This document shows positions 1-64,000 of a stretch of DNA of 64,000 bases, piece after piece. The notes under the pieces were generated by a model. The model made no database searches. It was not told the origin of the DNA and was given only the letters and a program-made list of their open reading frames with translations. This DNA is from Granulicella mallensis. Its GTDB lineage: Bacteria; Acidobacteriota; Terriglobia; Terriglobales; Acidobacteriaceae. Location: assembly GCF_014203225.1 (NCBI RefSeq), contig NZ_JACHIO010000005.1:1-64000 (forward strand), given 5' to 3'. The position numbers and the translations under genes were made by a program. Position 1 is the stretch's first letter. Each line of letters opens with the position of its first letter.

Positions 1-87
1 CTCCCTTGTGTGCCATGAGCACGAATAGAAGTCTGTACGCAATCTGTTCGCAAAATACCCCTGGACAACTACGCCTCTCTTCATAGA

Positions 88-110
88 AGGATGACGACGA
101 AAAACAAACA
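88..110. repeat. half-copy of GTCATCCTGAG-type intergenic repeat
   Basis: These 23 bases are identical to 24738-24760, the right arm of a longer inverted repeat upstream of glmS. Only one arm is inside the window here, so the other arm may lie just outside it. Related copies are at 3851-4016 and 23841-23887. Confidence 0.6.
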
Positions 111-173
111 ACGACGACATCTGTGCCGAAGCTTACAGCCCATTTCCTCTAGACTGGAAGCGGAGCCATTCAC

Positions 174-422
174 TTGGGACGCAACCTCTACATCCTCGCA
201 GCCACACTCGGCATTCTCGCGCTGGTCTGCGGCATTTTGTCGTTCACCAATATCGCGCAGCAGCCCGGTTCGCCCGGCGATATCCGGCTTTGGCGCACCA
301 TGGGGCTCGGATTGCTGGTCGTCGCGCTGGCCGTGGCACTGGGGGGTATCCTGTCGTCGCTCTTTGAGCAGGCCGAGCGCCGCGACGCGGAACAGCGCCA
401 GCAAAAGCGCCGCCACCGGTAG
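174..422 (+). CDS. small two-helix membrane protein, hypothetical
   Basis: An 82-residue protein starting at a TTG codon, with a purine-rich stretch (ctggaag, then cggag) about 8-20 bases upstream. It has two hydrophobic segments, roughly residues 5-27 and 42-64, joined by a short polar loop, and ends in a charged Arg/Gln/Glu-rich tail (about residues 66-82). This predicts an inner-membrane hairpin with a basic cytoplasmic tail. I recognise no family. It ends 47 bases before queD on the same strand and may be cotranscribed with it, but nothing links it to queuosine synthesis. The non-ATG start is chosen because it gives the full first helix. Confidence 0.55.
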   Translation: MGRNLYILAATLGILALVCGILSFTNIAQQPGSPGDIRLWRTMGLGLLVVALAVALGGILSSLFEQAERRDAEQRQQKRRHR

Positions 423-469
423 AATGGTTGATGGCGCTCAATCGCGCCTCGATTGGAGCTGCACCCATC

Positions 470-847
470 ATGTTTGAAGTCACGGTACAGGCCGGGTTTT
501 CTTCGGGCCACTACCTTCGCAACTATCACGGCAAATGCGAAAACCCGCACGGCCACAACTACCGCGTGTTCGTCACCCTCGTCGGCTCAGAGCTCGATGA
601 GGCCGGCATGCTGCTCGACTTCAAGCTGCTGAAGCAGGTCCTGCGCCCGACGGTCGAGTACCTGGACCATCAGATGATCAACGACCTCGAGCCCTTTACG
701 ACGCTCAACCCGTCGGCTGAAAATCTTGCGCGGTATTTCTTCGAGCAGACTGCCAGCCAGCTCCTCAACATGGCGCAGGGCCGAGTGCGGGTGAAGGATT
801 GCACCGTCTATGAGACGGACACCAGCTTCGCGCGTTACTACGAATAA
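470..847 (+). CDS. queD: 6-carboxy-5,6,7,8-tetrahydropterin synthase (QueD)
   Basis: QueD converts dihydroneopterin triphosphate into 6-carboxytetrahydropterin in the cytoplasm, the second step towards queuosine. The 125-residue protein has the family's zinc-ligand pattern: a His in FSSGHYL near residue 13, and the pair in NPHGHNY near 26-28. The catalytic Cys lies just before the second group (GKCENPHGH). The later DHQMIND segment and the C-terminal Glu of the VYETD motif are also typical. I chose the ATG at 470 because family members start just before the FEVTVQAGF-type strand and GGAG lies about 11 bases upstream; an in-frame TTG at 428 would add 14 unlikely residues. queE follows 97 bases downstream, so the two probably form an operon. 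Confidence 0.93.
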   Translation: MFEVTVQAGFSSGHYLRNYHGKCENPHGHNYRVFVTLVGSELDEAGMLLDFKLLKQVLRPTVEYLDHQMINDLEPFTTLNPSAENLARYFFEQTASQLLNMAQGRVRVKDCTVYETDTSFARYYE

Positions 848-944
848 CAATAGATTTTCGTTGTTGTCTTTAGCTTTTGCTTTTCTTGTTGTCATTCCCG
901 AAGGGAATCTGCTTCCCGCTGTAGTAAGTGATTCAAGGAACCCC

Positions 945-1628
945 ATGCATCTCATCGAGCTTTATAAATCGGTCCAGGGCGAGAGCTCTTTCGCAGGCGT
1001 TCCGTGCATCTTCGTGCGTCTGGCCGGCTGCAATCTACGCTGTGCGTGGTGCGACTCCGAGTACACCTTCACTGGTGGCAAGCCCTTTACGGCTGACGAG
1101 ATCGTCGCGCAGATCGAAGCGCTACAGCCCTGCCCGCTGATCGAGTTCACCGGCGGTGAGCCGATGCTGCAGCAAAAAGAGCTGTTGCCGTTGATGCAGC
1201 GGCTACTCGACGCCAATTACACCTTGATGATGGAGACCAGCGGCGAACGCCCCCTGGCCGATGTGCCGAAGGCGGTGCACAAGATCGTCGATGTAAAGTG
1301 CCCGGGCGCAGGTTCGGCGGCGAACTCGTTCCACATGGCGAATCTCGAGGCGCTCACACTGCACGACGAGGTGAAGTTTGTGCTGAGCGACCGCGCGGAC
1401 TACGAGTTTGCACGTGACTTTATCCGTACACACGCCTTAGAGACGAAGTGTGGCAGCATTCTGCTTTCGCCCGCTTTCAGCAAGGCTCCGAGTGAGCTGC
1501 GTACGACGGATAACGCGACGCTCGATCCGCGTTTTGTCGTGGAGTGGATGCTGGCCGATGGCCTGCCTGCCCGCTTGAGCCTGCAGATTCACAAGTACAT
1601 CTGGGAGCCTCGCAAGAAGGGCGTGTAG
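945..1628 (+). CDS. queE: 7-carboxy-7-deazaguanine synthase (QueE), radical SAM
   Basis: QueE is a radical SAM enzyme that contracts the ring of 6-carboxytetrahydropterin to give 7-carboxy-7-deazaguanine, the step after QueD. The 227-residue protein carries the iron-sulfur motif CNLRCAWC (C-x3-C-x2-C) near residues 29-36, preceded by the family signature YKSVQGES with FVRLAGCN, and a downstream glycine motif FTGGEP that contacts SAM. Length fits the family. The start at 945 is preferred because caagga lies at the right distance and MHLIELYKSVQGE is the usual N-terminus; the frame stays open upstream to 810 but that stretch contains a palindromic intergenic repeat (TTCCCGAAGGGAA around 895-907). 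It probably shares a transcript with queD. Confidence 0.93.
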   Translation: MHLIELYKSVQGESSFAGVPCIFVRLAGCNLRCAWCDSEYTFTGGKPFTADEIVAQIEALQPCPLIEFTGGEPMLQQKELLPLMQRLLDANYTLMMETSGERPLADVPKAVHKIVDVKCPGAGSAANSFHMANLEALTLHDEVKFVLSDRADYEFARDFIRTHALETKCGSILLSPAFSKAPSELRTTDNATLDPRFVVEWMLADGLPARLSLQIHKYIWEPRKKGV

Positions 1629-1668
1629 CTGCTTTGTATGTTTTATCGTTTTTGACCCACCCAAAACT

Positions 1669-1874
1669 TGTCATCTCGACCGAAGGCGCGCTTTTGCGCC
1701 GTCCATTCGACTTCGCTCAGGACGGAGAGACCCGCAGTTTGTTTGCCCAAACGATATTGGCTGGGCAAGCAAACTGCGGGTCTCTCCACTACGCATGACA
1801 TAAAGCCGTCATGCTTGCACCCCAGCGAACAAAAGACGTTCGCCTGGGGGGCCCGCGCTCCGGTCGAGATGACA
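1669..1874. repeat. nested inverted repeats in intergenic region
   Basis: An outer pair of arms, TGTCATCTCGACCG (about 1669-1683) and its complement CGGTCGAGATGACA (1861-1874), encloses an inner pair of 26 bases each at 1724-1749 and 1762-1787 that match at 25 of 26 positions with a 12-base loop. The region separates queE (plus strand) from a convergent gene, so it can form large hairpins at the 3' ends of both. It is probably one of the organism's dispersed intergenic repeats. Confidence 0.7.
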
Positions 1875-1913
1875 AAAATTGGGGGTGGAGCGAGCTAAAC
1901 CCCAGGTGAGAAA

Positions 1914-2243
1914 CTACGCAGCCTGCTTCTCTGCGACGGCGTCGTCTTCATCCTCATCTTCGTCGTCAGAGTCCTCGTCTTCGTCCTCATCTTCATCGTC
2001 TTCATCTTCGTCTTCATCGTCCTCTTCGTCATCCTCATCCTCGGCGACTTCGGTCTCGTCTTCGTCTTCGAAGTCGTCCTCATCTTCCTCGGCGCTTGCG
2101 ACGTTGAGGTTTTCGCTGGAGGCGAAGGCTGCGGCGTCCGATCCCGCAAAGCGTGGATCGTTTTCGAAGGTTGCGGTTGCATCATCGCCGGTCAGGGGGC
2201 GAAGGGTGGTAGTGCTATCTGTAGCAAGGTTGATGTATGCCAT
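1914..2243 (-). CDS. acidic-tail protein, hypothetical
   Basis: A 109-residue protein. The first 55 or so residues are ordinary (MAYINLATDSTTT, with a TFENDPRFAG stretch), and the rest is almost entirely Asp and Glu, roughly residues 53-102, with a short AVAEKQAA end. The start at 2243 has an excellent AAGGAG Shine-Dalgarno site 9 bases upstream, which strongly supports translation in this direction. The opposite strand reads as a long Ser run and is a shadow. I do not recognise the family. Polyanionic tails of this kind occur in nucleic-acid mimics, chaperones and metal-binding proteins, but nothing here decides between these. The codons are GAC/GAG/GAT/GAA mixtures, so the tail is not a pure codon repeat. 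Confidence 0.7.
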   Translation of the reverse strand: MAYINLATDSTTTLRPLTGDDATATFENDPRFAGSDAAAFASSENLNVASAEEDEDDFEDEDETEVAEDEDDEEDDEDEDEDDEDEDEDEDSDDEDEDEDDAVAEKQAA

Positions 2244-2361
2244 GCGTTTCTCTCCTTGGCGGCAGGAGTCTTTCCCACCTGCCGCCATTAGATACCGAGA
2301 GCCTCGTTTCGGTGGCTTCCGCAAGGCACATTTGATGAGCTATTAACGCAGGTCTTCGGGA

Positions 2362-3798
2362 TCAACTGGCGAAGGGCGCCAGTTGCTGTTCGCTGGGCCG
2401 TTTTGTCGCCAGGCTTACGGCAAACAGGCAGATTAAAGAGGCCACCAGGGCAGGCAGAATGGCATCGCGCGCGGCGATTACCGGCGGCAGATGCGGCGTC
2501 AGCGAGTCCCACGCGACAGTGACCACGGTTCCGGCTGCGATGCTGGCCACCGCACCTGCCGCCGTCGCCCGTTTCCAGAAGAAGGCCGCCAGGATCACCG
2601 GCGTTAGCGCTGCTGAATAGATGGTGTAGGCGTAGAGCGACTTCTTCAGCACCGAGGTCGTGCCCAGCGATTGATACAGCGCCCAGAGGCCCAGCGCTAC
2701 GACCATCAAACGGGACACCAGCAGAATCTGTTTGTTCGAGGCATCGCGCTTGATGTAACGCGCGAACACGTCGTTCACGAGATTGGTCGCAGGCGAAAAC
2801 AGATAGTTGTTCGCCGTCGAAACCACCTTCGCAAAGATCGCTCCGACCAGCAGGGCTCCGAGTACTGCGAGCGCTTTAGAGCCACCGAAGCCATGAATAG
2901 CCGTGTAGGCAAGAATCTCGCGCGGACGGTCATGCACCTCGCCTGTGCGATACAGCGCCGAACCCACGATCGCAATTGCTACGATGATCGTCTCCAGAAT
3001 GACCGTGCCGACGATCCATCCGCTCACTGCGCGGGTCGCGTCCTTCTCGCTCCTGGCGGAGAAGAACTTCTGGTACATCGACTGGTTGCCAAGCATCAGC
3101 AGGCAGGTCGGCAAAAACAACTCCAGCGCATTGATCGGGGTGAGATCGCCGAATACCTGGAAGTGCGTCGCAGGCAGCGTTGCGCGAACTCCCTTCCATC
3201 CGCCTGCAAGATGTACCAGCACCGGCAGCGCGGCAAGCATCGTGAACGTCGCCAGCAGTCCGATTACCACGTCCATGTAGGCGACGGAGCCCATGCCCGC
3301 AATCGCTGTGAACACGATCACGAAGCCCGCCAGGATATATTGCCCCTGAACGGCTGTGATGGAGGGAAAGATGAGATGCACGATATCGCCGCCGCCGATG
3401 AACTGATAGCTGGTGATGGCCGTGTAGGTGAACAGCACGGCGATGACGCCGAGCACGCGTGCCGTCTGGTTGTAGCGCGATTCCAGCAGGTCGGGAATGG
3501 TGAACTGCGCGAACTTTCTGGCGCGCGGCGCGATGAAGTAGATCAGCAGCAGACCGGCCCATCCGCCGCCGCCCTGCCAAAGCGCGGCGAAGCCATGCCT
3601 GTAGGCGTTCTCCGCGCCGCCGAGCAGAGAGCCTGAGCCGATCCAGCTGGAGAGCAGCGTAAATACCAGCACGAACGCGGGCAGGGAGCGTCCCGCGACG
3701 AGATAGTCGGCTTTGGTTTTTACTTTACCCAGACGTGCCAGCGAGACGCTGAGCAGTGTGATGACAATGATGCCGAGAACGATCGCGTAAAGATTCAT
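2362..3798 (-). CDS. sodium:solute symporter (SSS family)
   Basis: A 478-residue integral membrane transporter of the SSS (SLC5-like) family, which couples solute uptake to the sodium gradient. Family hallmarks are the early KTKADYLVAGRSLP segment after helix 1, the WIGSGSLLGGAENAYRHG region of helix 2, and the repeated pattern of about 13 hydrophobic segments through to the C-terminus. The substrate cannot be told from sequence; family members take up sugars, proline, pantothenate, solutes of nucleotide catabolism and others. It ends close to the acidic-tail gene but on the same strand 118 bases upstream, so the two could share a transcript. Upstream lies an inverted repeat (3851-4016) that separates it from the divergent M61 peptidase gene. 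Confidence 0.88.
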   Translation of the reverse strand: MNLYAIVLGIIVITLLSVSLARLGKVKTKADYLVAGRSLPAFVLVFTLLSSWIGSGSLLGGAENAYRHGFAALWQGGGGWAGLLLIYFIAPRARKFAQFTIPDLLESRYNQTARVLGVIAVLFTYTAITSYQFIGGGDIVHLIFPSITAVQGQYILAGFVIVFTAIAGMGSVAYMDVVIGLLATFTMLAALPVLVHLAGGWKGVRATLPATHFQVFGDLTPINALELFLPTCLLMLGNQSMYQKFFSARSEKDATRAVSGWIVGTVILETIIVAIAIVGSALYRTGEVHDRPREILAYTAIHGFGGSKALAVLGALLVGAIFAKVVSTANNYLFSPATNLVNDVFARYIKRDASNKQILLVSRLMVVALGLWALYQSLGTTSVLKKSLYAYTIYSAALTPVILAAFFWKRATAAGAVASIAAGTVVTVAWDSLTPHLPPVIAARDAILPALVASLICLFAVSLATKRPSEQQLAPFAS

Positions 3799-3850
3799 GT
3801 ACGTGCGCCAATTCTAGCGGAGACGCAGTCGTTTTCGCTTTTTGTTTTTT

Positions 3851-4016
3851 GCCGTCATCCTGAGCCGTAGGCGAAGGACCCCCGCATCTAGGGCTGCCAC
3901 TCGTGTCTCCGGAGAGTAGGCTGAACTCAGCCAGCGGTGCATGCATAGACAGTGTTAGCTCCATCTGGCATCGTGCAGAATGCGGGGGTCCTTCGCGTAC
4001 CGCTCAGGATGACGGC
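3851..4016. repeat. inverted GTCATCCTGAG-type repeat
   Basis: Left arm 3851-3889 (starts GCCGTCATCCTGAGCC, includes GAAGGACCCCCGCAT) and right arm 3981-4016 (TGCGGGGGTCCTTCG to CAGGATGACGGC) are near-perfect inverted copies separated by about 90 bases. The same module recurs at 24623-24760 and in shorter form at 23841-23887 and 88-110. Confidence 0.8.
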
Positions 4017-4101
4017 GAAAAGCTCCACCACAAACTATTTCCCCTCTCCGCGCGTATCTTTAATCATCTGCTTGCGCAGCACCTCTTCAGGAGTTCCACG
4101 A

Positions 4102-5988
4102 ATGTCCCTGTTCCGCCTTGTTCCCCTAGCCGCTCTCTGCGGCTGTGCTGTCGTTGCTTCGGCCCAGACAGCGCCCATCGCACTCGCTGTCGATCTCACC
4201 GACGCCCCCCGCAAGATCCTTCACGCCACCGAGACCATCCCCGTACAGCCGGGCCCGATGACGCTGGTCTACCCGAAGTGGATTCCCGGTGAGCACGGCC
4301 CCACAGGCCCCATCGACAACCAGGCAGGCTTCGTCATCACGGCTAATGGACAGCCCGTGAAGTGGGAGCGCGACAAGGTTGATATGTACGCGTACCACAT
4401 CACCGTTCCTGCGGGAGCTTCCAACCTCGACGTCAAGATGGACTTCCTCGCCACCGCCGCCGCGCAGGGCTTCTCTGCCGGGGCAAGCACCAGCGCCAAC
4501 CTCGCGCTGCTGAGCTGGAACGAGCTGCTGGTATATCCGGACGGAGCCAAGGCCTCTGACGTGATGATTACGCCGTCCCTCAAGGTTCCCAGCGGCTGGA
4601 ACTTCGGCACCGCACTGGAAGCGACCTCGAAGCCGCAAGGCAATAACATCGGCTTTAAGACCGTGTCTCTCGAGCAGCTCATCGACTCGCCCGTCCTTGC
4701 AGGCCGCTGGTTCCGCGAGATTCCGCTGGCTCCTGAGGTCAGCCCCAAGCACTTCCTCGATCTCGCCGGAGACGGCCCGGAGGACATCGACCTCTCGCAG
4801 GAGCACATCGACCAGTTCTCCAAGCTCGTTCGCGAGACCGGCGCACTCTACAAGTCGCGCCACTATGCCAGCTATCACTTCCTCGTCACGCTCAGCGATC
4901 AGGTCTCGCACTTCGGCCTGGAGCATCACCAGTCGTCCGACGACCGCGTCGGAGAGAAGACCTTTGTCGACGACAACCAGTTCATCGCCAACGGACTGCT
5001 GCTGCCGCATGAGTTCACGCACTCGTGGAACGGCAAGTACCGCCGCCCTGCGGGTCTGGCCACGGACAACTACCAGAAGCCGATGGAGGGCGATCTGCTC
5101 TGGGTCTATGAAGGTCTCACTGAGTATCTCGGCGACATCCTCGCCGCACGCTGCGGCATCTGGGCGCCGTCGGTCTATCGTGACCGCCTGGCCACCGTCG
5201 CCGGTTATCTCAACGATGCTCGTCCCGGCCGCACGTGGCGCGATCTGCAGGACACCGCGACCATGGCGCAGGTGCTCTACAGCACGGGCGGTTCCTACGA
5301 TAACTTCCGCCGCGATACGGACTACTACGACGAGGGAGAGCTGCTCTGGCTCGAGATCGACCTCACCATTCGCGAGAAGACCAACGGCAAGAAAAACATC
5401 GACGACTTCACGGCGGCTTTTCACGGCTTTGGCGGGAACACCGGCCCGAAGGTCGTTCCCTACACCTTTGAGGATGTGGTGGCAGGCCTGAACGCTGTCG
5501 TGCCGAACGACTGGGCGGGCTTTCTGCATCAGCGTCTGGACTCGAATGAGTTCCATGCGCCGGAGGTTGCGGGCATCGCTGCGCTGAGCGGCTACAAGCT
5601 CACCTACACGGACAAGCAGAACTACTGGGAGCAGTTGACGGAGTCGCAGACCGGCACGGTGTACGCTCAGTTCTCGCTGGGCCTGCTGGTGGGCGGAGAT
5701 GGCCGCGTGGGGGATGTGATCGTCGGCAGCCTTGCGGACAAGGCCGGTTTCGGCCCCGGCATGCATATCCTTGCGGTCAACGGACGTGCCTTTACGGGCG
5801 GCCTGCTGCATGCTGCGATCAAGGAAGCCACGGGCAAGGGTCCTGCGATCGAGTTCATCGTCGAAAATACGGGGTACTACAAGGTGATTCGTCTCGACTA
5901 TCACGATGGCGAGAAGTATCCGCAGATGGAGCGTGTCAGCGGCACACCGGCACGGATGGATGACATTCTGCAACCGATGACGAAGTAA
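4102..5988 (+). CDS. secreted M61-family aminopeptidase with PDZ domain
   Basis: A 628-residue exported metallopeptidase of family M61 (glycyl aminopeptidase type). It begins with a signal peptide (LVPLAALCGCAVVASAQ, cleavage expected after ASA), so it acts in the periplasm or outside. The N-terminal beta domain is followed by a catalytic domain with HEFTH at about residues 303-307 and the third zinc ligand in WVYEGLTEYLG (Glu near 337). A PDZ-like domain near the C-terminus (about 535-600, with DVIVGSLADKAGFGPG and ILAVNGR) is the usual M61 companion. The start at 4102 is supported by CAGGAG ten bases upstream and by the signal peptide; an in-frame start at 3952 would lie within the intergenic repeat. 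It stands alone in its orientation. Confidence 0.92.
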   Translation: MSLFRLVPLAALCGCAVVASAQTAPIALAVDLTDAPRKILHATETIPVQPGPMTLVYPKWIPGEHGPTGPIDNQAGFVITANGQPVKWERDKVDMYAYHITVPAGASNLDVKMDFLATAAAQGFSAGASTSANLALLSWNELLVYPDGAKASDVMITPSLKVPSGWNFGTALEATSKPQGNNIGFKTVSLEQLIDSPVLAGRWFREIPLAPEVSPKHFLDLAGDGPEDIDLSQEHIDQFSKLVRETGALYKSRHYASYHFLVTLSDQVSHFGLEHHQSSDDRVGEKTFVDDNQFIANGLLLPHEFTHSWNGKYRRPAGLATDNYQKPMEGDLLWVYEGLTEYLGDILAARCGIWAPSVYRDRLATVAGYLNDARPGRTWRDLQDTATMAQVLYSTGGSYDNFRRDTDYYDEGELLWLEIDLTIREKTNGKKNIDDFTAAFHGFGGNTGPKVVPYTFEDVVAGLNAVVPNDWAGFLHQRLDSNEFHAPEVAGIAALSGYKLTYTDKQNYWEQLTESQTGTVYAQFSLGLLVGGDGRVGDVIVGSLADKAGFGPGMHILAVNGRAFTGGLLHAAIKEATGKGPAIEFIVENTGYYKVIRLDYHDGEKYPQMERVSGTPARMDDILQPMTK

Positions 5989-5994
5989 TGCGAA

Positions 5995-6231
5995 CCTGGG
6001 TGCCCCATCCTCGACGCGCGGCTTTATGCGCGGCAGGGTGGGGTATGGACGCTAAGCGAATCTCACAGATCTTCGAAGCGCGCTCTGCGTCGGGGGTATC
6101 GTTTGCGGTAGCAAACGACCGCTCTCCTCTATTCGGGCACGGTTGCCGCTACAAGCCAAAGGCGGTCGTGCTTCGTGCGATACCCCACCCTGCCGCGCAA
6201 AAAAACGCGCGTCGAGGATGGGGCACCCAGG
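5995..6231. repeat. 52-bp inverted repeat pair
   Basis: Left arm 5995-6046 (CCTGGGTGCCCCATCCTCGA to GGGTGGGGTAT) and right arm 6180-6231 (ATACCCCACCCTGCCGCGC to GGGGCACCCAGG) are near-complete inverted copies of equal length, separated by 133 bases. The module lies exactly between the convergent M61 and aldose epimerase genes. It differs in sequence from the GTCATCCTGAG repeats and so represents a second dispersed palindrome type. Confidence 0.8.
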
Positions 6232-6247
6232 CTATGGCCTTACAGCC

Positions 6248-7288
6248 TTATGCTGCCGAGAAACGATGAACTGTCGTGCTTCGCAATGGCGCATTCGGCT
6301 CAATACGCACCGAGGGGAACTCAGGCTGATTGGGCGAGTCCGGAAAGTGCTGGGTCTCGAGGCAGAAGCCTGAGCGCCTCTTGCCGCCTCGGCCCTGGAA
6401 CGATCCATCGAGGAAGTTGCCGGAGTAGAACTGCACGCCGGGCTCGGTTGTGAACACCTGCATCGTCCTGCCTGAGACTGGCTCGGTGACCTCTGCCGCG
6501 AGCCTCAGAGGCTCTTCAGCACTTGCCAGCACGTGGTTATGGTCGTATCCACCCGCGAGCTGCACCTGTTCGTCGTCGCTGTCCCACCGCAGGCCGATCT
6601 CTTTCGGGGTGCGGAAGTCGAGCGGCGTGTTTTCAACCGGGCGAAGCTCACCGGTGGGAATCAGCGTGCTGTTGATCGGGGTGAAGCTCTCGGAGTTTAG
6701 CCTCAACACGTGGTGCGACAGGTCGCCCATGTCTCCAGTCAGGTTCCAGTAGGCATGGTTCGTCAGGTTCACAATGGTCGACTTATCGCAGGAAGCCTCG
6801 TAGTCCAGGCGCAGGCTGTTGTCTGTCAGCGTATAGCGCACCGTCACACGCAGCGTCCCCGGAAAGCCCATCTCGCCATCGGGGGAGACATAAGACATCT
6901 CCACGCCGTCAGGGACTTCCTTCGCCGCCCACACCTTGCGGTCGAAGCCGATAGGGCCGCCGTGCAGCGCGTTGGGGCCGTTGTTGAGCGGGATCTGATA
7001 TTCCGTTCCATCGAGTGTGAACCGGCCGTTCGCAAGGCGGTTGCCGAGCCGGCCAATCGTTGCGCCGATGTAGGACGTATTGGTCAGATACGGCGCCAGT
7101 TCATCCGCGCCGAGCGAGATTTCCCCCATCCTGCCCTTGCGGTCGTGCGTGCGCACCGAGGTGAGCCGTGCGCCGTAGGTGGCGATGCTGGCCTCCACCT
7201 GCGCGTTGCGAAGGGTGAAGAGATGGACGGACTCTCCCTGGGGCGTCGTGCCCCAGGCGATGGATTGGACCTGTGTGATGGAAGACAT
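6248..7288 (-). CDS. galM: aldose 1-epimerase (mutarotase)
   Basis: Interconverts the alpha and beta anomers of free aldoses in the cytoplasm so that the downstream isomerase or kinase gets the right form. The 346-residue protein shows the galactose mutarotase fold: YGARLTSV early, then GATIGRLGNRLANGRF with the substrate-binding Arg and Asn, NGPNALHGGP with a conserved His, NLTNHAYWNL with the catalytic His, and the C-terminal Glu in LETQHFPDSPNQP that serves as catalytic base. Length is normal. It is the last gene of the minus-strand sugar operon (repressor, xylulokinase, isomerase, epimerase), 111 bases after the isomerase, which suggests the sugar arrives as a cyclic pentose or hexose. 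Confidence 0.93.
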   Translation of the reverse strand: MSSITQVQSIAWGTTPQGESVHLFTLRNAQVEASIATYGARLTSVRTHDRKGRMGEISLGADELAPYLTNTSYIGATIGRLGNRLANGRFTLDGTEYQIPLNNGPNALHGGPIGFDRKVWAAKEVPDGVEMSYVSPDGEMGFPGTLRVTVRYTLTDNSLRLDYEASCDKSTIVNLTNHAYWNLTGDMGDLSHHVLRLNSESFTPINSTLIPTGELRPVENTPLDFRTPKEIGLRWDSDDEQVQLAGGYDHNHVLASAEEPLRLAAEVTEPVSGRTMQVFTTEPGVQFYSGNFLDGSFQGRGGKRRSGFCLETQHFPDSPNQPEFPSVRIEPNAPLRSTTVHRFSAA

Positions 7289-7399
7289 ATGTAAGCGACC
7301 TAAGCAGGGTACAGGTTTTCGTGATGAGTATCGAGAGATGAGTTTTGAGTTGCGAGAAAAAGCAGCCTCACTGTCAGTGTGAGGCTGCTTTGAAAACCC

Positions 7400-8815
7400 T
7401 TACTCGTGGCGATGCATCTTCCAGCCGAGATAGTTATTCGCCGCCTCGTACACAGGCCCCGCGACGGAGGCGAAGTTGGCTGCGACGTGGTGTTCGAAGC
7501 CGTTCTCGCAGATATAGCGCAGCAGCTTCTGCATGTGGGGGATTTCGACGACGCCGGCTCCGCCGAAGGTCTGCAGAGGATCGTCGGTGAAGCGGCCCTG
7601 GCCGACGTAGCCGGTGATCTGGCCCTGGAAGTCGTCGGTGGAGAAGCGCGCGAAGCTCATGTCGCCGGCCTTGACGGTACCGTCGAGCGTCCCATGCGCG
7701 TTCTCCTTGCCCACGGTGCCCGCGATGATGAGCTGGTAGTCCATCTTCACGCCTTCGCGGAAGAAGTGCTTGGGCAGGTTCGAGCAGTGGAAGCAGACGG
7801 CCTTGTCCGGGTTGTCGCCGTAGTTGTTGTTCCAGTCGAGCAGGGCCGAGGGCGTCTCGCTGGCCAGCGTGAGCGCGTACATCGAAAGCGTGCCGAGAAT
7901 ATCGACCTCGCAGGCCGAGGGGATGAGCTGCTCGCTCATCATCGACATCACGGTGCAGGGCACGATGCCGAGGTACTCTTCGATCGAAGTCCAGCACTGC
8001 ACGGCACTGACCGTGAGTTCGGACGCCGCCATCCAGCCATCGATCACCGCGCCCAGCTTGGCCATCTTCATCAGTGCCGCTTCAGGCGTGTCGCCGATGG
8101 GAATGTACTTCTTGATGGCCGCGAGCTTGGCCTGCACGGCATCGTCATTGTCCTTCGACTTCTCGATGCGGCCCATGACCTCGCTCAGGTCGAGCGTCTC
8201 AACGGTGATGCCGGAGCGTTCGAGCAGCTTCTCCGAGTAGCGCACGGTGTTGAAGGCCGTAGGACGCGCGCCAATTGCGCCGAAGCGCACGTTCCTCAAC
8301 CCGCGCACGATGCGGCAGACTGCGGCGAACCACTGCAGGTCGCTCTTGAACTCGGTCGAGTCCGGAGCCTCTGTGTGCAGCGTGGTCAGCGAGTACGGAA
8401 TGCCGTACTGCTTCAGGTTGTTGCAGATCGACATCTTGCCGCAGAAGCTGTCGCGACGGAACGCGATGCCCATCTTGCCGGCGTGGTCGGGTGTGGCCTG
8501 GATGAGCACCGGGACCTGAAGATTCGCGAGCCGCAGTGCGTCGGCCAAGCCGCGCTCTTCGCCGAAGTTCGGCAGTGTGATGATGATGCCGTCGATCTCG
8601 GAAGCGTGCTTCTTGAACAGGGCCGCGCACTTCTTTGCATCCTCATAGGTCTCGACGGCGCCGTGTGCCGTCTCTTCCGGCGTCAGCACGATGGCCTTGA
8701 TTCCCGCCGCTTCCAGCGCGGCGATCATCTCCAATCGTCCGCTTGTTGCCAGGTGGCCCGGAAAGAACCCACGGTTGCCCACCACTACGCCCATCGTCAT
8801 CTGTCTGCCCATCAT
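7400..8815 (-). CDS. L-fucose/L-arabinose isomerase-family protein (COG2407 type)
   Basis: A 471-residue sugar isomerase of the L-fucose/L-arabinose isomerase superfamily. The N-terminal half (VVVGNRGFFPGHLATSGR, LPNFGEERG, then QATPDHAGKMG) is typical of the COG2407 branch. Likely metal ligands lie in SACEVD (302-305), DWNN (327-330) and CFHCSNLP (341-348). It is neither classical AraA nor classical FucI. It sits between a xylulokinase gene and a mutarotase gene, where a xylose isomerase would be expected, so an aldose-to-ketulose isomerisation in pentose use is the best guess. GGAG lies only 3 bases before the first ATG and 6 before the second (8812), so translation may start at 8812. The natural substrate cannot be read from sequence. 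Confidence 0.8.
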   Translation of the reverse strand: MMGRQMTMGVVVGNRGFFPGHLATSGRLEMIAALEAAGIKAIVLTPEETAHGAVETYEDAKKCAALFKKHASEIDGIIITLPNFGEERGLADALRLANLQVPVLIQATPDHAGKMGIAFRRDSFCGKMSICNNLKQYGIPYSLTTLHTEAPDSTEFKSDLQWFAAVCRIVRGLRNVRFGAIGARPTAFNTVRYSEKLLERSGITVETLDLSEVMGRIEKSKDNDDAVQAKLAAIKKYIPIGDTPEAALMKMAKLGAVIDGWMAASELTVSAVQCWTSIEEYLGIVPCTVMSMMSEQLIPSACEVDILGTLSMYALTLASETPSALLDWNNNYGDNPDKAVCFHCSNLPKHFFREGVKMDYQLIIAGTVGKENAHGTLDGTVKAGDMSFARFSTDDFQGQITGYVGQGRFTDDPLQTFGGAGVVEIPHMQKLLRYICENGFEHHVAANFASVAGPVYEAANNYLGWKMHRHE

Positions 8816-8959
8816 GTTCTCCGAAAAGTCTTTCTAAACTTTGTTAATCTATCGCCCCTACGCTGGTATGCGTTATACCTCCGGGCGAGCGAGGTGAATC
8901 GAAAGAAGCCGCCAAACGCCAGGAACGGCGCGCCTCTCTCAGGATGTCTGTCGATTACG

Positions 8960-10447
8960 TCACAGACTCACCGCGTAGAGTTCCGTCAGGCGCAGACGAT
9001 AGTTTGCCATGGCCTGGCGGTAGGCCTCGCGCAGCTCTCTTCTCGGAGTCGCCGTGCCGCTCTCTTCCAGCCGGACGCAGCGGCCGGTGATCTCGGTGAA
9101 GCTCTGGGGGAGGCCGATGGAGTGGCTGTAGGCATGGACCGCCTGCATGGCCGCTCCGAGGCACCCGGCCTCGGCCTCAGCCGGGACGCGGATGGTGGCC
9201 CCGGTAACATCGGCCAGCAGTTGCCGCCACTCGGCGGACCGCGCTCCTCCGCCGATGACCAGGATCACCTCGGCCTGCTTGCCGTGGAGGATGAGTTCCA
9301 GGCCGTTCAGAACTCCAAAGCTGACGCCTTCGATAGCGGCACGAATGATATTTGCAGGGGTGAAGTTATTGGCGGTGAGTCCGACGAGGGAACCCTGCGC
9401 CTGCGGAAGATCGGGGGTTCGCTCACCGTTCAGGAACGGGAGAAAGCACAGGCCCTCACTGCCGGGTTGCGTCGAAGCCAGTGCAGGCTCGATGTCCGCG
9501 ACCGTCTTGCCCAGCACGGTCAATGTCTGTGTCACGACGTTCGTCGCGTTCATCGTGCAGACCAAGGGAAGCCAGCCGCCGGAGGAAGAGCAGAACGGCG
9601 CAACGTTGCCGGTGGGATCGAGCACAGGCTGTTCGGTGTAGGAATACACCGTCGAGGACGTGCCCAGGCTGAGCGTGACGACGCCCTCGCGGACGTTGCC
9701 CGTGCCGATCGCACCCATCATGTTGTCGCCGCCGCCGGTCGAGACGAGGCACGTCTGCGGCAGGCCAAGCTGCGCGGCTACTTCTTCACGAAGTGTTCCG
9801 ACTGATTGCTCGGAGGTGAGGAGTTCCGGCAGTGCGCGATAGAGCTGTCCGCTGCCGCCATCGATCTCGTCCAGTACTTCCCTGGCCCATTGGCGCGTGC
9901 GGACATCGAAGAAGGCCGTGCCGGAGGCGTCGCCGTACTCCGCGCAGAGCCTGCCGGTCAGCCAGAAGTTCAGATACTCGTGCGGCAAAAGAATATGGCG
10001 GACGCGGGCGAAGTTCTCCGGCTCGTGCTCCTTCAGCCAAAGCAGCTTCGACACGGTGTAGCCTGTGAGCGGCACGATGCCGAAGCGCTGGAAACAGGCC
10101 TCTTTGCCGCCGAGGCGTTCGATCAGCTCAGCGTTCTGGGGTGTGGTCTCAGTATCGTTCCAGAGTTTGGCCGGGCGAATGACCTGAAGGTCTGCATCCA
10201 GCACCACCAGGCCATGCTGCTGACCGGAGACGCCAAGGGCGAGGACGTCGGCGGTGGGGACTCCGGCCAACGCCTGTTTCACGGAGTCGCACATAGCATC
10301 TACCCACCACTGTGGGTCCTGCTCGCGTGCGCCGTTCGGGCGTTCGATGAGCGCATGCGCGGCATAGCCTCTGCCTAGAGGATTGCCGTTCTCGTCCATG
10401 AGAAGCGCCTTGGTGCCCTGCGTGCCGCAATCAATTCCGAGATACAT
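8960..10447 (-). CDS. xylB: xylulokinase (FGGY family)
   Basis: Phosphorylates D-xylulose with ATP to give xylulose 5-phosphate, feeding the pentose phosphate pathway. The 495-residue protein has the FGGY phosphate-1 motif DCGTQGTKALLMD at the N-terminus, SGQQHGLVVLD near residue 76, YGDASGTAFFDVR near 170, and the C-terminal adenosine motif GGGARSAEWRQ. GQQHG plus the GDASGT region is more like xylulokinase than glycerol or gluconate kinase. The start is taken as the ATG at 10447, with an AAGGACAG ribosome site; a TTG directly before it would add one residue. It precedes the isomerase by 144 bases in the same operon. Related kinases for L-xylulose or ribulose remain possible. Confidence 0.88.
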   Translation of the reverse strand: MYLGIDCGTQGTKALLMDENGNPLGRGYAAHALIERPNGAREQDPQWWVDAMCDSVKQALAGVPTADVLALGVSGQQHGLVVLDADLQVIRPAKLWNDTETTPQNAELIERLGGKEACFQRFGIVPLTGYTVSKLLWLKEHEPENFARVRHILLPHEYLNFWLTGRLCAEYGDASGTAFFDVRTRQWAREVLDEIDGGSGQLYRALPELLTSEQSVGTLREEVAAQLGLPQTCLVSTGGGDNMMGAIGTGNVREGVVTLSLGTSSTVYSYTEQPVLDPTGNVAPFCSSSGGWLPLVCTMNATNVVTQTLTVLGKTVADIEPALASTQPGSEGLCFLPFLNGERTPDLPQAQGSLVGLTANNFTPANIIRAAIEGVSFGVLNGLELILHGKQAEVILVIGGGARSAEWRQLLADVTGATIRVPAEAEAGCLGAAMQAVHAYSHSIGLPQSFTEITGRCVRLEESGTATPRRELREAYRQAMANYRLRLTELYAVSL

Positions 10448-10783
10448 CAACTGTCCTTGCCCTAATGAATAGCAAACGATAACTATTTTTCGTGTCTCGA
10501 AATTATGTTAGAGGTGGGGTCCTTGTCAAGGCAAAGGGTATGCGATGACAGGGCAATCGCGTTTAAATCCCCGGACAGGAAAGACCGTAAGGGCAGACTA
10601 TCGCAAGGAGATACAGATGGAGAAATAGAGGTGGAGACGAGTCTGAGTCTAAACCCCTCTGGGGCTTAGATCGGTGGTGATTCCGACGGGTACGCCTGAC
10701 ACTTGCGCTCGTAGTGAAAATCAAACGCGATTGCTTTACGTGCCATGAAACCGTGTCGCCAAGGGTATGACGTTCCCCCTGGC
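10448..10783. other. intergenic region between xylB and ROK gene
   Basis: A 336-base gap. The xylB-proximal part holds the dyads listed at 10468-10502. Near 10650-10670 there is a short CCCC-TCT-GGGG hairpin that might end the ROK transcript, but it lacks a T run. No open frame of note is present. Confidence 0.5.
10468..10502. promoter_or_regulatory. candidate operator in front of xylB
   Basis: Two dyads lie 20-55 bases upstream of the xylB start. The first, 10468-10487, has AATAG and CTATT arms and matches its own complement at 14 of 20 positions. The second, 10488-10502, is TTTCG-TGTCT-CGAAA with perfect 5-base arms. The surrounding DNA is more AT-rich than its neighbours. ROK repressors such as XylR bind AT-rich dyads near their kinase and isomerase genes, so these are plausible sites for the upstream ROK protein. 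This is inference only. Confidence 0.35.
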
Positions 10784-12073
10784 TTATTTCTTCTTCCGGG
10801 CAGTTTTGGCCGGGCGCTTCCTCGCTCGCACAGGGTGCGTGGAGCGATGGTAGCCGGCGTGCCGATGCAGCAGCATGGCGGAGGCGCCGCTGAGCCGGGC
10901 GAGATAGCCGTCCCCGGCGATGGCCAGGCGTGGAGCGGGCTTTACCAGCATGGTCGCCTGCAGCTCCTGCTCTACGGTCGGGCCGAACTTGTCCCAGCAG
11001 GAGGTGATCTCTCCGGTAATGAGGATGAGCTCCGGCGAGAGCGCGGCGGTAATCAGGCGCAGTCCCTGCCCCAGTGATTTCGCCTGCCGGAAGACTGCCT
11101 TCTCGGCAGCGGCTTCTCCCTCTTCCGCCATGCGCAGGAGTTCCTGGATATTGCAGCTTGGAGCTTTGGGGGCCAGCTCCTTGTAGATACGGAGTGCTGC
11201 GCGCGAGGAGGCAAAGATCTCCCAGCAGCCGCGCTGGCCGCAACCGCAGACCGGACCTGAGGAGTCGACGGGGATGTGGCCGAACTCTCCGGCAAGGCCG
11301 TTGAACCCGGATTGAAGCTGCCCTCCGGCGAAGATGGACGTGCCGACGCCTTCGGATATAGCCACGAGGACGGCATTTTTCACGCCTTGAAGGCGGCCGT
11401 TCCAGAGCTCCGAGGCGAGGCAGGCGTTGGCGTCGTTGTCGAGCTCTACTTGCAGACCGAGACCGGCTTCGAGCGCCCCTTTGAGGTCGAAGTCATGCCA
11501 CTTGAGGTTGGGGGCCATCAGGATGCGCTGCGTGACGGGGTGAACGCGTCCCGGGACGCTTACGCCGACACCTTCAAACGACTTGTCGGCGTGCTGCTTG
11601 CGCAGTTGCTGCATTCTGTCCACGATGCGGGCGATGGCCGCAGTGGGGTCCGATAACAGCATGACTGTCTCATGCGCGAGAAAGCGTCCGCTGAGGTCGA
11701 TGATGGCCACGATGGCCCGGTCGGGACGAAGGTCCAGGGCCAGTGTTACGAGGTCGGAGTTGACCGAGAGCATGGTCGACGGACGGCCGCGTGCTCCCTG
11801 TACTACGGCACCTTCCTTGATCCACTTTTCTTCGAGCAACTGCTCGACGATGGCGGAGATGGTGCTTGGCTGCAGGCCGGAGAGGCGCGAAAGATCGACG
11901 CGTGAGACCGGCTGACGAAAGCGGATGAACTCGAGAACGATATCCCGGTTGATGTCGCGCGCTATCTCACTGGAGGCTGATTGCGCGGAGGAGAGATCGA
12001 TGTTGCGGACCCCATGAGATCTTCCGGATACATATTGCCTGGCCGCCGATTCGGCGATGCGCTTCTTGCTCAT
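10784..12073 (-). CDS. ROK-family transcriptional repressor (XylR/NagC type)
   Basis: A sugar-responsive repressor with an N-terminal winged helix (SRVDLSRLSGLQPSTISAIV, about residues 55-75, then the ARGRPSTML wing) followed by a ROK sugar-kinase-like domain. The ROK zinc site appears as CGCGQRGCWE, and the sugar-binding ELDNDANACL and GLAGEFGHIP stretches are present. A basic tail (ARKRPAKTARKKK) ends the protein. It is transcribed in the same direction as the xylulokinase-isomerase-epimerase genes and lies 336 bases upstream, so it most likely controls them. The start at 12073 (MSKKRIAES) is a compromise: there is no clear ribosome site, and in-frame starts exist at 12088 and 12163. Confidence 0.87.
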   Translation of the reverse strand: MSKKRIAESAARQYVSGRSHGVRNIDLSSAQSASSEIARDINRDIVLEFIRFRQPVSRVDLSRLSGLQPSTISAIVEQLLEEKWIKEGAVVQGARGRPSTMLSVNSDLVTLALDLRPDRAIVAIIDLSGRFLAHETVMLLSDPTAAIARIVDRMQQLRKQHADKSFEGVGVSVPGRVHPVTQRILMAPNLKWHDFDLKGALEAGLGLQVELDNDANACLASELWNGRLQGVKNAVLVAISEGVGTSIFAGGQLQSGFNGLAGEFGHIPVDSSGPVCGCGQRGCWEIFASSRAALRIYKELAPKAPSCNIQELLRMAEEGEAAAEKAVFRQAKSLGQGLRLITAALSPELILITGEITSCWDKFGPTVEQELQATMLVKPAPRLAIAGDGYLARLSGASAMLLHRHAGYHRSTHPVRARKRPAKTARKKK

Positions 12074-12285
12074 GGTGGTCACAATCATACGACACGCGAA
12101 AAAATGCTTGCAGCATCCCAAACCGCGTGAAGTGCGTCCTAGTGTTCTGAGTCGTTCGTTCAATGCCGTTTCAATGGCTGATAAACTTTACCCCGGAACA
12201 CCCCTGTCGTGCTCTCCGGCAACCGAGCTGCCTCTCTTATTTCAGTAGTCTTTTCTCGCAGGAATGCCAGTCTCTCTTTAGCCGG

Positions 12286-13836
12286 ATGCCGATACCCAAT
12301 ACCCCAAAGACGACGGAACCCCAGGACTCCGAGAGCGCGCTCACGGCAGCGGGCGAAGCCGCCTTTGTGCAGCCGGATGCCACGCTGCCCCCATCGCCAC
12401 CGGAGGCGACGCCGCTCCATCCGCATCCAGATCCGGAGCCTGCTGGCGCCCCTACTGGTCTGCTACGTCGTCTCCTGCACTTTATCGGCGTCGACCGCGC
12501 CATAGCGTTTACTGTGCTGGCGCGCGGCTGGTCGTCATTGGCCGGCATCGGTACCCTGGCCTTGATTGCGCGCTTCCTCTCTCCTGCGGATCAGGGTTTT
12601 TACTACGCCTTCTACTCGCTCGTTCAGATGCAGATCATCTTCGAGCTGGGCTTCTCGGTCGTCATTCTGCAGGCGGCCTCCCATGAGGCTGCGCACCTCA
12701 CCATTGCGCCCGACGGAACGATCACGGGCCCGGAACAGAGCCACGCACGCCTCGCCTCGGTGCTGCAGAAGGCCTTTCGCTGGTACACCATCGCCGCCAT
12801 TCTGATGGCGCTGACGCTGATGCCGGTCGGCATCGCCTTCTTTCGCCACATTGCGAACAAATCCAACGCGGGCGACGTTCACTTCGTGCTCCCCTGGCTG
12901 CTGGTGGTCTTCGCTTCGAGCTGCACCTTTCAGATCGACCCCATCTTCTCCTTCCTCGAAGGTTGCGGCTATATTCCCGAGGTCTACCGCACGCGGCTCC
13001 GTCAATCTCTTTTGAGTACGGTTCTGGGCTGGAGCGCCTTTCTGCTGCATCATGGCCTCTATGCTCCGGGGTTCTTCATCCTGGGGCAGGCGATTGCGGG
13101 GGGATGGTTCATCTTCACCAAGCGCCACCTGCTGCTCCCCTTGCTGCGCTACAGTACGCGGAACTTCCGCATCGACTGGGGCAAGGAGATCTGGCCGTTC
13201 CAATGGCGGATCGCTGTTTCGTGGCTTGCTGGATATCTGACGAGCTCACTCTTCGTCCCGGTACTGATGAACTCGCGCGGGCCGGTCGAAGCCGGGCGCC
13301 TGGGCATGAGCCTGACCGTATGCGCCACCCTGAGCACGATGGCCGTCTCCTGGATGAACACGAAAGCTTCGCCCTTCGGGCAGATGATCGCGCGCAAGGA
13401 GTACCGCAAGCTCGACGGCGTCTTCACGCGAGCGCTGGTGCAATCTACGGGAGCGGCTGTGCTGGCGTGTGTCGCCGTCTGGGTCGTCGTGCAGTGGCTG
13501 CTGGTGCACCAGGTGAAGATGCACGGCGTCCTTCTGGCGAACCGCCTGCTGTCTCCGATCCCACTGGCGATGCTCTTCTTCGGTACCGTCGGCAACGTGG
13601 TGGTTACTGCCGAGGCCCTCTATATCCGCGCGCACAAACAGGAGAAGTTCATGGTGAATTCCATCCTGGGTGCGCTGTATTCGATCCCTGTTGCCCTGGT
13701 GATCGGCACCATGCAGTCTCCGCACGGCGGCGCCTGGGGCATCGCTGCCTCGTATGCCCTGGGGACGGCTGTTATCGGGCTGGGCTACGGGACCTACACC
13801 TTCCTGAAGTGGAGAAGAATCTGGCATGAGGCCTGA
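12286..13836 (+). CDS. polysaccharide flippase-like membrane protein
   Basis: A 516-residue integral membrane protein of the MOP superfamily (Wzx/RfbX-like), which moves lipid-linked sugar units across the inner membrane. After a Pro-rich cytoplasmic N-terminus (about residues 1-55) come roughly 12 hydrophobic segments. It starts with FTVLARGWSSLAGIGTLALI and includes the RFLSPADQGFYYAFYSL stretch, which resembles other flippases where the first helices carry an L-x-P-x-x-x-G-x-Y motif. The start at 12286 is uncertain because no strong ribosome site is visible and the frame is open up to 12163. The stop overlaps the next gene, a GT2 glycosyltransferase, by 11 bases, so the two are translationally coupled and probably work together in surface glycan assembly. 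Confidence 0.8.
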   Translation: MPIPNTPKTTEPQDSESALTAAGEAAFVQPDATLPPSPPEATPLHPHPDPEPAGAPTGLLRRLLHFIGVDRAIAFTVLARGWSSLAGIGTLALIARFLSPADQGFYYAFYSLVQMQIIFELGFSVVILQAASHEAAHLTIAPDGTITGPEQSHARLASVLQKAFRWYTIAAILMALTLMPVGIAFFRHIANKSNAGDVHFVLPWLLVVFASSCTFQIDPIFSFLEGCGYIPEVYRTRLRQSLLSTVLGWSAFLLHHGLYAPGFFILGQAIAGGWFIFTKRHLLLPLLRYSTRNFRIDWGKEIWPFQWRIAVSWLAGYLTSSLFVPVLMNSRGPVEAGRLGMSLTVCATLSTMAVSWMNTKASPFGQMIARKEYRKLDGVFTRALVQSTGAAVLACVAVWVVVQWLLVHQVKMHGVLLANRLLSPIPLAMLFFGTVGNVVVTAEALYIRAHKQEKFMVNSILGALYSIPVALVIGTMQSPHGGAWGIAASYALGTAVIGLGYGTYTFLKWRRIWHEA

Positions 13837-14899
13837 GATGACGCTTTCCGATTCCAATTCCACAGCCCGGCCTCTGCTGACGATCGCGATTCCGACCTTC
13901 AACCGTTCGCAGGATCTCCTCGCGGCGTTGACGGTTCTTGAGCCGCAGCTTGTCGCCTATCCTCAGGTCGAGGTGCTGGTATCGGATAACGCCTCCGCGG
14001 ACGACACGCCCCAGGTCCTGGCCGCCGCGCAAGAGCGCTTTGCGGCCCAGGGAATCAGACTGGAGATCCAACGCCATGCCGAGAACATCGGCTCCGACGC
14101 CAACTTTGTCTCCTGCTATCACCGTGCGCGGGGGAGTTTCTTCTGGCTGTGCGGGGACGACGACATTATCGTTCCCGGAGGTCTGGCACAGCTTATGCCG
14201 CATCTGCAGGATGCGGAGGGAAGGCCCTCGGACGTCGACCTGGTCTATGCCACGAGTTATGGCTTCCGCGAAGACTATCAGCGCGAGCGGCAGGCAGACC
14301 CCTTCGGTCGCCGGTTCCATACCCTGCGCAATCCGCAGGACGTCAGCATGGTGGTGAACATCATGTTCACCTTCATCAGCGGCATGGTGGTGAACAAGGA
14401 ACGCCTCGAATCGCTGCCGCATGAGGATCCAACGGCCTTTATCGGGACGAACCTCGTGCAGTTGTCGTGGGCGCTGCCCCTGCTGCTGCATCATCGCCGC
14501 TCCATCGTGCTGTGGGAGCGTCCGGTAGCGGCGCGCCAGGGCAATGCGAATGGCTACTCCCTGGGGAGGGTCTTCGGCGAACACCTGGCGGGCAACGTGA
14601 CGAGGTTGTTGCCAGGCAGACCAGACCTCTCGGACCCGATCCTCAACTTCACGCTGCGGCGCTGGTTCCCTTCGATCCTGCTGGATGTCCGCAGCGCCGG
14701 CAACGAGACGCTGAAGCTCGACGAAGCACACGCTGCTCTGCAGCAGACGTTCGGGAGTAACCCGCGCTATTGGATTTTTACCTGTCCGGCGCTGACGTGG
14801 CCGCTTCCGCTGGCGAAGCTCTATACGCGTGTGACGGCCATGCTCAGCAAGTTGATTTACATGGTGCATCTGCCGGGGTTCTGGCGGAAGCAGACGTAG
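13826..14899 (+). CDS. glycosyltransferase family 2
   Basis: A 357-residue GT-A fold glycosyltransferase that would add a sugar from a nucleotide-sugar donor at the cytoplasmic face of the membrane. The N-terminus shows LLTIAIPTFNRSQDL and VEVLVSDNASADDT, the UDP-binding segment of GT2, and the metal-binding acidic motif appears as WLCGDDDIIVPGG near residue 112. The C-terminal third is less conserved and probably binds the acceptor. It overlaps the flippase gene by 11 bases; a second ATG at 13838 would remove the overlap. The pair resembles a minimal O-antigen or exopolysaccharide unit, but no polymerase is next to it. Confidence 0.88.
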   Translation: MRPEMTLSDSNSTARPLLTIAIPTFNRSQDLLAALTVLEPQLVAYPQVEVLVSDNASADDTPQVLAAAQERFAAQGIRLEIQRHAENIGSDANFVSCYHRARGSFFWLCGDDDIIVPGGLAQLMPHLQDAEGRPSDVDLVYATSYGFREDYQRERQADPFGRRFHTLRNPQDVSMVVNIMFTFISGMVVNKERLESLPHEDPTAFIGTNLVQLSWALPLLLHHRRSIVLWERPVAARQGNANGYSLGRVFGEHLAGNVTRLLPGRPDLSDPILNFTLRRWFPSILLDVRSAGNETLKLDEAHAALQQTFGSNPRYWIFTCPALTWPLPLAKLYTRVTAMLSKLIYMVHLPGFWRKQT

Positions 14900-15258
14900 A
14901 GCGCTCCAGCGCGAACATCGCACGTGCTACAATGGAATTGCGTTGGAAACTAAAACGCAGGGCGCCGCGGGCAGATGACTCCAAATGGATTCGAGTCTGG
15001 CCAGAGACCGCGAACGCCAACCACCCCGTACCCCTTCCACCGCTTGCTTTATGTGCGTTGGTTGCTCTGGCTAGAAGGTCGGTCCATCGGGACTTTCCTC
15101 GCCGTGCAGCAGCAGTGCTTCGAACCCTCCGAGCTTCGGAAATGGGAATGAAACCAGGCAATGCTGAATCGGAATCCATGACGCCTATCGTGCGCCTATG
15201 CCGGTCTGCGTCTCTGCATTTGTTCGCCGCTTCATCCACCTGTTTTTGAAGGAATATC
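14900..15258. other. long leader region upstream of DEAD-box helicase
   Basis: A 359-base gap with no convincing gene. It contains a TACAAT hexamer near 14928-14934 that could be a -10 element but lacks a clear -35. If used, it would give the helicase mRNA a 5' leader of about 320 bases; long leaders are common in cold-induced helicase genes of other bacteria. I see no known riboswitch. Confidence 0.35.
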
Positions 15259-16722
15259 TTGTCTACTCTTACGCTTGAATCAATTTTGAACCCCGAACCC
15301 CTGGAACCCACGCGGACCATTACCGCCACCGACGCAGCTACCACCGTCACCTTTGCCGACTTCGACATCTCGCAGCCCCTCAAGGATCGCCTCTCCGCCG
15401 CCGGCTTCGTTACGCCGACGCCCGTGCAGGCCGGAGCCATCCCGCCCGCGCTTGAAGGCGACGACATCCTTGCTACCGCCTCTACCGGCACTGGCAAGAC
15501 CCTCAGCTTCCTGATCCCCATGATCGATCGCCTCGAAGAGATCTCGAAGCCTTCGACCCGCGGCGCGAAGAACCCCATCCTGGCCCTGATCCTGCTGCCT
15601 ACACGAGAGCTCGCAATGCAGGTGCTGGACTCCTACTTCAAGATCTGCCCCACGCTCAAGAGCGATGCCGTGCTGGTCTGCGGTGGTCTCTCGGAGAACA
15701 CGCAGCTCGAGCAGTTGAGCCGTGGCCCGCGCCTGGTGGTTGCAACCCCCGGCCGTCTGGAAGACTTCCTGCGCCGCCGTTCGGTTTCGCTCAAGGACGT
15801 CGACATGCTCGTGCTCGACGAAGTCGATCGCATGCTGGACATGGGCTTTCTCCCCGCCATCAAGCGCATCGTGCAGGCCCTGCCGAAAGACCGCCAGACC
15901 ATGTGCTACTCGGCCACGCTGGATGCCAGTATCCGCGAGATCGTTCGCGACTACGTGAACAACCCCGTCCGCATTGAGATCGGCACGACCTCGAAGCCGA
16001 GCGATCGCGTCGAACTGCGCGTCTACACCGTGATGCAGGACCAGAAGCTCGCGCAGCTGGACAAGATGCTGAAGGAAGAAGAGGGCACCTACCTCGTCTT
16101 CTCGCGCACCAAGCACGGCGCGGACCGCATCGCCAAGAAGCTCGAGAAGGCCGGCCATCTGACCGAGGTCATTCATGGCGACCGCTCACAGTCGCAGCGC
16201 ACCGCGGCTCTCAGAAACTTCACCATGGGCAAGGCCCGCATCCTGGTGGCGACCGACGTAGCCGCCCGCGGTATCGACGTCTCGCACATCGCGCATGTCG
16301 TGAACTACGACCTGCCGAATGGCTCGGATGACTTTGTTCACCGCATCGGCCGCACCGGCCGTGCAGGCGCAAAGGGTGTGGCGACAACCTTCGTGACGCC
16401 GCTCGAAAAGGGCGACGCCCGCAAGCTGGAGCGTGAGCTGAAGATCAAGTTCCAGTGGCACGAGGCCGATAAGAACCTCGAGAAGGAACAGCGCAACCAG
16501 CCCATCGATATGAACAACGCTGCAGGCGGTGATCTGTTACAGATGGAGACGCGCAGCTGGAAGAGTGGCGACGCCGACTCCAGCAGCCAGCCGACACCGC
16601 AGCGTTCGCGTAGCGGCGGCGGCAACTTCGGCCGCTCGAACTCGGGCTCACGTGGCCCTGCCGGTGGTGGCCGCTCGCGTAGCGGACCGCGCAACGGTCG
16701 TGGCGCCAGCCGCGGACGCTAA
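15259..16722 (+). CDS. DEAD-box family ATP-dependent RNA helicase
   Basis: Unwinds RNA duplexes with ATP; relatives help ribosome assembly and mRNA decay. All core motifs are visible in the 487-residue protein: VTPTPVQAGAIP (Q motif), ASTGTGKT (Walker A), LPTRELA, ATPGR, VLDEVDRMLDMGF (motif II), YSATL, and in domain 2 VATDVAARGID and HRIGRTGRAG. Motif II reads DEVD instead of DEAD, an uncommon change. The last 70 residues are a Gly/Arg/Ser-rich basic tail that would bind RNA, as in RhlE-type proteins. It starts at a TTG with a good GAAGGA site; no ATG fits. A strong hairpin terminator follows at 16734-16781. Confidence 0.92.
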   Translation: MSTLTLESILNPEPLEPTRTITATDAATTVTFADFDISQPLKDRLSAAGFVTPTPVQAGAIPPALEGDDILATASTGTGKTLSFLIPMIDRLEEISKPSTRGAKNPILALILLPTRELAMQVLDSYFKICPTLKSDAVLVCGGLSENTQLEQLSRGPRLVVATPGRLEDFLRRRSVSLKDVDMLVLDEVDRMLDMGFLPAIKRIVQALPKDRQTMCYSATLDASIREIVRDYVNNPVRIEIGTTSKPSDRVELRVYTVMQDQKLAQLDKMLKEEEGTYLVFSRTKHGADRIAKKLEKAGHLTEVIHGDRSQSQRTAALRNFTMGKARILVATDVAARGIDVSHIAHVVNYDLPNGSDDFVHRIGRTGRAGAKGVATTFVTPLEKGDARKLERELKIKFQWHEADKNLEKEQRNQPIDMNNAAGGDLLQMETRSWKSGDADSSSQPTPQRSRSGGGNFGRSNSGSRGPAGGGRSRSGPRNGRGASRGR

Positions 16723-16733
16723 CGGATGAAATA

Positions 16734-16781
16734 AGAAAGCCCCTCTTTGCGGTGATTTACCGCCGCAAAGAGGGGCTTTCT
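16734..16781. terminator. bidirectional rho-independent terminator
   Basis: A perfect 19-bp stem (16734-16752 with 16763-16781) closed by a 10-base loop. It is GC-rich in the middle with AGAAAG and CTTTCT at the base, and is followed by TTTCTTGTTTT on the plus strand and TTATTT on the minus strand. It lies between the convergent helicase and parE-like genes and would end both transcripts. Confidence 0.9.
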
Positions 16782-16791
16782 TGTTTTGGAA

Positions 16792-17103
16792 CTAAAACGG
16801 ACGAGTTAGGTCGCGCCTGCCATCAACGACTCGGACGATCTCCACTCTCTCGACCGCACCTTCATCGGTGTCTGGATGGGCTTCGTAAAGGATTAAATAC
16901 GGTCCTTCGATCAGGACCCGCGCAGAGGCGAAGATGGCGGGACGGCGAGTTCCCAGTCGAGGCAATTGTGCCAGGTGATCTGCTGTAGCCTCAATTGCGG
17001 TGTACTGTCGTTCTGCGGCATTCGGGTTGTCCATGCCGATATAGACATAGATATCCAGTAGATCTTCGCGAGCCTGCGGGCTCTAAACCAGCTCAACGTT
17101 CAT
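16792..17103 (-). pseudogene. ParE/RelE-family toxin gene with nonsense codon
   Basis: The reading frame from the ATG at 17103 gives MNVELV, then a TAG codon (17083-17085), then SPQAREDLLDIYVYIG followed by 80 more residues to the stop. ParE proteins have a Trp at the position of the stop (pattern V-x-W-S-P-x-A-x-x-D-L), so a single TGG-to-TAG change explains it. The downstream part is typical: LPRLGTRRPAI, LIEGPYLILYEA and VEIVRVVDGRRD. Translation could restart at the ATG at 17034, giving 80 residues without the first strand and helix, probably inactive. The gene starts 11 bases inside the end of the parD-like gene, the normal layout. The intact antitoxin with a dead toxin suggests the system no longer poisons. 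Confidence 0.82.
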
Positions 17104-17383
17104 TGGCTCGCCGCTTTGTGGCAGCGCTCAATCGTTGCCGGGCTTCCTGTCGCAATTCGGCAAAATCCAGAGGCACAGCAGGTCCGCTGGCCTTCCCCTC
17201 TGCCCACATCTCCCTGAGCCGCTTGATATCCAACTGACGCTGTTCGTGTTTGAACTGCCAATCGCGAAGGGCCTCACGGACGATCTCGCTGGTCGTTGCA
17301 TACTCCCCGGTTTCAACAGCGGCTTTCAGCGCTGTGAGTTGTTCGCCTGTTAGCGCAACGCTTACTTTTTGGATATCCGGCAT
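17093..17383 (-). CDS. parD: ParD-like antitoxin (ribbon-helix-helix)
   Basis: A 96-residue antitoxin. Residues 6-45 form a ribbon-helix-helix DNA-binding domain (KVSVALTGEQLTALKAAVETG, with EYATTSEIVREALRDW being the signature of the ParD/CopG family). The C-terminal half is a charged helix region that would wrap the ParE toxin. The start at 17383 has a GAGGA ribosome site; the frame is open far upstream but that part is antisense to the Xre/RES operon. It is the first gene of the parDE operon and normally represses its own promoter; a dyad at 17395-17413 directly upstream is a good candidate operator. The toxin partner carries a nonsense codon. Confidence 0.88.
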   Translation of the reverse strand: MPDIQKVSVALTGEQLTALKAAVETGEYATTSEIVREALRDWQFKHEQRQLDIKRLREMWAEGKASGPAVPLDFAELRQEARQRLSAATKRRANER

Positions 17384-17394
17384 AAAGTCCTCAC

Positions 17395-17413
17395 AGTAGC
17401 AAATTTTACTACT
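17395..17413. promoter_or_regulatory. candidate ParD autoregulatory operator
   Basis: AGTAGCAAATTTTACTACT is a dyad with AGTAG/CTACT arms around an AT-rich centre, 12 bases upstream of the parD start codon. Ribbon-helix-helix antitoxins bind short dyads at such a position. Inference from position and symmetry only. Confidence 0.45.
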
Positions 17414-17462
17414 TCTTGCCTCAATCAGCTTATGACGTGGGTCTAGGTACAATAAAGCTACT

Positions 17463-17491
17463 TTGACGCAACCTTTTCGATACCTTATTAT
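17463..17491 (+). promoter_or_regulatory. sigma-70-like promoter of the Xre/RES operon
   Basis: TTGACG (17463-17468) and TATTAT (17486-17491) are separated by exactly 17 bases, and the antitoxin start codon with its GGAGG site follows 18 bases after the -10. This is one of the closest matches to the consensus in the window. It drives rightward transcription of the antitoxin and RES toxin genes. Confidence 0.7.
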
Positions 17492-17509
17492 CCTAATTGG
17501 AGGTGTTCG

Positions 17510-17884
17510 ATGGCTGCTGCTCATGTATTTCAAGTGACGGAACCCGTGCTCTTCAATCCGCAGACCGGTCGTCTGGACGCGGCGCGGATCGCTCGCGAGA
17601 TGAATGTCCCCGTCGGCACGATTGCGGAGGCCATTGGCCGCAAGGCTCCCGGCGTCCGCAAGCATCCCGATGCCAGCAGCCTGCAAGGCGGCCTGCGGCG
17701 GCTCTATCGCATCTGGGTGGCGCTCGTGGACCTCTACGCTGGCGATAAAGGCAATGCGCGCATCTTTCTCAATGCGCCCAATCGGCATCTTGAGAACCAT
17801 GCTCCGATCGAGTTCATCCAGAACGGCGATCTTGCTCCGCTGGAGCTATTCGTCGATGCTATGAATGTCCGGCAACCCGCCTGA
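17510..17884 (+). CDS. Xre/MbcA/ParS-type antitoxin (DUF2384)
   Basis: A 124-residue antitoxin for the RES toxin encoded next. The N-terminal part carries a helix-turn-helix-like segment (DAARIAREMNVPVGTIAEAIG), and the C-terminal part is the toxin-binding domain with the characteristic LFLNAPNRHL-like pattern, here ARIFLNAPNRHLENHAPIEF, followed by VDAM. The ATG at 17510 is preceded by GGAGG and a good promoter. It ends 11 bases before the RES gene. In known pairs this protein blocks the toxin active site with its C-terminus and also represses the operon. The operon runs divergently from parDE, with 126 bases between them. Confidence 0.9.
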   Translation: MAAAHVFQVTEPVLFNPQTGRLDAARIAREMNVPVGTIAEAIGRKAPGVRKHPDASSLQGGLRRLYRIWVALVDLYAGDKGNARIFLNAPNRHLENHAPIEFIQNGDLAPLELFVDAMNVRQPA

Positions 17885-17895
17885 TCGAGTAGCCA

Positions 17896-18516
17896 TTGCA
17901 TTCTGTTGAAAGACTCATTCCGGTGTTGGAGAAAGCCCCGCTCGTTCCGCACGCAGGGTTCAGCTTTCGCGTTATCGCGGACCGGTGGCGGGCATCGCCT
18001 CTGTCTGCCATCGGAGCCTTCGAGCGCGGCGGCCGGTTCAATGCGCCGCGCATGTTTCCAGTCCTCTATAGCGCGGACAGCCAGTTGACCGCGCTGCTCG
18101 AGGTTGAGGCTCTCTTCCTCGACGCCAAGGAGCGATTGCGCGGCGTACCTCGCAACCCAGACCTGATTCTCACGCTCGACTGCACGCTGCTGCGCGTTCT
18201 GGATCTTACAGTTGAGAACCTCTATGCCGATCTGGGCACCTCGCATGAGGAGTTGATCAGCAATACTCCTTCGCGCTTCATCGCGAATGCGCGCAATGAG
18301 GAGACATCTACGCAACAACTCGGCCAGGCCTGTTTTCGCTCCGGAAAGATATCTGCTCTGAAGGTCCCAAGCGCCGTGAATCCGCAAGGGTATTGCCTGG
18401 ATATTCTTATCGAATCCCTCGTTGTTGGAGAGCGCGTCGCGGTGCTCGACCAGAACGGTCTTCTGCAAGCCGAAGTGACCGGGTTGATTCCGAAACCAAT
18501 AGGCTTAAAGCTCTAA
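17896..18516 (+). CDS. RES-domain toxin (NAD+-degrading)
   Basis: RES toxins break down NAD+ and arrest growth. The 206-residue protein shows the conserved R (FRVIADRW near residue 25) and the family block [23 protein letters not shown], with the usual TALLEVE helix after it, then a Ser/Asn-containing stretch late in the domain (SAVNPQG). Length fits. It starts at a TTG codon 11 bases after the antitoxin stop, with only a weak GAG-type ribosome site, which would keep toxin synthesis below that of the antitoxin. The stop overlaps the end of the convergent scoB gene by 4 bases. Nothing indicates inactivation, unlike the neighbouring parE. Confidence 0.88.
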
Positions 18517-19196
18517 AGCATCGTCTTCAGGCTCGGCGAGATGATCAGCTTCGCCTCCGTCGCGGCCTGCACCTGTTCCACCGTTACGCCCTCCGCGATC
18601 TCTTCCAGAACCAGTCCCTCCGGTGTGACTACGATCCACGCCAGCTCTGTCGCAATCGTATGAACAACGCCCACACCGGTCAGTGGCAGCGTGCAGCGGT
18701 GCAGGATCTTGGGCCGCCCTTCGCGGGTTGTGTGTTCCATGGCGACGATCACCCTCTGCGCGCTTGCTACCAGGTCCATCGCCCCGCCCATGCCTTTGAC
18801 GACCTTGCCGGGGATCATCCAGTTGGCCAGCGAGCCCTGCTCGTCGACCTCCATTGCGCCCAGGATGCTCAGGTCGACGTGCCCGCCGCGGATCATCGCG
18901 AAGCTCTCCGCCGACGAGAAAAATGAGGTGCCCGGCAGCACGGATACCGTCTCCTTGCCCGCATTGATGAGGTCCGGGTCCTCTTCGCCCTCCAGCGGAT
19001 AGGGTCCAATGCCGAGCATCCCATTCTCGGACTGCAGCACGACATCCATTCCCGCCGGCACATGGTTAGCGATCAGCGTAGGCATGCCGATGCCGAGGTT
19101 CACATAAAAGCCATCGCGCAGCTCTTGCGCCACACGCCGCACGATGCGGTCGCGCTTGGCCGTATCTGCCGTCTTTGCCAATATCTCAGGGCTCAT
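18513..19196 (-). CDS. scoB: 3-oxoacid CoA-transferase subunit B
   Basis: Beta subunit of the CoA-transferase that moves CoA from succinyl-CoA to acetoacetate, allowing ketone-body or short acyl use. The 227-residue protein has the family pattern [19 protein letters not shown] and the active-site Glu in [13 protein letters not shown], where CoA is held as a glutamyl thioester. [31 protein letters not shown] is the usual central block (read in parts). Its ATG at 19196 overlaps the stop of scoA as ATGA, so the subunits are translationally coupled. An in-frame start at 19247 would extend into scoA and is unlikely. Confidence 0.92.
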
Positions 19197-19897
19197 CGGG
19201 GTGCCTCCACCTTGCGCACGGTTCTTCGCTCGATCCGCTTCTCGCACGGCGCGCAGAAGATTCGCTGCACGTAGATTCCTGGCGTATGAATCAGGTCCGG
19301 ATCCAGCTCGCCCGGCTCGACCAGCTCTTCGACCTCGGCGACCGTCACGCGCGCCGCTGTGGCCATCATCGGATTGAAGTTCCGGGCCGTTCGCCTGTAG
19401 ACGAGGTTTCCCGCGCGATCGCCGCGCCAGGCCTTTATCAGGGCAAAGTCCGCATGTAAGGCCTTCTCCAGCAGGTACATCTTGCCGTCGAACTCGCGGG
19501 TCTCTTTTCCCTCGGCGATCACTGTGCCTACACCCGCCGGGGTGTAGAAGGCGGGAATCCCCGCTCCGCCTGCACGAATCCGCTCCGCCAGCGTGCCCTG
19601 CGGGATCAGGTTGACCTTCAGTTTGCCCGCGATCACCTGCTGTTCCAGTAATTTATTTTCACCGACATAGCTTCCGGTGTGCGAGGCGATCAGCCCGGCC
19701 TCCAGCATCAGGCCCATGCCGAAGCCGTCGACTCCCATGTTGTTGGAGATGGTGTGCAGCCCCCCCACGCCGCGCCGTACCAGCGCCGCGATGGAGTTCT
19801 CCGGAATACCGCACAGCCCAAAACCGCCCAGCATCACCGTCGCACCCTCAGGCACATCGTGCAACGCCGCATCCGCACTTTCGAAGACCTTGTTCAT
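19193..19897 (-). CDS. scoA: 3-oxoacid CoA-transferase subunit A
   Basis: Alpha subunit of the same CoA-transferase, contributing the CoA-binding loop. The 234-residue protein contains the signature [19 protein letters not shown] near residues 19-37, [12 protein letters not shown], and the glycine-rich SYVGENK stretch, all typical of family I CoA-transferase A subunits. It is the first gene of the two-gene operon. Length matches stand-alone A subunits of other bacteria. Upstream are 155 bases to the divergent ATP-grasp gene with no strong promoter that I can name. Confidence 0.92.
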
Positions 19898-20052
19898 CCG
19901 TTACACCCGCCGGACCACTGCCCGGCGTCATTTTCTTCCGGCCTGTAACCGGCGCAGACCGAAAGCCGAGAGTACGCGTCTCACGGAAGCGAGGTCAAAC
20001 CCGCATCGCCCTGTATCGCCAAGACCCCCTCGCACGTCTTATCCTGAACAAG

Positions 20053-21048
20053 ATGCCGAACTCACTCCCCATCGCGATCTACTATGAACAGCCGAACTGG
20101 TTCAAACCGCTCTTTGCCGAGCTTGACCGTCGCGGCACGCCTTACGTGAAGCTGTTTGCGCCTGACCACTTCTACTCGCCCGAGGATCATCCCGAGGAGA
20201 AGTACTCGCTGATCTTCAACCGCATGTCGCCGTCGGCGTGGAATCGCGACCATGGCGACCAGATCTTCTACACCCTCGGCTATCTCGAGCACCTCGAGAG
20301 CCGCGGCGTGAAGGTGATCAACGGCTTCAAGGCTTTCAGCTCGGAGCTCAGCAAGGCCGGCCAGCTTACGCTGATGGACTCGCTCGGCATCGCCTACCCC
20401 AAGGCCCGCGTCATCCACCGGCCTGCACAGGCGGAGGCCGCGAGCGAGGGTCTGCGCTGGCCCATCGTCGTCAAGCCGAACATCGGCGGCAGCGGTGCGG
20501 GCGTTAAGCGCTTCGACGGCATGTCGCAGCTGCGCGCCGCAATTGCTGCGGAGCCCGGTTCCCCGGACGCGCTTCAGTTCGGCCTCGATTCGACAGCCCT
20601 GGTGCAGGAGTTCATCCCCGCACAGGATGCGCACATCGTCCGCGTCGAAGTGCTGAACGGCAAGTTCCTCTATGCGATCAAGGTCCACATCACGGGCGAG
20701 ACCTTCGACTTGTGCCCCGCGGACATCTGCCGTACGACGACCGGTGTCGACCTGAACCGCGCCGCCTGCGCCATCGACGCCCCCAAGTCCGGCATCACGG
20801 TCGAAGGCTATCAACCCCCGGCCGAAGCGATTGCGGACGTCGAGACGATTATGCGGCACTCCGGCATCGACATCGGTGGCGTGGAGTACATCACCGACTC
20901 ACGCGACGGCCAGCGCTACTACTACGACACCAATGCGCTGAGTAACTTTGTTGCCGACGGCCCCAACGTCATCGGCTTCGATCCCTTTGCGAAGCTGGTG
21001 GACTGGCTCGAAGCTGAGGCCGGCGTGTCCGCTCTCAGCGCACAGTAA
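20053..21048 (+). CDS. ATP-grasp ligase (RimK/glutathione synthetase-like)
   Basis: A 331-residue ATP-grasp enzyme, which would join a carboxylate to an amine or thiol through an acyl phosphate. After an N-terminal preATP-grasp domain (AIYYEQPNWFKPLFAELDRRG), the ATP-grasp fold shows WPIVVKPNIGGSGAGVKRF near residue 140, ALVQEFIPAQDAHIVRVEVL, and the metal-binding end YYYDTNALSNFV. The closest named families are RimK-like glutamate ligases, but the substrate is unknown. It is followed after 32 bases by an LLM flavin monooxygenase on the same strand, so the two probably work in one pathway. It is not next to any recognisable precursor peptide. Confidence 0.8.
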   Translation: MPNSLPIAIYYEQPNWFKPLFAELDRRGTPYVKLFAPDHFYSPEDHPEEKYSLIFNRMSPSAWNRDHGDQIFYTLGYLEHLESRGVKVINGFKAFSSELSKAGQLTLMDSLGIAYPKARVIHRPAQAEAASEGLRWPIVVKPNIGGSGAGVKRFDGMSQLRAAIAAEPGSPDALQFGLDSTALVQEFIPAQDAHIVRVEVLNGKFLYAIKVHITGETFDLCPADICRTTTGVDLNRAACAIDAPKSGITVEGYQPPAEAIADVETIMRHSGIDIGGVEYITDSRDGQRYYYDTNALSNFVADGPNVIGFDPFAKLVDWLEAEAGVSALSAQ

Positions 21049-21080
21049 CGGACAACACGCGAACGGAGATCGGACAACAC

Positions 21081-22139
21081 ATGCGTTATGGCTTCTGGCT
21101 TCCCGTCTTCGGCGGCTGGCTTCGCAACATTGACGACGAACGGATGCCCGCGACGTGGGAATATACTCGCGCGCTCTGCGAGCAGGCTGAAGAGCTCGGC
21201 TACGACCTCACCCTCATCGCCGAGCTGAACCTCAACGACATCAAGGGCCCCGAGTCCGACTCGCTCGATGCCTGGTCGACCGCCGCGGCGCTTGCAGCGG
21301 TGACGAAGAAGCTCGAGCTGATGGTTGCGGTCCGTCCCACGTTCCACAATCCCGCGCTGCTCGCCAAGCAGGCTGCGAACATCGACCGCATCAGCAGCGG
21401 GCGGCTGACGTTGAACGTCGTCTCGAGTTGGTGGGCGGACGAGGCGAAGAAGTACGGCATCGCCTTCGACGAGCACGATGACCGCTACGCCCGCACCAAT
21501 GAGTGGCTCGATGTCCTCGACAACTGCTGGAGTCAGCAGCACACCTCGCATACCGGCCGCTTCTACAACGTAGAAGACAATCTTCTTTCGCCCAAACCGT
21601 TCCCGCATCGCACCTACTCGGGAGGCGCGAACTCCAGCCGTCCCACGCTCTATGCCGGGGGCGAATCGGAGACCGCGAAGAACCTCATCGCCGCCAAGTG
21701 CGATGCCTACCTGATGCACGGCGACGATCCCAATACCATCGCCGCCAAAGTGGCCGACATGAAGCAGCGCCGCGAAAAAACAGGCCTGCCGCCGATGACC
21801 TTCGGCGTCACAGGTTACTGCATCGTGCGCGACTCGGAGGCCGAAGCGCAGCAGGAGGTCGATCGCATTACCGCGCAGCCCGACCCCTCGCAATCGCCCG
21901 CCGGCTTCGCCAACTTTCAGCAGTGGGTCACCGGCTCGCAGCTTGAAAAGAAGATCAACCTGCGCGACTATTCTGTCTCCAATCGCGGCCTGCACAGTGG
22001 CCTCGTCGGCACACCCGAACAGGTGAAGCAGCGCCTCGCTGACTTCGAGGGCGCTGGCTGCTCTCTCGTGCTGCTGCAATCCTCACCGCAGCACACTGAG
22101 ATGGCACGCTTCGCGAAGCAGGTCATGCAGCACTCGTAA
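21081..22139 (+). CDS. LLM-class flavin-dependent monooxygenase (SsuD/SfnG-like)
   Basis: A 352-residue luciferase-like TIM-barrel monooxygenase that uses reduced FMN and oxygen. The N-terminal RYGFWLPVFGGWLRN and the central RPTFHNPALLAKQAANIDRIS with GRLTLNVVSSWWADEAKKYG are typical of the alkanesulfonate and dimethylsulfone monooxygenase branch, as is the GLVGTPEQVKQRLADFEGAG region near the C-terminus that orders the lid. Exact substrate is not readable. These enzymes need a separate flavin reductase, and none is adjacent. It lies 32 bases after the ATP-grasp gene and is likely cotranscribed. An uptake system for sulfonates, usual beside ssuD, is missing here. Confidence 0.82.
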   Translation: MRYGFWLPVFGGWLRNIDDERMPATWEYTRALCEQAEELGYDLTLIAELNLNDIKGPESDSLDAWSTAAALAAVTKKLELMVAVRPTFHNPALLAKQAANIDRISSGRLTLNVVSSWWADEAKKYGIAFDEHDDRYARTNEWLDVLDNCWSQQHTSHTGRFYNVEDNLLSPKPFPHRTYSGGANSSRPTLYAGGESETAKNLIAAKCDAYLMHGDDPNTIAAKVADMKQRREKTGLPPMTFGVTGYCIVRDSEAEAQQEVDRITAQPDPSQSPAGFANFQQWVTGSQLEKKINLRDYSVSNRGLHSGLVGTPEQVKQRLADFEGAGCSLVLLQSSPQHTEMARFAKQVMQHS

Positions 22140-22325
22140 CTCGCCTCTCGAAGCTCGTAACTCAAAGCCAAACCACTCTGCTCCGACCTGGCCCCCGAAG
22201 TTTGTGGGGCCGGGCAGGAAGCAGGTGTCTTCGGCTACATCTCAGTTGGCGGCAGAAAAGCGTTACACCCAATAAAAGCGCTTTACACTTGCAACTTCTC
22301 GTCTATAACCCATACCCTTCTGTGC

Positions 22326-23822
22326 ATGAAGTTCATGGACCGCCGACGCTTTCTGCTTACGACCGCCGCCACTGCGGCGACGCTTCCCTCTCTCCGCGCT
22401 CTTGCCCAATCTCCTGCCGCTGCCGCGAAGCTTACGCTGCATCCTGACGCCCCCGGCCCCACGGTTCCGCAGAACTTCATCGGCCTGAGCTACGAGACGC
22501 AGCAGCTCTCCGACCCCGCTTTCTTCTCGGCCAACAACGAAGGCCTCGTCGCGCGGTTTCGCGAGCTTTCTCCGAACGGTGTTCTCCGCATCGGCGGCAA
22601 CACCTCCGACGTCGGCTGGTGGAAGCCCACCCCCGCCAGCAAGCAGCCGCCGCTGCCGCCCAGTGTCGTCATCGTCACACCAGGCCCGGACGAACGCCCC
22701 TTCCAGGAGCTCGCCTACTCGGTTACACCCGAGGCCGTGACGAATCTCCGCTCCTTCCTCGACGCGACCGGCTGGACCTGCCTGTACGGAATTAATCTCG
22801 GCACCAGCACGCCTGCACGCGCTGCGGAAGAAGCTGTCTTCGTCTCCAAAACGCTCGGCGCCAAGCTCGAGTACTTCCAGATCGGCAATGAGCCCGACGG
22901 CTTCACACGCCGCTTCCGCGACAAGACCAAGTGGTCCGCCGACGCCTATTTCGACGAGTGGCTGGCCGCCGCCAACGCCATTCGTGCCCGCGTTCCCTCC
23001 GCGCGCTTCGGCCTGCCTGACGTCGCCGGAAATCCGCAGTGGCCTACCACTGTCTCCACCCGCCTCGCCTCTATGCAAGAGCACCCGGAGATCGCCGCCA
23101 TCTCGCACCACTACTACTTCACCGGGCCGCCGTCGAACCCCAAGGCCAACCTCGATGAGCTGCTCAAGTCCAATCCCAAGGTGCAGAGCGTCGCCGAGAC
23201 GACCCGCGCTGCAGCCGCCAGGGTCGGCACGAAGTACCGCATGACCGAAGGCAATAGCTGCTACCGTGGCGGTCGCCCTGGCATGTCGGATGTCTTCGGC
23301 GCGGCGCTCTGGTCGGCGGACTACCTGCTGACCCTCGCCTCGCTTGGCTATGCGGGTGCAAACCTGCACGGCGGCAGCGGCAAGGCTGTGGCGGACTCGC
23401 TCGGCGGCACGCTGCCCGGCGAGTTGCTGATGCCCGACCCCAAGGCTCCGCACCCGCGCCCCTTCTATACCCCCATCGCCGAGGTCGAAGGCCTCTATGT
23501 CGCAGAGCCCGTGTCTTACGGCATGCGGTTCGCTGGGCACTTTGCCGGGGCGACGTTTATCCCGGTCGACTTCAACCCCGGCGAGGTGAACGCCACGGCC
23601 TTTGCGGCGAAGCTGCCCACCGGCCAGATCGTTGTCGCGATCATCAACAAGGACAAGGCAAAAGCGCTTCACATCGATCTGGCGGGCTATAGCCTGGCGT
23701 TCACGTTGAGCGCGCCTTCGTTGGCTTCTACCAAGGTAGAACTTACGGAGCCGTCGAAGTTTCGTGAGGCGTCGATTGTTGCGCCTGCCAGTGCCGTGTT
23801 GTTGTACGGTTCGCAGGGGTAG
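22326..23822 (+). CDS. GH79-family glycoside hydrolase, Tat-exported
   Basis: A 498-residue secreted glycosidase of clan GH-A, most like GH79 (beta-glucuronidase/heparanase). The N-terminus MDRRRFLLTTAATAATLPS is a twin-arginine signal ending near ALAQ. The acid/base Glu lies in QIGNEPDGF (residue 189) and the nucleophile in YRMTEGNS (residue 308), at the spacing expected of GH79. The C-terminal 90 residues form the beta-sandwich usual for the family. The characterised bacterial GH79 glucuronidase known to me is from Acidobacterium capsulatum, which fits the host. It likely trims glucuronic acid from plant or microbial polysaccharide outside the cytoplasm. No transporter is adjacent. Confidence 0.86.
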   Translation: MKFMDRRRFLLTTAATAATLPSLRALAQSPAAAAKLTLHPDAPGPTVPQNFIGLSYETQQLSDPAFFSANNEGLVARFRELSPNGVLRIGGNTSDVGWWKPTPASKQPPLPPSVVIVTPGPDERPFQELAYSVTPEAVTNLRSFLDATGWTCLYGINLGTSTPARAAEEAVFVSKTLGAKLEYFQIGNEPDGFTRRFRDKTKWSADAYFDEWLAAANAIRARVPSARFGLPDVAGNPQWPTTVSTRLASMQEHPEIAAISHHYYFTGPPSNPKANLDELLKSNPKVQSVAETTRAAAARVGTKYRMTEGNSCYRGGRPGMSDVFGAALWSADYLLTLASLGYAGANLHGGSGKAVADSLGGTLPGELLMPDPKAPHPRPFYTPIAEVEGLYVAEPVSYGMRFAGHFAGATFIPVDFNPGEVNATAFAAKLPTGQIVVAIINKDKAKALHIDLAGYSLAFTLSAPSLASTKVELTEPSKFREASIVAPASAVLLYGSQG

Positions 23823-23840
23823 GTTTTAGCGCCGTCTTTG

Positions 23841-23887
23841 TATTTCGTCGTCATCCTGAGCCGTAGGCTCAGGATGACGACGAAATA
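23841..23887. terminator. perfect palindrome acting as bidirectional terminator
   Basis: Two perfect 22-base arms (23841-23862 and 23866-23887) around a GTA loop, built on GTCATCCTGAGCC. It fills the gap between the convergent GH79 and cupin genes. The stem ends in TATTT/AAATA, which gives A and T rich flanks on both sides. It is the most compact copy of the dispersed repeat also found at 88-110, 3851-4016 and 24623-24760. Confidence 0.75.
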
Positions 23888-23898
23888 CAGATAACACC

Positions 23899-24582
23899 TT
23901 ACTTCAACTCGACCCGCAAAAACTCCACCCGTTTCGCCCCCGCCTGCACATTGAGTTTCGCCGCATCCCAGCTCTCACCTGCATGCGCTGTCTTTCCCGC
24001 ACACTGCGCGTCATCGACGCGAATCGCCAGCCACACCATGTGTTTCGCCTCCGAATGCAGAAGGGCGCTCTTTCCTGGCTGGACTCCCTGCCGCACGATG
24101 CGGATATGCGTGTCTTCGAACTCCACCTTCTCCGGTTGTGCCGCATGCCAGAAGGCCTCTCCCGCTGCGGGCGATCGCGCGTGCAGCGAGTCGAGATGCA
24201 AGGGCAGCGTCTTGAACTCGACACGCAGAAAGTCACTTGGCGTCTTGCTCAGGCTCTCGACCTTGTGTGTCTCCTCGCGTCCTGCGTTCAGCCGCAGTTG
24301 CCCGGTATGTACCGGCTGGCGCGTGATGGAGAAATCGTCATCGCCGGTATGGATAAACTTCACCGGCCCTGCATCGGAGAGATAGACGTACAGCGTCGGC
24401 GTCTTCGGATGGTCGTGCTGCGGCACATGCTCACCCGCGCCGTAGTGCGCATGGATCACGCGCACCCACGGGTCTTCGAACTCCAGCCGGTAGTTTTTCG
24501 GCAGCGTCTTCAGCGGGTCTTGTGCTCGTCCGCAGAGAGCTACGCTCATTAATGCCAACAGCATCATTGCGATTCGCCGCAT
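23899..24582 (-). CDS. secreted cupin-like protein
   Basis: A 227-residue protein with a signal peptide (MRRIAMMLLALMSVALCGRAQ) and two copies of a cupin-like unit. The first has EFEDPWVRVIHAHYGAGEHVPQHDHPKTP near residues 33-60 and the second EFEDTHIRIVRQGVQPG near residue 150; the matching start (VEFED-x-x-x-R) shows an internal duplication. His residues in the first unit (HVPQHDH) could bind a metal, while the second unit has lost most of them (LLHSEAKH). A bicupin of the periplasm is the best description; function unknown. The gene is divergent from glmS, with a long repeat between them. Confidence 0.65.
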   Translation of the reverse strand: MRRIAMMLLALMSVALCGRAQDPLKTLPKNYRLEFEDPWVRVIHAHYGAGEHVPQHDHPKTPTLYVYLSDAGPVKFIHTGDDDFSITRQPVHTGQLRLNAGREETHKVESLSKTPSDFLRVEFKTLPLHLDSLHARSPAAGEAFWHAAQPEKVEFEDTHIRIVRQGVQPGKSALLHSEAKHMVWLAIRVDDAQCAGKTAHAGESWDAAKLNVQAGAKRVEFLRVELK

Positions 24583-24622
24583 TCTATTACCCTCAGTACC
24601 AATCCCAGCCTGGAGCTTGTCG

Positions 24623-24760
24623 TTGTTTGTTTTTCGCCGTCATCCTGAGCCATCGGCGAAGGACCCTCGCATCTGGGGGATACCTTAGAGGTCATTGCCA
24701 GCACGAACAAGATGCGGGGGTCCTTCGGCTGCGCCTCAGGATGACGACGAAAAACAAACA
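24623..24760. repeat. inverted GTCATCCTGAG-type repeat
   Basis: Left arm from 24623 (TTGTTTGTTTTTCGCCGTCA, then TCCTGAGCC and GAAGGACCC) and right arm ending at 24760 (GGGTCCTTCGG to CAGGATGACGACG and AAAACAAACA) form an imperfect long inverted repeat around a 50-base centre. The arms are the same module as at 3851-4016. It lies between divergently oriented genes, so it cannot simply be a terminator here. Confidence 0.8.
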
Positions 24761-24934
24761 AAGGCCAAGGCCTAGGCCTACAGCTATTGCAAACTATTGC
24801 GACAGCATTCCCAGAACGCTTCGATGCTACCGCAAGCTCACCGCCATCATGTCAAATCACCCTGCCTCTTCTGCCTGATTATTTTCTGTTTTCTAATTCC
24901 TGTTCCCTGTCTTTCACGGTCTACACTGCTACCT

Positions 24935-26890
<1,956 letters not shown>

Positions 26891-26924
26891 CTAAAAATAT
26901 GCCGTCTTTGCTGTTGTTTGGAGT

Positions 26925-26984
26925 TGTACATCAATGTTGGCCACTGTTCACCAATATTGGCCACAATTCATCAATGTTGGCCAC
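26925..26984. repeat. three tandem 20-bp repeats, transposon-end-like
   Basis: Three head-to-tail units of exactly 20 bases: TGTACATCAATGTTGGCCAC (26925), TGTTCACCAATATTGGCCAC (26945) and AATTCATCAATGTTGGCCAC (26965). They begin with TGT 34 bases after the glmS stop. Transposons of the IS21 and Tn7 groups carry terminal TG...CA ends with several transposase-binding repeats of about this length. A similar single unit in the same orientation is at 27565-27584. No transposase gene of either group is in the window, so this is a relict end. Confidence 0.7.
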
Positions 26985-27275
26985 CGTCGTGGCTTGGTGT
27001 GGAATGAATAACGCTTTAGATGGTTATGGGGTATAACCCATTTGTTTTCATTGTTTATGACAGCATAAACAATGACCAATGTTGTTGGGAATTACAAATC
27101 GTAAACCATTTATTTTCAACTTGAAATTTTCGGATACCTAAAATCCAGGCATTATTTGGAATTGTGCCTAAGCTAACTCGATGCCGCTTCGAGCTTCTTG
27201 CGTAAGTCCTGTGGGTGTCGAAGACGTTTGAATCCGCTCTGTCTTAGTGCTACATTGGGCGTCAAAGAGGTGCCA
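26985..27275. other. AT-rich gap after the repeats
   Basis: About 290 bases of AT-rich DNA with no gene that I can support. It contains the short inverted pair TGGTTATGGGG/GGTATAACCCA near 27020-27040 and repeats of ACCATTTATTTTCA and CCCATTTGTTTTCA. The lower GC than the glmS gene is obvious by eye. Confidence 0.5.
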
Positions 27276-27479
27276 ATGCCGCGTATGACTATTGAACTTC
27301 CTGCCGACGTAAATGAGTTGATTGCGACGATTGCCAAACGGGAAGGCACGAACAAGATCGACGTAGTGCGGCGAACATTTGCCATTCTGAAGGTTGCCGA
27401 ACGCGAGCGTGAGAAGGGCAATGGACTAGCCATTGTGGATGGGGATAAAAAACTGGTTGCTCGCTTAGTAGGGGTGTAA
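27276..27479 (+). CDS. small ribbon-helix-helix protein
   Basis: A 67-residue protein with a CopG/Arc-like ribbon-helix-helix: MPRMTIELPADVNELIATIA, then EGTNKIDVVRRTFAILK. It ends in a short basic tail (GDKKLVARLVGV). The ATG at 27276 has an AGAGG ribosome site; in-frame codons before it to 27198 are less likely. Proteins like this are transcriptional repressors or antitoxins, but no toxin gene follows. The gene sits between two transposon-end-like repeats (26925-26984 and 27565-27584), so it may be a passenger of a vanished element. Confidence 0.65.
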   Translation: MPRMTIELPADVNELIATIAKREGTNKIDVVRRTFAILKVAEREREKGNGLAIVDGDKKLVARLVGV

Positions 27480-27564
27480 CCGTACATCTACACCAGTCCC
27501 TGCCATAACTTCGTGGAAACGGAACTGCACAGCATTACCCAGAAACGCACAACATTATTGGATC

Positions 27565-27584
27565 TGTACACCAATGTTGACCCC
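27565..27584. repeat. single transposon-end-like 20-bp unit
   Basis: TGTACACCAATGTTGACCCC resembles the three units at 26925-26984 (16 of 20 bases match the first) and has the same orientation. As it is direct and not inverted, it cannot be the opposite end of the same element; it may mark the start of a second, related insertion. Confidence 0.5.
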
Positions 27585-27796
27585 TGCTCAGTGCTTAGTG
27601 TTTAGGTAATTACAAGGCGTTGCTTCGGGGCCGTGTTTTACTTGGGAATGCAGGGCTTGGTAAAGCCGATGTCCTTTCTAAGGAATACGGTCGACCTCGT
27701 TTACAGTAATCCCAGCGATGAAAGATCCGGACTCGAATGGCGGTCGGCGGACCAATCTCGCGCGACACTGGCGCAAGCGACTCACTTAGGCACAAC

Positions 27797-28770
27797 CGGA
27801 AGCGGATTCTCAAGAGACATTCTTCTCGCCACCGTCGCAGCCCCAGCGAAACAGCGATGTCGCAACGGCAACTGCTCTAGATCTGGCTGCACCCACCCCA
27901 GTCGAAGACCTCTCCACCGACCCTGAACTTACGACGGACCAGGCAGAGGCACTCCGTAAAATTGAAGCCGCCTACGAGCCAGGCGGTTTTACCTGCTTAC
28001 AGGGCACGCTGGCTCGGGCAAGACCTATCTCATGCAGCGGCTAACAAAGAACATGCTGGCAAAGAGACGTCGCATCGTTCTCAGTGCGCCCACGCATAAG
28101 GCGGTTGCGGTCCTCAAGCGCAAGTTGATAGAAGCCGACATCAAGGACGTGCCTTGCCGGACGATCCATAGCGTCCTCAGCCTAACTCCAAAACCTCATG
28201 CAGATCGGCTCGTCTATGAACGAGAGCGAGACGCTGAACCCATCACAGCCGATGTCGTGGTTGTCGACGAATGCAGTATGGTTTCGGAAGACTTATACCG
28301 CCATATCAAGCGGCACCTGCCCAATGCCTTCGTCCTATTTGTAGGAGATCCTGCTCAGTTGCCCACTGTCGGAGAAGTAGAAAGCCAGACGTTCGCGACG
28401 AAGAACCGATCGCACCTCACAACCATCGTGCGGCAAGCTGCAGGAAACCCGATCCTTGCGGCTGCAAGTATCATCCGCGCCAGTCAGGGAGGCTCGGCAG
28501 ATATGTCCTGGTGTGCGCCGTCCGCGCTCGAAAATAAATACGGCATTTTTCCTGCCAGCCGACGCAGCGCACCGGTGGACGAAGAAGGCCTTCACGTCTC
28601 CGGAGTTTGACGCCGATCCGGATAGCTTTCGCTAGCTCGCGTGGACAAATTCGCGCGTTCGCCAGGTAAACGAGCTAATCCGGGTTTGGCGTTATGGCGT
28701 AAATATTCCGACGTCTTTCATGGTCGGCGAAAGCTTTCGCGATGGGGGGTAACCGGGGGCCCACATAAGC
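27797..28770 (+). pseudogene. decayed RecD-like/Pif1-like helicase
   Basis: A broken superfamily 1 helicase. One frame gives TPVEDLSTDPELTTDQAEAL then RKIEAAYEPGGF, the lead-in of RecD-like enzymes. Near 27988 the frame shifts by one base in a T run, and the next frame continues LLTGHAGSGKTYLMQRL (Walker A), VVVDECSMV (Walker B), VLFVGDPAQLPTVGE and a long block to about 28547. There a second slip changes frame to FLPADAAHRWTKKAFTSPEF, and a third near 28635 leads to WTNSRVRQVNELIRVW and IPTSFMVGESFA. After this nothing recognisable remains, and an ISAs1 element begins at 28874. At least three frameshifts plus loss of the last helicase motifs make it non-functional. Confidence 0.8.
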
Positions 28771-28873
28771 CAGCCGATACGTCATGGATCATCCCTGGGA
28801 AGCCAAGCTGTTCGATCAGCGTAAACGAACAGGTTAACCTTTCTTCACCGCAATCATTGCTGTCAACCCGACA

Positions 28874-29948
28874 CAGGGCAATTGCATGAAGGGAAGGCGA
28901 AGATAGAAGGTGGAGGATAAGGAAAGGCACTTACGCTGAATGAGGTGTGCTGCTGTTCTGTTCTATGAAGGTTTCATGGAGACAGGAGGTCAGCTGCGAT
29001 TGGCGGATGTGTTTGTATCGATCCGAGATCCACGGCAAAAGGGCAAGGTAGAGCACAATTTGGCGGAGTTGTTGGTGGTGGCGGTGAACGCGGTTTTGGT
29101 GGCAGCGGATACGTTTGTAGAGATTGAGTTGTGGGCCAAGGAAAAGCTGGATTGGTTGCGCGGGTACATTCCGTTGGCCAAGGGTATCCCTTCGCATGAT
29201 ACGTTCGGACGGCTGTTCGGTCTGATCGACGCGCAGGAATTTGAAGCCGCCTTCCGGCGCTGGGGGTGGAGGTGGTGGCCATCGACGGCAAGACCAGCCG
29301 CCGTTCGGGTAAGGTCGATGGCACGGCCCTACATCTGGTCTCCGCCTTTGCCGCCGGAGCTGGATTGGTATTGGGACAGCGGGCCACGGCCGAGAAGTCC
29401 AATGAGAAGACGGCCATCCCCGAACTGCTGGCCACCCTTGCCCTGCAAGGCTGCACCGTGACCATCGATGCCATGGGCACTCAGGCCAACATTGCACAAG
29501 CGATCCGGGATGGTGGCGCTGATTATGTTCTCGCCGTTAAGACAACCAGCCCAAGCTGGCTGCTTCGATCCAGGACTTCTGGAGCAGCTTCAAGGCCCAT
29601 CCGGCCACCCACACCTGGCATCGCTTTACCGAAAGCGTGGAAAAGGACCATGGCCGTATCGAGACACGCCGTTGCACGGTCTTCGACCACCTGCAGTGCC
29701 TGCATAAGCCCCAACAGTGGCCTGACCTGAAATCTTTTGCGGTCATCGAAAGCGAACGCCAGATCAACGGGAAAACCACCCTCGAACACATCACCCTCAA
29801 CCTCATCCGCCTGGACCCGGTCAAACGAAAAAGCGGCATCAAGGCCAGACGATTCATCGCAGCTACTAGCGACACTTACAGAGCTCATCTACTGGGCTTC
29901 GCTTGACCTCCCACACCCACTTCGCCTTTTCTTCATGCGATTGCCCTG
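28874..29948. mobile_element. ISAs1-family insertion sequence, degenerate
   Basis: A 1075-base element bounded by inverted repeats: the left 29 bases from 28874 (CAGGGCAATTGCATGAAGGG, then AAGGCGAAG) and the complement of the right 29 bases ending at 29948 (CAGGGCAATCGCATGAAGAA, then AAGGCGAAG) match at 26 of 29 positions. Inside is an ISAs1-type transposase gene that is frameshifted and internally deleted. No target duplication is evident on comparing the flanks, so it is old or rearranged. It truncates the RecD-like pseudogene on its left. Confidence 0.85.
28974..29906 (+). pseudogene. ISAs1-family transposase, frameshifted and deleted
   Basis: Three frames together give one ISAs1 transposase. 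Frame one (from METGGQLRLADVF at 28974) covers DPRQKGKVEHNLAELL to DTFGRLFGLID. Near 29265 it jumps, with a short loss, to a frame with VVAIDGKTSRRSG (first catalytic Asp) and VTIDAMGTQANIAQ (second Asp). Near 29543 one missing base moves it to the third frame with QPKLAASIQDFWSSF, KDHGRIETRRC and ERQINGKTTLE. This runs directly into HITLNLIRLDPVKRKSGIK, although about 60-70 residues holding the GxE-N-x-LHW catalytic Glu should lie between. So the enzyme has two frameshifts and lacks the third catalytic residue. Confidence 0.85.
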
Positions 29949-30124
29949 ATGAATCAACAGAGCCGCCGCGCCATAGAAAGACTCGGCGCTATACTAGTAG
30001 ATTAATCAGCATAGGTCGCAGAACGTGTGCAGAGTCTCCTTAGGGCTTCGCCCCTGGCTGGTATATGACGCGCCTTTGGCGCTGGCTACCGGACCTGTCT
30101 CAAATGACACGTTGCGTTTGGCCT

Positions 30125-30750
30125 TCAGCCTGGCTTTCGGACGACGAGGAAATAGTCGCTGGCCTCAAGCGCCGAGCTTCTGAACTTGTTGCCTAACAAG
30201 ATCGTCATGCCCCAGAAAAATGCAATCACTGGGCATTTCTTTTGCAGGGCCGCGCGGCGGGTGCTTTCGTATGCGGTGTAGAACAAGATTTCAAGGCCGC
30301 TCTCGTGTGCCCACGCTGTGAGTTTCTGGGGATCGATGTCCGAGTGATGTACGGTTTCGAAGGGCGGAAAGCCCGGGAGACCGGCAGCCATGTTCTTGAA
30401 AGCGTGTCTCAGGATAAAGACGTGTACCAGTGGGGCGTCCATTTCGTGACCATGGCCTGTAATGAAGCTGGATGCGGTGCTGCGATGATGATGACTCCGT
30501 TGGGGCGGAGTGCGTCGCGGAGTTTATCTAAAACGAGTGCTGGGTTCTCCAGGTGTTCGATCACGTTCCAGATTATGGCGACGTCGCAGGAAGATGTGCC
30601 CAAGTCGACCACGTGCAGATCACCGAGGATCTTATGGTGGGCAGTCTGGTGCATTTCCAACTGTTCTGCGGAGATGTCGACGACGGTGATCTGAGCACTG
30701 GCCGGGATGTTTATGTGGCTCCAGGAGCCGCCGCCTGCTTCCAGGATCAT
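30125..30750 (-). pseudogene. frameshifted SAM-dependent methyltransferase
   Basis: Two overlapping frames make up one class I methyltransferase. The first (from 30750) has MILEAGGGSWSHI (motif I-like glycine loop), ITVVDISAEQLEMHQ, and CDVAIIWNVIEHLENPALVL with LRPNGVIIIAAPHP, all standard methyltransferase blocks. It ends at a stop just after TKWTPHWY. Shifting one base near 30425 continues as HVFILRHAFKNMAAGLPGFP to the natural stop at 30125. A single-base loss explains this. No clear start codon is found upstream of 30750, so the N-terminus may also be damaged. Its context, between an IS element and unassigned DNA, suggests a decaying fragment of a glycan or lipid modification locus. Confidence 0.75.
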
Positions 30751-31930
30751 CTGAGCGGAAGAAATATAGGGGGTCGATGCAGTGGTGTAGCTGCGAGAAT
30801 GCGTCCGTGAAAGAGATCGTTGGCACCGTTCGATTATCTATGAAAGCGCTCACCTTAAGAAAGGTCGGCGGGTGTCTCGGCGATTTAGCGTCATCTGAGA
30901 GTACTAAGTGCCTACTTGCGGAGGGACTATCCCCCTGCCCGTAAAGCCGCCTGGAAATCCGTGAATTTGCAGGACAATCTGCCAGTGCTGTGTACCATCC
31001 ACAACGGCATCCCCTACGCACATGAACGGCTGCTCTAACGACGACGCTAGCATCAGGAGCGAGGAGTATTCGCATGCCTCACATTCTTCCGATGTGCAGA
31101 TGGTAATCAAAGAAGGTCACGGCTCCACTCTGATCTGAGAAGGAACGCTTTTTGACGACGAACTGACGACTCGCCCGATCGCTGGAGTGGACTGGACGTA
31201 GATACGGTGGTGATTTATCACAAGCACCGGCACCCGAAGACCGCTCTCGTGTCGGTTCAGAAACTCAAGAAGGCTCTCAATGCCGCTTGGAAAGCAGCAG
31301 AGTTATTAACTCTCCCGGTTGCAGCACGAACCTCCACGCGAGCCCCAAAACGTCCTCCACCAACAATGAAAGGAGGTCCACTTTAGCTGGAGCTTTTGAG
31401 TGAGAGCTCATGAGGTACCACGAAAAGACCTGGGTGATATCTCGGAGCGATCACCCAATAAAATAGGAAGTATCGGACGGAAGTGCAAAGCCAGCTAATC
31501 ATCACGACATATTCACAGCTCATTGCGGCCGTTGGAGGTGCCGATGTTTCGCAGAAGCTGTACTGCTTCTACTTCTCAATGCCGCCGATCAAACCAAGCG
31601 ATTGGCGCAACCTTTCACGACACAGAACTTCTTCATGCGGTGTGCGCCATGGAGCCAACTCTTTTGCGTTTACCTTTGTGGGCGGGATTGCTCAGGTGAA
31701 GTTGTTCGACATGGACCCGGCTGGTTCGGTACTGAAGGAAGAGCGGCTGCGGACGCTGGCCTGCGTTGGCGGTATCCAGGCGTGCGACTTTTCGTAGAAC
31801 TGCGTTCAGGCTTGCCCGAATCAACTGCCGCTGACCGAGGCGATCAGCGGCATGGGTGGGATGTTTTTGTGCAGCAGGTGAAGCACTTCTTTACGCAGTA
31901 GGGTTGAAGCGCCGGCAAAGAGTGGTTATG
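30751..31930. other. gene-poor stretch with unassigned short frames
   Basis: No recognisable gene in 1.18 kb. A short plus-strand frame at 31156-31386 (possible GTG start at 31207) reads DTVVIYHKHRHPKTALVSV and ends APKRPPPTMKGGPL; it could be the tail of a lost protein. Another frame at 31483-31797 (GTG start, 104 residues) shows no family features. A striking AAAGGAGG near 31369-31376 has no start codon at a proper distance. I consider the region degraded. Confidence 0.4.
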
Positions 31931-33172
31931 TCACTTCTCGGTGATAATTGTATCGACGCCCAATTCTTTGAGATACACAACAGGGGTTTGGTACGGCGGC
32001 TGCGTTGCAGTGGAAGCTTGAGTGATCGAACGCGTCAGAGTGTCGCCCTTAACGCGCGCCCCAATGAGGATATATCCGTCGGTATCGTTGCCGCCAAAGG
32101 CGCTGATGAAGTAGCCCGCGTTGGCCAAGGTTGTTGCCGCAGAAACAACCGCCGGAGATATCGAAGTCGATGGCGGAACGGCTATCGTTTGAGTTTCGTA
32201 GACAGTTGTCGTGTCTCCGGTCCAGCCATAAGAGATTAGGGTGGCGTTGCCAGACGCGTCTAAAGAGACGGCCGTAACAATTCTGCTCTCTGTTCCATCC
32301 AAAGTCGCCTGAGCCTGAATCTGAGTTTGCTGCTCTGTCCCAGCGGGCACGACGGGGTCGAGCCGGTAGTCGAACCCGCTTGGCTGCGTTGTTTGGACCC
32401 ACGACACGGCATAGGCATTTTCCGCAGGCTCAAAATCCATCGAAGTGAACACGATGTTAGCGGCTGCATAGGATTGCAGGTCCGAGGTGAAATTGGAATA
32501 GATCCCGCCCTTGTAGTACATGTTGAGCGCGGAGGTTGCCGTAGGCAATGGCTGGAAAATGTAAGACCAAGTACACGCGCCATCGCCACAGGCGAAAGAA
32601 GACCCCATCCCGAGCGGAGAACCCAAGGCTTGGCTAGCGGTCGTATCGATGATGCCGCTAGGTGATACTTCAACTTCACCAGACCCGCCGCCTGTGCTAA
32701 AGAGTCCTGGAGCGTCCGCCTGCTGCCAGAGCAAGTACCGCAGATCGCCTGCTTTGGGTGATCTCGGGCCTGCGGTGAGCGTTGCAGCATTGCTCATCAC
32801 CGAGTTGACACCGTTGCTGACGACCACCTGGAAGGAGCCTACTGTTGTCGATCCACCAGCACCCAATGCCACATCAGGCGTGGTGTAGGAAGTGCCGGTC
32901 GCACCGGCAATTTTCGCGCCGTTTTCGCTCCACTGGTAGGTGAGCAATGATGTACCTGTAGCAGCGACTGTGAAGGTCGCAGTTTGGCCAACCGGGGTAG
33001 TCTGGCTCAACGGCTGTACTGTAATGAGGACTGCCTGGCTGTCTAGGCCCGTGGTGTTGTTACCGCCTCCGCAACCGGTGAAAGAAAGCGTAATCCCCAG
33101 AGATAGAAGTGCTGCGAAGAGCCGTCGGCCTGTCCAAAGCTGTCTCAAAGTATGCCCTCGATTACTGCTCAT
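31931..33172 (-). CDS. secreted lipoprotein with Ig-like domain
   Basis: A 413-residue exported protein. The N-terminus has a signal with lipobox LSFTGC near residues 29-34, so it should be acylated on that Cys. Residues about 48-135 form an Ig-like domain (ITVQPLSQTTPVGQTATFTV, LTYQWSENGAKI, FQVVVSNGVNSVMSNAATLT), a type often found in long acidobacterial surface proteins. The remaining 270 residues are Ser/Thr/Ala-rich with beta-like repeats and two Cys in SSFACGDGACTWSY that could form a disulfide; I do not recognise that part. No adjacent gene shares its strand closely, so it is likely monocistronic. A surface or cell-envelope role is probable, not proven. Confidence 0.72.
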   Translation of the reverse strand: MSSNRGHTLRQLWTGRRLFAALLSLGITLSFTGCGGGNNTTGLDSQAVLITVQPLSQTTPVGQTATFTVAATGTSLLTYQWSENGAKIAGATGTSYTTPDVALGAGGSTTVGSFQVVVSNGVNSVMSNAATLTAGPRSPKAGDLRYLLWQQADAPGLFSTGGGSGEVEVSPSGIIDTTASQALGSPLGMGSSFACGDGACTWSYIFQPLPTATSALNMYYKGGIYSNFTSDLQSYAAANIVFTSMDFEPAENAYAVSWVQTTQPSGFDYRLDPVVPAGTEQQTQIQAQATLDGTESRIVTAVSLDASGNATLISYGWTGDTTTVYETQTIAVPPSTSISPAVVSAATTLANAGYFISAFGGNDTDGYILIGARVKGDTLTRSITQASTATQPPYQTPVVYLKELGVDTIITEK

Positions 33173-34144
33173 AAATAATGTGGCGCTGAATTAAAAAAAG
33201 TTACCGAAATAAACTCAAGCGGCACGGTGGTTGAGACGGGCCTGCGCGCTTTGAAGTTCAGAATGATTTGCTCATGGCCTGTCTGGTGCTGTTCTCGCCA
33301 TAGCACCAGAAGTAGGGGGCATCTCCATAAGGACCATCTTCGTTCGATGTGCTTTGACATGATCGCCGGGGTAGAGTGAAATCATCAAGCGAACAATAGA
33401 TTTACTGGGCACCCGGTGATGCACGGTGATCGAGCGTTTATCGGGATAACCACACCAAATCGACAAATCAGTACTAAAGCCAAATCATTCATCGTTTGAC
33501 ACCCACGTTCCATCAAGATCCATGGACTCGTATGCAGACTATTATAGGCTCGCGATACTTAGTCTGCGCTCTGATCAGGGTGGGGTGGCTCGTATTCGCG
33601 TACATATAGCTGACATTGCAACCATCCATTTCCGCCTTCGAAAAGGTGTCACGTTTGTCTGGCGAATTACCGTGCATTGCCCTAAACGATCACGCTTGTT
33701 TTCGGTTGGCTTGTAGGGAGCTATTGCTAGTGGCTGTTCAGCACTTCCAGTAGCGCTGAACACGGTATCACGTCCCGGTCCTGACGGGCCTTGGAGCCGC
33801 GGAGATGAACTACTATTCGTTCGTTACGATGTCGCCACCTTCAAATAAGCAACTTCAGTCCAGCGTGCTCTTAGCATCGGCAAGAGGAACTTGGTGACAT
33901 TATTCTGACATTTGGAAGCTAATCGTCCTGATATAAGTTGTCTTGCTACAAGCCGTCACGCAACGTATCCACTCGTTTATAGCAGTTGGTAGAGTCCCTC
34001 CATTAAATACGTTTCGAGTCATCTAAGGCCACCTTATGCTGAGTTGTACCTAGATAGCCGCTGCATGTGACTTTCTATTCCATCATTTCATAACATTCTT
34101 TCAAGACATGCTCCCTAGTGGAGAAAGAGAGAGGCTTGCTTAAA
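33173..34144. other. intergenic stretch without supported gene
   Basis: About 970 bases. A minus-strand frame around 33272-33466 (with IWCGYPDKRSITVHHRVPSK) looks protein-like but lacks a good start, ribosome site and known family. The rest has stops in all frames. It may contain relics of lost genes, like the neighbouring regions. Confidence 0.4.
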
Positions 34145-34426
34145 ATGCAGATGAAGATAGTACTACTGGCGCCTTGGTTGATGCTATTGACGATAGGTGT
34201 GTCCGCGCAGACTGTGACGGGTAGCGGTATCTCGGGTACGATCCCCGTGTTCACGGGTAGCTCGACGGTAGGGAATTCGGTGATAACGCAGTCGAGTGGC
34301 AATGTCTTAAATGTTGCGGGATCTATTGTTCGTTCAGGATTTCTATCGACTAGAGCTCATACCGCTAAGTTGGCCATAGTTCACCTGTCCGCTCCCGCAC
34401 CATACCTGGCGGGTTCGGTGTGGTGA
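34145..34426 (+). CDS. truncated secreted tail-fibre-like protein
   Basis: A 93-residue protein with a signal peptide (MQMKIVLLAPWLMLLTIGVS, then AQT). The mature start VTGSGISGTIPVFTGSSTVG followed by NSVITQSSGNVLNVAG is typical of the N-terminus of long acidobacterial repeat proteins that end in a phage-tail-like peptidase S74 region. Here the frame stops after about 35 further residues that do not fit the pattern (RAHTAKLAIVHLSAPAPYL), so the protein is probably a fragment cut by deletion. The ATG at 34145 is chosen over the upstream 34118 codon because it gives the cleaner signal. A hairpin follows at 34421-34452. Confidence 0.5.
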   Translation: MQMKIVLLAPWLMLLTIGVSAQTVTGSGISGTIPVFTGSSTVGNSVITQSSGNVLNVAGSIVRSGFLSTRAHTAKLAIVHLSAPAPYLAGSVW

Positions 34427-34452
34427 CTGATTTGCGATGCTCAGTCACCACA
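34421..34452. terminator. hairpin with perfect 11-bp arms
   Basis: GTGGTGACTGA (34421-34431) pairs with TCAGTCACCAC (34442-34452) around a 10-base loop. It overlaps the stop codon of the tail-fibre-like fragment and lies 45 bases from the end of the convergent AhpD-like gene. No T run follows on either strand, so termination is plausible but not certain. Confidence 0.5.
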
Positions 34453-34496
34453 GCTAACAATAGGCATTTCGTGAAGTGCTATCAACTCCAACCAGG

Positions 34497-35051
34497 CTAT
34501 TGATTCGATAACGCTTCCAGTTCAAGCTGAACTACAGGAAAATCGATCTCTGTTTCAGCGAGACGATTATTGTAGTTTGTGAGGGTATTCAAGGCAACAT
34601 TGGCAACAATCTCGACCATTAAGGCGTCGTCAACTCCAGCCTCTCGTGCGACAACAAGATCAGCATCATCTACCAAGCCTCTTTGCTGAATTACCTTCAG
34701 GGCGAAAGTTGCGATGGCGTTATCCAGCGCGTTGTCGCTCTTTCCTGTCCGGGCATTGAGAATGTCAGTGGAACTTAGGCCGACAGTCGCAGCAGCTTCG
34801 GTGTGACCTGAGAGGCAATATTGACAGGCGTTTTCCTGCGCAGTTACCAGAGCTACAATTTCTCGTTGGCGGATTGTCAAGCCCCCCTTCATGAGAGCTT
34901 TTTTGAAAGCATGATAGCCGTTGAAAGCAGCCGAAGACTGCGCGAGAGTAGCCATAGCATTTGGTGCTCTACCCCTCCGAGCCTTCATATCATTAAGAAC
35001 TGCAGTAACAGCTGCATCGGTCGATTCTGAAATAGGTGAGATGCGTGGCAT
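34497..35051 (-). CDS. carboxymuconolactone decarboxylase/AhpD-like protein
   Basis: A 184-residue all-helical protein of the CMD family. The redox motif CQYCLSGH near residues 77-84 (C-x2-C with His three residues later) is the AhpD-type active site that reduces peroxides or peroxiredoxin partners. Further family features are LTIRQREIVALVTAQENAC before it and LNTLTNYNNRLAETEIDFP at the end. So it likely acts as an alkylhydroperoxidase-like protein in the cytoplasm. It is the first of a series of oxidative-stress genes in this half of the window. The start at 35051 lacks a perfect ribosome site, but GAGAAG lies nearby. Confidence 0.85.
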   Translation of the reverse strand: MPRISPISESTDAAVTAVLNDMKARRGRAPNAMATLAQSSAAFNGYHAFKKALMKGGLTIRQREIVALVTAQENACQYCLSGHTEAAATVGLSSTDILNARTGKSDNALDNAIATFALKVIQQRGLVDDADLVVAREAGVDDALMVEIVANVALNTLTNYNNRLAETEIDFPVVQLELEALSNQ

Positions 35052-35288
35052 TGATCTTCTCCATGTGTTTACAGATGGTGTACGAAAAACCGTGGAACGA
35101 GTCTTTCGTGATTACGTTAGGGTTCCGAAATTGCGTGTTCATTGCTCTAGATCTATGCGTTCATTGAGCGGAACCAAACATTTGGAATACCGCCGCAACA
35201 CGAACGCAGCACAATCGGACATCGAATACCTGGTCTACACTTGAGTGTTTTCTGTCTTTGGTGCCTGACTTCCACTCGCAGTTGTAAG

Positions 35289-35567
35289 CTACATTGCCCA
35301 ATGGCTATAAAGAGAGATTGCCAGCGCTCCCAATAGTGGCCCGAGGGCAACCTCAGCGTAGAGTGCCATGAAGATGGCTGTTACATGATCTTGATAGAAC
35401 TTTTCTGAACTACCCGAAGTTGCATGGCCTAACGTGTGGACGACCCCTTCTGCAATCGTGCCGATCTTCGTGGGGAACGTACGCGAATCGTTATTCTTAC
35501 CCCTTCTATGAGTCCGATGGGGAATCAACGCGCCCGAATGAAAAGCTATTGAAGTACTTGTGTTCAT
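35289..35567 (-). CDS. small membrane-anchored protein, paralog 1
   Basis: A 92-residue protein with no known family. The N-terminal 50 residues are polar and basic (MNTSTSIAFHSGALIPHRTH), the middle EKFYQDHVTAIFMALYAEVA begins a hydrophobic C-terminal segment ending SLYSHWAM. It is clearly homologous to the product at 54019-54297: EKFYQDHVTAIFMALYAEVA versus EEFYQNHVTGIYMAIYAEVA, and both end in a similar SLYSHW/HLYSRW motif. The ATG at 35567 has a strong AAGGAGG site. The in-frame leader (GTG at 35636) is also similar in the paralog, including a TATCTTGCAA stretch. Its role is unknown; stress genes surround both copies. Confidence 0.72.
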   Translation of the reverse strand: MNTSTSIAFHSGALIPHRTHRRGKNNDSRTFPTKIGTIAEGVVHTLGHATSGSSEKFYQDHVTAIFMALYAEVALGPLLGALAISLYSHWAM

Positions 35568-35787
35568 GATCAGGTCCTCCTTAGTTGTTGCTAACCTTCT
35601 TATTGCAAGATAGGCCTGCAAGGAGACGTTTGCCACGACGTAAATCCAGCAAAAAAGGACGAGAAGTTTTGAGGCTGGTCATTCTTCGGCAGATACTTCT
35701 GCCAGCATTGCCCCCATCGCGGTGTCCATTCCGTCATGAACGTGAAAGCCGCGATCAGCAGCGCAAACTCGATTATTGATGAAGAAA

Positions 35788-35831
35788 TCACCCCTCCCGA
35801 TATCCCTCTACCGGGATATCGGGAGGGGTGA
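35788..35831 (-). terminator. perfect 19-bp hairpin after RclA-like gene
   Basis: TCACCCCTCCCGATATCCC (35788-35806) pairs with 35813-35831 around a 6-base loop. On the minus strand the stem is followed by TTTCTTC, which supports termination of the RclA-like gene that ends at 35961. It may also protect the small gene downstream from read-through. Confidence 0.7.
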
Positions 35832-35960
35832 TCGGGTAACTCTCGTGGGAGCCGGATAGCACACCCAAGCAAGCTATTGAAAATATTGCGCTTGAAGCGC
35901 CGCCTGAATTCAGAGGCTGGCATGTGAGGAAGCGAACGAGGCCAGAGAGCCTTATTTAGG

Positions 35961-37421
35961 TCAAGCAACTAAAGTCGGAGTCTGAGAGAAAAGGTACACC
36001 AAGCCTTCGGCGAATGTCGGATGCGCGAAGATGGAGTCACGGAGAACGGTGTAAGGAAGCTTCGCACTCATCGCAAGCTGAACGGGTGCCATCATCTCCC
36101 CCGAGGAGGCACCGCACGCAGTAAAACCGATAATCGTATCGTCTGTCGTGCTGATAAGCGCCTTGAGAAACCCTTCCGTCTCTCCTGTAGTCTGGGTACG
36201 CAAAACAGCCTTCATCGCCAGTTTTACGAGACGATAGGGAATTTTCTTTTGTTTTGCTTCTACCTCACTGAGGCCGATTCGAGCCAGCTCTGGATCAACG
36301 AATAAGCACGAGGGAACAAGGCGTCCAGCGGTTGATCGCTGCAATCCGGATAGCCTATCCCGTATAACGCGAAAATCATCAAAAGCAATGTGCGTAAATT
36401 GTGGGCTACCGGCGCAATCGCCTGCCGCAAAGATACCTGGCACGGTCGTCTCCAGATATTCGTTTACATGGACAAACCCCTGTGAGGTAAGCTCGATACC
36501 AGTCGTATCCAATCCAATCCCAAAGGTGTTGGGAACACGCCCCGCGGCCACCATAAGATGAGTTCCCTTTAGTGCTCTTAGCTCTCCATCTTGTTCAAAA
36601 TCGATAGTGACACTTTGACCTGATAGGCCATGAACTTCTTTCAGTCTTGCGCCTGTTACGATTTCAATTCCCTCGGCAGTGAAGATCTTGAGAAGAAGCT
36701 CTGATACGTCTTCATCTTCCCGGTGCAACAGTCGAGAGTTGCGCTCAACGAGAGTGACCTGGCTACCAAAACGCCTCATAATCTGAGCAAACTCTAAACC
36801 AATATAGCCTCCGCCAAGAATAACTAGATGCCTGGGAACTTCATCGAGCTCAAGAGCCTCCACATGAGTCAGTGGCTCTGCTTCTACCAACCCGGGAGTT
36901 GCATCTATAAAAGAACGCGAGCCGGTGCTAATGACGACGGTCTCTGCTTTAAGCGTACGGCTACTTCCTTCGGCAAGATCCACTTTCAGAGTTTTAGCAC
37001 CTATGAATTTGCCATGGCCAATAATCAACTCCGCCCCGCTTTTGGCAAAGCGATCCTGATGCATCGCGACCAGGCCATCGACCATAGCACGCTTCCGGCC
37101 TCGTATGACCGTAATGTCAACCCGGGAATCCACGGCATGGATCCCATATGAGTTTATGTGCTCAGCAGTGTGAATCACCTTCGCAGAATGAACAAAGTTT
37201 TTACTGGGCAGGCAGGCTACGTTTGGACAAGAGCCACCAATATAACGACGTTCAACCAAGGCTGTTCTTTTTCCGCTCGACGCGAGGTTCCAGGCAATAT
37301 ATTTTCCTGCTTCTCCGCTGCCCAAAACGATCACATCATACGATTCGATATTCGCCGAAGCCAATCCGGCATCGATCTCCACTTGGGCGGACACCACAAT
37401 GTTCATATCGTTAGAAGTCAT
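35961..37421 (-). CDS. RclA-like pyridine nucleotide-disulfide oxidoreductase
   Basis: A 486-residue FAD and NAD(P)H-dependent disulfide oxidoreductase. The N-terminal FAD loop is YDVIVLGSGEAGKYIAWNLA, the redox-active Cys pair lies in GGSCPNVACLPSK (C-x4-C), the NAD(P) loop is LVILGGGYIGLEFAQ, and the dimer interface ends with IFAHPTFAEG (usual HPTLSE). Several parts resemble RclA, the copper reductase of the reactive chlorine response: FTHIAFDDFRVIRD and LPYTVLRDSIFAHP. Mercuric reductase and dihydrolipoamide dehydrogenase share the fold but normally have different second Cys context or C-terminal Cys pairs. The gene lies divergent from catalase with 608 bases between. A DUF417 protein (like RclC) is encoded at 42221-42844. 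Confidence 0.82.
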   Translation of the reverse strand: MTSNDMNIVVSAQVEIDAGLASANIESYDVIVLGSGEAGKYIAWNLASSGKRTALVERRYIGGSCPNVACLPSKNFVHSAKVIHTAEHINSYGIHAVDSRVDITVIRGRKRAMVDGLVAMHQDRFAKSGAELIIGHGKFIGAKTLKVDLAEGSSRTLKAETVVISTGSRSFIDATPGLVEAEPLTHVEALELDEVPRHLVILGGGYIGLEFAQIMRRFGSQVTLVERNSRLLHREDEDVSELLLKIFTAEGIEIVTGARLKEVHGLSGQSVTIDFEQDGELRALKGTHLMVAAGRVPNTFGIGLDTTGIELTSQGFVHVNEYLETTVPGIFAAGDCAGSPQFTHIAFDDFRVIRDRLSGLQRSTAGRLVPSCLFVDPELARIGLSEVEAKQKKIPYRLVKLAMKAVLRTQTTGETEGFLKALISTTDDTIIGFTACGASSGEMMAPVQLAMSAKLPYTVLRDSIFAHPTFAEGLVYLFSQTPTLVA

Positions 37422-38029
37422 TCATATCACCAGAAAAGACTTTCGATTCACACGTTGATATCGCACAGAACTTGACCTGTGCCGAGGTTCAGATGGCAGC
37501 ATCGCTCCTCCCTCAGGGCAGAATGGCCTTGCTATCATCCGATTGATATTGAATCCGAACTGTACATCTGAATCTTAGAACAAGCAGACCCCGTGGTCTT
37601 TTCCAAATAACCTGGACTTTATCAAAATGCACGTCTATCAGAATCTTTTCGCATCACAACAAGGATTCCCAATGACACCTGATCTCCAGAGGTAGTCGTA
37701 GCTCCATTTCTCGATAGAGCCGCACCATGTCAGAGTTCCGAAGCGACTCGCCACCGTGCATTCTCACAAAGTTACTTCTATCGCGAAAGACCTAACACCT
37801 TCATTCCGCCTACACTCCCCTTAAGTACGAGCCTTCTGTCCTCGGAAAGGCACTAACCTCTGCACTATGCCAGGGCGCTCTCAGTCTGGCTATATCCATG
37901 TCCTGCCACTGAGCCGCAACGAACCCAACTTGGGTTCACCGAGCAAACCAATACGGAGGAGCTGCGAAGAACCTACAACGGCAGCCCTTGTGTCATTACA
38001 AATTTAACACTCGAAAGCGAGGAGCACTC
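37422..38029. other. divergent regulatory gap between RclA-like gene and katA
   Basis: A 608-base region between divergent stress genes, with no gene. It is large enough for two promoters and operators. I see no recognisable OxyR site, and a CACTCGAAAGCGAGGAGCAC stretch precedes katA and contains its GAGGAG ribosome site. Confidence 0.4.
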
Positions 38030-39484
38030 ATGTCTAAGACTGAACGCTTCACAAATGCCACCGGTTCACCCGTCCCAGATAACACAAACATCCAAACAGC
38101 AGGCCCCCGTGGCCCCGCGCTGCTCCAGGATATTTGGCTCATCGAAAAACTCGCTCATTTCGATCGCGAGGTGATCCCCGAACGTCGAATGCACGCAAAG
38201 GGCTGGGGAGCTTATGGAACGTTTACAACGACCCACGACATTACGCGCTACACAAAGGCAGCGATCTTCTCCGAGGTAGGGAAACAGACTCCCCTGTTCG
38301 CCCGATTCTCAACCGTGGCAGGCGAACGCGGTGCAGCCGATGCGGAACGCGACATCCGTGGGTTTGCGCTTAAGTTTTACACTGAAGATGGCAATTGGGA
38401 CATCGTCGGTAACAACACGCCTGTCTTCTTCTTTCGCGATCCCCTGCGTTTTTCGGATCTCAATCATGCAATCAAGCGCGACCCGCGGACCGGACTGAGA
38501 AGCGTCCAAAATAACTGGGACTTTTGGACGCTTCTACCTGAAGCCTTGCATCAGGTGACCATTATCATGTCTGATCGGGGTATCCCAAGGTCCTTTCGCC
38601 ATATGCACGGCTTTGGCAGCCATACTTTCTCGATGATTAACGCCGAAAACCACCGGGTCTGGGTGAAGTTCCACTTCCGGTCCCAGCAAGGTATTGCAAA
38701 TCTTACTGATGAAGCGGCCGCAGCACTCATAGCAAACGATCGCGAGAGCAATGGACGTGATTTATTGGAATCGATAGAGCGAGGGGAGTTCCCGAGATGG
38801 ACCCTCTTTATTCAGGTCATGACAGAGGAGCAGGCAAAGTCCCATCAGCATAATCCCTTCGATCTGACTAAGGTCTGGCCGAAGACAGACTACCCTCTCA
38901 TCGAGGTTGGTGTGATGGAGCTTAATCGCTACCCCCAAAACTTTTTCGCAGAGGTCGAGCAGGCAGCATTCTCTCCCGCCAATGTCGTCCCAGGAATCAG
39001 CTTTTCACCCGACAAAATGCTACAGGGACGCTTGTTCTCTTACGGAGACACACAGCGATATCGTCTCGGAGTGAACTTCAATCATATTCCGGTAAACGCG
39101 CCACAATGCCCATTTCATTCGTATCACCGAGATGGGGCAATGCGCACAGATGGGAACCTCGGCGCCACAACGAATTACCATCCTAACGCTGAAGGGCTGT
39201 GGGACAATCAGCCGGAGTACGCTGAGCCTGCACTAGCGATAGAAGGCAATGCCGATCATTGGGATCACCGCGTCGACGACGATCATTGGGAACAGCCCGG
39301 AGCCCTCTTTCGGCTAATGAGTCCTGAACAACAAAAGGTGCTGTTTGAGAACACCGCGCGCAATATCGCAGGCGCTTCTCAGGAGGTTCTCGAGCGTCAT
39401 GTAGCAAATTGCACCCGTGCAGATGCTGCCTATGGTGCAGGAGTCGCGCGAGCTCTCCACCTCGACCACCTTGTGAAGGCCTGA
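38030..39484 (+). CDS. katA: monofunctional heme catalase
   Basis: Decomposes hydrogen peroxide. The 484-residue protein is a small-subunit catalase (clade 3 length). Active-site features are the distal His in [14 protein letters not shown] near residue 59, the distal Asn in [13 protein letters not shown] near 130, and the proximal heme Tyr in [17 protein letters not shown] near 342. The NADPH-associated FNHIPVNAP segment is also present. The start at 38030 has GAGGAG seven bases upstream; earlier in-frame codons would add residues not seen in catalases. The gene is preceded by a long regulatory gap and followed by a hairpin at 39556-39584. Confidence 0.95.
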
Positions 39485-39555
39485 AGAAATGCGCTGCAAG
39501 CACTAAGTCAACAATAAGGGCGATCCTATGCACATGCAGGATTGGGCTACTTACC

Positions 39556-39584
39556 GCTCCCAACTCGATGATCGAGTTGGGAGC
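39556..39584. terminator. hairpin between katA and AraC gene
   Basis: GCTCCCAACTCGAT (39556-39569) and ATCGAGTTGGGAGC (39571-39584) are perfect 14-base arms around one base, giving a stem of about 12 pairs with a small loop. It sits between convergent katA and an AraC regulator gene. No strong T run follows, so it may be a weaker bidirectional terminator. Confidence 0.55.
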
Positions 39585-39659
39585 TTGACCAGGCTTAGCC
39601 GGACACCGTACCGCGCCACACGCAGTTGAGTAACACGGTGGATGAGCCCAATCATCCCG

Positions 39660-40637
39660 TCAGCAACAATGCTTCCGCCAATAAGCGGGTGGATGCCCCA
39701 CAATACCCTTGAAGACAACTGTGAAATGAGCCTGCGTTCTAAATCCAAGCAGCAGTGCGATGTCAACGATCGGCATCCGAGGATCTCTGAGCAGAGTTTG
39801 TGCGTGAGCGATCTTCCGACGAAGGATATAGCGATTTGGAGCATAACCAGTCGCCGCACGAAATTGACTCGCAAAATGCATGCGAGAAAGACCAACTGCA
39901 TTGCTCAGCTCAATCAGGTAAATTGGCCGCAACAGATTTGCTTCAATATAGTCGATCGACCTATTTAATCTCCACTTCGTCAAGGCTTTAGGTTGTGTAT
40001 CGACCAACGGTGATTGTATTCCCTTCGAATTCAGGGCGAAGAGTCGTGAGGCAAGAGCTAAGCTTATCCCATCAACAAATGTCGGACCGGCGGGCGAGCC
40101 GAAACTATCAATATTGATAAGCATTTGAACGAGTCTTCTGACTATGGGACAACCCAAACGTTTCGAGCTGGACAGGACCAGGTCCGTATCAGGAGGATGT
40201 CCGAATGCTCCCTCATAGCACTCGGCTAATAGTTCTTGGGGCAGGTACACGCGGAAGCTCCTGACTCCTTCGTAATAGACCACGCGCGCAGCCTGAGATG
40301 GCTCCCTCAACCATACGGAGTCTGCTGAAACTCGCCCGCTATAAAACGGTTTACCAGCAGCGAACCACTCTCCCCTTGTTGGACTACAGAAGATCGAGAG
40401 CACATGGGAGTTATCTTCCCCTTTGGATGAATACTCGACTGGGTGCCCCAACTCCGGCTGCACCCATCGAGAGAGGGTCGCCTTTAGTCCATCTTCCTGA
40501 GAAAGGGGATCACGTGACGGCCTCCTGCACCATTCCAGTTCGGGCAAGATTAGAGACGAGCCGGAATGAGGGATTCCCTCTTCATAGATCTGTTCTCTCG
40601 GCTGATCTAATTGAGGAATGAATGACCAAGGTTTCAT
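39660..40637 (-). CDS. AraC-family transcriptional regulator
   Basis: A 325-residue regulator. The C-terminal 100 residues form the AraC/XylS DNA-binding domain with two helix-turn-helix units: RPIYLIELSNAVGLSRMHFASQF and MPIVDIALLLGFRTQAHFTVVF, ending GHPPAYWRK. The N-terminal part (about 1-210) has no recognisable cupin motif, includes an arrangement of Cys at CRRPSRD and CYEGAFG, and may sense a small molecule or oxidant. It is convergent with katA and shares its strand with the second AraC gene at 41238. Its targets are unknown, but the location suggests the surrounding stress genes. Confidence 0.85.
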   Translation of the reverse strand: MKPWSFIPQLDQPREQIYEEGIPHSGSSLILPELEWCRRPSRDPLSQEDGLKATLSRWVQPELGHPVEYSSKGEDNSHVLSIFCSPTRGEWFAAGKPFYSGRVSADSVWLREPSQAARVVYYEGVRSFRVYLPQELLAECYEGAFGHPPDTDLVLSSSKRLGCPIVRRLVQMLINIDSFGSPAGPTFVDGISLALASRLFALNSKGIQSPLVDTQPKALTKWRLNRSIDYIEANLLRPIYLIELSNAVGLSRMHFASQFRAATGYAPNRYILRRKIAHAQTLLRDPRMPIVDIALLLGFRTQAHFTVVFKGIVGHPPAYWRKHCC

Positions 40638-41237
40638 AGCCTACCTGAACGCAGTGGTGGGTTAACAGAAGTGTTACGAATTTATTCCACTCTCAGCGAG
40701 GATCTCCACAGATCTGTGGAAGTCCTGGGACCCAATTGAATTCGCTACTTGAGCACTAAACTTTCCCCAATAAATGCGACAACGTTTATCTTCAAGGTCA
40801 CAACGAGCTATAGAAGATGGACTATTCCAAACCCACAAATTATGGATCTACAAGAGCTAGTTAATCAGGTATCCCTGCACGTTACATGTCAAAACTTGCT
40901 TATTTAGACCAAATCTTGGGATACATTTATTTGCACGCTGAAAATGCCCATCGCTCGCCGAACAAGGGGACTGCAGTGCATTTACTATCGACGCCGGATG
41001 GCACTTTGAGATTCGCACAACGACCCGGCTGCCCAGAGAAGAGCAATCCAAGAGACCGAAACAAATTTGCAGGTGAGACAAGACCTATCAGTCCGTATCG
41101 GGCGGATGCAATTAACCTACACACGCTAACTGCACAAACGGCGCATAGCTCTCGTCACGGGTAAGGTGGATTTTGAAAGGTAATTGAAGACCCAACTCGA
41201 CTTGTATACAGGCGTCATAGAGACTGAATCGTTCCCA
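40638..41237. other. 600-base gap between two AraC genes
   Basis: No supported gene. Open stretches on both strands around 40860-41160 lack ribosome sites and family features. The region would hold the promoter of the AraC gene at 39660-40637, whose start faces it. Confidence 0.4.
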
Positions 41238-42011
41238 TCATCGCCGTTTTCGTTGGTACTCCGTCGGGCTCACATCAAAGGCGTTTCGAAAAGCGCGCGC
41301 GAGGTGCTGTTGTGTTTTGAAACCGCATGCAAAGGCAACATCCGCGACTTTAACACTAGGATCTCGTAGCATATCCTTTGCCCGCTCTACCCTCTGCCTC
41401 ATTAGAAATTGATGCGGTGTTGTGCTCATACTCTTCCGGAACAGTTGGGAGAAATGCCAAACACTTAGACCCGCAGCGTCTGCCATCTCCTGTAGAGAGA
41501 GATCATGCTGCAGATTTGCCTCAACAAGTTCAAGAACCCTCCGCAGTCTCATCGGGGTTAAACCAGCCCCACGACTAACGGCCGTTTGCATTGTGTGCCT
41601 CTCCACTAGTGCTGCGGCAAGAGCAAGCTCAATTGAATCCAGAAACAGCTTCCCGCTCGGAAAGCCGACAAGCCGATCTGCATTTACCGCGACCATCAGA
41701 GCGCTGATGCGATCATCTCTGAGATATTTCGCGCAATGAATTTTGCTGCTATCAGCTCCCTTACCGACGGTGGCTAAAGCCTCATCAGAGATGACGACTG
41801 TCATCACATTCGATTTGATAGACCTCAACCACATCTGCCTATGGCGGGGAAAAAGGAACACGTCATTTGTGTTGTAGTTGAGACGGCCTACTGATTTTGG
41901 GGTGAAACCGAAATCAACATAGCCAGGGTCCAATACCAAAGAGATGGTCTGATTGGACATCTCGATTTTTCTAAGCTCTAAATCCTCATTTTTACTGATC
42001 GTGACTATCAT
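41238..42011 (-). CDS. AraC-family transcriptional regulator
   Basis: A 257-residue regulator, shorter than the first AraC protein. The C-terminal domain has LSLQEMADAAGLSVWHFSQLF and VKVADVAFACGFKTQQHLARAF, ending SPTEYQRKRR, so both helix-turn-helix units are intact. The N-terminal 140 residues have weak beta-rich features (VDFGFTPKSVGRLNY, DVFLFPRHRQMW) and single Cys residues (IHCAKYL). E. coli RclR, which controls rclABC, is also an AraC protein with reactive Cys, and here the gene lies between RclA-like and RclC-like genes. This is suggestive, but regulation is inferred from position only. Confidence 0.85.
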   Translation of the reverse strand: MIVTISKNEDLELRKIEMSNQTISLVLDPGYVDFGFTPKSVGRLNYNTNDVFLFPRHRQMWLRSIKSNVMTVVISDEALATVGKGADSSKIHCAKYLRDDRISALMVAVNADRLVGFPSGKLFLDSIELALAAALVERHTMQTAVSRGAGLTPMRLRRVLELVEANLQHDLSLQEMADAAGLSVWHFSQLFRKSMSTTPHQFLMRQRVERAKDMLRDPSVKVADVAFACGFKTQQHLARAFRNAFDVSPTEYQRKRR

Positions 42012-42220
42012 ATCGTTCCGTTCTCGCTACTTTATATAGCTTTGCGATCCGGTCCCTCAATATCGCAAATAATGGTGAAAGCCCGGACATCCGTTATCAA
42101 ATGTTGTCAATAACTAGTGTTAAGCACACGGGCGAAGGTTAGATAACCTGCCGCATGAAGGTACTGTTCTGCCTTCATACCCTCTCCCTGTAGAAAGAAG
42201 GCTTCCGTATGCAAGAGAGG

Positions 42221-42844
42221 CTACTTCTTCAAAGAGCTTCGATAAAGGTAGGCCCTCGCCGAGTCTGCTAATGTAACGACCGCCGCTCCAAGCATAATCA
42301 CGTCTTTGATGACCAGCCTCCCAACTCCCGACAAGTAAGGAAAACCGTGTACAGAGTCGCCTAACGCTGGGACCCAGGCTTCGGGCGTCGTGACAAGAAA
42401 CGAAAGGGTCGTACAAGCCATGAAGATCAACAAGAGACTTCCGACTGCTGCAATCTGAGGACGAAAGGGGTGCAGAGCAATCAGGAGACCGATAAACACA
42501 ATTAAAATGCCCAATTCACGAGAGAAGGTATACGTTCCATTCGACGTATGCCACTCTCGATGAGCCGCATTCATCTCCCCTTCCTTATTCATATAATGTT
42601 TATACTCCGGTGCGGGATGATGGTAGAAGAAGCTTAATACCGGGCTATTTGCCACCAACGGCACGATGCCATCAGCCTCATAAGCAAAGAACTTCAACCC
42701 CCCGATCCATAGCAGAACCACAATAAGGCCTAAACGTAATAGGCCCATTCCAAATCGATCCAGCTTTGCCGCTTTGATGTACAACGTTCTAATTCCACCA
42801 TCTTGATCGTGCATATTTTCCTCAGTTGCAGATATGTTGGGCAT
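42221..42844 (-). CDS. DUF417 (YkgB/RclC-like) inner membrane protein
   Basis: A 207-residue protein with four hydrophobic segments (around residues 32-52, 108-126, 132-150, 170-190). DUF417 features are RLGLIVVLLWIGGLKFFAYEADGIVPLVANSP early, then SRELGILIVFIGLLIAL and TTLSFLVTTPEAWVP, with LSGVGRLVIKDVIMLGAA near the end (read in parts). The E. coli relative RclC is part of the reactive chlorine species response. The start at 42844 has GAGGAA upstream. It lies 180 bases downstream of rpiA on the same strand. Together with the RclA-like gene it suggests a dispersed rcl-type module. Confidence 0.85.
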   Translation of the reverse strand: MPNISATEENMHDQDGGIRTLYIKAAKLDRFGMGLLRLGLIVVLLWIGGLKFFAYEADGIVPLVANSPVLSFFYHHPAPEYKHYMNKEGEMNAAHREWHTSNGTYTFSRELGILIVFIGLLIALHPFRPQIAAVGSLLLIFMACTTLSFLVTTPEAWVPALGDSVHGFPYLSGVGRLVIKDVIMLGAAVVTLADSARAYLYRSSLKK

Positions 42845-43023
42845 TTTTATTCCTCATCTCTCCGTACAAATAGGCTGCTAGGGACACGTACTTCTCGGGC
42901 GAATAGACTTCTCATAAACCTAATACTTCCTGCTGCAAGTCTAACTATCGAAAGGCTAATGAGTCTTTCCGCATTGAATTGCATGTTGTGAAAATGCACG
43001 GCTACCAGGCATCCGGAAGGCGA

Positions 43024-43719
43024 CTAGACTCGTCGCTCCACCACCCCATCTTCATCGGCAATGATGGCGAAGTTCACCATATCCAGAAAAATTCCATGTT
43101 CGACCACACCCACAATCGCATTGATTTCAGTCATCATTTGGTATGGGTCATCAATTGCTACGCCTGTGCAATCAAGCACGTAATTTCGTTGATCGGTGAG
43201 GTAGCTGCTACCGTCAGGGCATTCGCGTGGCTTGACAGCAAACCCCAACTCTTCGAGAGCGCAACTTACCAGGGACACTGCCATAGGAATGACCTCAACA
43301 GGTATAGGCACACCTCCGAGTTTGCTGACTACTTTGGAAGAATCAGCGATAACGACAAAGATCTTTGAAGAACTCGCAAGCATCTTCTCTCTCAAAAGCT
43401 CACCGCCCTTTCCTTTTATTAATGCCAACCCTGGTGCAATTTCATCAGCTCCATCAACGGTCACATCGATCCGATCACATTTATCAATGTCCATGAAGGG
43501 GATACCGTAGCTTCTGCCCAGACGCTCAATCTCTCGTGAGCTTGCAACCGCTACGATCTGCAGACTATGATCCCGCACGCGCTCACCAAGCAACCGCACC
43601 CACATCGAGACTGTAGAGCCGGAACCAAACCCGACTGTCATGCCGGATTTGACAAGCTCAACCGCATGCTCTGCTGCCTTCATTTTGATTCGTGATCTTG
43701 CTTCTCTGACGTTTTCCAT
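43024..43719 (-). CDS. rpiA: ribose-5-phosphate isomerase A
   Basis: Interconverts ribose 5-phosphate and ribulose 5-phosphate in the pentose phosphate pathway, a source of NADPH and nucleotides. The 231-residue protein has the N-terminal VGFGSGSTVSMWV phosphate-binding region, the catalytic stretch VDVTVDGADEIAPGL-like (here IDVTVDGADEI) and KGKGGELLREK with the catalytic Glu and Lys, plus DCTGVAIDDP and VVEHGIFLDM near the end. The ATG at 43719 has AGGTGG upstream. Its place among oxidative-stress genes could reflect the NADPH demand of stress responses. Bacteria usually have one such gene; whether this is an extra copy cannot be told from the window. Confidence 0.93.
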   Translation of the reverse strand: MENVREARSRIKMKAAEHAVELVKSGMTVGFGSGSTVSMWVRLLGERVRDHSLQIVAVASSREIERLGRSYGIPFMDIDKCDRIDVTVDGADEIAPGLALIKGKGGELLREKMLASSSKIFVVIADSSKVVSKLGGVPIPVEVIPMAVSLVSCALEELGFAVKPRECPDGSSYLTDQRNYVLDCTGVAIDDPYQMMTEINAIVGVVEHGIFLDMVNFAIIADEDGVVERRV

Positions 43720-44360
43720 CTATCCACCTATCTCGGAATCCCTATCTCTGGTTCCACTCACACTTCAAAGAGGAGTTGGAGCACACTCCTCCCACACAGG
43801 CTGGTTGCTTGCTGTTCCGTTGAAAGATATGCGTCGCGCCCCTGCTTCCATCTACTTCTTGCTAAGTGCTACAAGCTATTGCATCCCTGCTTCCCTTGAC
43901 AATTCGGAGATTACGCGCCTCCCTGATACAACGCCACGACACAAATACAGCAGAATCTGACATCTTCGGATTGAACGATTACCCGGGCTAATGGGGAGCT
44001 TGCCATCAATCGGCAATTCACCGATCTGACATCGGGAATGAACACTAAAGGCAGACGTCGATTATGCCGTGCACTTCTGTAAACGACTTCTCAATCAAGG
44101 AAGACTGATTGGAGGACAATCTCTACACTCGAACTGGAATCAAGAATTGAAAGCGCGAGATAGGCAGCCATAGCTACTTCGACTAAAACTTCGATGTACT
44201 ACGTCCAGAGAATTGAGCACAGGGGCCCTGCACTCCAGGGCTCTCGCCCGTGACACAGATCAACCACATGTGCGACGAGAGATGAGATTCATGTCATAAA
44301 TTGCCTTGTCCGCGTCATGGTGTTGAGACGAAGCAGCGCCTAACATGAGCTTCACAGGGG
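43720..44360. other. 640-base gap without supported gene
   Basis: Stops occur in all frames. It has two hairpins, GGAGTTGGAGCACACTCC near 43770 and GGGCCCTGCACTCCAGGGC near 44223-44242. The latter could be a transcription attenuator or terminator. Promoters for the divergent rpiA and UbiA-like genes should lie here. Confidence 0.4.
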
Positions 44361-45308
44361 ATGAAGTCGAGACGCTTATCGATGAAGACCATCAACAATA
44401 CGATGTCGGTTGGACAAGGTGTGGCGGGGAGATTGAACCGAGATGAGATGAGCGAGAACTCAACACTCATTCGGTTTTTCCACCTCTGGCATTTGCTTTC
44501 CCTCGATGCGCCTACCGTTGCTGCCCTTTGGACCTGGTTCATTCCTACGGCTATTCACACGCATATATCTGCGTTTGCACCGCTTGCGATGTTTCTTGCT
44601 GTGTGGGTGCTCTATGCTTCCGACCGGCTCCTCGATGCTCGCCGGTCTGGCAGTAAGCCATCAGTCGTAGACGATCTCGAAGCACGCCACCGCTTCCACG
44701 ATCGCCATCGGAGCGCCTTCTCCATCGCAATCATTGCTACAGCGGTACCACTTGCACTGATTCTTCCTCACGTGCTTGATAGGGCTATGCATCTCTATCT
44801 CATACTGGGCGTTTTTCTTACCGGCTATTTCAGTCTCGTCCATATCATCGACTATGCCTATCGCCTCCCTAAAGAGTTGGTTGTAGGGTTCATTTTTGCC
44901 GCGGCCGTGTTCATTCCCGCAGTGGCGACCAGACCGGAACTCCAGGTTGGTCTGGCTCCAGCTGCTCTACTTTTTGCTGCTCTTTGCAGCCTCAATTGCC
45001 TCTTCATTTACTTCTGGGAACACGAGTCCAGTGGCTCCAATCTTTATCGCCCAGTACATTTCGTCACTCGTTTCGCACTTCGCTATCTGAGTCAGATCGC
45101 CACCGCTGTCATGGCCAGTGGAGTCATGCTTGCCTTTCTGGGCGTACTAATACCCAGGCCAATCTCACTGGCCTGTTCAGCTTCACTGTTCCTTCTATTT
45201 CAATTACACCGTAATCGCCGAATCATCTCTGCGACGACACTACGCGCGGCAGCAGACTTTGTTCTTCTTGCGCCAGTACTCTTTCTACCGTTTTTAACCT
45301 GCGCATGA
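44361..45308 (+). CDS. UbiA-like integral membrane protein, hypothetical
   Basis: A protein of up to 315 residues with seven to eight hydrophobic segments. The region LYASDRLLDARR near residues 94-105 resembles the first Asp-rich motif of UbiA prenyltransferases, but the second (Y-x-x-K-D-x-x-D) is not clear, so the enzymatic role is doubtful. Several in-frame starts exist: 44361, 44382, 44403 and 44448; the last gives MSENSTLIRFFHLWH, a natural N-terminus before helix 1, and has GAGATGAG upstream. A hairpin terminator begins directly after the stop. It is convergent with the aminotransferase gene. I cannot assign a substrate. Confidence 0.55.
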   Translation: MKSRRLSMKTINNTMSVGQGVAGRLNRDEMSENSTLIRFFHLWHLLSLDAPTVAALWTWFIPTAIHTHISAFAPLAMFLAVWVLYASDRLLDARRSGSKPSVVDDLEARHRFHDRHRSAFSIAIIATAVPLALILPHVLDRAMHLYLILGVFLTGYFSLVHIIDYAYRLPKELVVGFIFAAAVFIPAVATRPELQVGLAPAALLFAALCSLNCLFIYFWEHESSGSNLYRPVHFVTRFALRYLSQIATAVMASGVMLAFLGVLIPRPISLACSASLFLLFQLHRNRRIISATTLRAAADFVLLAPVLFLPFLTCA

Positions 45309-45334
45309 AGCAATCTAAAACAGTTTAGATTGCT
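45309..45334. terminator. hairpin after UbiA-like gene
   Basis: AGCAATCTAAA and TTTAGATTGCT form a perfect 11-bp stem around ACAG, starting one base after the stop codon. The stem is AT-rich, and no long T run follows on the plus strand (CCATGC), so efficiency is uncertain. Confidence 0.55.
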
Positions 45335-45480
45335 CCATGCGGCCATCTGCCATGATTACAATAGTTTGCCGTCTGCGACATCGACCTTACCCATATGCAG
45401 CTCGGTCACGCTAGACTGGTTATCGCCTAGCAAGTAGAGTCCCAAAGCACAACAAACGCTCGATTGATCATTAAGCAACC

Positions 45481-46743
45481 TTATGCTTCATGCTTTTCTG
45501 CCGCTGCGAATCGAACACACAGTGCAACAGCTTTCGCAGCCTGCCGAACTTCATCCAATTTAGGGAACGAAGGCGCAATACGAATCGTACGATCTTCAGG
45601 ATCATTTCCGTAAGGGTGCGTCGCACCTGCAGGAGTTAAAACGATACCAGCGTCCCTGGCCAATGCGACCACACGCTTCGCACATCCTGCAGGTACATCC
45701 AGACTGATGAAATAACCACCCTTAGGCTTAGTCCAGGTGATCCCCGAAAGCTGTGACAACTCAGCGGCAAAGATCTCCAGAACTGCTTCAAACTTCGGTG
45801 CCAGCAGCTCCCGATGCTTCTCCATCAGCGCAGCAATGCCTTCTTTATCTTTCAAGAAGCGAACATGGCGAAGCTGATTGACCTTATCGGGTCCAATCGT
45901 CCGTGGCGTCAAACGGCTCAACAACCACTGCACGTTTGGTTGCGATGCGGCCATGGCGGTAAGGCCTGCACCCGCGAAGGTGATTTTGGAGGTGGAAGCA
46001 AAGACGAAAACTCTATTCGCGTGTCCATACACGGCACTTCGCTCCAGGAGGTTGGCTATCGAGACCTGTTCCGAGGTAAGGTGATGCACTGCATAGGCGT
46101 TGTCCCAGAAAATACGAAAGTCGCCGGCTGCAGTTTTCATCGCGGCAAGTCGTTCCACTACCGCGTCGGAATAGATCGCGCCCGTTGGATTGCTGTATTT
46201 GGGAACGCACCACATTCCTTTAATCGATGGATCCGCGGCTGCGAGTTCTTCCACCTCATCCATATTGGGCCCATCTTCCTGCAGCCCGACAGAAATCATG
46301 CGAATACCGTAATCCTCACAGATCTTAAAGTGCCGATCATAGCCGGGAACAGGGCAGATAAAAGCGATATCGCTCTGTTTAGACCAGGGCTCGGGACTAT
46401 CGCAGGTACCCTTGAGAAGCGCGAATGCCACGATGTCATGCATTAAGGCAAGGCTGGCATTGTTCGCGATGACAATCTGTTCAGGCGGAGCTTCCAGCAT
46501 GCTGGAGAACAGATGGCGCACCTCACTCAAACCTTGCAACCCGCCATAATTACGAGTATCTACGGCATTCTCGGCCATAAAATTCGGCACACCAGGAAGG
46601 TTCAAGAGCTCGTTACTGAGATCGAGTTGCTGTGGGGATGGCTTCCCGCGCGTGAGATCTAAGGTAATACCTCGCTGCTGAAGTGCAAGGTATTCCGCTT
46701 GAAGCTGCTTCAAAGACATGCCGATCGCCTCCTGAGATTTCAT
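45481..46743 (-). CDS. PLP-dependent aminotransferase (class I, type Ic)
   Basis: A 420-residue fold-type I aminotransferase. The PLP Lys lies in ASTSKITFAGAG near residue 253, the cofactor-holding Asp/Tyr region in FWDNAYAVHHL near 214, and the substrate-binding Arg in DRTIRIAPSFP near the C-terminus. The sequence RGKPSPQQLDLSNELL at the start and RNYGGLQGL are like the type Ic aspartate aminotransferases found in many actinobacteria and others. It likely transfers amino groups between aspartate or another amino acid and 2-oxoglutarate. The start at 46743 may be replaced by the internal ATG at residue 9. It is convergent with the UbiA-like gene. Confidence 0.85.
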   Translation of the reverse strand: MKSQEAIGMSLKQLQAEYLALQQRGITLDLTRGKPSPQQLDLSNELLNLPGVPNFMAENAVDTRNYGGLQGLSEVRHLFSSMLEAPPEQIVIANNASLALMHDIVAFALLKGTCDSPEPWSKQSDIAFICPVPGYDRHFKICEDYGIRMISVGLQEDGPNMDEVEELAAADPSIKGMWCVPKYSNPTGAIYSDAVVERLAAMKTAAGDFRIFWDNAYAVHHLTSEQVSIANLLERSAVYGHANRVFVFASTSKITFAGAGLTAMAASQPNVQWLLSRLTPRTIGPDKVNQLRHVRFLKDKEGIAALMEKHRELLAPKFEAVLEIFAAELSQLSGITWTKPKGGYFISLDVPAGCAKRVVALARDAGIVLTPAGATHPYGNDPEDRTIRIAPSFPKLDEVRQAAKAVALCVRFAAAEKHEA

Positions 46744-46865
46744 CGCAGACTAATTTCCTTCAGACAAAATCACGCTAGAGCCAATTAGAAATCCAGCTTC
46801 GTCCTCAGTCAACGAGCCACGACGAGAACCGGCCAGAGCAACACAAGAGGCTGCATCAACCAAGC

Positions 46866-46895
46866 AAAAGTGGAACCATTCACATGGTTCCACTT
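46866..46895 (-). terminator. rho-independent terminator of the minus-strand gene
   Basis: AAAGTGGAACCAT (46866-46878) pairs perfectly with ATGGTTCCACTTT (46883-46895) around TCAC. On the minus strand it is followed by TTGCTT after the terminal TTT, giving a T-rich tail. It lies about 150 bases downstream of the end of the gene at 47039-47758. Confidence 0.7.
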
Positions 46896-47038
46896 TGCGG
46901 TTGCAAGATAACATCTAGGAGATTCCTGTAGCAAAAATCCTAGGGACCGCAGCCGTACAGCTATATGGGTATGGCCAGGTCGACTCGAACTACAGTGCTA
47001 CCAGAGTCCCAATTACATCGGTTCATAGGGCAATCGGT

Positions 47039-47758
47039 CTAACTGAACTTGATATCGTCCAGATCGACCGACACTACAAGAGGCTCCGAGAGAGGTGTGT
47101 TATCAGGTCTCCGAATAAACACTCGGTGCTTTACTGGGATAACGATCCCCTCCACCACTTTGTGCTCATAGGTATAGTGAGCCGCAGGGCTGCTGCCAGC
47201 AATATCAACATCGTAATCGTGGCGTTGCAGAAGACCGGACTGGTCAAAGTAGAAGATTTGCTGCTTGCTATGGGTTTCGATCGTATCGGGGAAGAGGACC
47301 TTCAAGCGGCGCCAAGTCGTCCCATTCTCCTGCCAGGGCTCGAGTTCCTCCGACTCCACACCTGGAAGAGCAAAGAGAAATGGCGTTGTCAGATATGTCC
47401 ACATTGCATAGCCGGCGAAGTACGCAAGCTGGAGATCATCCCAAGGAGTTTCCAGAGTGTGCCCTTCAAATGATTTACGCGGATTGAGCCGTTCCTTGAG
47501 AATGTCACCGGTTGAGGACTCAATTGCGACACGGAGGGGCTCAAGCACTGAGCGACGGCTACTCCCTGTAAAAGGCGTATGGGATGCCCACTCGCGATGG
47601 AGGTCCACGGTAACATGCGAGTCGTTGATTACACCGTCCTGGCCTTTCATTGACCAGAGTACCCCTCCAACCAATTGATGAGCACTCATTTGCTTAAACT
47701 CGCGCCAACGCTTTATGCCTCCGTGCGCATTCATTGCTAATTCAGCTAACTCATTCAT
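47039..47758 (-). CDS. conserved hypothetical protein
   Basis: A 239-residue protein with a good ribosome site (AAGGGAAG). It has no signal peptide or membrane segment. Features are NAHGGIKRWREFKQMSAH at the start, repeated aromatic and His residues in the middle (LQLAYFAGYAMWTYLTTPFL), and IETHSKQQIFYFDQSGLLQRHDYDV with AAHYTYEHKVVEGIVIPVKH towards the end. The last part resembles the beta-strand pattern of LolA/LolB-like lipid-binding barrels (a protein reading F-D-x-x-G-L-L-x-R-x-D-Y), but this is a weak guess. It is encoded 145 bases upstream of the HD-domain gene end on the same strand orientation; the two are separate units. Confidence 0.6.
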   Translation of the reverse strand: MNELAELAMNAHGGIKRWREFKQMSAHQLVGGVLWSMKGQDGVINDSHVTVDLHREWASHTPFTGSSRRSVLEPLRVAIESSTGDILKERLNPRKSFEGHTLETPWDDLQLAYFAGYAMWTYLTTPFLFALPGVESEELEPWQENGTTWRRLKVLFPDTIETHSKQQIFYFDQSGLLQRHDYDVDIAGSSPAAHYTYEHKVVEGIVIPVKHRVFIRRPDNTPLSEPLVVSVDLDDIKFS

Positions 47759-47903
47759 TTCGCTTCCCTTTCAGCTTGAGTATTCGAAACCCTCGAATGT
47801 GATAAACACAACACCCGTAGTGATCTCGTTGTAAACATCACCGGAGAAGGTGTACGGCAATCTACGCAGATCACCGTATACCTTCACCTATAAAAACAAC
47901 CTT

Positions 47904-48692
47904 CTAGGAATTCTGGAAAGGAGAATTCTGGATCTGATCGTAAAAGTTGCTGCGATTGTAGTTACGAATGAAATGTGAGCAGATGTCCTCGTTGCAGGTC
48001 GCTTCAGTGGTTTGTGTCTTATGTTCAAATCCACCGAGAAATGCCTTGGCGATGCTCTGCTTGAAATCGACACGAGGATATTCGGCAACCACCTTTTTAC
48101 GAATGTCCTCCGGAAACTCCTGATACCCGATGCCTAAGACGTCAAGGCCTACACCGTTGTAGAGTAGCTCGACCTCAACAGGTTTGTAAGCAGCGATGCC
48201 AGGCGTTGTATGCAAGGCGATTGCGTCCCATGCAGTCTGGATTCGCTCATTCGGCACCTTGTGATGTTCAAGGAATTGACGAACGGCATTGGCGCTATCA
48301 ACCTCAAAGCGGTCTGCCTCGCTGCTAAACTTTTTCAAAAGTCCGAGATCGTGAAAGGCAGCGCAGATAAACAGCAATTCAACGTCGAAGCTTTGCCCTG
48401 CCCTACGACCCTGCTCATTGGCCCAAAAGAAGACGCGATGGGAGTGATTGAAGAGAAGGGGTGTACTGAACTCACGCAAAAGGCCCGTAGCCTCTCTGGT
48501 CAGCTTACTGTCAGGAACTCCTGCTTGAACCCTTTGGTATTGCGATGCCGGAGTTGGTACTGGGATGACGACCTTGGGGCTGCGAAAGGTAGCAGGTGTT
48601 GGCGAGCCTCCCTGGGCGAGACCTACGGCTGTGACTCCTGCAACGGATGCCATTGGAGCACTTTTTAGAAAAACGCGGCGTGTAAGCGACAT
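47904..48692 (-). CDS. Tat-exported HD-domain protein (cyanamide hydratase-like)
   Basis: A 262-residue protein. The N-terminus MSLTRRVFLKSAPMASVAGV is a twin-arginine signal, so it is folded before export. The HD domain shows LLFNHSHRVFFWANEQG near residue 80, then LLFICAAFHDLGLLKKF with the metal-binding His-Asp, DSANAVRQFLEHH and IQTAWDAIALHTTPGI. This set is seen in the HD proteins annotated as cyanamide hydratase-like, although their substrates are mostly untested. The ATG at 48692 has AAGGAG upstream. It is interesting that a broken cyanate operon lies 2.3 kb away, but no functional link is shown. Confidence 0.8.
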   Translation of the reverse strand: MSLTRRVFLKSAPMASVAGVTAVGLAQGGSPTPATFRSPKVVIPVPTPASQYQRVQAGVPDSKLTREATGLLREFSTPLLFNHSHRVFFWANEQGRRAGQSFDVELLFICAAFHDLGLLKKFSSEADRFEVDSANAVRQFLEHHKVPNERIQTAWDAIALHTTPGIAAYKPVEVELLYNGVGLDVLGIGYQEFPEDIRKKVVAEYPRVDFKQSIAKAFLGGFEHKTQTTEATCNEDICSHFIRNYNRSNFYDQIQNSPFQNS

Positions 48693-49105
48693 GATCAATC
48701 TCCTTCGATCTAGGTTGTTGGTTCGTGGTCAGGCGATGATGTCTATTAATCGTCAATCTCTCGGAAGCTTGACTCTATAAAGAAACTAAGAGGAAGTCTT
48801 CCGCTATCGAATCAATCTTTCAAAATCGCACGATAGCTTGACTGCTGGTGAGGACTATCTTGTCGGTCGAGATACCTTTTGAAACTCTTGTCCACACCTT
48901 GTCTTGCTCCTAAGCGGTTATCGCTAAGACAAAGCTTAGAGTCGATCTCTTGCTACAACAACGACATAGACACGACACTTTCGGACATACATTCGCCCTC
49001 ATCGTTCAAGCATCAGGATGTCCGATATCGCTGCATCTGTGTCATGGCCCCAGCCCGTTAAGGCCGCTAGGATATCTACTGTTTCTTACAATACTCTGGG
49101 GGAAT
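48693..49105. other. 413-base divergent gap
   Basis: Between the divergent HD-domain and alpha/beta hydrolase genes. No gene found. It should contain both promoters; I cannot name a clear pair of elements. Confidence 0.4.
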
Positions 49106-49813
49106 ATGGCGCATTTTACCGTTTTGACAGGCTCCGAAACTCGGCCACTTTCATGGCAGACTTTGCAGACTCAATTGGAGATCAGCGGACATACGACCGC
49201 CGTAGTGAGCTTGAATAATGTCTCATGGGCATCCGGACTCGATGCAGCAGCAGATGCCTTAGCTCAGAAGGTCGGACCAACATCGCGAGCCATACTCATC
49301 GGTCATTCCATCGCAGGATTGGTCCTGCCCGCTCTCGGAGACAGACTCGGTGCCATGTCAGAGATCTATGTTGCAGCCTTCCCTCCCCAAAGAGGACAAA
49401 GTTTCTTCGATCGATTGCTTTCGGGTGAAGAAATTTACGATCCCACATGGGTAGACGGGTACCAAAGCCTGATCCGGTCGAAAGATCCTCTGACCACACA
49501 TCGCCACTTTCTTGATTACCATCTGTTCCACGATTGCCGCGCGGATACCGCAGATTTGTACTGGAAAAAATCAGAACTGCCGCTTGATGTGATTTACAGC
49601 ACTCCCTACCTATCAGAACTTTCTCTAAGGAGCAGGCATTACATTGTCTGTGCTTCAGATCGGACGGTCAGGCCTGAGTGGCAGAGGCACGCGGCATCTC
49701 TATTGCCTTACGCAAGCGTTACAGAGATAGACTGCGGACATTGCCCACAAATCGCGAGACCTGTGGAGCTAGCCCAGCAACTCCTTCTGGCTGCAAATCA
49801 TCTCGATGCCTAA
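49106..49813 (+). CDS. alpha/beta-hydrolase fold protein
   Basis: A 235-residue hydrolase. The nucleophile elbow is ILIGHSIAGLV near residue 68, with the catalytic His in IDCGHCPQIARP near the end and an acid likely in VCASDRTVRPEW. The start at 49106 has GGGGGA five bases upstream and gives AHFTVLTGSE, the usual first strand; the open frame before it is not typical. The early Asn/His oxyanion HG motif of many relatives is absent, and the segment LTGSETRPLSWQ takes its place. Function is likely an esterase or a C-C hydrolase, with unknown substrate. It runs towards the GlxA-type regulator, 219 bases away. Confidence 0.8.
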   Translation: MAHFTVLTGSETRPLSWQTLQTQLEISGHTTAVVSLNNVSWASGLDAAADALAQKVGPTSRAILIGHSIAGLVLPALGDRLGAMSEIYVAAFPPQRGQSFFDRLLSGEEIYDPTWVDGYQSLIRSKDPLTTHRHFLDYHLFHDCRADTADLYWKKSELPLDVIYSTPYLSELSLRSRHYIVCASDRTVRPEWQRHAASLLPYASVTEIDCGHCPQIARPVELAQQLLLAANHLDA

Positions 49814-50032
49814 TCATCAAGAGGGCTTATCGTGTATCTTCGTGAATCAACGGTCCCTAAGCCTGTGCTATTAAACGACGAAAATTATGCAAAGACTTCT
49901 TCTGCGCTGATAGACGCCGGTGCGGCCCGATGGAATTCGCAGCAGACCTTGAAGGATGCCATTTAGCCCAGAAGGACCACAAGCACGTGATTGAGCGTGA
50001 TCAAGATTTTTGATATCCCGTAGAATGCTGGG

Positions 50033-50980
50033 ATGCGAAGAGTCGTCATTGTCGGTCAGCCTCCGGTCCAGATTTTGGATGTGACTGGCCCGTTAGAAGT
50101 TTTTTGTAATGCCCCCGGTTATGAGGTGCAGATCGGTAATCCCGGTATGGAAAACTCTCTACGCACTCATAGAGGTGTTTCACTCACTGACGCTGCTCCG
50201 ATCAAAGAGATCAAAGGACCGATTGATACATTGGTGATTGCCGGCGGACCTGGGTCGGAGACAGGTATCTACGATGAGGAGTTCGTCTCCTGGATCGCAG
50301 AAGCTGGTGCACGCTCTCGCAGAATAGCGTCTATTTGTACTGGAGCGTTTCTCCTGGCGGCAGCAGGGCTTCTCGATGGCAAGGAAGCCGTAACGCATTG
50401 GCATTTCTGCGATCGGTTGGCGAAGGAGTTTCCTAAGGTTAAAGTTCGCCCTGAGCCAATCTTCTTACGTGATGGGTCCGTGTACACGTCAGCCGGCATC
50501 ACCGCTGGCATCGATCTCTCTCTCGCACTAGTCGAAGAGGATCATGGGCACCGGGCAGCTCTGGACGTCGCCCGTTTCCTGGTGATGTTCCTGGTACGTC
50601 CGGGAGGACAGGCACAGTTTAGCCATATGTTGTCCAGACAGGCGGTAACGTCACAACCACTCCGAGAACTGCACGTATGGATGCTGGAGAATCTGAAAGC
50701 CGACCTTTCGGTTGATAATCTTGCCGATAGGATGGGCATGAGCGCGAGGCATTTCACTCGGGTTTGCCTAAAAGACACGCAGATGAATCCAGGGCAGTTC
50801 GTCGACAGAATGAGAGTCGAGGCAGCTCGGCAATTAATCGACAGTTCTACGATGGGATTAAAAGAAGTTGCCGACCAGTGTGGTTTTAGTACAGCAGATT
50901 CAATGCGCCGGGTCTTCCTGCGTGTTCTTGGAATCACGGCCGGCGAGTATACAAACCGCTTCAAGAGCACAATGGCCTAA
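50033..50980 (+). CDS. GlxA-family regulator (DJ-1/PfpI plus AraC domains)
   Basis: A 315-residue regulator with an N-terminal DJ-1/PfpI domain (VVIVGQPPVQILDVTGPLEV, VIAGGPGSETG, and the nucleophile-elbow Cys in RIASICTGAFLLAAAGLLDG at about residue 102) and a C-terminal AraC domain (LSVDNLADRMGMSARHFTRV and GLKEVADQCGFSTADSMRRVF). Such proteins sense small molecules or amino compounds through the first domain. It is on the plus strand, just upstream of the dead cyanate operon, whose cynR fragment is on the opposite strand and convergent to it. Nothing else in the sequence tells its regulon. Confidence 0.9.
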   Translation: MRRVVIVGQPPVQILDVTGPLEVFCNAPGYEVQIGNPGMENSLRTHRGVSLTDAAPIKEIKGPIDTLVIAGGPGSETGIYDEEFVSWIAEAGARSRRIASICTGAFLLAAAGLLDGKEAVTHWHFCDRLAKEFPKVKVRPEPIFLRDGSVYTSAGITAGIDLSLALVEEDHGHRAALDVARFLVMFLVRPGGQAQFSHMLSRQAVTSQPLRELHVWMLENLKADLSVDNLADRMGMSARHFTRVCLKDTQMNPGQFVDRMRVEAARQLIDSSTMGLKEVADQCGFSTADSMRRVFLRVLGITAGEYTNRFKSTMA

Positions 50981-51037
50981 TGCAGCACCTCGCAAGCTAT
51001 GATTAATTCTGCGGGGTAGAAACTCAAACAGATACTC

Positions 51038-51632
51038 CTAGCTGACCGCACTATAGCAATCCAAGCCCGTCTGGGCTGATTTGTAATGAGCTACCATTCG
51101 ATTAAATGACTTTACGTATATGCGCGCCGCAGCGCTCTCATATGCGCTGCGGCGCCGAAGAAGTGCTGCTGTCCGATTTGGTATCGCAGGCTTCAACATG
51201 ATTGGACGAAGCTCCCCATGCTCGTCCGCAATTCGGACGGGAAGTATCGTAATCAGCCGTCCTCGGCGAACAATCTCAACGATTGCACTGATAGTATTCG
51301 CCTCGATCGAGATATGAGGGGCAATGCCTTGTGCCTGAAAAACAGATCTACATATTGCCGCGTCACAAAGTCGGTTGTAAGAAGAGCGAGTGATTCCCCT
51401 GCAGCTCGCTTTTTGTCATGGTAAGGCCTTGCTTAATGCTGGAAAGAGAGGCTGCCACCATTACACTTAATTTCTCTACAAATAGGGGGCGGCAATCAAT
51501 CTCGGGTGAACGCACTTTGGAGAACGCAATCCAAGATCGAAGTTGTCTTCCATCAAAGCGGGCTCCATCTTGTCCTGCATCATCTTCTGGATGTTGAGTA
51601 GTATGCCCTGATAACGCGCGCTAAAGGTTTTT
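51038..51632 (-). pseudogene. cynR: cynR-like LysR regulator, fragment with frameshifts
   Basis: This minus-strand region codes, in shifting frames, for the effector domain of a LysR regulator of the CynR type. Reading from 51632: FSARYQGILLNIQ and KMMQDKMEPALMEDNFDL; then, after a slip near 51554, GIAFSKVRSPEIDCRPLF with LSVMVAASLSSIKQGL; then LLTTDFVTRQYVDLFF; and after another slip near 51345, QAQGIAPHISIEANTISAIV with EIVRRGRLITILPVRIADEH to the stop at 51038. At least three one-base slips are needed. The helix-turn-helix half is missing, because the fragment begins at the junction with the cynT relic. No ordinary open frame marks this gene, so it is easily missed. Confidence 0.85.
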
Positions 51633-51633
51633 A

Positions 51634-52052
51634 TATGCTGTAACCGCAATGAGCGTCACCAATATCCTAATCTGCGGCTATTCCGATTGTGGAGCGATGA
51701 CAGCGATCTCTACGTCCAAGTGCCTCGACCACCTGTCAGCAGTCGCAAATTGGCTTCGCGATACGGAGTCGGCCAGAATCGTCAACGCAGCACGCACTTA
51801 TTCCTTTCCCGAGGATCGGCTCAATTTTCTCATCCACGATAATGTCGTCGCTCAGCAGCAAATATCAAAACCCATCCGGCGGTGGCTCTGGCCCTGAAAG
51901 AAAGCTGACTCACCCTACAGGGATGGGTCTACGACATCGAGAAGGGGTCTATCGATGCACTCGATGGAGGGACCAACAGATTTGTCTCCCTCTCGCAGTT
52001 CCCAGATAAGCGTGCGTTGGTGTCGAAACCCAACAACTTCATTTCACAGTAA
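51634..52052 (+). pseudogene. cynT: cynT-like beta-carbonic anhydrase, fragment
   Basis: The region begins in mid-gene with YAVTAMSVTNILICGYSDCG AMTAIS, the central motif of beta-carbonic anhydrases. The zinc ligand His of the usual CGHSDCG is Tyr here, and the earlier Cys ligand is lost with the N-terminal third. After HDNVVAQ a frame slip near 51858 leads to NIKTHPAVALALKE, a TGA at 51906-51908, and then LTLQGWVYDIEKGSIDAL with DGGTNRFVSLSQF to the stop at 52052. CynT removes or recycles bicarbonate for cyanase. With a missing N-terminus, a frameshift, a stop codon and a changed metal ligand, it cannot work. Confidence 0.87.
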
Positions 52053-52069
52053 AACTGAAAGGAAATAAC

Positions 52070-52521
52070 ATGCCTAGATCAGAATTCAGCCAAGCCGCAC
52101 GTCTCGAGCTCACTTCCGATATCCACGGTGCCAAAAGCAAGAAAGACCTGACCGATGGAACCGGCCCAAGCATCGCGTTCGTTGCCGCTGCCCTGTCCGG
52201 CCAGCACGCATTACATGAGAGGGCCGCAGAAGTGGTCGGCAAGAAACTTGATCTCAATACCAATGCAGTCGCCCTCCTGCAGAGCATTCCGATGCGCGGC
52301 AATGTCCCCGGTCACGTAGCAACATCTATCACTTTTACGACATGCTCCAGATCTACGCCACAACCTTAAAGGCATTGATTCACCAGCAGTTTGGCGATGG
52401 CATCATCAGTGCTATCAATTTCAGGAGGGACATCACAAAAATCGATGCCCCTGAAGGTGGATCACGCGCAGTGATTACACTGGACGGAAAGTTTCTGCCA
52501 GTCAAACCTTATAGGTCATAG
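52070..52521 (+). pseudogene. cynS: cynS-like cyanase, frameshifted
   Basis: Cyanase turns cyanate plus bicarbonate into ammonia and carbon dioxide. The first frame (from the ATG at 52070, with AAAGGAAA upstream) gives ARLELTSDIHGAKSKKDLT DGTG, AFVAAALSGQHAL and [18 protein letters not shown]. Compared with known cyanases, five residues (SFAEI-type) after KKDL are gone. Near 52325 a small out-of-frame deletion leads to [20 protein letters not shown] and [15 protein letters not shown] to the stop at 52521. The residues equivalent to catalytic Arg96 and Glu99 of E. coli CynS read His and Asp, while Ser122 remains (GIISAINF). So the gene is broken and its active site eroded. Confidence 0.88.
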
Positions 52522-52633
52522 CCCTCCCCTCCACCGATCAATGTCCTGCACGCCCTTTGATCCAATTATTAGGCCGCAGGATAATTTTGTGAATACACTT
52601 GCCATTTGAATGAATCATACGTTCTGGAGTAAT

Positions 52634-53614
52634 ATGCAAACCACGCGCAGTAGACACACGGCATTTCTCGGGGGTGAACTGTTGACCCTGTTTTACATGG
52701 CAGCCATCGCCTTCCTGGCTCGCAGGACTGGTTTCTCCCTGCTCTTGTTTCCTGAACTTGCTGCGCTATCACATGATGTTTTTACCCGGTCTCGGGGGAA
52801 ATGGGCGAATCAGCCATGGCTGCTCATCATAACCCCAACGATTACCGCCATCTTCGGTCTCCTGGTCGTACGCCATACGCACTTTAACTCTCTTGCTTTA
52901 ACATTGATCGTGCTGGTCAGCCTCATCGTAATCAAACTACTCAAATCTACAATCGCGCCAGCTATCTCTGCGGGTGTACTCCCGATGGTTCTCACCGAAC
53001 GCAGCTGGATTTATCCCCTGGGTATCTTTATTGGCCTCAGCGCACTCGTCTCACTCCTTCTGATCTGGAAACGATATGGCCCTAAAGACGAACACCCCTC
53101 TGCAGAAGAGGAAATCAACTCTAAGGTGGTCGATGAACTCGAGGAGCCACCTCACGACCGTTTCTGGGGGATCGCTCTGCTGGTGTTTGTGCTGGTTTTA
53201 GCGACAACGGCACAGATTACAGGGCTTTTCTTTTTGATATTTCCGCCCTTGATCGTAGTGGCCTATGAAATTCTGGGCCATCCTGAAGTCCCAAGTTGGA
53301 TGGCTCGCCCGGTCCTGTTCCCGCTGATAAGTTTCCTCACCGCATCAATAGGGCTCCTAGCCTGCCACATCTTCAATTTCAGTTTTGTTGGTGTAGTCGT
53401 AGCGATGCTTTGTTCGATCATCCTTCTTCGGATATTCAAAGTGCACATGCCTCCGGCATTGGCAGTAGGCATACTTCCGTTTGTGATGGAGGCTCCCAAC
53501 TACCGATACCCGATATCCGTGCTGCTCGGAACAATCGCACTTATGCTGTATTTTTGGGGCTATAGCAAATTGCGAGAGATTCAACAGTTGACGCAGCTCA
53601 ATCGTAAAGCATAA
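52634..53614 (+). CDS. HPP-like membrane protein with tandem duplication
   Basis: A 326-residue integral membrane protein made of two similar halves of four to five helices each, joined by a charged linker (about residues 155-180, EEEINSKVVDELEEPPHD). The halves show matching segments: FSLLLFPELAALSHDVFT versus FLIFPPLIVVAYEIL, and AISAGVLPMVLTERSWIYP versus ALAVGILPFVMEAPNYRYP. The pattern P-x-A-x-A-x-G-x-L-P is like the HPP domain, which other bacteria and plastids use for nitrite movement, but the HPP signature itself appears only partly (HMPPALAVG). The start at 52634 is preferred, as GGAG lies 5 bases upstream; an ATG at 52610 also exists. It follows the dead cynS gene. Confidence 0.7.
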   Translation: MQTTRSRHTAFLGGELLTLFYMAAIAFLARRTGFSLLLFPELAALSHDVFTRSRGKWANQPWLLIITPTITAIFGLLVVRHTHFNSLALTLIVLVSLIVIKLLKSTIAPAISAGVLPMVLTERSWIYPLGIFIGLSALVSLLLIWKRYGPKDEHPSAEEEINSKVVDELEEPPHDRFWGIALLVFVLVLATTAQITGLFFLIFPPLIVVAYEILGHPEVPSWMARPVLFPLISFLTASIGLLACHIFNFSFVGVVVAMLCSIILLRIFKVHMPPALAVGILPFVMEAPNYRYPISVLLGTIALMLYFWGYSKLREIQQLTQLNRKA

Positions 53615-53689
53615 GGCGGAGGAGTAAACTCCACATTACAAATGGATATGATGTAAGAGTTACCAGTTGATAAGTGAGCAAAAAAACAG

Positions 53690-53722
53690 AAATGTGGTAA
53701 TTCCATCGGGATTACTACATTT
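53690..53722 (+). terminator. rho-independent terminator after HPP-like gene
   Basis: AAATGTGGTAATTCC (53690-53704) pairs with GGGATTACTACATTT (53708-53722) around ATC, with wobble pairs at two positions, and TTCCATTTCC follows. It sits 75 bases after the gene's stop in a strongly AT-rich stretch. Confidence 0.6.
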
Positions 53723-54018
53723 TCCATTTCCATGTAGCACTTTAAAGATCAACGCAGGTTAGATTTGCTTGCTCTTCCAAAATCCACAACAAATTAATCT
53801 AATAATATAATTAAATTCAACAGTCCGAACTATTTACTAACGGAGCTACTCATTGCGCTGGGCATTTGAAATAGGCGTGCTGCATCCACCTAGGCTACTA
53901 GTCAACACAACTGCTCTACTATACTTCGAAATAAAATTGGAGCTATAGAAATCTTTTTTAGGATTCTGTAGCCCTTTGTGATCGCCGTTGAGCCTGTTTG
54001 GCTTACGCACAACTTCAG
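53723..54018. other. AT-rich intergenic stretch
   Basis: About 300 bases, the most AT-rich part of the window (for instance around 53780-53830). No gene is supported. Confidence 0.45.
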
Positions 54019-54297
54019 TTACATTATCCAACGGCTGTACAAATGAATCGCCAGAGCTCCCATGAGTGGTGCCAGAGCTACTTCGGCGTAGATAGCCATG
54101 TAGATTCCAGTTACATGATTTTGATAGAACTCCTCTGAATTGCTCGCACCCGCATCAGCTACGCTCTTAGCTATGCCTGCAGCAATCGTCCGTACCTCCG
54201 CGCGAATGCTCCGTGAGTTGTTATTCTTGATCGTCTTAAGAGGCCGCCTAGAGCTTAAGACACCTGAATTGAAAGTTACTGAAGTCGTCGTGCTCAT
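54019..54297 (-). CDS. small membrane-anchored protein, paralog 2
   Basis: A 92-residue protein homologous to the product at 35289-35567. Shared features are the Ser/Thr-rich start (MSTTTSVTFNSGVLSSRRP), a basic middle with NNNSRSIRAEV, EEFYQNHVTGIYMAIYAEVA and the hydrophobic end with LMGALAIHLYSRWIM. The ATG at 54297 has a good AAAGGAGA site. As in the first copy, an in-frame leader of 23 codons from a GTG (54366) is kept, and upstream DNA with TTTTTTGCTGGATTT and GTCGTGGCA is shared. No family is recognised. Conservation of both the protein and the leader suggests that the 5' region matters for expression. Confidence 0.72.
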   Translation of the reverse strand: MSTTTSVTFNSGVLSSRRPLKTIKNNNSRSIRAEVRTIAAGIAKSVADAGASNSEEFYQNHVTGIYMAIYAEVALAPLMGALAIHLYSRWIM

Positions 54298-55109
54298 GAT
54301 TGGATCTCCTTTAGGGGCTAATAACCCTCTACTTGCAAGATAATCTCGCCACACGAGATATGCCACGACACAAATCCAGCAAAAAAAGACAAGTGATTTT
54401 CCCGAAGCCTCTCTACTTTGAATTCATCCTCTTCTCTGGGGAATCAGTCAAAGCGTGATCATTTCCATTTCTTAACGCTTCCTGTGGACAGGCAGCTTTT
54501 CTGGCAGAACAATGATTCACAAGCTCTCACCTCTCCACGCGCGTCTAGACTGTTTAGGATTCAAGGCGACGATGAGCTTATTTCTGTATCGTTCTGCGTG
54601 CCGTTGTCCCTATGGAGATTTGATAGTAATCTCCCATTCGTGATGAGTTCATCTGTTCTCGCGGTCTCTACCTATCGAACAAGCTCCACAAGTCGTGCAT
54701 TTTCGCAAACACTAATTCATTTGCGAAAGACTTTCGGCTCTTACTTTGCTATCAATCTAGATAGGGATACTTGCATTTCGATATTAGGCGGACAATCAAG
54801 TTGGACGGACGGCTTCGAGGCAGCATAGCTTGTATACGACCACACCGAAACGAATGACACCCGGCTGCCGAGCAGGAGATCTACGTATACCAAAATACTG
54901 GTCGCTAGCTTGATGTCGATCTATTCATCGTATTGATCGACATCCGTAAGACCCAATTTCTATCAACCATCGAGATGTTACGGGTCGGCTCTCTTCATTT
55001 GACGATAGACGGAAAGAAAATCGGCCTCAAAGCACTAGAGCTTGGTTTGAGCTCGGATTCAGCGTCGTCTACCCAATTTTCAAGCACAACAAGCAAAACG
55101 GAGGACTAA
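54298..55109. other. gap with conserved leader and a dyad
   Basis: The first 110 bases are the 5' region shared with the paralog at 35568-35680. An open frame at 54418-54828 (TTG start, 136 residues) has no ribosome site or family features and is not called. At 54912-54944 GATGTCGATC and GATCGACATC form perfect 10-base arms around 13 bases; being about 170 bases upstream of the alcohol dehydrogenase gene, it could be an operator or a terminator. Confidence 0.45.
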
Positions 55110-56135
55110 ATGTCAGAGACGAAATCCATGTACCGTGCTTTTCAGGCTGTCAGCCCCGGAAAGTTAGAGATGACGATGAAGCCGGTCGTCGATCCCCTCC
55201 CCGGATATGTCCGCATCCGAGTCGAGGCATGCGGGGTCTGCCACTCTGACGCGGGAACGGTTGAGGGCGTCTTTCCTATTGAATGGCCGCGTGTCCCCGG
55301 CCATGAGGTCGTAGGCCAGATCGATGCCATGGGTGAAGGCGTCGAAGGCTGGACCATTGGCCAGAGAGTTGGCGTTGGGTTCCTGGGTGGAAACTGTGGA
55401 CATTGCCTATTTTGCCGCGGAGGAGACCTGGTCAATTGTAAGAATCAGGATTACACCGGAATTCAGCATGACGGCGGTTATGCAGAAGTCATGATCGCTA
55501 AGGCGAGCGGACTCATCTCCATCCCAGATGATCTCTCTTCCGTGAATGCAGCGCCCCTTCTCTGTGCTGGCCTTACGACCTTCAGTGCATTGCGCGACTC
55601 ACCAGCAAAGGCCGGCGACCTGGTTGCAGTGTTGGGAATTGGTGGACTGGGGCATCTCGGATTGCAGTATGCGCGGCAGATGGGATTTGAAGTCGTGGCT
55701 ATCGGACGAGGTTCCGACAAGACCGAACTGGTAAAGAAGCTTGGAGCACATCACTATATTGACAGTTCAACCACGGACGTTGCCCAGGCCCTGCAGGCAC
55801 TCGGTGGGGCCTCTCTGATATTGGCCACAGCGTCTGGGGGTAAAGCAACGGCAAAGGCCGTGAAGGGGCTTCGTCCTCGAGGCCGTCTCCTCGTCCTTGG
55901 GGTAACTCCCGATCCAATCGAGCTGTCATCCGCCGAGTTGATCTTCGGCACGCGATCCGTTGAAGGAAGTTTGACGGGAAATGTCGCTACAGGAGACACG
56001 ACGCTCAAATTTAGTTCACTTACTGGTGTGGCTGCAATGATCGAGACGATGCCTCTCGACCGAGCCCCCGAAGCCTATGCGCGCATGATGTCTGGCAAAG
56101 CGCGATTCCGTGTCGTCCTCACAATGAACTCATAG
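55110..56135 (+). CDS. zinc-dependent alcohol dehydrogenase
   Basis: A 341-residue medium-chain dehydrogenase that oxidises alcohols or reduces aldehydes with NAD(P). The catalytic zinc site shows CGVCHSDAGTVEG (Cys near 43) and PGHEVVGQIDAMGEGV with the His and Glu. The structural zinc site is GNCGHCLFCRGGDLVNC, four Cys. The Rossmann loop is VAVLGIGGLGHLGLQYA near residue 175. It most resembles AdhA/AdhP-type enzymes. The ATG at 55110 has GGAGG upstream. It fits the detoxification theme of the region and might act with the aldehyde dehydrogenase at 63033, though the two are not in one operon. Confidence 0.92.
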   Translation: MSETKSMYRAFQAVSPGKLEMTMKPVVDPLPGYVRIRVEACGVCHSDAGTVEGVFPIEWPRVPGHEVVGQIDAMGEGVEGWTIGQRVGVGFLGGNCGHCLFCRGGDLVNCKNQDYTGIQHDGGYAEVMIAKASGLISIPDDLSSVNAAPLLCAGLTTFSALRDSPAKAGDLVAVLGIGGLGHLGLQYARQMGFEVVAIGRGSDKTELVKKLGAHHYIDSSTTDVAQALQALGGASLILATASGGKATAKAVKGLRPRGRLLVLGVTPDPIELSSAELIFGTRSVEGSLTGNVATGDTTLKFSSLTGVAAMIETMPLDRAPEAYARMMSGKARFRVVLTMNS

Positions 56136-56251
56136 CGATGGAGCTGGCCCATTCTAATGATGTCCGAATTTGACGTATCCGTGTCGTGGCGCAGCACTGC
56201 AGATCAATCTATCTTCTAGTTGTAAGCAAGGCTCTGAAGGAGAAATTGAGA

Positions 56252-56812
56252 ATGAATACGATAACGACAGCTCCAGCATGGGAATCGACGCCGGCTCCAC
56301 ACTTGCCTCTTCCAAATTTCTCAACGATCTCGATCATAGACACGGACTCTTCGGTGCGGCGTGTAGGATTCACGTGGCCTGGGAACTCCAGCGTCTCTGT
56401 TGCAGTCTTCTATTCTGTAGAGTCGTTTTTGCGTTCCCACGCTGCGGCTTCCACAGATCTATTGATACTTGGTCACACGCACTCTCACCCCTCAGAATGT
56501 GAGTCGATTCTCTGGGTTGCAGAACTGCGGCCAGACTTAAAGGTTGTTTTGTTGAATGGAGAGGATTTCACACTGCGCAGGCTTTCTGATCTACGCGAAC
56601 CCCGGCAAAACTCTCAGTCGGAGAGCAAGCCTTCCATTCGACTTGCGATTCTTTCCGCATTTCTGAGCTCATGCGAGGCACTAAGACCTTGCACGCACAA
56701 ACAGCCCCAGCCAGAAACGGTCTCGCAACGCCTCGATCATTATCGTGCCAGCGGGATTTCCTCGACTTATGGTCTTTGGACGGCACTTGCAGGATCTTCC
56801 GCTCATTCATGA
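56252..56812 (+). CDS. degenerate receiver-like protein
   Basis: A 186-residue protein whose residues 24-105 resemble a response regulator receiver domain: ISIIDTDSSVRRVGFTWPGN at the start, then VAVFYSVESFLRSH, and STDLLILGHTHSHPSECESI followed by RPDLKVVLLNGEDF. These correspond to the acidic pair, the F-x-S-x-E-x-F-L segment of FixJ-type proteins, the phospho-acceptor strand and the Thr/Lys strand. The acceptor Asp of LLILD is Gly here and the K-type residue is shifted, so phosphorylation is unlikely. The C-terminal 80 residues are Ser-rich with no output domain recognised. The ATG at 56252 has AAGGAGAA upstream. An atypical or decaying regulator is the best description. Confidence 0.6.
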   Translation: MNTITTAPAWESTPAPHLPLPNFSTISIIDTDSSVRRVGFTWPGNSSVSVAVFYSVESFLRSHAAASTDLLILGHTHSHPSECESILWVAELRPDLKVVLLNGEDFTLRRLSDLREPRQNSQSESKPSIRLAILSAFLSSCEALRPCTHKQPQPETVSQRLDHYRASGISSTYGLWTALAGSSAHS

Positions 56813-56989
56813 TGAGGTCTCAATTGCCATGCTCATTTGCAAACCCGCTCCAATGGGAAGAGTTGTAACTTAGCTTCTGTTTGAACAGAGTAGAAACGAC
56901 ATCCTATATCTCGATGCCAGATAGACATTCGGTAGACAATCAGCGTTCGGGTCATCAACACCAGCCTCATCCATACGGAAAGGTCTAAA

Positions 56990-58003
56990 ATGCCACAACC
57001 AACTAGAAGTCTCGCCACGATTTGTCGCGATCGTGCAGTTCTAAGAGCGATGTATGTTGTTATCACTTTCTGCTTTTCGACCTCGCTTGCCTTTTCTCAG
57101 ATTCCGCCGACTACCGTCTCTGCGCCCACAGCTGCTACGCCACATGATTACTTTCATACCGGCGCAGGAGCCTTCTACTTACGCAGAGCGGAGGGCGATA
57201 TCGTTACAGAAACCTTGCGCGGAAACATTAGCGTGCTGTTCGGTTCTGGCGCCAACATTATTGTCTTATCGGGACCGCAGGGCAAGTTTCTTGTCGACGC
57301 TGGAATCAGCGTGTCCGAGCCTAAGGTGAAGGCTGCACTTAACAAGATCAGCCCTTCACCGCTAAAATATGTGGTAAACACTCACTGGCATTGGGATCAT
57401 ACCGATGGCGATGGCTGGATGCACGAATCCGGCGCAACAATCATTGCACACCCGAACACCCTCAAACACCTGTCCCAATCCACTCATGTCGACGATTGGA
57501 ATTGGACGCTTCCCCCCGTATCGATCGGAGCGCGCCCAACGCTTCTGGTAGCGGACAAGAAAAACTTCTTCTTCGACGGGGAGAAGATCCAGGTAGAATA
57601 TTATGGTCCCGGGCATACAGACGGTGACCTGTTGATCTACTTCGAAAAAGCAGACGTCTTGGCTCTCGGAGATACCTTCTGGAATGGCAACTATCCATTT
57701 ATCGACAACGAGGATGGTGGCAACATCAATGATGCAATCAAGTGGGCCGACAAGTTAGTTGAACGCACCACTGATAAAACGATTGTGGTTCCTGGCCATG
57801 GACCTGTAGGTACACGAGCGCAGTTGATCGAGTTCCGCGACATGCTGACAACGATTCGTGATAATGTAGCCGCCCTAAAGCGGCAAGGCAAGTCACTGGA
57901 CGAAATTATCGCCGCGAAGCCGACAGCCAAGTTTGATGCGAAATGGGGACATTTCGTAATTGCCCCCGATCACTTTGTTCGGCTAGTCTATGCAGGATTG
58001 TGA
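56990..58003 (+). CDS. exported metallo-beta-lactamase-fold hydrolase
   Basis: A 337-residue secreted MBL-fold enzyme. The signal peptide (AMYVVITFCFSTSLAFSQ) is followed by the zinc motif NTHWHWDHTDG at residues 131-141 (HxHxDH), then GPGHTDGDLLIYF, VLALGDTFWNG and VVPGHGPVG. The set of ligands (HxHxDH, H, D, H) matches glyoxalase II-like hydrolases and the Zn-hydrolases beside quinoprotein enzymes. A true beta-lactamase is possible but not supported by any specific motif. It is transcribed from its own region, 177 bases after the receiver-like gene. Substrate unknown. It may take part in the removal of toxic thioesters or similar compounds. Confidence 0.85.
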   Translation: MPQPTRSLATICRDRAVLRAMYVVITFCFSTSLAFSQIPPTTVSAPTAATPHDYFHTGAGAFYLRRAEGDIVTETLRGNISVLFGSGANIIVLSGPQGKFLVDAGISVSEPKVKAALNKISPSPLKYVVNTHWHWDHTDGDGWMHESGATIIAHPNTLKHLSQSTHVDDWNWTLPPVSIGARPTLLVADKKNFFFDGEKIQVEYYGPGHTDGDLLIYFEKADVLALGDTFWNGNYPFIDNEDGGNINDAIKWADKLVERTTDKTIVVPGHGPVGTRAQLIEFRDMLTTIRDNVAALKRQGKSLDEIIAAKPTAKFDAKWGHFVIAPDHFVRLVYAGL

Positions 58004-58415
58004 GGTACTAAATGCGAGAACAACTTTACTGCAGAATAACCACCGCCACAATTAACAGCTATCGATTGTGTCTGATCAGGCAATTCATAGCTTGCTTGTC
58101 AGCAAACGAAAATCGACAAGTTATCTTTAATCACTATTTCTCCCCGGGGTAAATTCGCTTGATTTCCCCGGGAGGATCGAGAGTCGGAGAGCTCCATGTA
58201 TGGCTGAGCTCGCGCTATCCCTTTCATTGCGGTAATGCTTACGAGCATTTATACCTTGACGACATTGTGGTCTTCGACGTTGATGAGATCAAGGAAGGTT
58301 TTGCCTTGCGGCGTTTGGCGCCAACCTTTCAGATCGGAGGAGCCGCTTCTCGCAGATGCCAGCGCACTCATGGACATTCTCAGAGATGAGACATCTATGT
58401 AACATACGATGTTCC
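58004..58415. other. gap with CCCGGG-type dyad
   Basis: 412 bases between convergent genes. At about 58141-58176 CTCCCCGGGGTAAAT and ATTTCCCCGGGAG form an imperfect hairpin that may terminate either transcript. Short open stretches on both strands after 58180 look partly coding-like but match nothing I know. Confidence 0.4.
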
Positions 58416-60020
58416 TCAATGACCTGCGGAGGGTTCACCCGAAGGTACAAACTTCCTAATGAAGAAGGCCAGAGGCACACTTGCCAGGGTTATCCAGCCA
58501 ATGACACGGAAACAGTCCATAAAGGCCAGAAACTGCGTTTGATCGTGCAACTGCCTATAGATTGTGCCAAACGCTCCGATGGCTGCGTCCGGTCCTGTAA
58601 ATCCTTTACTAACCAGATAGTTTGTCATTGTGTGGATATGCTGTTGAAGGCTTTGCGAACTGGAACCGAGCCCCGACCCCACATTCACCTGATGCAGGTC
58701 CTGACGTCGCTCAGCTGCCGTCGTGATAAATGCGATACCAAAGCTGCCACCCCAGTTACGAAATAGATTTGTGAGACTGGAAGCTTTATTGTTCTGCTCT
58801 GGACGCAACATGGAGTAGGCGATCATATTCACGGGAACAAAGAAGAATCCATAGCCGATCCCCTGAAAGACTCTGCCCATCAGATAGTGCCCGCCGTTCG
58901 TGTCCAGATTCATGGTGCTGAAGTGCCACAATGAGGCTCCGACGACCGACAGACTGAAGGTCATCATCATCCTTGGAGAGACAATACGTCTTTGAAGCAG
59001 GAGTGCTGAAATAGGTGCGAGAACCGTGATGACGAGAGCTCCAGGTCCGAGCACTAATCCAGCATCAATCGCCCTGTAACCATAAAGCGCCTGGAGAAGC
59101 TGCGGCACGAGGGTCGTGGTTCCGAAGAGTCCAAGTCCAAAGACAAAAAACAATACTGATGCAATCGCGAAATTTCGATTCTTCAACAATCGGAAGTCAA
59201 TAATTGGCTCATCGACGTAGAGTTCCCAGAGGATGGTTCCAATCCATCCCAGTACCGCAATCCCCAAGCTCCAGCAGATGAAGTTGCTTCCGAGCCAGTC
59301 ATCGATCTGACCGCGATCCAAGGTTATCTCCAACGCTGCGGATGCCAGTGTGATCAGGGCAATGCCCGTTCCATCGATTGCGATCTTGCCAGTCTTACGT
59401 AAAGCTGCCCGTTCCGCGCTAAAGGCTGGCGGATCTTGAATGAGCTTCGTCGTCAGAAACAGCGCGAGCAGCCCAATGGGTACATTGATAAAGAAGATCC
59501 AGCGCCAATTGTAGTTGTCTGTAATCCATCCCCCGAGCACCGGTCCAATTGCGGGCGCGGTAACCAGCACAACGGTATAGAGTGCAAAGGCAGATGCCCT
59601 TTTTGACGGGGGGAAAGTATCTACCAGAATTGCCTGTGCCACCGGCGCAAGACCGCCGCCTCCGATGCCTTGGAGAATGCGGCAGACCAGCATGAATCCC
59701 AGTGAGGGCGAGATGCCACATAAAAACGATGTCACAGTGAACAGTCCGACGCAGACCAGGTAGTAATTCCTCCGCCCAAAAACACGGCTCAACCATGCGC
59801 TCATCGGTAGGATGACAGCATTGGCGACAAGGTACGTCGTAAGTATCCAAGTCACCTCATCGTAGCTTCGTCCAAGGCCCCCTCCGATATAGGGAAGCGC
59901 GACATTTGCAATCGACGTATCCAGCAGCTCCATAAAGGCCGCGAGCATGACGGTAATTGCTATAAACCAAGGATTGATCGCAGACTTCCTGTCTGCGAGT
60001 TGCTCCGGAGTTGTCTTCAT
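58416..60020 (-). CDS. emrB: DHA2-family MFS drug efflux permease (EmrB-like)
   Basis: A 534-residue inner-membrane drug/proton antiporter with 14 predicted helices. Family features are MELLDTSIANVALPYIGG in helix 1 (the D-x-x-I-x-N-V-A-L-P motif), AWLSRVFGRRNYYLVCVGLF, RILQGIGGGGLAPVAQ and GPVLGGWITDNYNWRWIFFI, all of the DHA2 group. It should form the pump of a tripartite system with the EmrA-like and TolC-like proteins encoded upstream. The start at 60020 (MKTTPEQLADRK) follows a GGAGGAGA stretch about 16 bases away; an upstream start at 60071 is possible but overlaps the spacer. It is the last gene of the operon, 59 bases after emrA. Confidence 0.93.
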   Translation of the reverse strand: MKTTPEQLADRKSAINPWFIAITVMLAAFMELLDTSIANVALPYIGGGLGRSYDEVTWILTTYLVANAVILPMSAWLSRVFGRRNYYLVCVGLFTVTSFLCGISPSLGFMLVCRILQGIGGGGLAPVAQAILVDTFPPSKRASAFALYTVVLVTAPAIGPVLGGWITDNYNWRWIFFINVPIGLLALFLTTKLIQDPPAFSAERAALRKTGKIAIDGTGIALITLASAALEITLDRGQIDDWLGSNFICWSLGIAVLGWIGTILWELYVDEPIIDFRLLKNRNFAIASVLFFVFGLGLFGTTTLVPQLLQALYGYRAIDAGLVLGPGALVITVLAPISALLLQRRIVSPRMMMTFSLSVVGASLWHFSTMNLDTNGGHYLMGRVFQGIGYGFFFVPVNMIAYSMLRPEQNNKASSLTNLFRNWGGSFGIAFITTAAERRQDLHQVNVGSGLGSSSQSLQQHIHTMTNYLVSKGFTGPDAAIGAFGTIYRQLHDQTQFLAFMDCFRVIGWITLASVPLAFFIRKFVPSGEPSAGH

Positions 60021-60079
60021 GATTGCCACTTTCGTTCTCCTCCAGATAATCCGAACGTTCTGTAGATGCAAGGTTCAGT

Positions 60080-61336
60080 TCAGCGAACCTTCACTGTCGA
60101 CTCAACAGACATGCCGGGGCGGAGAAGATGTTCAGGATCCTGGTCTTTATCTAAATGAATACGAACCGGAAAACGTTGGACCACTTTTACGTAATTACCG
60201 CTGGCGTTCTCCGGAGGAAAAAGGCTAAAGAGCGGTCCCGCAGCCCCAGCCATCTCTTCGACCGTGCCTTTGTAATCTTTGCCGAACGTATCGACGTGAA
60301 TAGTTACCGGTTGGCCCGGCCTCATCAGTCCAAGTTGCGTTTCTTTGAAATTCGCAGTAACCCAGATGTCATCAACAGGCACGATAACCAGCAAAGATTG
60401 ACCAGGTTGTACTCGATGCCCGAGTTCGACGGTCTTTCGTCCGATAACTCCACTGACCGGTGCATAGACCCTTGTATAACTCAAATTAAGCTCAACTGTA
60501 TGGACTTCGGCTCGCGCCTGGTCTCTCTCTCCGATTCCGGATCGGGACCTGTCGCGTGCGTCGACAGCCTGTTGAGGAGCCGTGTGTGCCACGTCGACCT
60601 GAGCCTGACGCTCGGCAACAAGGTTCTGGAGTTGGGAGATTTTCTCCCTCTCGGCGATGATGATCGCCCGGTCAGCATCAAGAGCTTGAGCGCTTGACTT
60701 TGCTTCTGTGTCTTGCGCGTCATAGAACGAGCGAGAAACTTCGCGCTTCTCAACGAGGGCTAGATAACGGACGCGATCCCGTTCAGCCCGGGAAGCAATG
60801 GCTTCATCTGCATCGACTCTGCGCTCGGCGGCGATGAGATTTGCCTGCTCAGTCCTCACGCTGGCCAACGCCTCGCTGTGTGCTGCTTCTGCGCCACGTA
60901 ACTGGCTGAACGCGGTCGCGTCGGTGATCGGCACATTCACCTGTGCGGAGCGTGCCGCAGCCTCCTTCGTTTCGAGCGCGGCCTGAGCATGTTCTAACTC
61001 CGCCTGATAGTCGCGGGGATCGAGTTCCAGCAACAAGGTTCCAGCTTTTACATAATGGTCGTTTTCAACATCAGGATTGACGTAGACCACGGTGCCGTTG
61101 ATCCTTGTGCTAATGGAGTTGAAGTGGCCGTCGATCTGCGCATCATCGGTTGTCTCAAATCTTCGCGCCCGCAGCCACCACAGGCTGGCTACCACAGCTA
61201 CAACGATGAGAAGAATGATCACAATAAGGCGGTTGCGACCTGTGCTGGGGCTCGCTTGTTGCGTTGAGTCGCTAGTAGGACTGCTAGTTGCTGCATCGGG
61301 AGAGACGGACGTAGTAACTTCAGCCTGTTGCGCCAT
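60080..61336 (-). CDS. emrA: HlyD/EmrA-family membrane fusion protein
   Basis: The periplasmic adaptor of the efflux system. The 418-residue protein has a Thr/Ser-rich cytoplasmic start, a single N-terminal helix (LIVIILLIVVAVVASLWWL, about residues 37-57), then the lipoyl half RINGTVVYVNPDVENDHYVK, a long coiled-coil region (about 105-250), and the return half VYAPVSGVIGRKTVELGHRV. This order is standard for EmrA. The start at 61336 is certain from its GGAGG site. The ATG follows the TolC stop codon by one base, so translation of the two is coupled. Confidence 0.93.
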   Translation of the reverse strand: MAQQAEVTTSVSPDAATSSPTSDSTQQASPSTGRNRLIVIILLIVVAVVASLWWLRARRFETTDDAQIDGHFNSISTRINGTVVYVNPDVENDHYVKAGTLLLELDPRDYQAELEHAQAALETKEAAARSAQVNVPITDATAFSQLRGAEAAHSEALASVRTEQANLIAAERRVDADEAIASRAERDRVRYLALVEKREVSRSFYDAQDTEAKSSAQALDADRAIIIAEREKISQLQNLVAERQAQVDVAHTAPQQAVDARDRSRSGIGERDQARAEVHTVELNLSYTRVYAPVSGVIGRKTVELGHRVQPGQSLLVIVPVDDIWVTANFKETQLGLMRPGQPVTIHVDTFGKDYKGTVEEMAGAAGPLFSLFPPENASGNYVKVVQRFPVRIHLDKDQDPEHLLRPGMSVESTVKVR

Positions 61337-61337
61337 T

Positions 61338-62834
61338 TCAGTTTCCTCCGAATAAATCATTCAACCGGGAGTCTGCATTTCCGAGAGCGCGCGCCAATGC
61401 AATTTTTGAAACATTGAACGAGTAGAGGCTCTGGATATAGTTGTCATTCGCAGCGGCGAGCGTCTCTTCGGCCTGAACCACCTCGAGATAGTTCGTCACT
61501 CCGTTGTTGTAGCGGTCCTGAGACTGTACAAGTGCGCGCGCGGCAAGTGCCTTGTTGTTCGCGGCTACGTTGACGCTCGATTCTGAGGAGGCTAGGTCGA
61601 GACGGGCCACACGTATGTCGTACTTCACTCTGCCTTCGAGGTCTTGGTACTCTGCGCGCCTCCGGTCTAGATCGGCCTCAGCCTGATCTATGTCGGCCTT
61701 GATTCTTCCACCGGTAAAGATAGGAACGGACACGCCTACTGATGCCTCATAGAGCTGGTTGGCATTAGCGAAGTTTGTGCCGCCTGTGCCGTAGTTGCCA
61801 TTGAGTGAAAACGCAGGCATCCTTTGGGCTTTTTCGGCATTTACGGTCAACTCTGCAGCACGAACGGTTTGCTGAGCACTGGCTAGATCCGCTCGATTAC
61901 CCAGGGCTTGCTGCTGCTCACGAAGTTCAGCGATATCTGGTAATGGCCGATACTCCTCGCCACCGAACACCGTAAAGTTCTGTTCGAGAGGCAGGCCGAT
62001 GATGCGTCCAAGGGTAAGCTTGTCCTTTTCGAACTCATTCGCAGCGTTCGTCACCCGTTGTTCCGCTGTCTGGCGTTCCACCTGCGCCCTGATGGCATCG
62101 ATCTCCGGCGAGACCTCAGATCGGTACTGATTCGAAACCTGCGAGTCGAGTTCCTTGGAAGACGCAAGCTGTGCCTTTGCAGTTTCTAGTCTGGCTTTGC
62201 TTGCTACCACCTGGAAAAAGGCCAGCCCAACAGCGAAGACGACTACATCCCGCGAGTCTTTGGTGTTCAAGAGCGAGGCGTTTTCTAAAATTTTCTGAGA
62301 GCGATACCGATCCTGAAGCTCAAGACTGTAGAGGGACTGAGTTGCACTGATCCGAGCGTCCTGGAAGCCAAATGCGCCTGACGTAGGTGGAATTGTAAAT
62401 CCCCCGATTGGAGGTAGCTTGAGTCCTATCTCCGAGTAGGAGATGTTTTCATAAGCCTGTTGCGCCCTCGCATTGATGTTAGGCAAGAGAGCGGCCAGGG
62501 CCCGAAGCCTCTGGGCTCGCACCGCGGCGTCCGCCTGAATACTATCAATGAGTCCCAGGTTGTACTTCAGACCTCGACCTACAGCTTGTTGCAGTGTGAA
62601 GCTGAGAGTTTCACTCGTCACAGGCCCAGTTGGGACACTGCCCAGATATGGGTTCTGGTTTTGCGTCTCGCGAGCACTTGGATTGGTGGTACTTGTGGAA
62701 GGATTAATGGGGCGCGGCGTCGCGATCGAACCTTGATTACCATCCGTCAACACCTGCCCATCAGCATAACCGCCTAGAGCCCCCATGCAAATCGCATATA
62801 GGAGAGTTGTGTAAGCTATCTTTCCGATTTCCAC
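61338..62834 (-). CDS. TolC-family outer membrane efflux protein
   Basis: The outer membrane channel of the efflux operon. The 498-residue protein starts with a signal peptide (AYTTLLYAICMGALGGYADG) and has the two repeated helical OEP halves: SETLSFTLQQAVGRGLKYNL with LLPNINARAQQAYENISY, and later RADLASAQQTVRAAELTVNA with RMPAFSLNGNYG. The end ALVQSQDRYNNGVTNYLEVVQAEETL is typical. It starts at a GTG with AAGGAGG 10 bases upstream. It is the first gene of tolC-emrA-emrB. About 200 bases separate it from the aldehyde dehydrogenase gene, which runs in the same direction. Confidence 0.93.
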   Translation of the reverse strand: MEIGKIAYTTLLYAICMGALGGYADGQVLTDGNQGSIATPRPINPSTSTTNPSARETQNQNPYLGSVPTGPVTSETLSFTLQQAVGRGLKYNLGLIDSIQADAAVRAQRLRALAALLPNINARAQQAYENISYSEIGLKLPPIGGFTIPPTSGAFGFQDARISATQSLYSLELQDRYRSQKILENASLLNTKDSRDVVVFAVGLAFFQVVASKARLETAKAQLASSKELDSQVSNQYRSEVSPEIDAIRAQVERQTAEQRVTNAANEFEKDKLTLGRIIGLPLEQNFTVFGGEEYRPLPDIAELREQQQALGNRADLASAQQTVRAAELTVNAEKAQRMPAFSLNGNYGTGGTNFANANQLYEASVGVSVPIFTGGRIKADIDQAEADLDRRRAEYQDLEGRVKYDIRVARLDLASSESSVNVAANNKALAARALVQSQDRYNNGVTNYLEVVQAEETLAAANDNYIQSLYSFNVSKIALARALGNADSRLNDLFGGN

Positions 62835-63032
62835 GGTAGTCCTCCTTCAACGTCGCATCGGCGCTCTCGAAGGAGTTCGGATGTGATTCCGTAGCCGATA
62901 ACATTGAATCCCGTCCGTCAGACTTTGCGTATGACACTGCTGAGCTAATTGCGTTCCGCACTGGATAAATGTGCCCCAGTCCTCGGCTTCCCACTCTTGC
63001 CTGCAAGCGGAGGACTGGACATGGACAACGCG
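62835..63032. promoter_or_regulatory. leader region of the efflux operon
   Basis: 198 bases between the aldehyde dehydrogenase stop and the TolC start. It probably holds the operon's promoter and operator. No regulator gene (TetR, MarR or AcrR type), usual beside such operons, is present in the window. Confidence 0.35.
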
Positions 63033-64000
63033 TTACTCTTCCGGGTATTCAGCCCACTGAGAGAGCTGTTCGACCTTTTCCGCTGTATAGGGTGGAAAAA
63101 GATGTTCGATTGCGACATCCGGCGGGGATATCAGGATTGACTTCGCGTGTGTTAACGCGTCGAATCCAGCTTTCCCATAGTAGTGTCCGATTCCCGAATT
63201 ACCAACGCCACCGAAGGGCATGGTGTCGATGAACAGATGGACATTTACTTGATTAATCGCTCCACCACCAAAGGATAGATCTGTGAGGAATCGGTCCTTC
63301 GTCGATTGATCGTTACTGAAGAGAAATGCCGCCAGGGGCTTAGGGCGTTTCTTTACCTCTCGAATGGCCTCATCAAAATCGCTATAGCTCAAAACAGGAA
63401 GGATAGGACCGAATATCTCTTCCTTCATGATTTCGTCATCCCAGGTTACGGGAAAGAGAATAGTTGGTTCCACGTAGTGCGCTTCGGGATCGGTCGCCCC
63501 TCCTGATAGAACTGTCGATTTCTTTATAAGAGAAGTGAGCCTTTCCGCTGCTTTTTTACTTATGATGCGCGAATAGTCCACGTTGCTTTTGGGGTCATTG
63601 CCGTAGAGTTCGACAACAGCTTTCTTCGCTTCAGCGAGGAACTCCTGGAGAACTGACTCATGAACATAAGCGTACCCAGGTGATGTGCACCATTGCCCAC
63701 CCCAAGCCGTTGCTCCCCATACAACTTTCTTTGCCGCATCCTTTAGATTAGCCGTTGGCTCAATGAAGGCTGGATTCTGACCGCCTAGCTCTAAAATCAC
63801 GGGCGTCAGGTTCTCGGCGGCAGCTCGCATGATCACTTTCCCCACAGGGACGCTACCTGTAAAGAAAATAAAATCATAAGGGAGTTTAAGAAGCTCAGTA
63901 ATCTCTTCTCGAGAGCCGCTAACAGTGGTCACTGCTTCTGGTTCGAAGTACTTGGGAACAAGGTCCGCCAGCAAAGCACTAGTCGCTACATTTGCCTCGG
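63033..64000 (-). CDS. aldehyde dehydrogenase (class 3-like), partial
   Basis: The C-terminal 322 residues of an NAD(P)-dependent aldehyde dehydrogenase; the 5' part lies beyond the window end, where the frame stays open (EANVATSALLADLVPKYF). The catalytic Glu lies in VILELGGQNPAF and the nucleophilic Cys in WGGQWCTSPGYAYV. The NAD region FIFFTGSVPVGKVIM and the late YVEPTILFPVTWDDEIMKEEIFGPILPV (read in parts) and MPFGGVGNSGIGHYYGKAGF are family features. The short G-Q-x-C-x-x-P-x-Y motif places it near class 3 or coniferyl-aldehyde dehydrogenases. It would turn reactive aldehydes to acids. The gene reads towards the efflux operon, 198 bases away. Confidence 0.92.
   Translation of the reverse strand, partial: EANVATSALLADLVPKYFEPEAVTTVSGSREEITELLKLPYDFIFFTGSVPVGKVIMRAAAENLTPVILELGGQNPAFIEPTANLKDAAKKVVWGATAWGGQWCTSPGYAYVHESVLQEFLAEAKKAVVELYGNDPKSNVDYSRIISKKAAERLTSLIKKSTVLSGGATDPEAHYVEPTILFPVTWDDEIMKEEIFGPILPVLSYSDFDEAIREVKKRPKPLAAFLFSNDQSTKDRFLTDLSFGGGAINQVNVHLFIDTMPFGGVGNSGIGHYYGKAGFDALTHAKSILISPPDVAIEHLFPPYTAEKVEQLSQWAEYPEE

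Follow-up and report, generated by a model that had tools for sequence, protein, structure and literature searches.

The window analysed here, a stretch of 64,000 nucleotides from Granulicella mallensis, carries at 51110-52512 a cynR(-)/cynT(+)/cynS(+) cluster of the Paraburkholderia/Pseudomonas kind in which all three genes are broken. Very probably, a CynR-regulated cyanate operon of proteobacterial type was acquired and then decayed beside an intact cyanase. The operon, with its LysR regulator, beta-carbonic anhydrase and cyanase, would have entered the genome, probably as part of a larger island that lies downstream of glmS. The divergent cynR/cynT control region and its surroundings, about 0.69 kb in all, are missing, probably through one deletion to judge from the coincident ends of the two genes, and small indels, a stop and replacements at conserved positions have built up in the genes. 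The loss was probably tolerable given the resident cyanase, which is intact and under constraint; redundancy may have been its cause. Horizontal gain followed by pseudogene decay is an ordinary phenomenon.

A Divergent Cyanate Operon

The cluster was delimited with the Cyn proteins of the Paraburkholderia saeva operon (L010) as tblastn queries. Residues 110-285 of CynR, the effector-domain part, match 51110-51634 on the minus strand (E 1e-30). CynT matches 51634-52046 on the plus strand with residues 83-217 (E 3e-42), in two pieces of residues 83-156 and 158-217. Residues 1-93 and 94-156 of CynS map to 52070-52512 on the plus strand (E 3e-46), within a pseudogene that spans 52070-52521 and retains its start codon. 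Pfam models applied to the separate open pieces give LysR_substrate on 51476-51649(-) at 1.4e-4, which is under the Pfam cut-off, Pro_CA on 51649-51894(+) at 2.5e-7, CYNS_N on 52070-52366(+) at 4e-18, and Cyanate_lyase on 52342-52518(+) at 3.5e-19, the last in another frame than the CYNS_N piece. The open pieces 51038-51199, 51363-51515 and 51842-52006 carry no Pfam family at a useful score. By these similarities the cluster is genuine, and a chance match is far excluded. An earlier note on this DNA had read a LysR effector domain on the minus strand and a divergent beta-carbonic anhydrase and cyanase on the plus strand; the Pfam strands and tblastn agree with it, and the matches to other families that it had said would speak against this reading did not appear, both searches giving CynR, CynT and CynS instead.

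The order and strands of the three genes are those of L010. The same three families in the same divergent order are found in L011 and L006 as well, the three operons being from Paraburkholderia and Pseudomonas; their CynT proteins are 54-69% identical to the window over the matched pieces, and the CynS proteins of L010 and L011 52-75%. These operons have uninterrupted frames of the usual length, whereas the window copies are all broken and lack the control region. Relatives of P0002, the closest full-length relative of the window CynS that was found, are encoded in 256 genome stretches; the best 80 of the 256, together with L006, made up the 81 loci used for comparison. A cynR(-) ORF followed by a cynT(+) ORF lies near cynS in 55 of the 81, and 53 of these could be measured. 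The E. coli cyn cluster likewise has a LysR regulator, a carbonic anhydrase and a cyanase, its gene content being given as cynR, cynT, cynS and cynX in the available part of the source (PMC6627978). In contrast to E. coli, no gene for a transporter of the cynX kind is seen after cynS in the window, where the next gene has a TM_HPP match. Among the matches listed, E. coli DNA is represented by 189 bp at 70.5%, in cynS.

Loss of the Control Region

The main lesion is a junction at 51632-51636, which the earlier note did not contain. The CynR match starts at 51634 with 46 of 61 references, the remaining 15 starting between 51616 and 51772, and the CynT match starts at the same base with 58 of 60. 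These counts leave out L032, which has an overlong fused CynR ORF, and L014, whose CynT ORF of 100 aa gives no usable CynT match. Measured against the 53 operons, the length missing between the cynR and cynT matches has a median of 688 bp (range 662-888). Gone are residues 1-109 of CynR, with its HTH, the divergent promoter region, and residues 1-82 of CynT. Because the CynR and CynT ends coincide, as is observed directly, we infer that a single deletion removed both 5' ends together with the promoter region. The earlier note had reported that CynT lost its start; the N-terminus is indeed missing, but what was lost is 82 residues, along with 109 of CynR at one junction.

A longer CynR match starting at 51652, obtained with two or three references, was set aside: the same bases align as opposite-strand CynT codons.

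Damage within the Genes

CynR has three frame changes in a frame-aware alignment, whichever of the four references is used. The first lies at 51528 with all four, the second at 51397 with three and at 51403 with one, and the third at 51332 with three and at 51328 with one. A CynR of the LysR type has an N-terminal HTH and an effector domain; the window has residues 110-285 alone, across three frame changes.

CynT contains one frame change (~51857) and one TGA (51906-51908), both with 2/2 references. Cys39, Asp41, His98 and Cys101, which we take to be the zinc ligands of this beta-carbonic anhydrase, are invariant in the 60 fetched CynT relatives over 190 aa. The window has Tyr in place of His98 and retains Cys101, while Cys39 and Asp41 fall in the missing part; the set of zinc ligands of a beta-carbonic anhydrase is thus incomplete.

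CynS shows one frame change and eight missing residues with 2/2 references. Five of these are missing in one block, and three further residues at the frame change itself, near 52320-52326. In place of one open frame of ~156 codons, CYNS_N and Cyanate_lyase, both present, lie on two pieces in two frames. The catalytic residues of cyanase are Arg96, Glu99 and Ser122, according to the part of the source available (PMC3070753); the window has His96, Asp99 and the retained Ser122, and in addition Gly105Ala. Position 96 is Arg in all 82 relatives (the 81 loci and P0002). The earlier note had described at least three slips in CynR, Tyr for the zinc-binding His with a slip and a TGA in CynT, and a five-residue loss, a frame slip and His for Arg in CynS, all of which are borne out by these alignments.

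Its further claim, that Asp stands at the position of catalytic Glu, is correct as an observation and is not clear evidence of decay. Position 99 is Asp in both the window and P0002 and Glu in the other 81 relatives. Asp99 cannot be counted as damage because the closest full-length relative also has it. Identity between the window CynS and P0002 is 78% over 151 columns; the closest full-length relative found for CynT, P0003, shares 104 of 133 residues. P0002 and P0003 are full-length, unlike the window genes, and among the compared relatives Arg96His and CynT His98Tyr are found in the window alone. It is conceivable, though we hold it rather doubtful, that the window gene and P0002 represent a line of functional cyanases in which Asp takes the place of the catalytic Glu99.

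Poor polishing typically leaves single frame changes, and several lesions here are of that form; the frames might accordingly be broken in the assembly alone, through sequencing or polishing errors, with the operon intact in the cell. We give this almost no probability. Base slips cannot delete 0.69 kb so that two divergent genes are cut off at corresponding points, nor can they place Tyr, His and Ala at positions conserved in the family, and on either side of the cluster the genes at 50033-50980 and 52610-53614 have frames uninterrupted from end to end. The retained start codon of CynS, a purine-rich stretch upstream of it and an open frame of 99 codons could also suggest that a piece is still used as a small protein of new function, either the 99-residue CynS N-terminal frame or the C-terminal frame. 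This is extremely improbable: positions conserved in the family are changed, the promoter region is missing, and a search with the CynS N-terminal piece returned two matches, the window itself and one full-length cyanase. Genuine decay of all three genes is the reading followed below.

Horizontal Acquisition

The earlier note had left the operon as either acquired or ancestral. Acquisition is the part that stands: of 399 genomes sampled from the class, the type occurs in one, the present one, and the block that holds it is absent from the related genome G002. The cyn operon was acquired horizontally, and its source was probably another bacterial group. This DNA was not found in 27 genus relatives, except for two short matches (92 and 101 bp, 69-71%) to the orphan cyanase genes of G012 and G010. 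A cyanase is detected by the family model in 4 of 61 genomes, the present one included.

Some match to P0002 is nonetheless seen in 19 of the 399 class genomes, which would be in keeping with a cluster ancestral to the genus or class, lost everywhere else and now vanishing here. Such a history is very unlikely. Outside the cyn operon, the full-length class matches share 41-49% identity with P0002 (for three partial matches it is 39% over 96, 63% over 52 and 48% over 40 residues), the genus's orphan cyanases group apart with 100/100 support, no other sampled genome of the genus or class has the same type, and the colinear site of G002 is without Cyn matches. Horizontal acquisition remains the preferred reading.

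One class match, L141 (G288:C13:141711-141830), comes from another genus of the same family and is perhaps another broken cyanase: it covers 40 residues, and two TAG stops interrupt its frame.

The named relatives nearest to the window type belong to Proteobacteria and Actinobacteria, and in a tree of 87 cyanases the pair formed by the window and P0002 is not joined to any named genus. A search of a plasmid collection with 50000-54000 gave matches in 84 records. In the 20 records listed of these 84, the cyn matches are 66-71% identical, and therefore no near donor is present among them; several other listed matches are to the GlxA-like neighbour gene. E. coli genomes match in 4205 of 5426 cases, all at 60-80%. 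Base composition shows no contrast at the operon (0.50-0.52 GC). In the cyanase literature, as far as its text was available, no account of this case was found, including any of horizontal transfer in Acidobacteria.

The remnants lie in a genome-specific block of ~62-64 kb, from C5:26896 to about 88.75-91.3 kb, of which 26896-64000 is in the window. Colinearity with G002, at 94-96%, runs to position 26895 of the window, shortly after glmS, and resumes at about C5:91319 at 94%, with one 0.75-kb match at 82% from about C5:88751. Between the same flanks G002 has a different stretch of 11.9 kb, without a match to any of the three L010 Cyn proteins. Because the flanks are colinear and the content between them differs, the cyn remnants are within a block that is not at this place in G002; that a close relative lacks the block while its flanks stay colinear is one mark of a genomic island. 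The earlier note had proposed looking in related genomes for an intact operon at the same place, and at the colinear site of G002 there is none. The empty site was located by these flanks because no relative was found to have both the GlxA-like and the HPP gene, which stand on either side of the operon, next to each other. In the other genus genomes, matches to 44001-64000 are scattered and gene-sized only.

The block begins no more than a few bases from the glmS end (24797-26890 and following). Tn7-like elements are known to target the region downstream of glmS. Close to the left block end lies an AAA_30 piece (28032-28610), and DDE_Tnp_1_assoc and DDE_Tnp_1 pieces occupy two overlapping frames at 28940-29730; these pieces are probable remnants of mobile DNA. 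No tRNA is found in the window or in L146, L147 and L148. Short sequences of ~50 bases at 24617-24672, 24712-24761 and 23838-23889 resemble REP elements; among the matches listed, they recur at many places and in both orientations in G002 and G010, and at some places in G001. The HD-domain and GlxA-like genes (47904-50980) duplicate, in diverged form, a pair of neighbouring genes that is present in G000:C11 and G002:C1, with 57-60% and 73-74% identity to those copies.

The Resident Cyanase

The same genome has an intact cyanase frame at C20:35173, in another clade than the window CynS. It belongs with the orphan cyanases of the genus (G000:C20, G002, G010 and G012), which form a separate group on a long branch (100/100). 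These are members of the cyanase family with open frames, in which the catalytic Arg, Glu and Ser are present in the alignment; those of G000, G002 and G010 are 45-46% identical to P0002. Between the C20:35173 cyanase and its G002 counterpart dN is 0.012 and dS 0.199 over 149 codons (dN/dS ~0.06), and therefore the gene is under constraint, not in decay. No CynT match was found in 13-15 kb around any of the four orphan cyanases. LysR-type matches, 23-27% identical to CynR, lie near those of G000, G002 and G010; the one ~2 kb from C20:35173, at 27%, is too weak to be called CynR.

The earlier note had concluded that cyanate detoxification was lost. Given the constrained cyanase at C20:35173, that conclusion is not supported: to judge from the sequence of this gene, the capacity for cyanate breakdown is probably retained in the genome, and the thing lost is the acquired, CynR-type version.

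Time of Inactivation

In the tree the window CynS and P0002 are sisters (support 100/99), with tip lengths of 0.43 for the window and 0.074 for P0002, a ratio of ~6 that residues beside the frame change inflate slightly. Damage was counted in columns at least 97% conserved in the family, without changes shared with the sister. CynS is changed in the window, and not in the sister, at 7 of 60 such columns, a count that drops P89, D91 and P92, which lie beside the frame change, and leaves out the shared E99D and F156Y. CynT is changed at 3 of 32 (the shared L88M not counted); in a smaller CynT set the window differs at 4 of 30, L88M included. Taken together, the two proteins have 10 changes in 92 conserved columns in the window vs 1 in 92 in the full-length sisters (Fisher p 0.009), where CynS column 48, which differs in both window and sister, is counted on both sides.

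When all CynS columns are taken, window and P0002 disagree at 10/63 conserved and 23/88 variable ones, and four full-length CynS relatives differ from P0002 at 4-5/63 and 40-47/93. For CynT, the window differs from P0003 at 3/32 conserved and 25/100 variable columns, against 1/32 each and 27-39/100 for five full-length relatives. Most of the CynT divergence would thus have arisen under constraint, because the excess in conserved columns is small and the variable columns are no more different than in full-length relatives.

A simple simulation converts 10/92 into a neutral estimate of ~0.05 changes per base (about 0.02-0.10). At synonymous sites the divergence from G002 is 0.22 in glmS and 0.20 in the orphan cyanase, or ~0.10 per lineage. 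On this scale inactivation, neither very fresh nor ancient, would fall about midway between the split from G002 and the present, with a wide error (about a fifth to all of that time), and lineage-specific changes that predate inactivation would lower the neutral estimate. The earlier description of the inactivation as fairly recent fits the CynT differences, which are mostly in variable columns, but sits less well with a window tip ~6 times that of its sister and with ~0.05 neutral changes per base.

Implications

The operon offers a clean and roughly datable example of a regulated, laterally acquired catabolic operon dying in a host that encodes, at an unlinked site, another enzyme for that reaction. 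When the sequence across a divergent promoter is lost, regulator and target are disabled together. If the tentative reading of Asp99 is true, the lineage of P0002 and the window shows that Glu99 is exchangeable, despite the decay of the operon in Granulicella mallensis. Pseudogenes alone are no proof of a lost capacity, as the same genome keeps a constrained cyanase.
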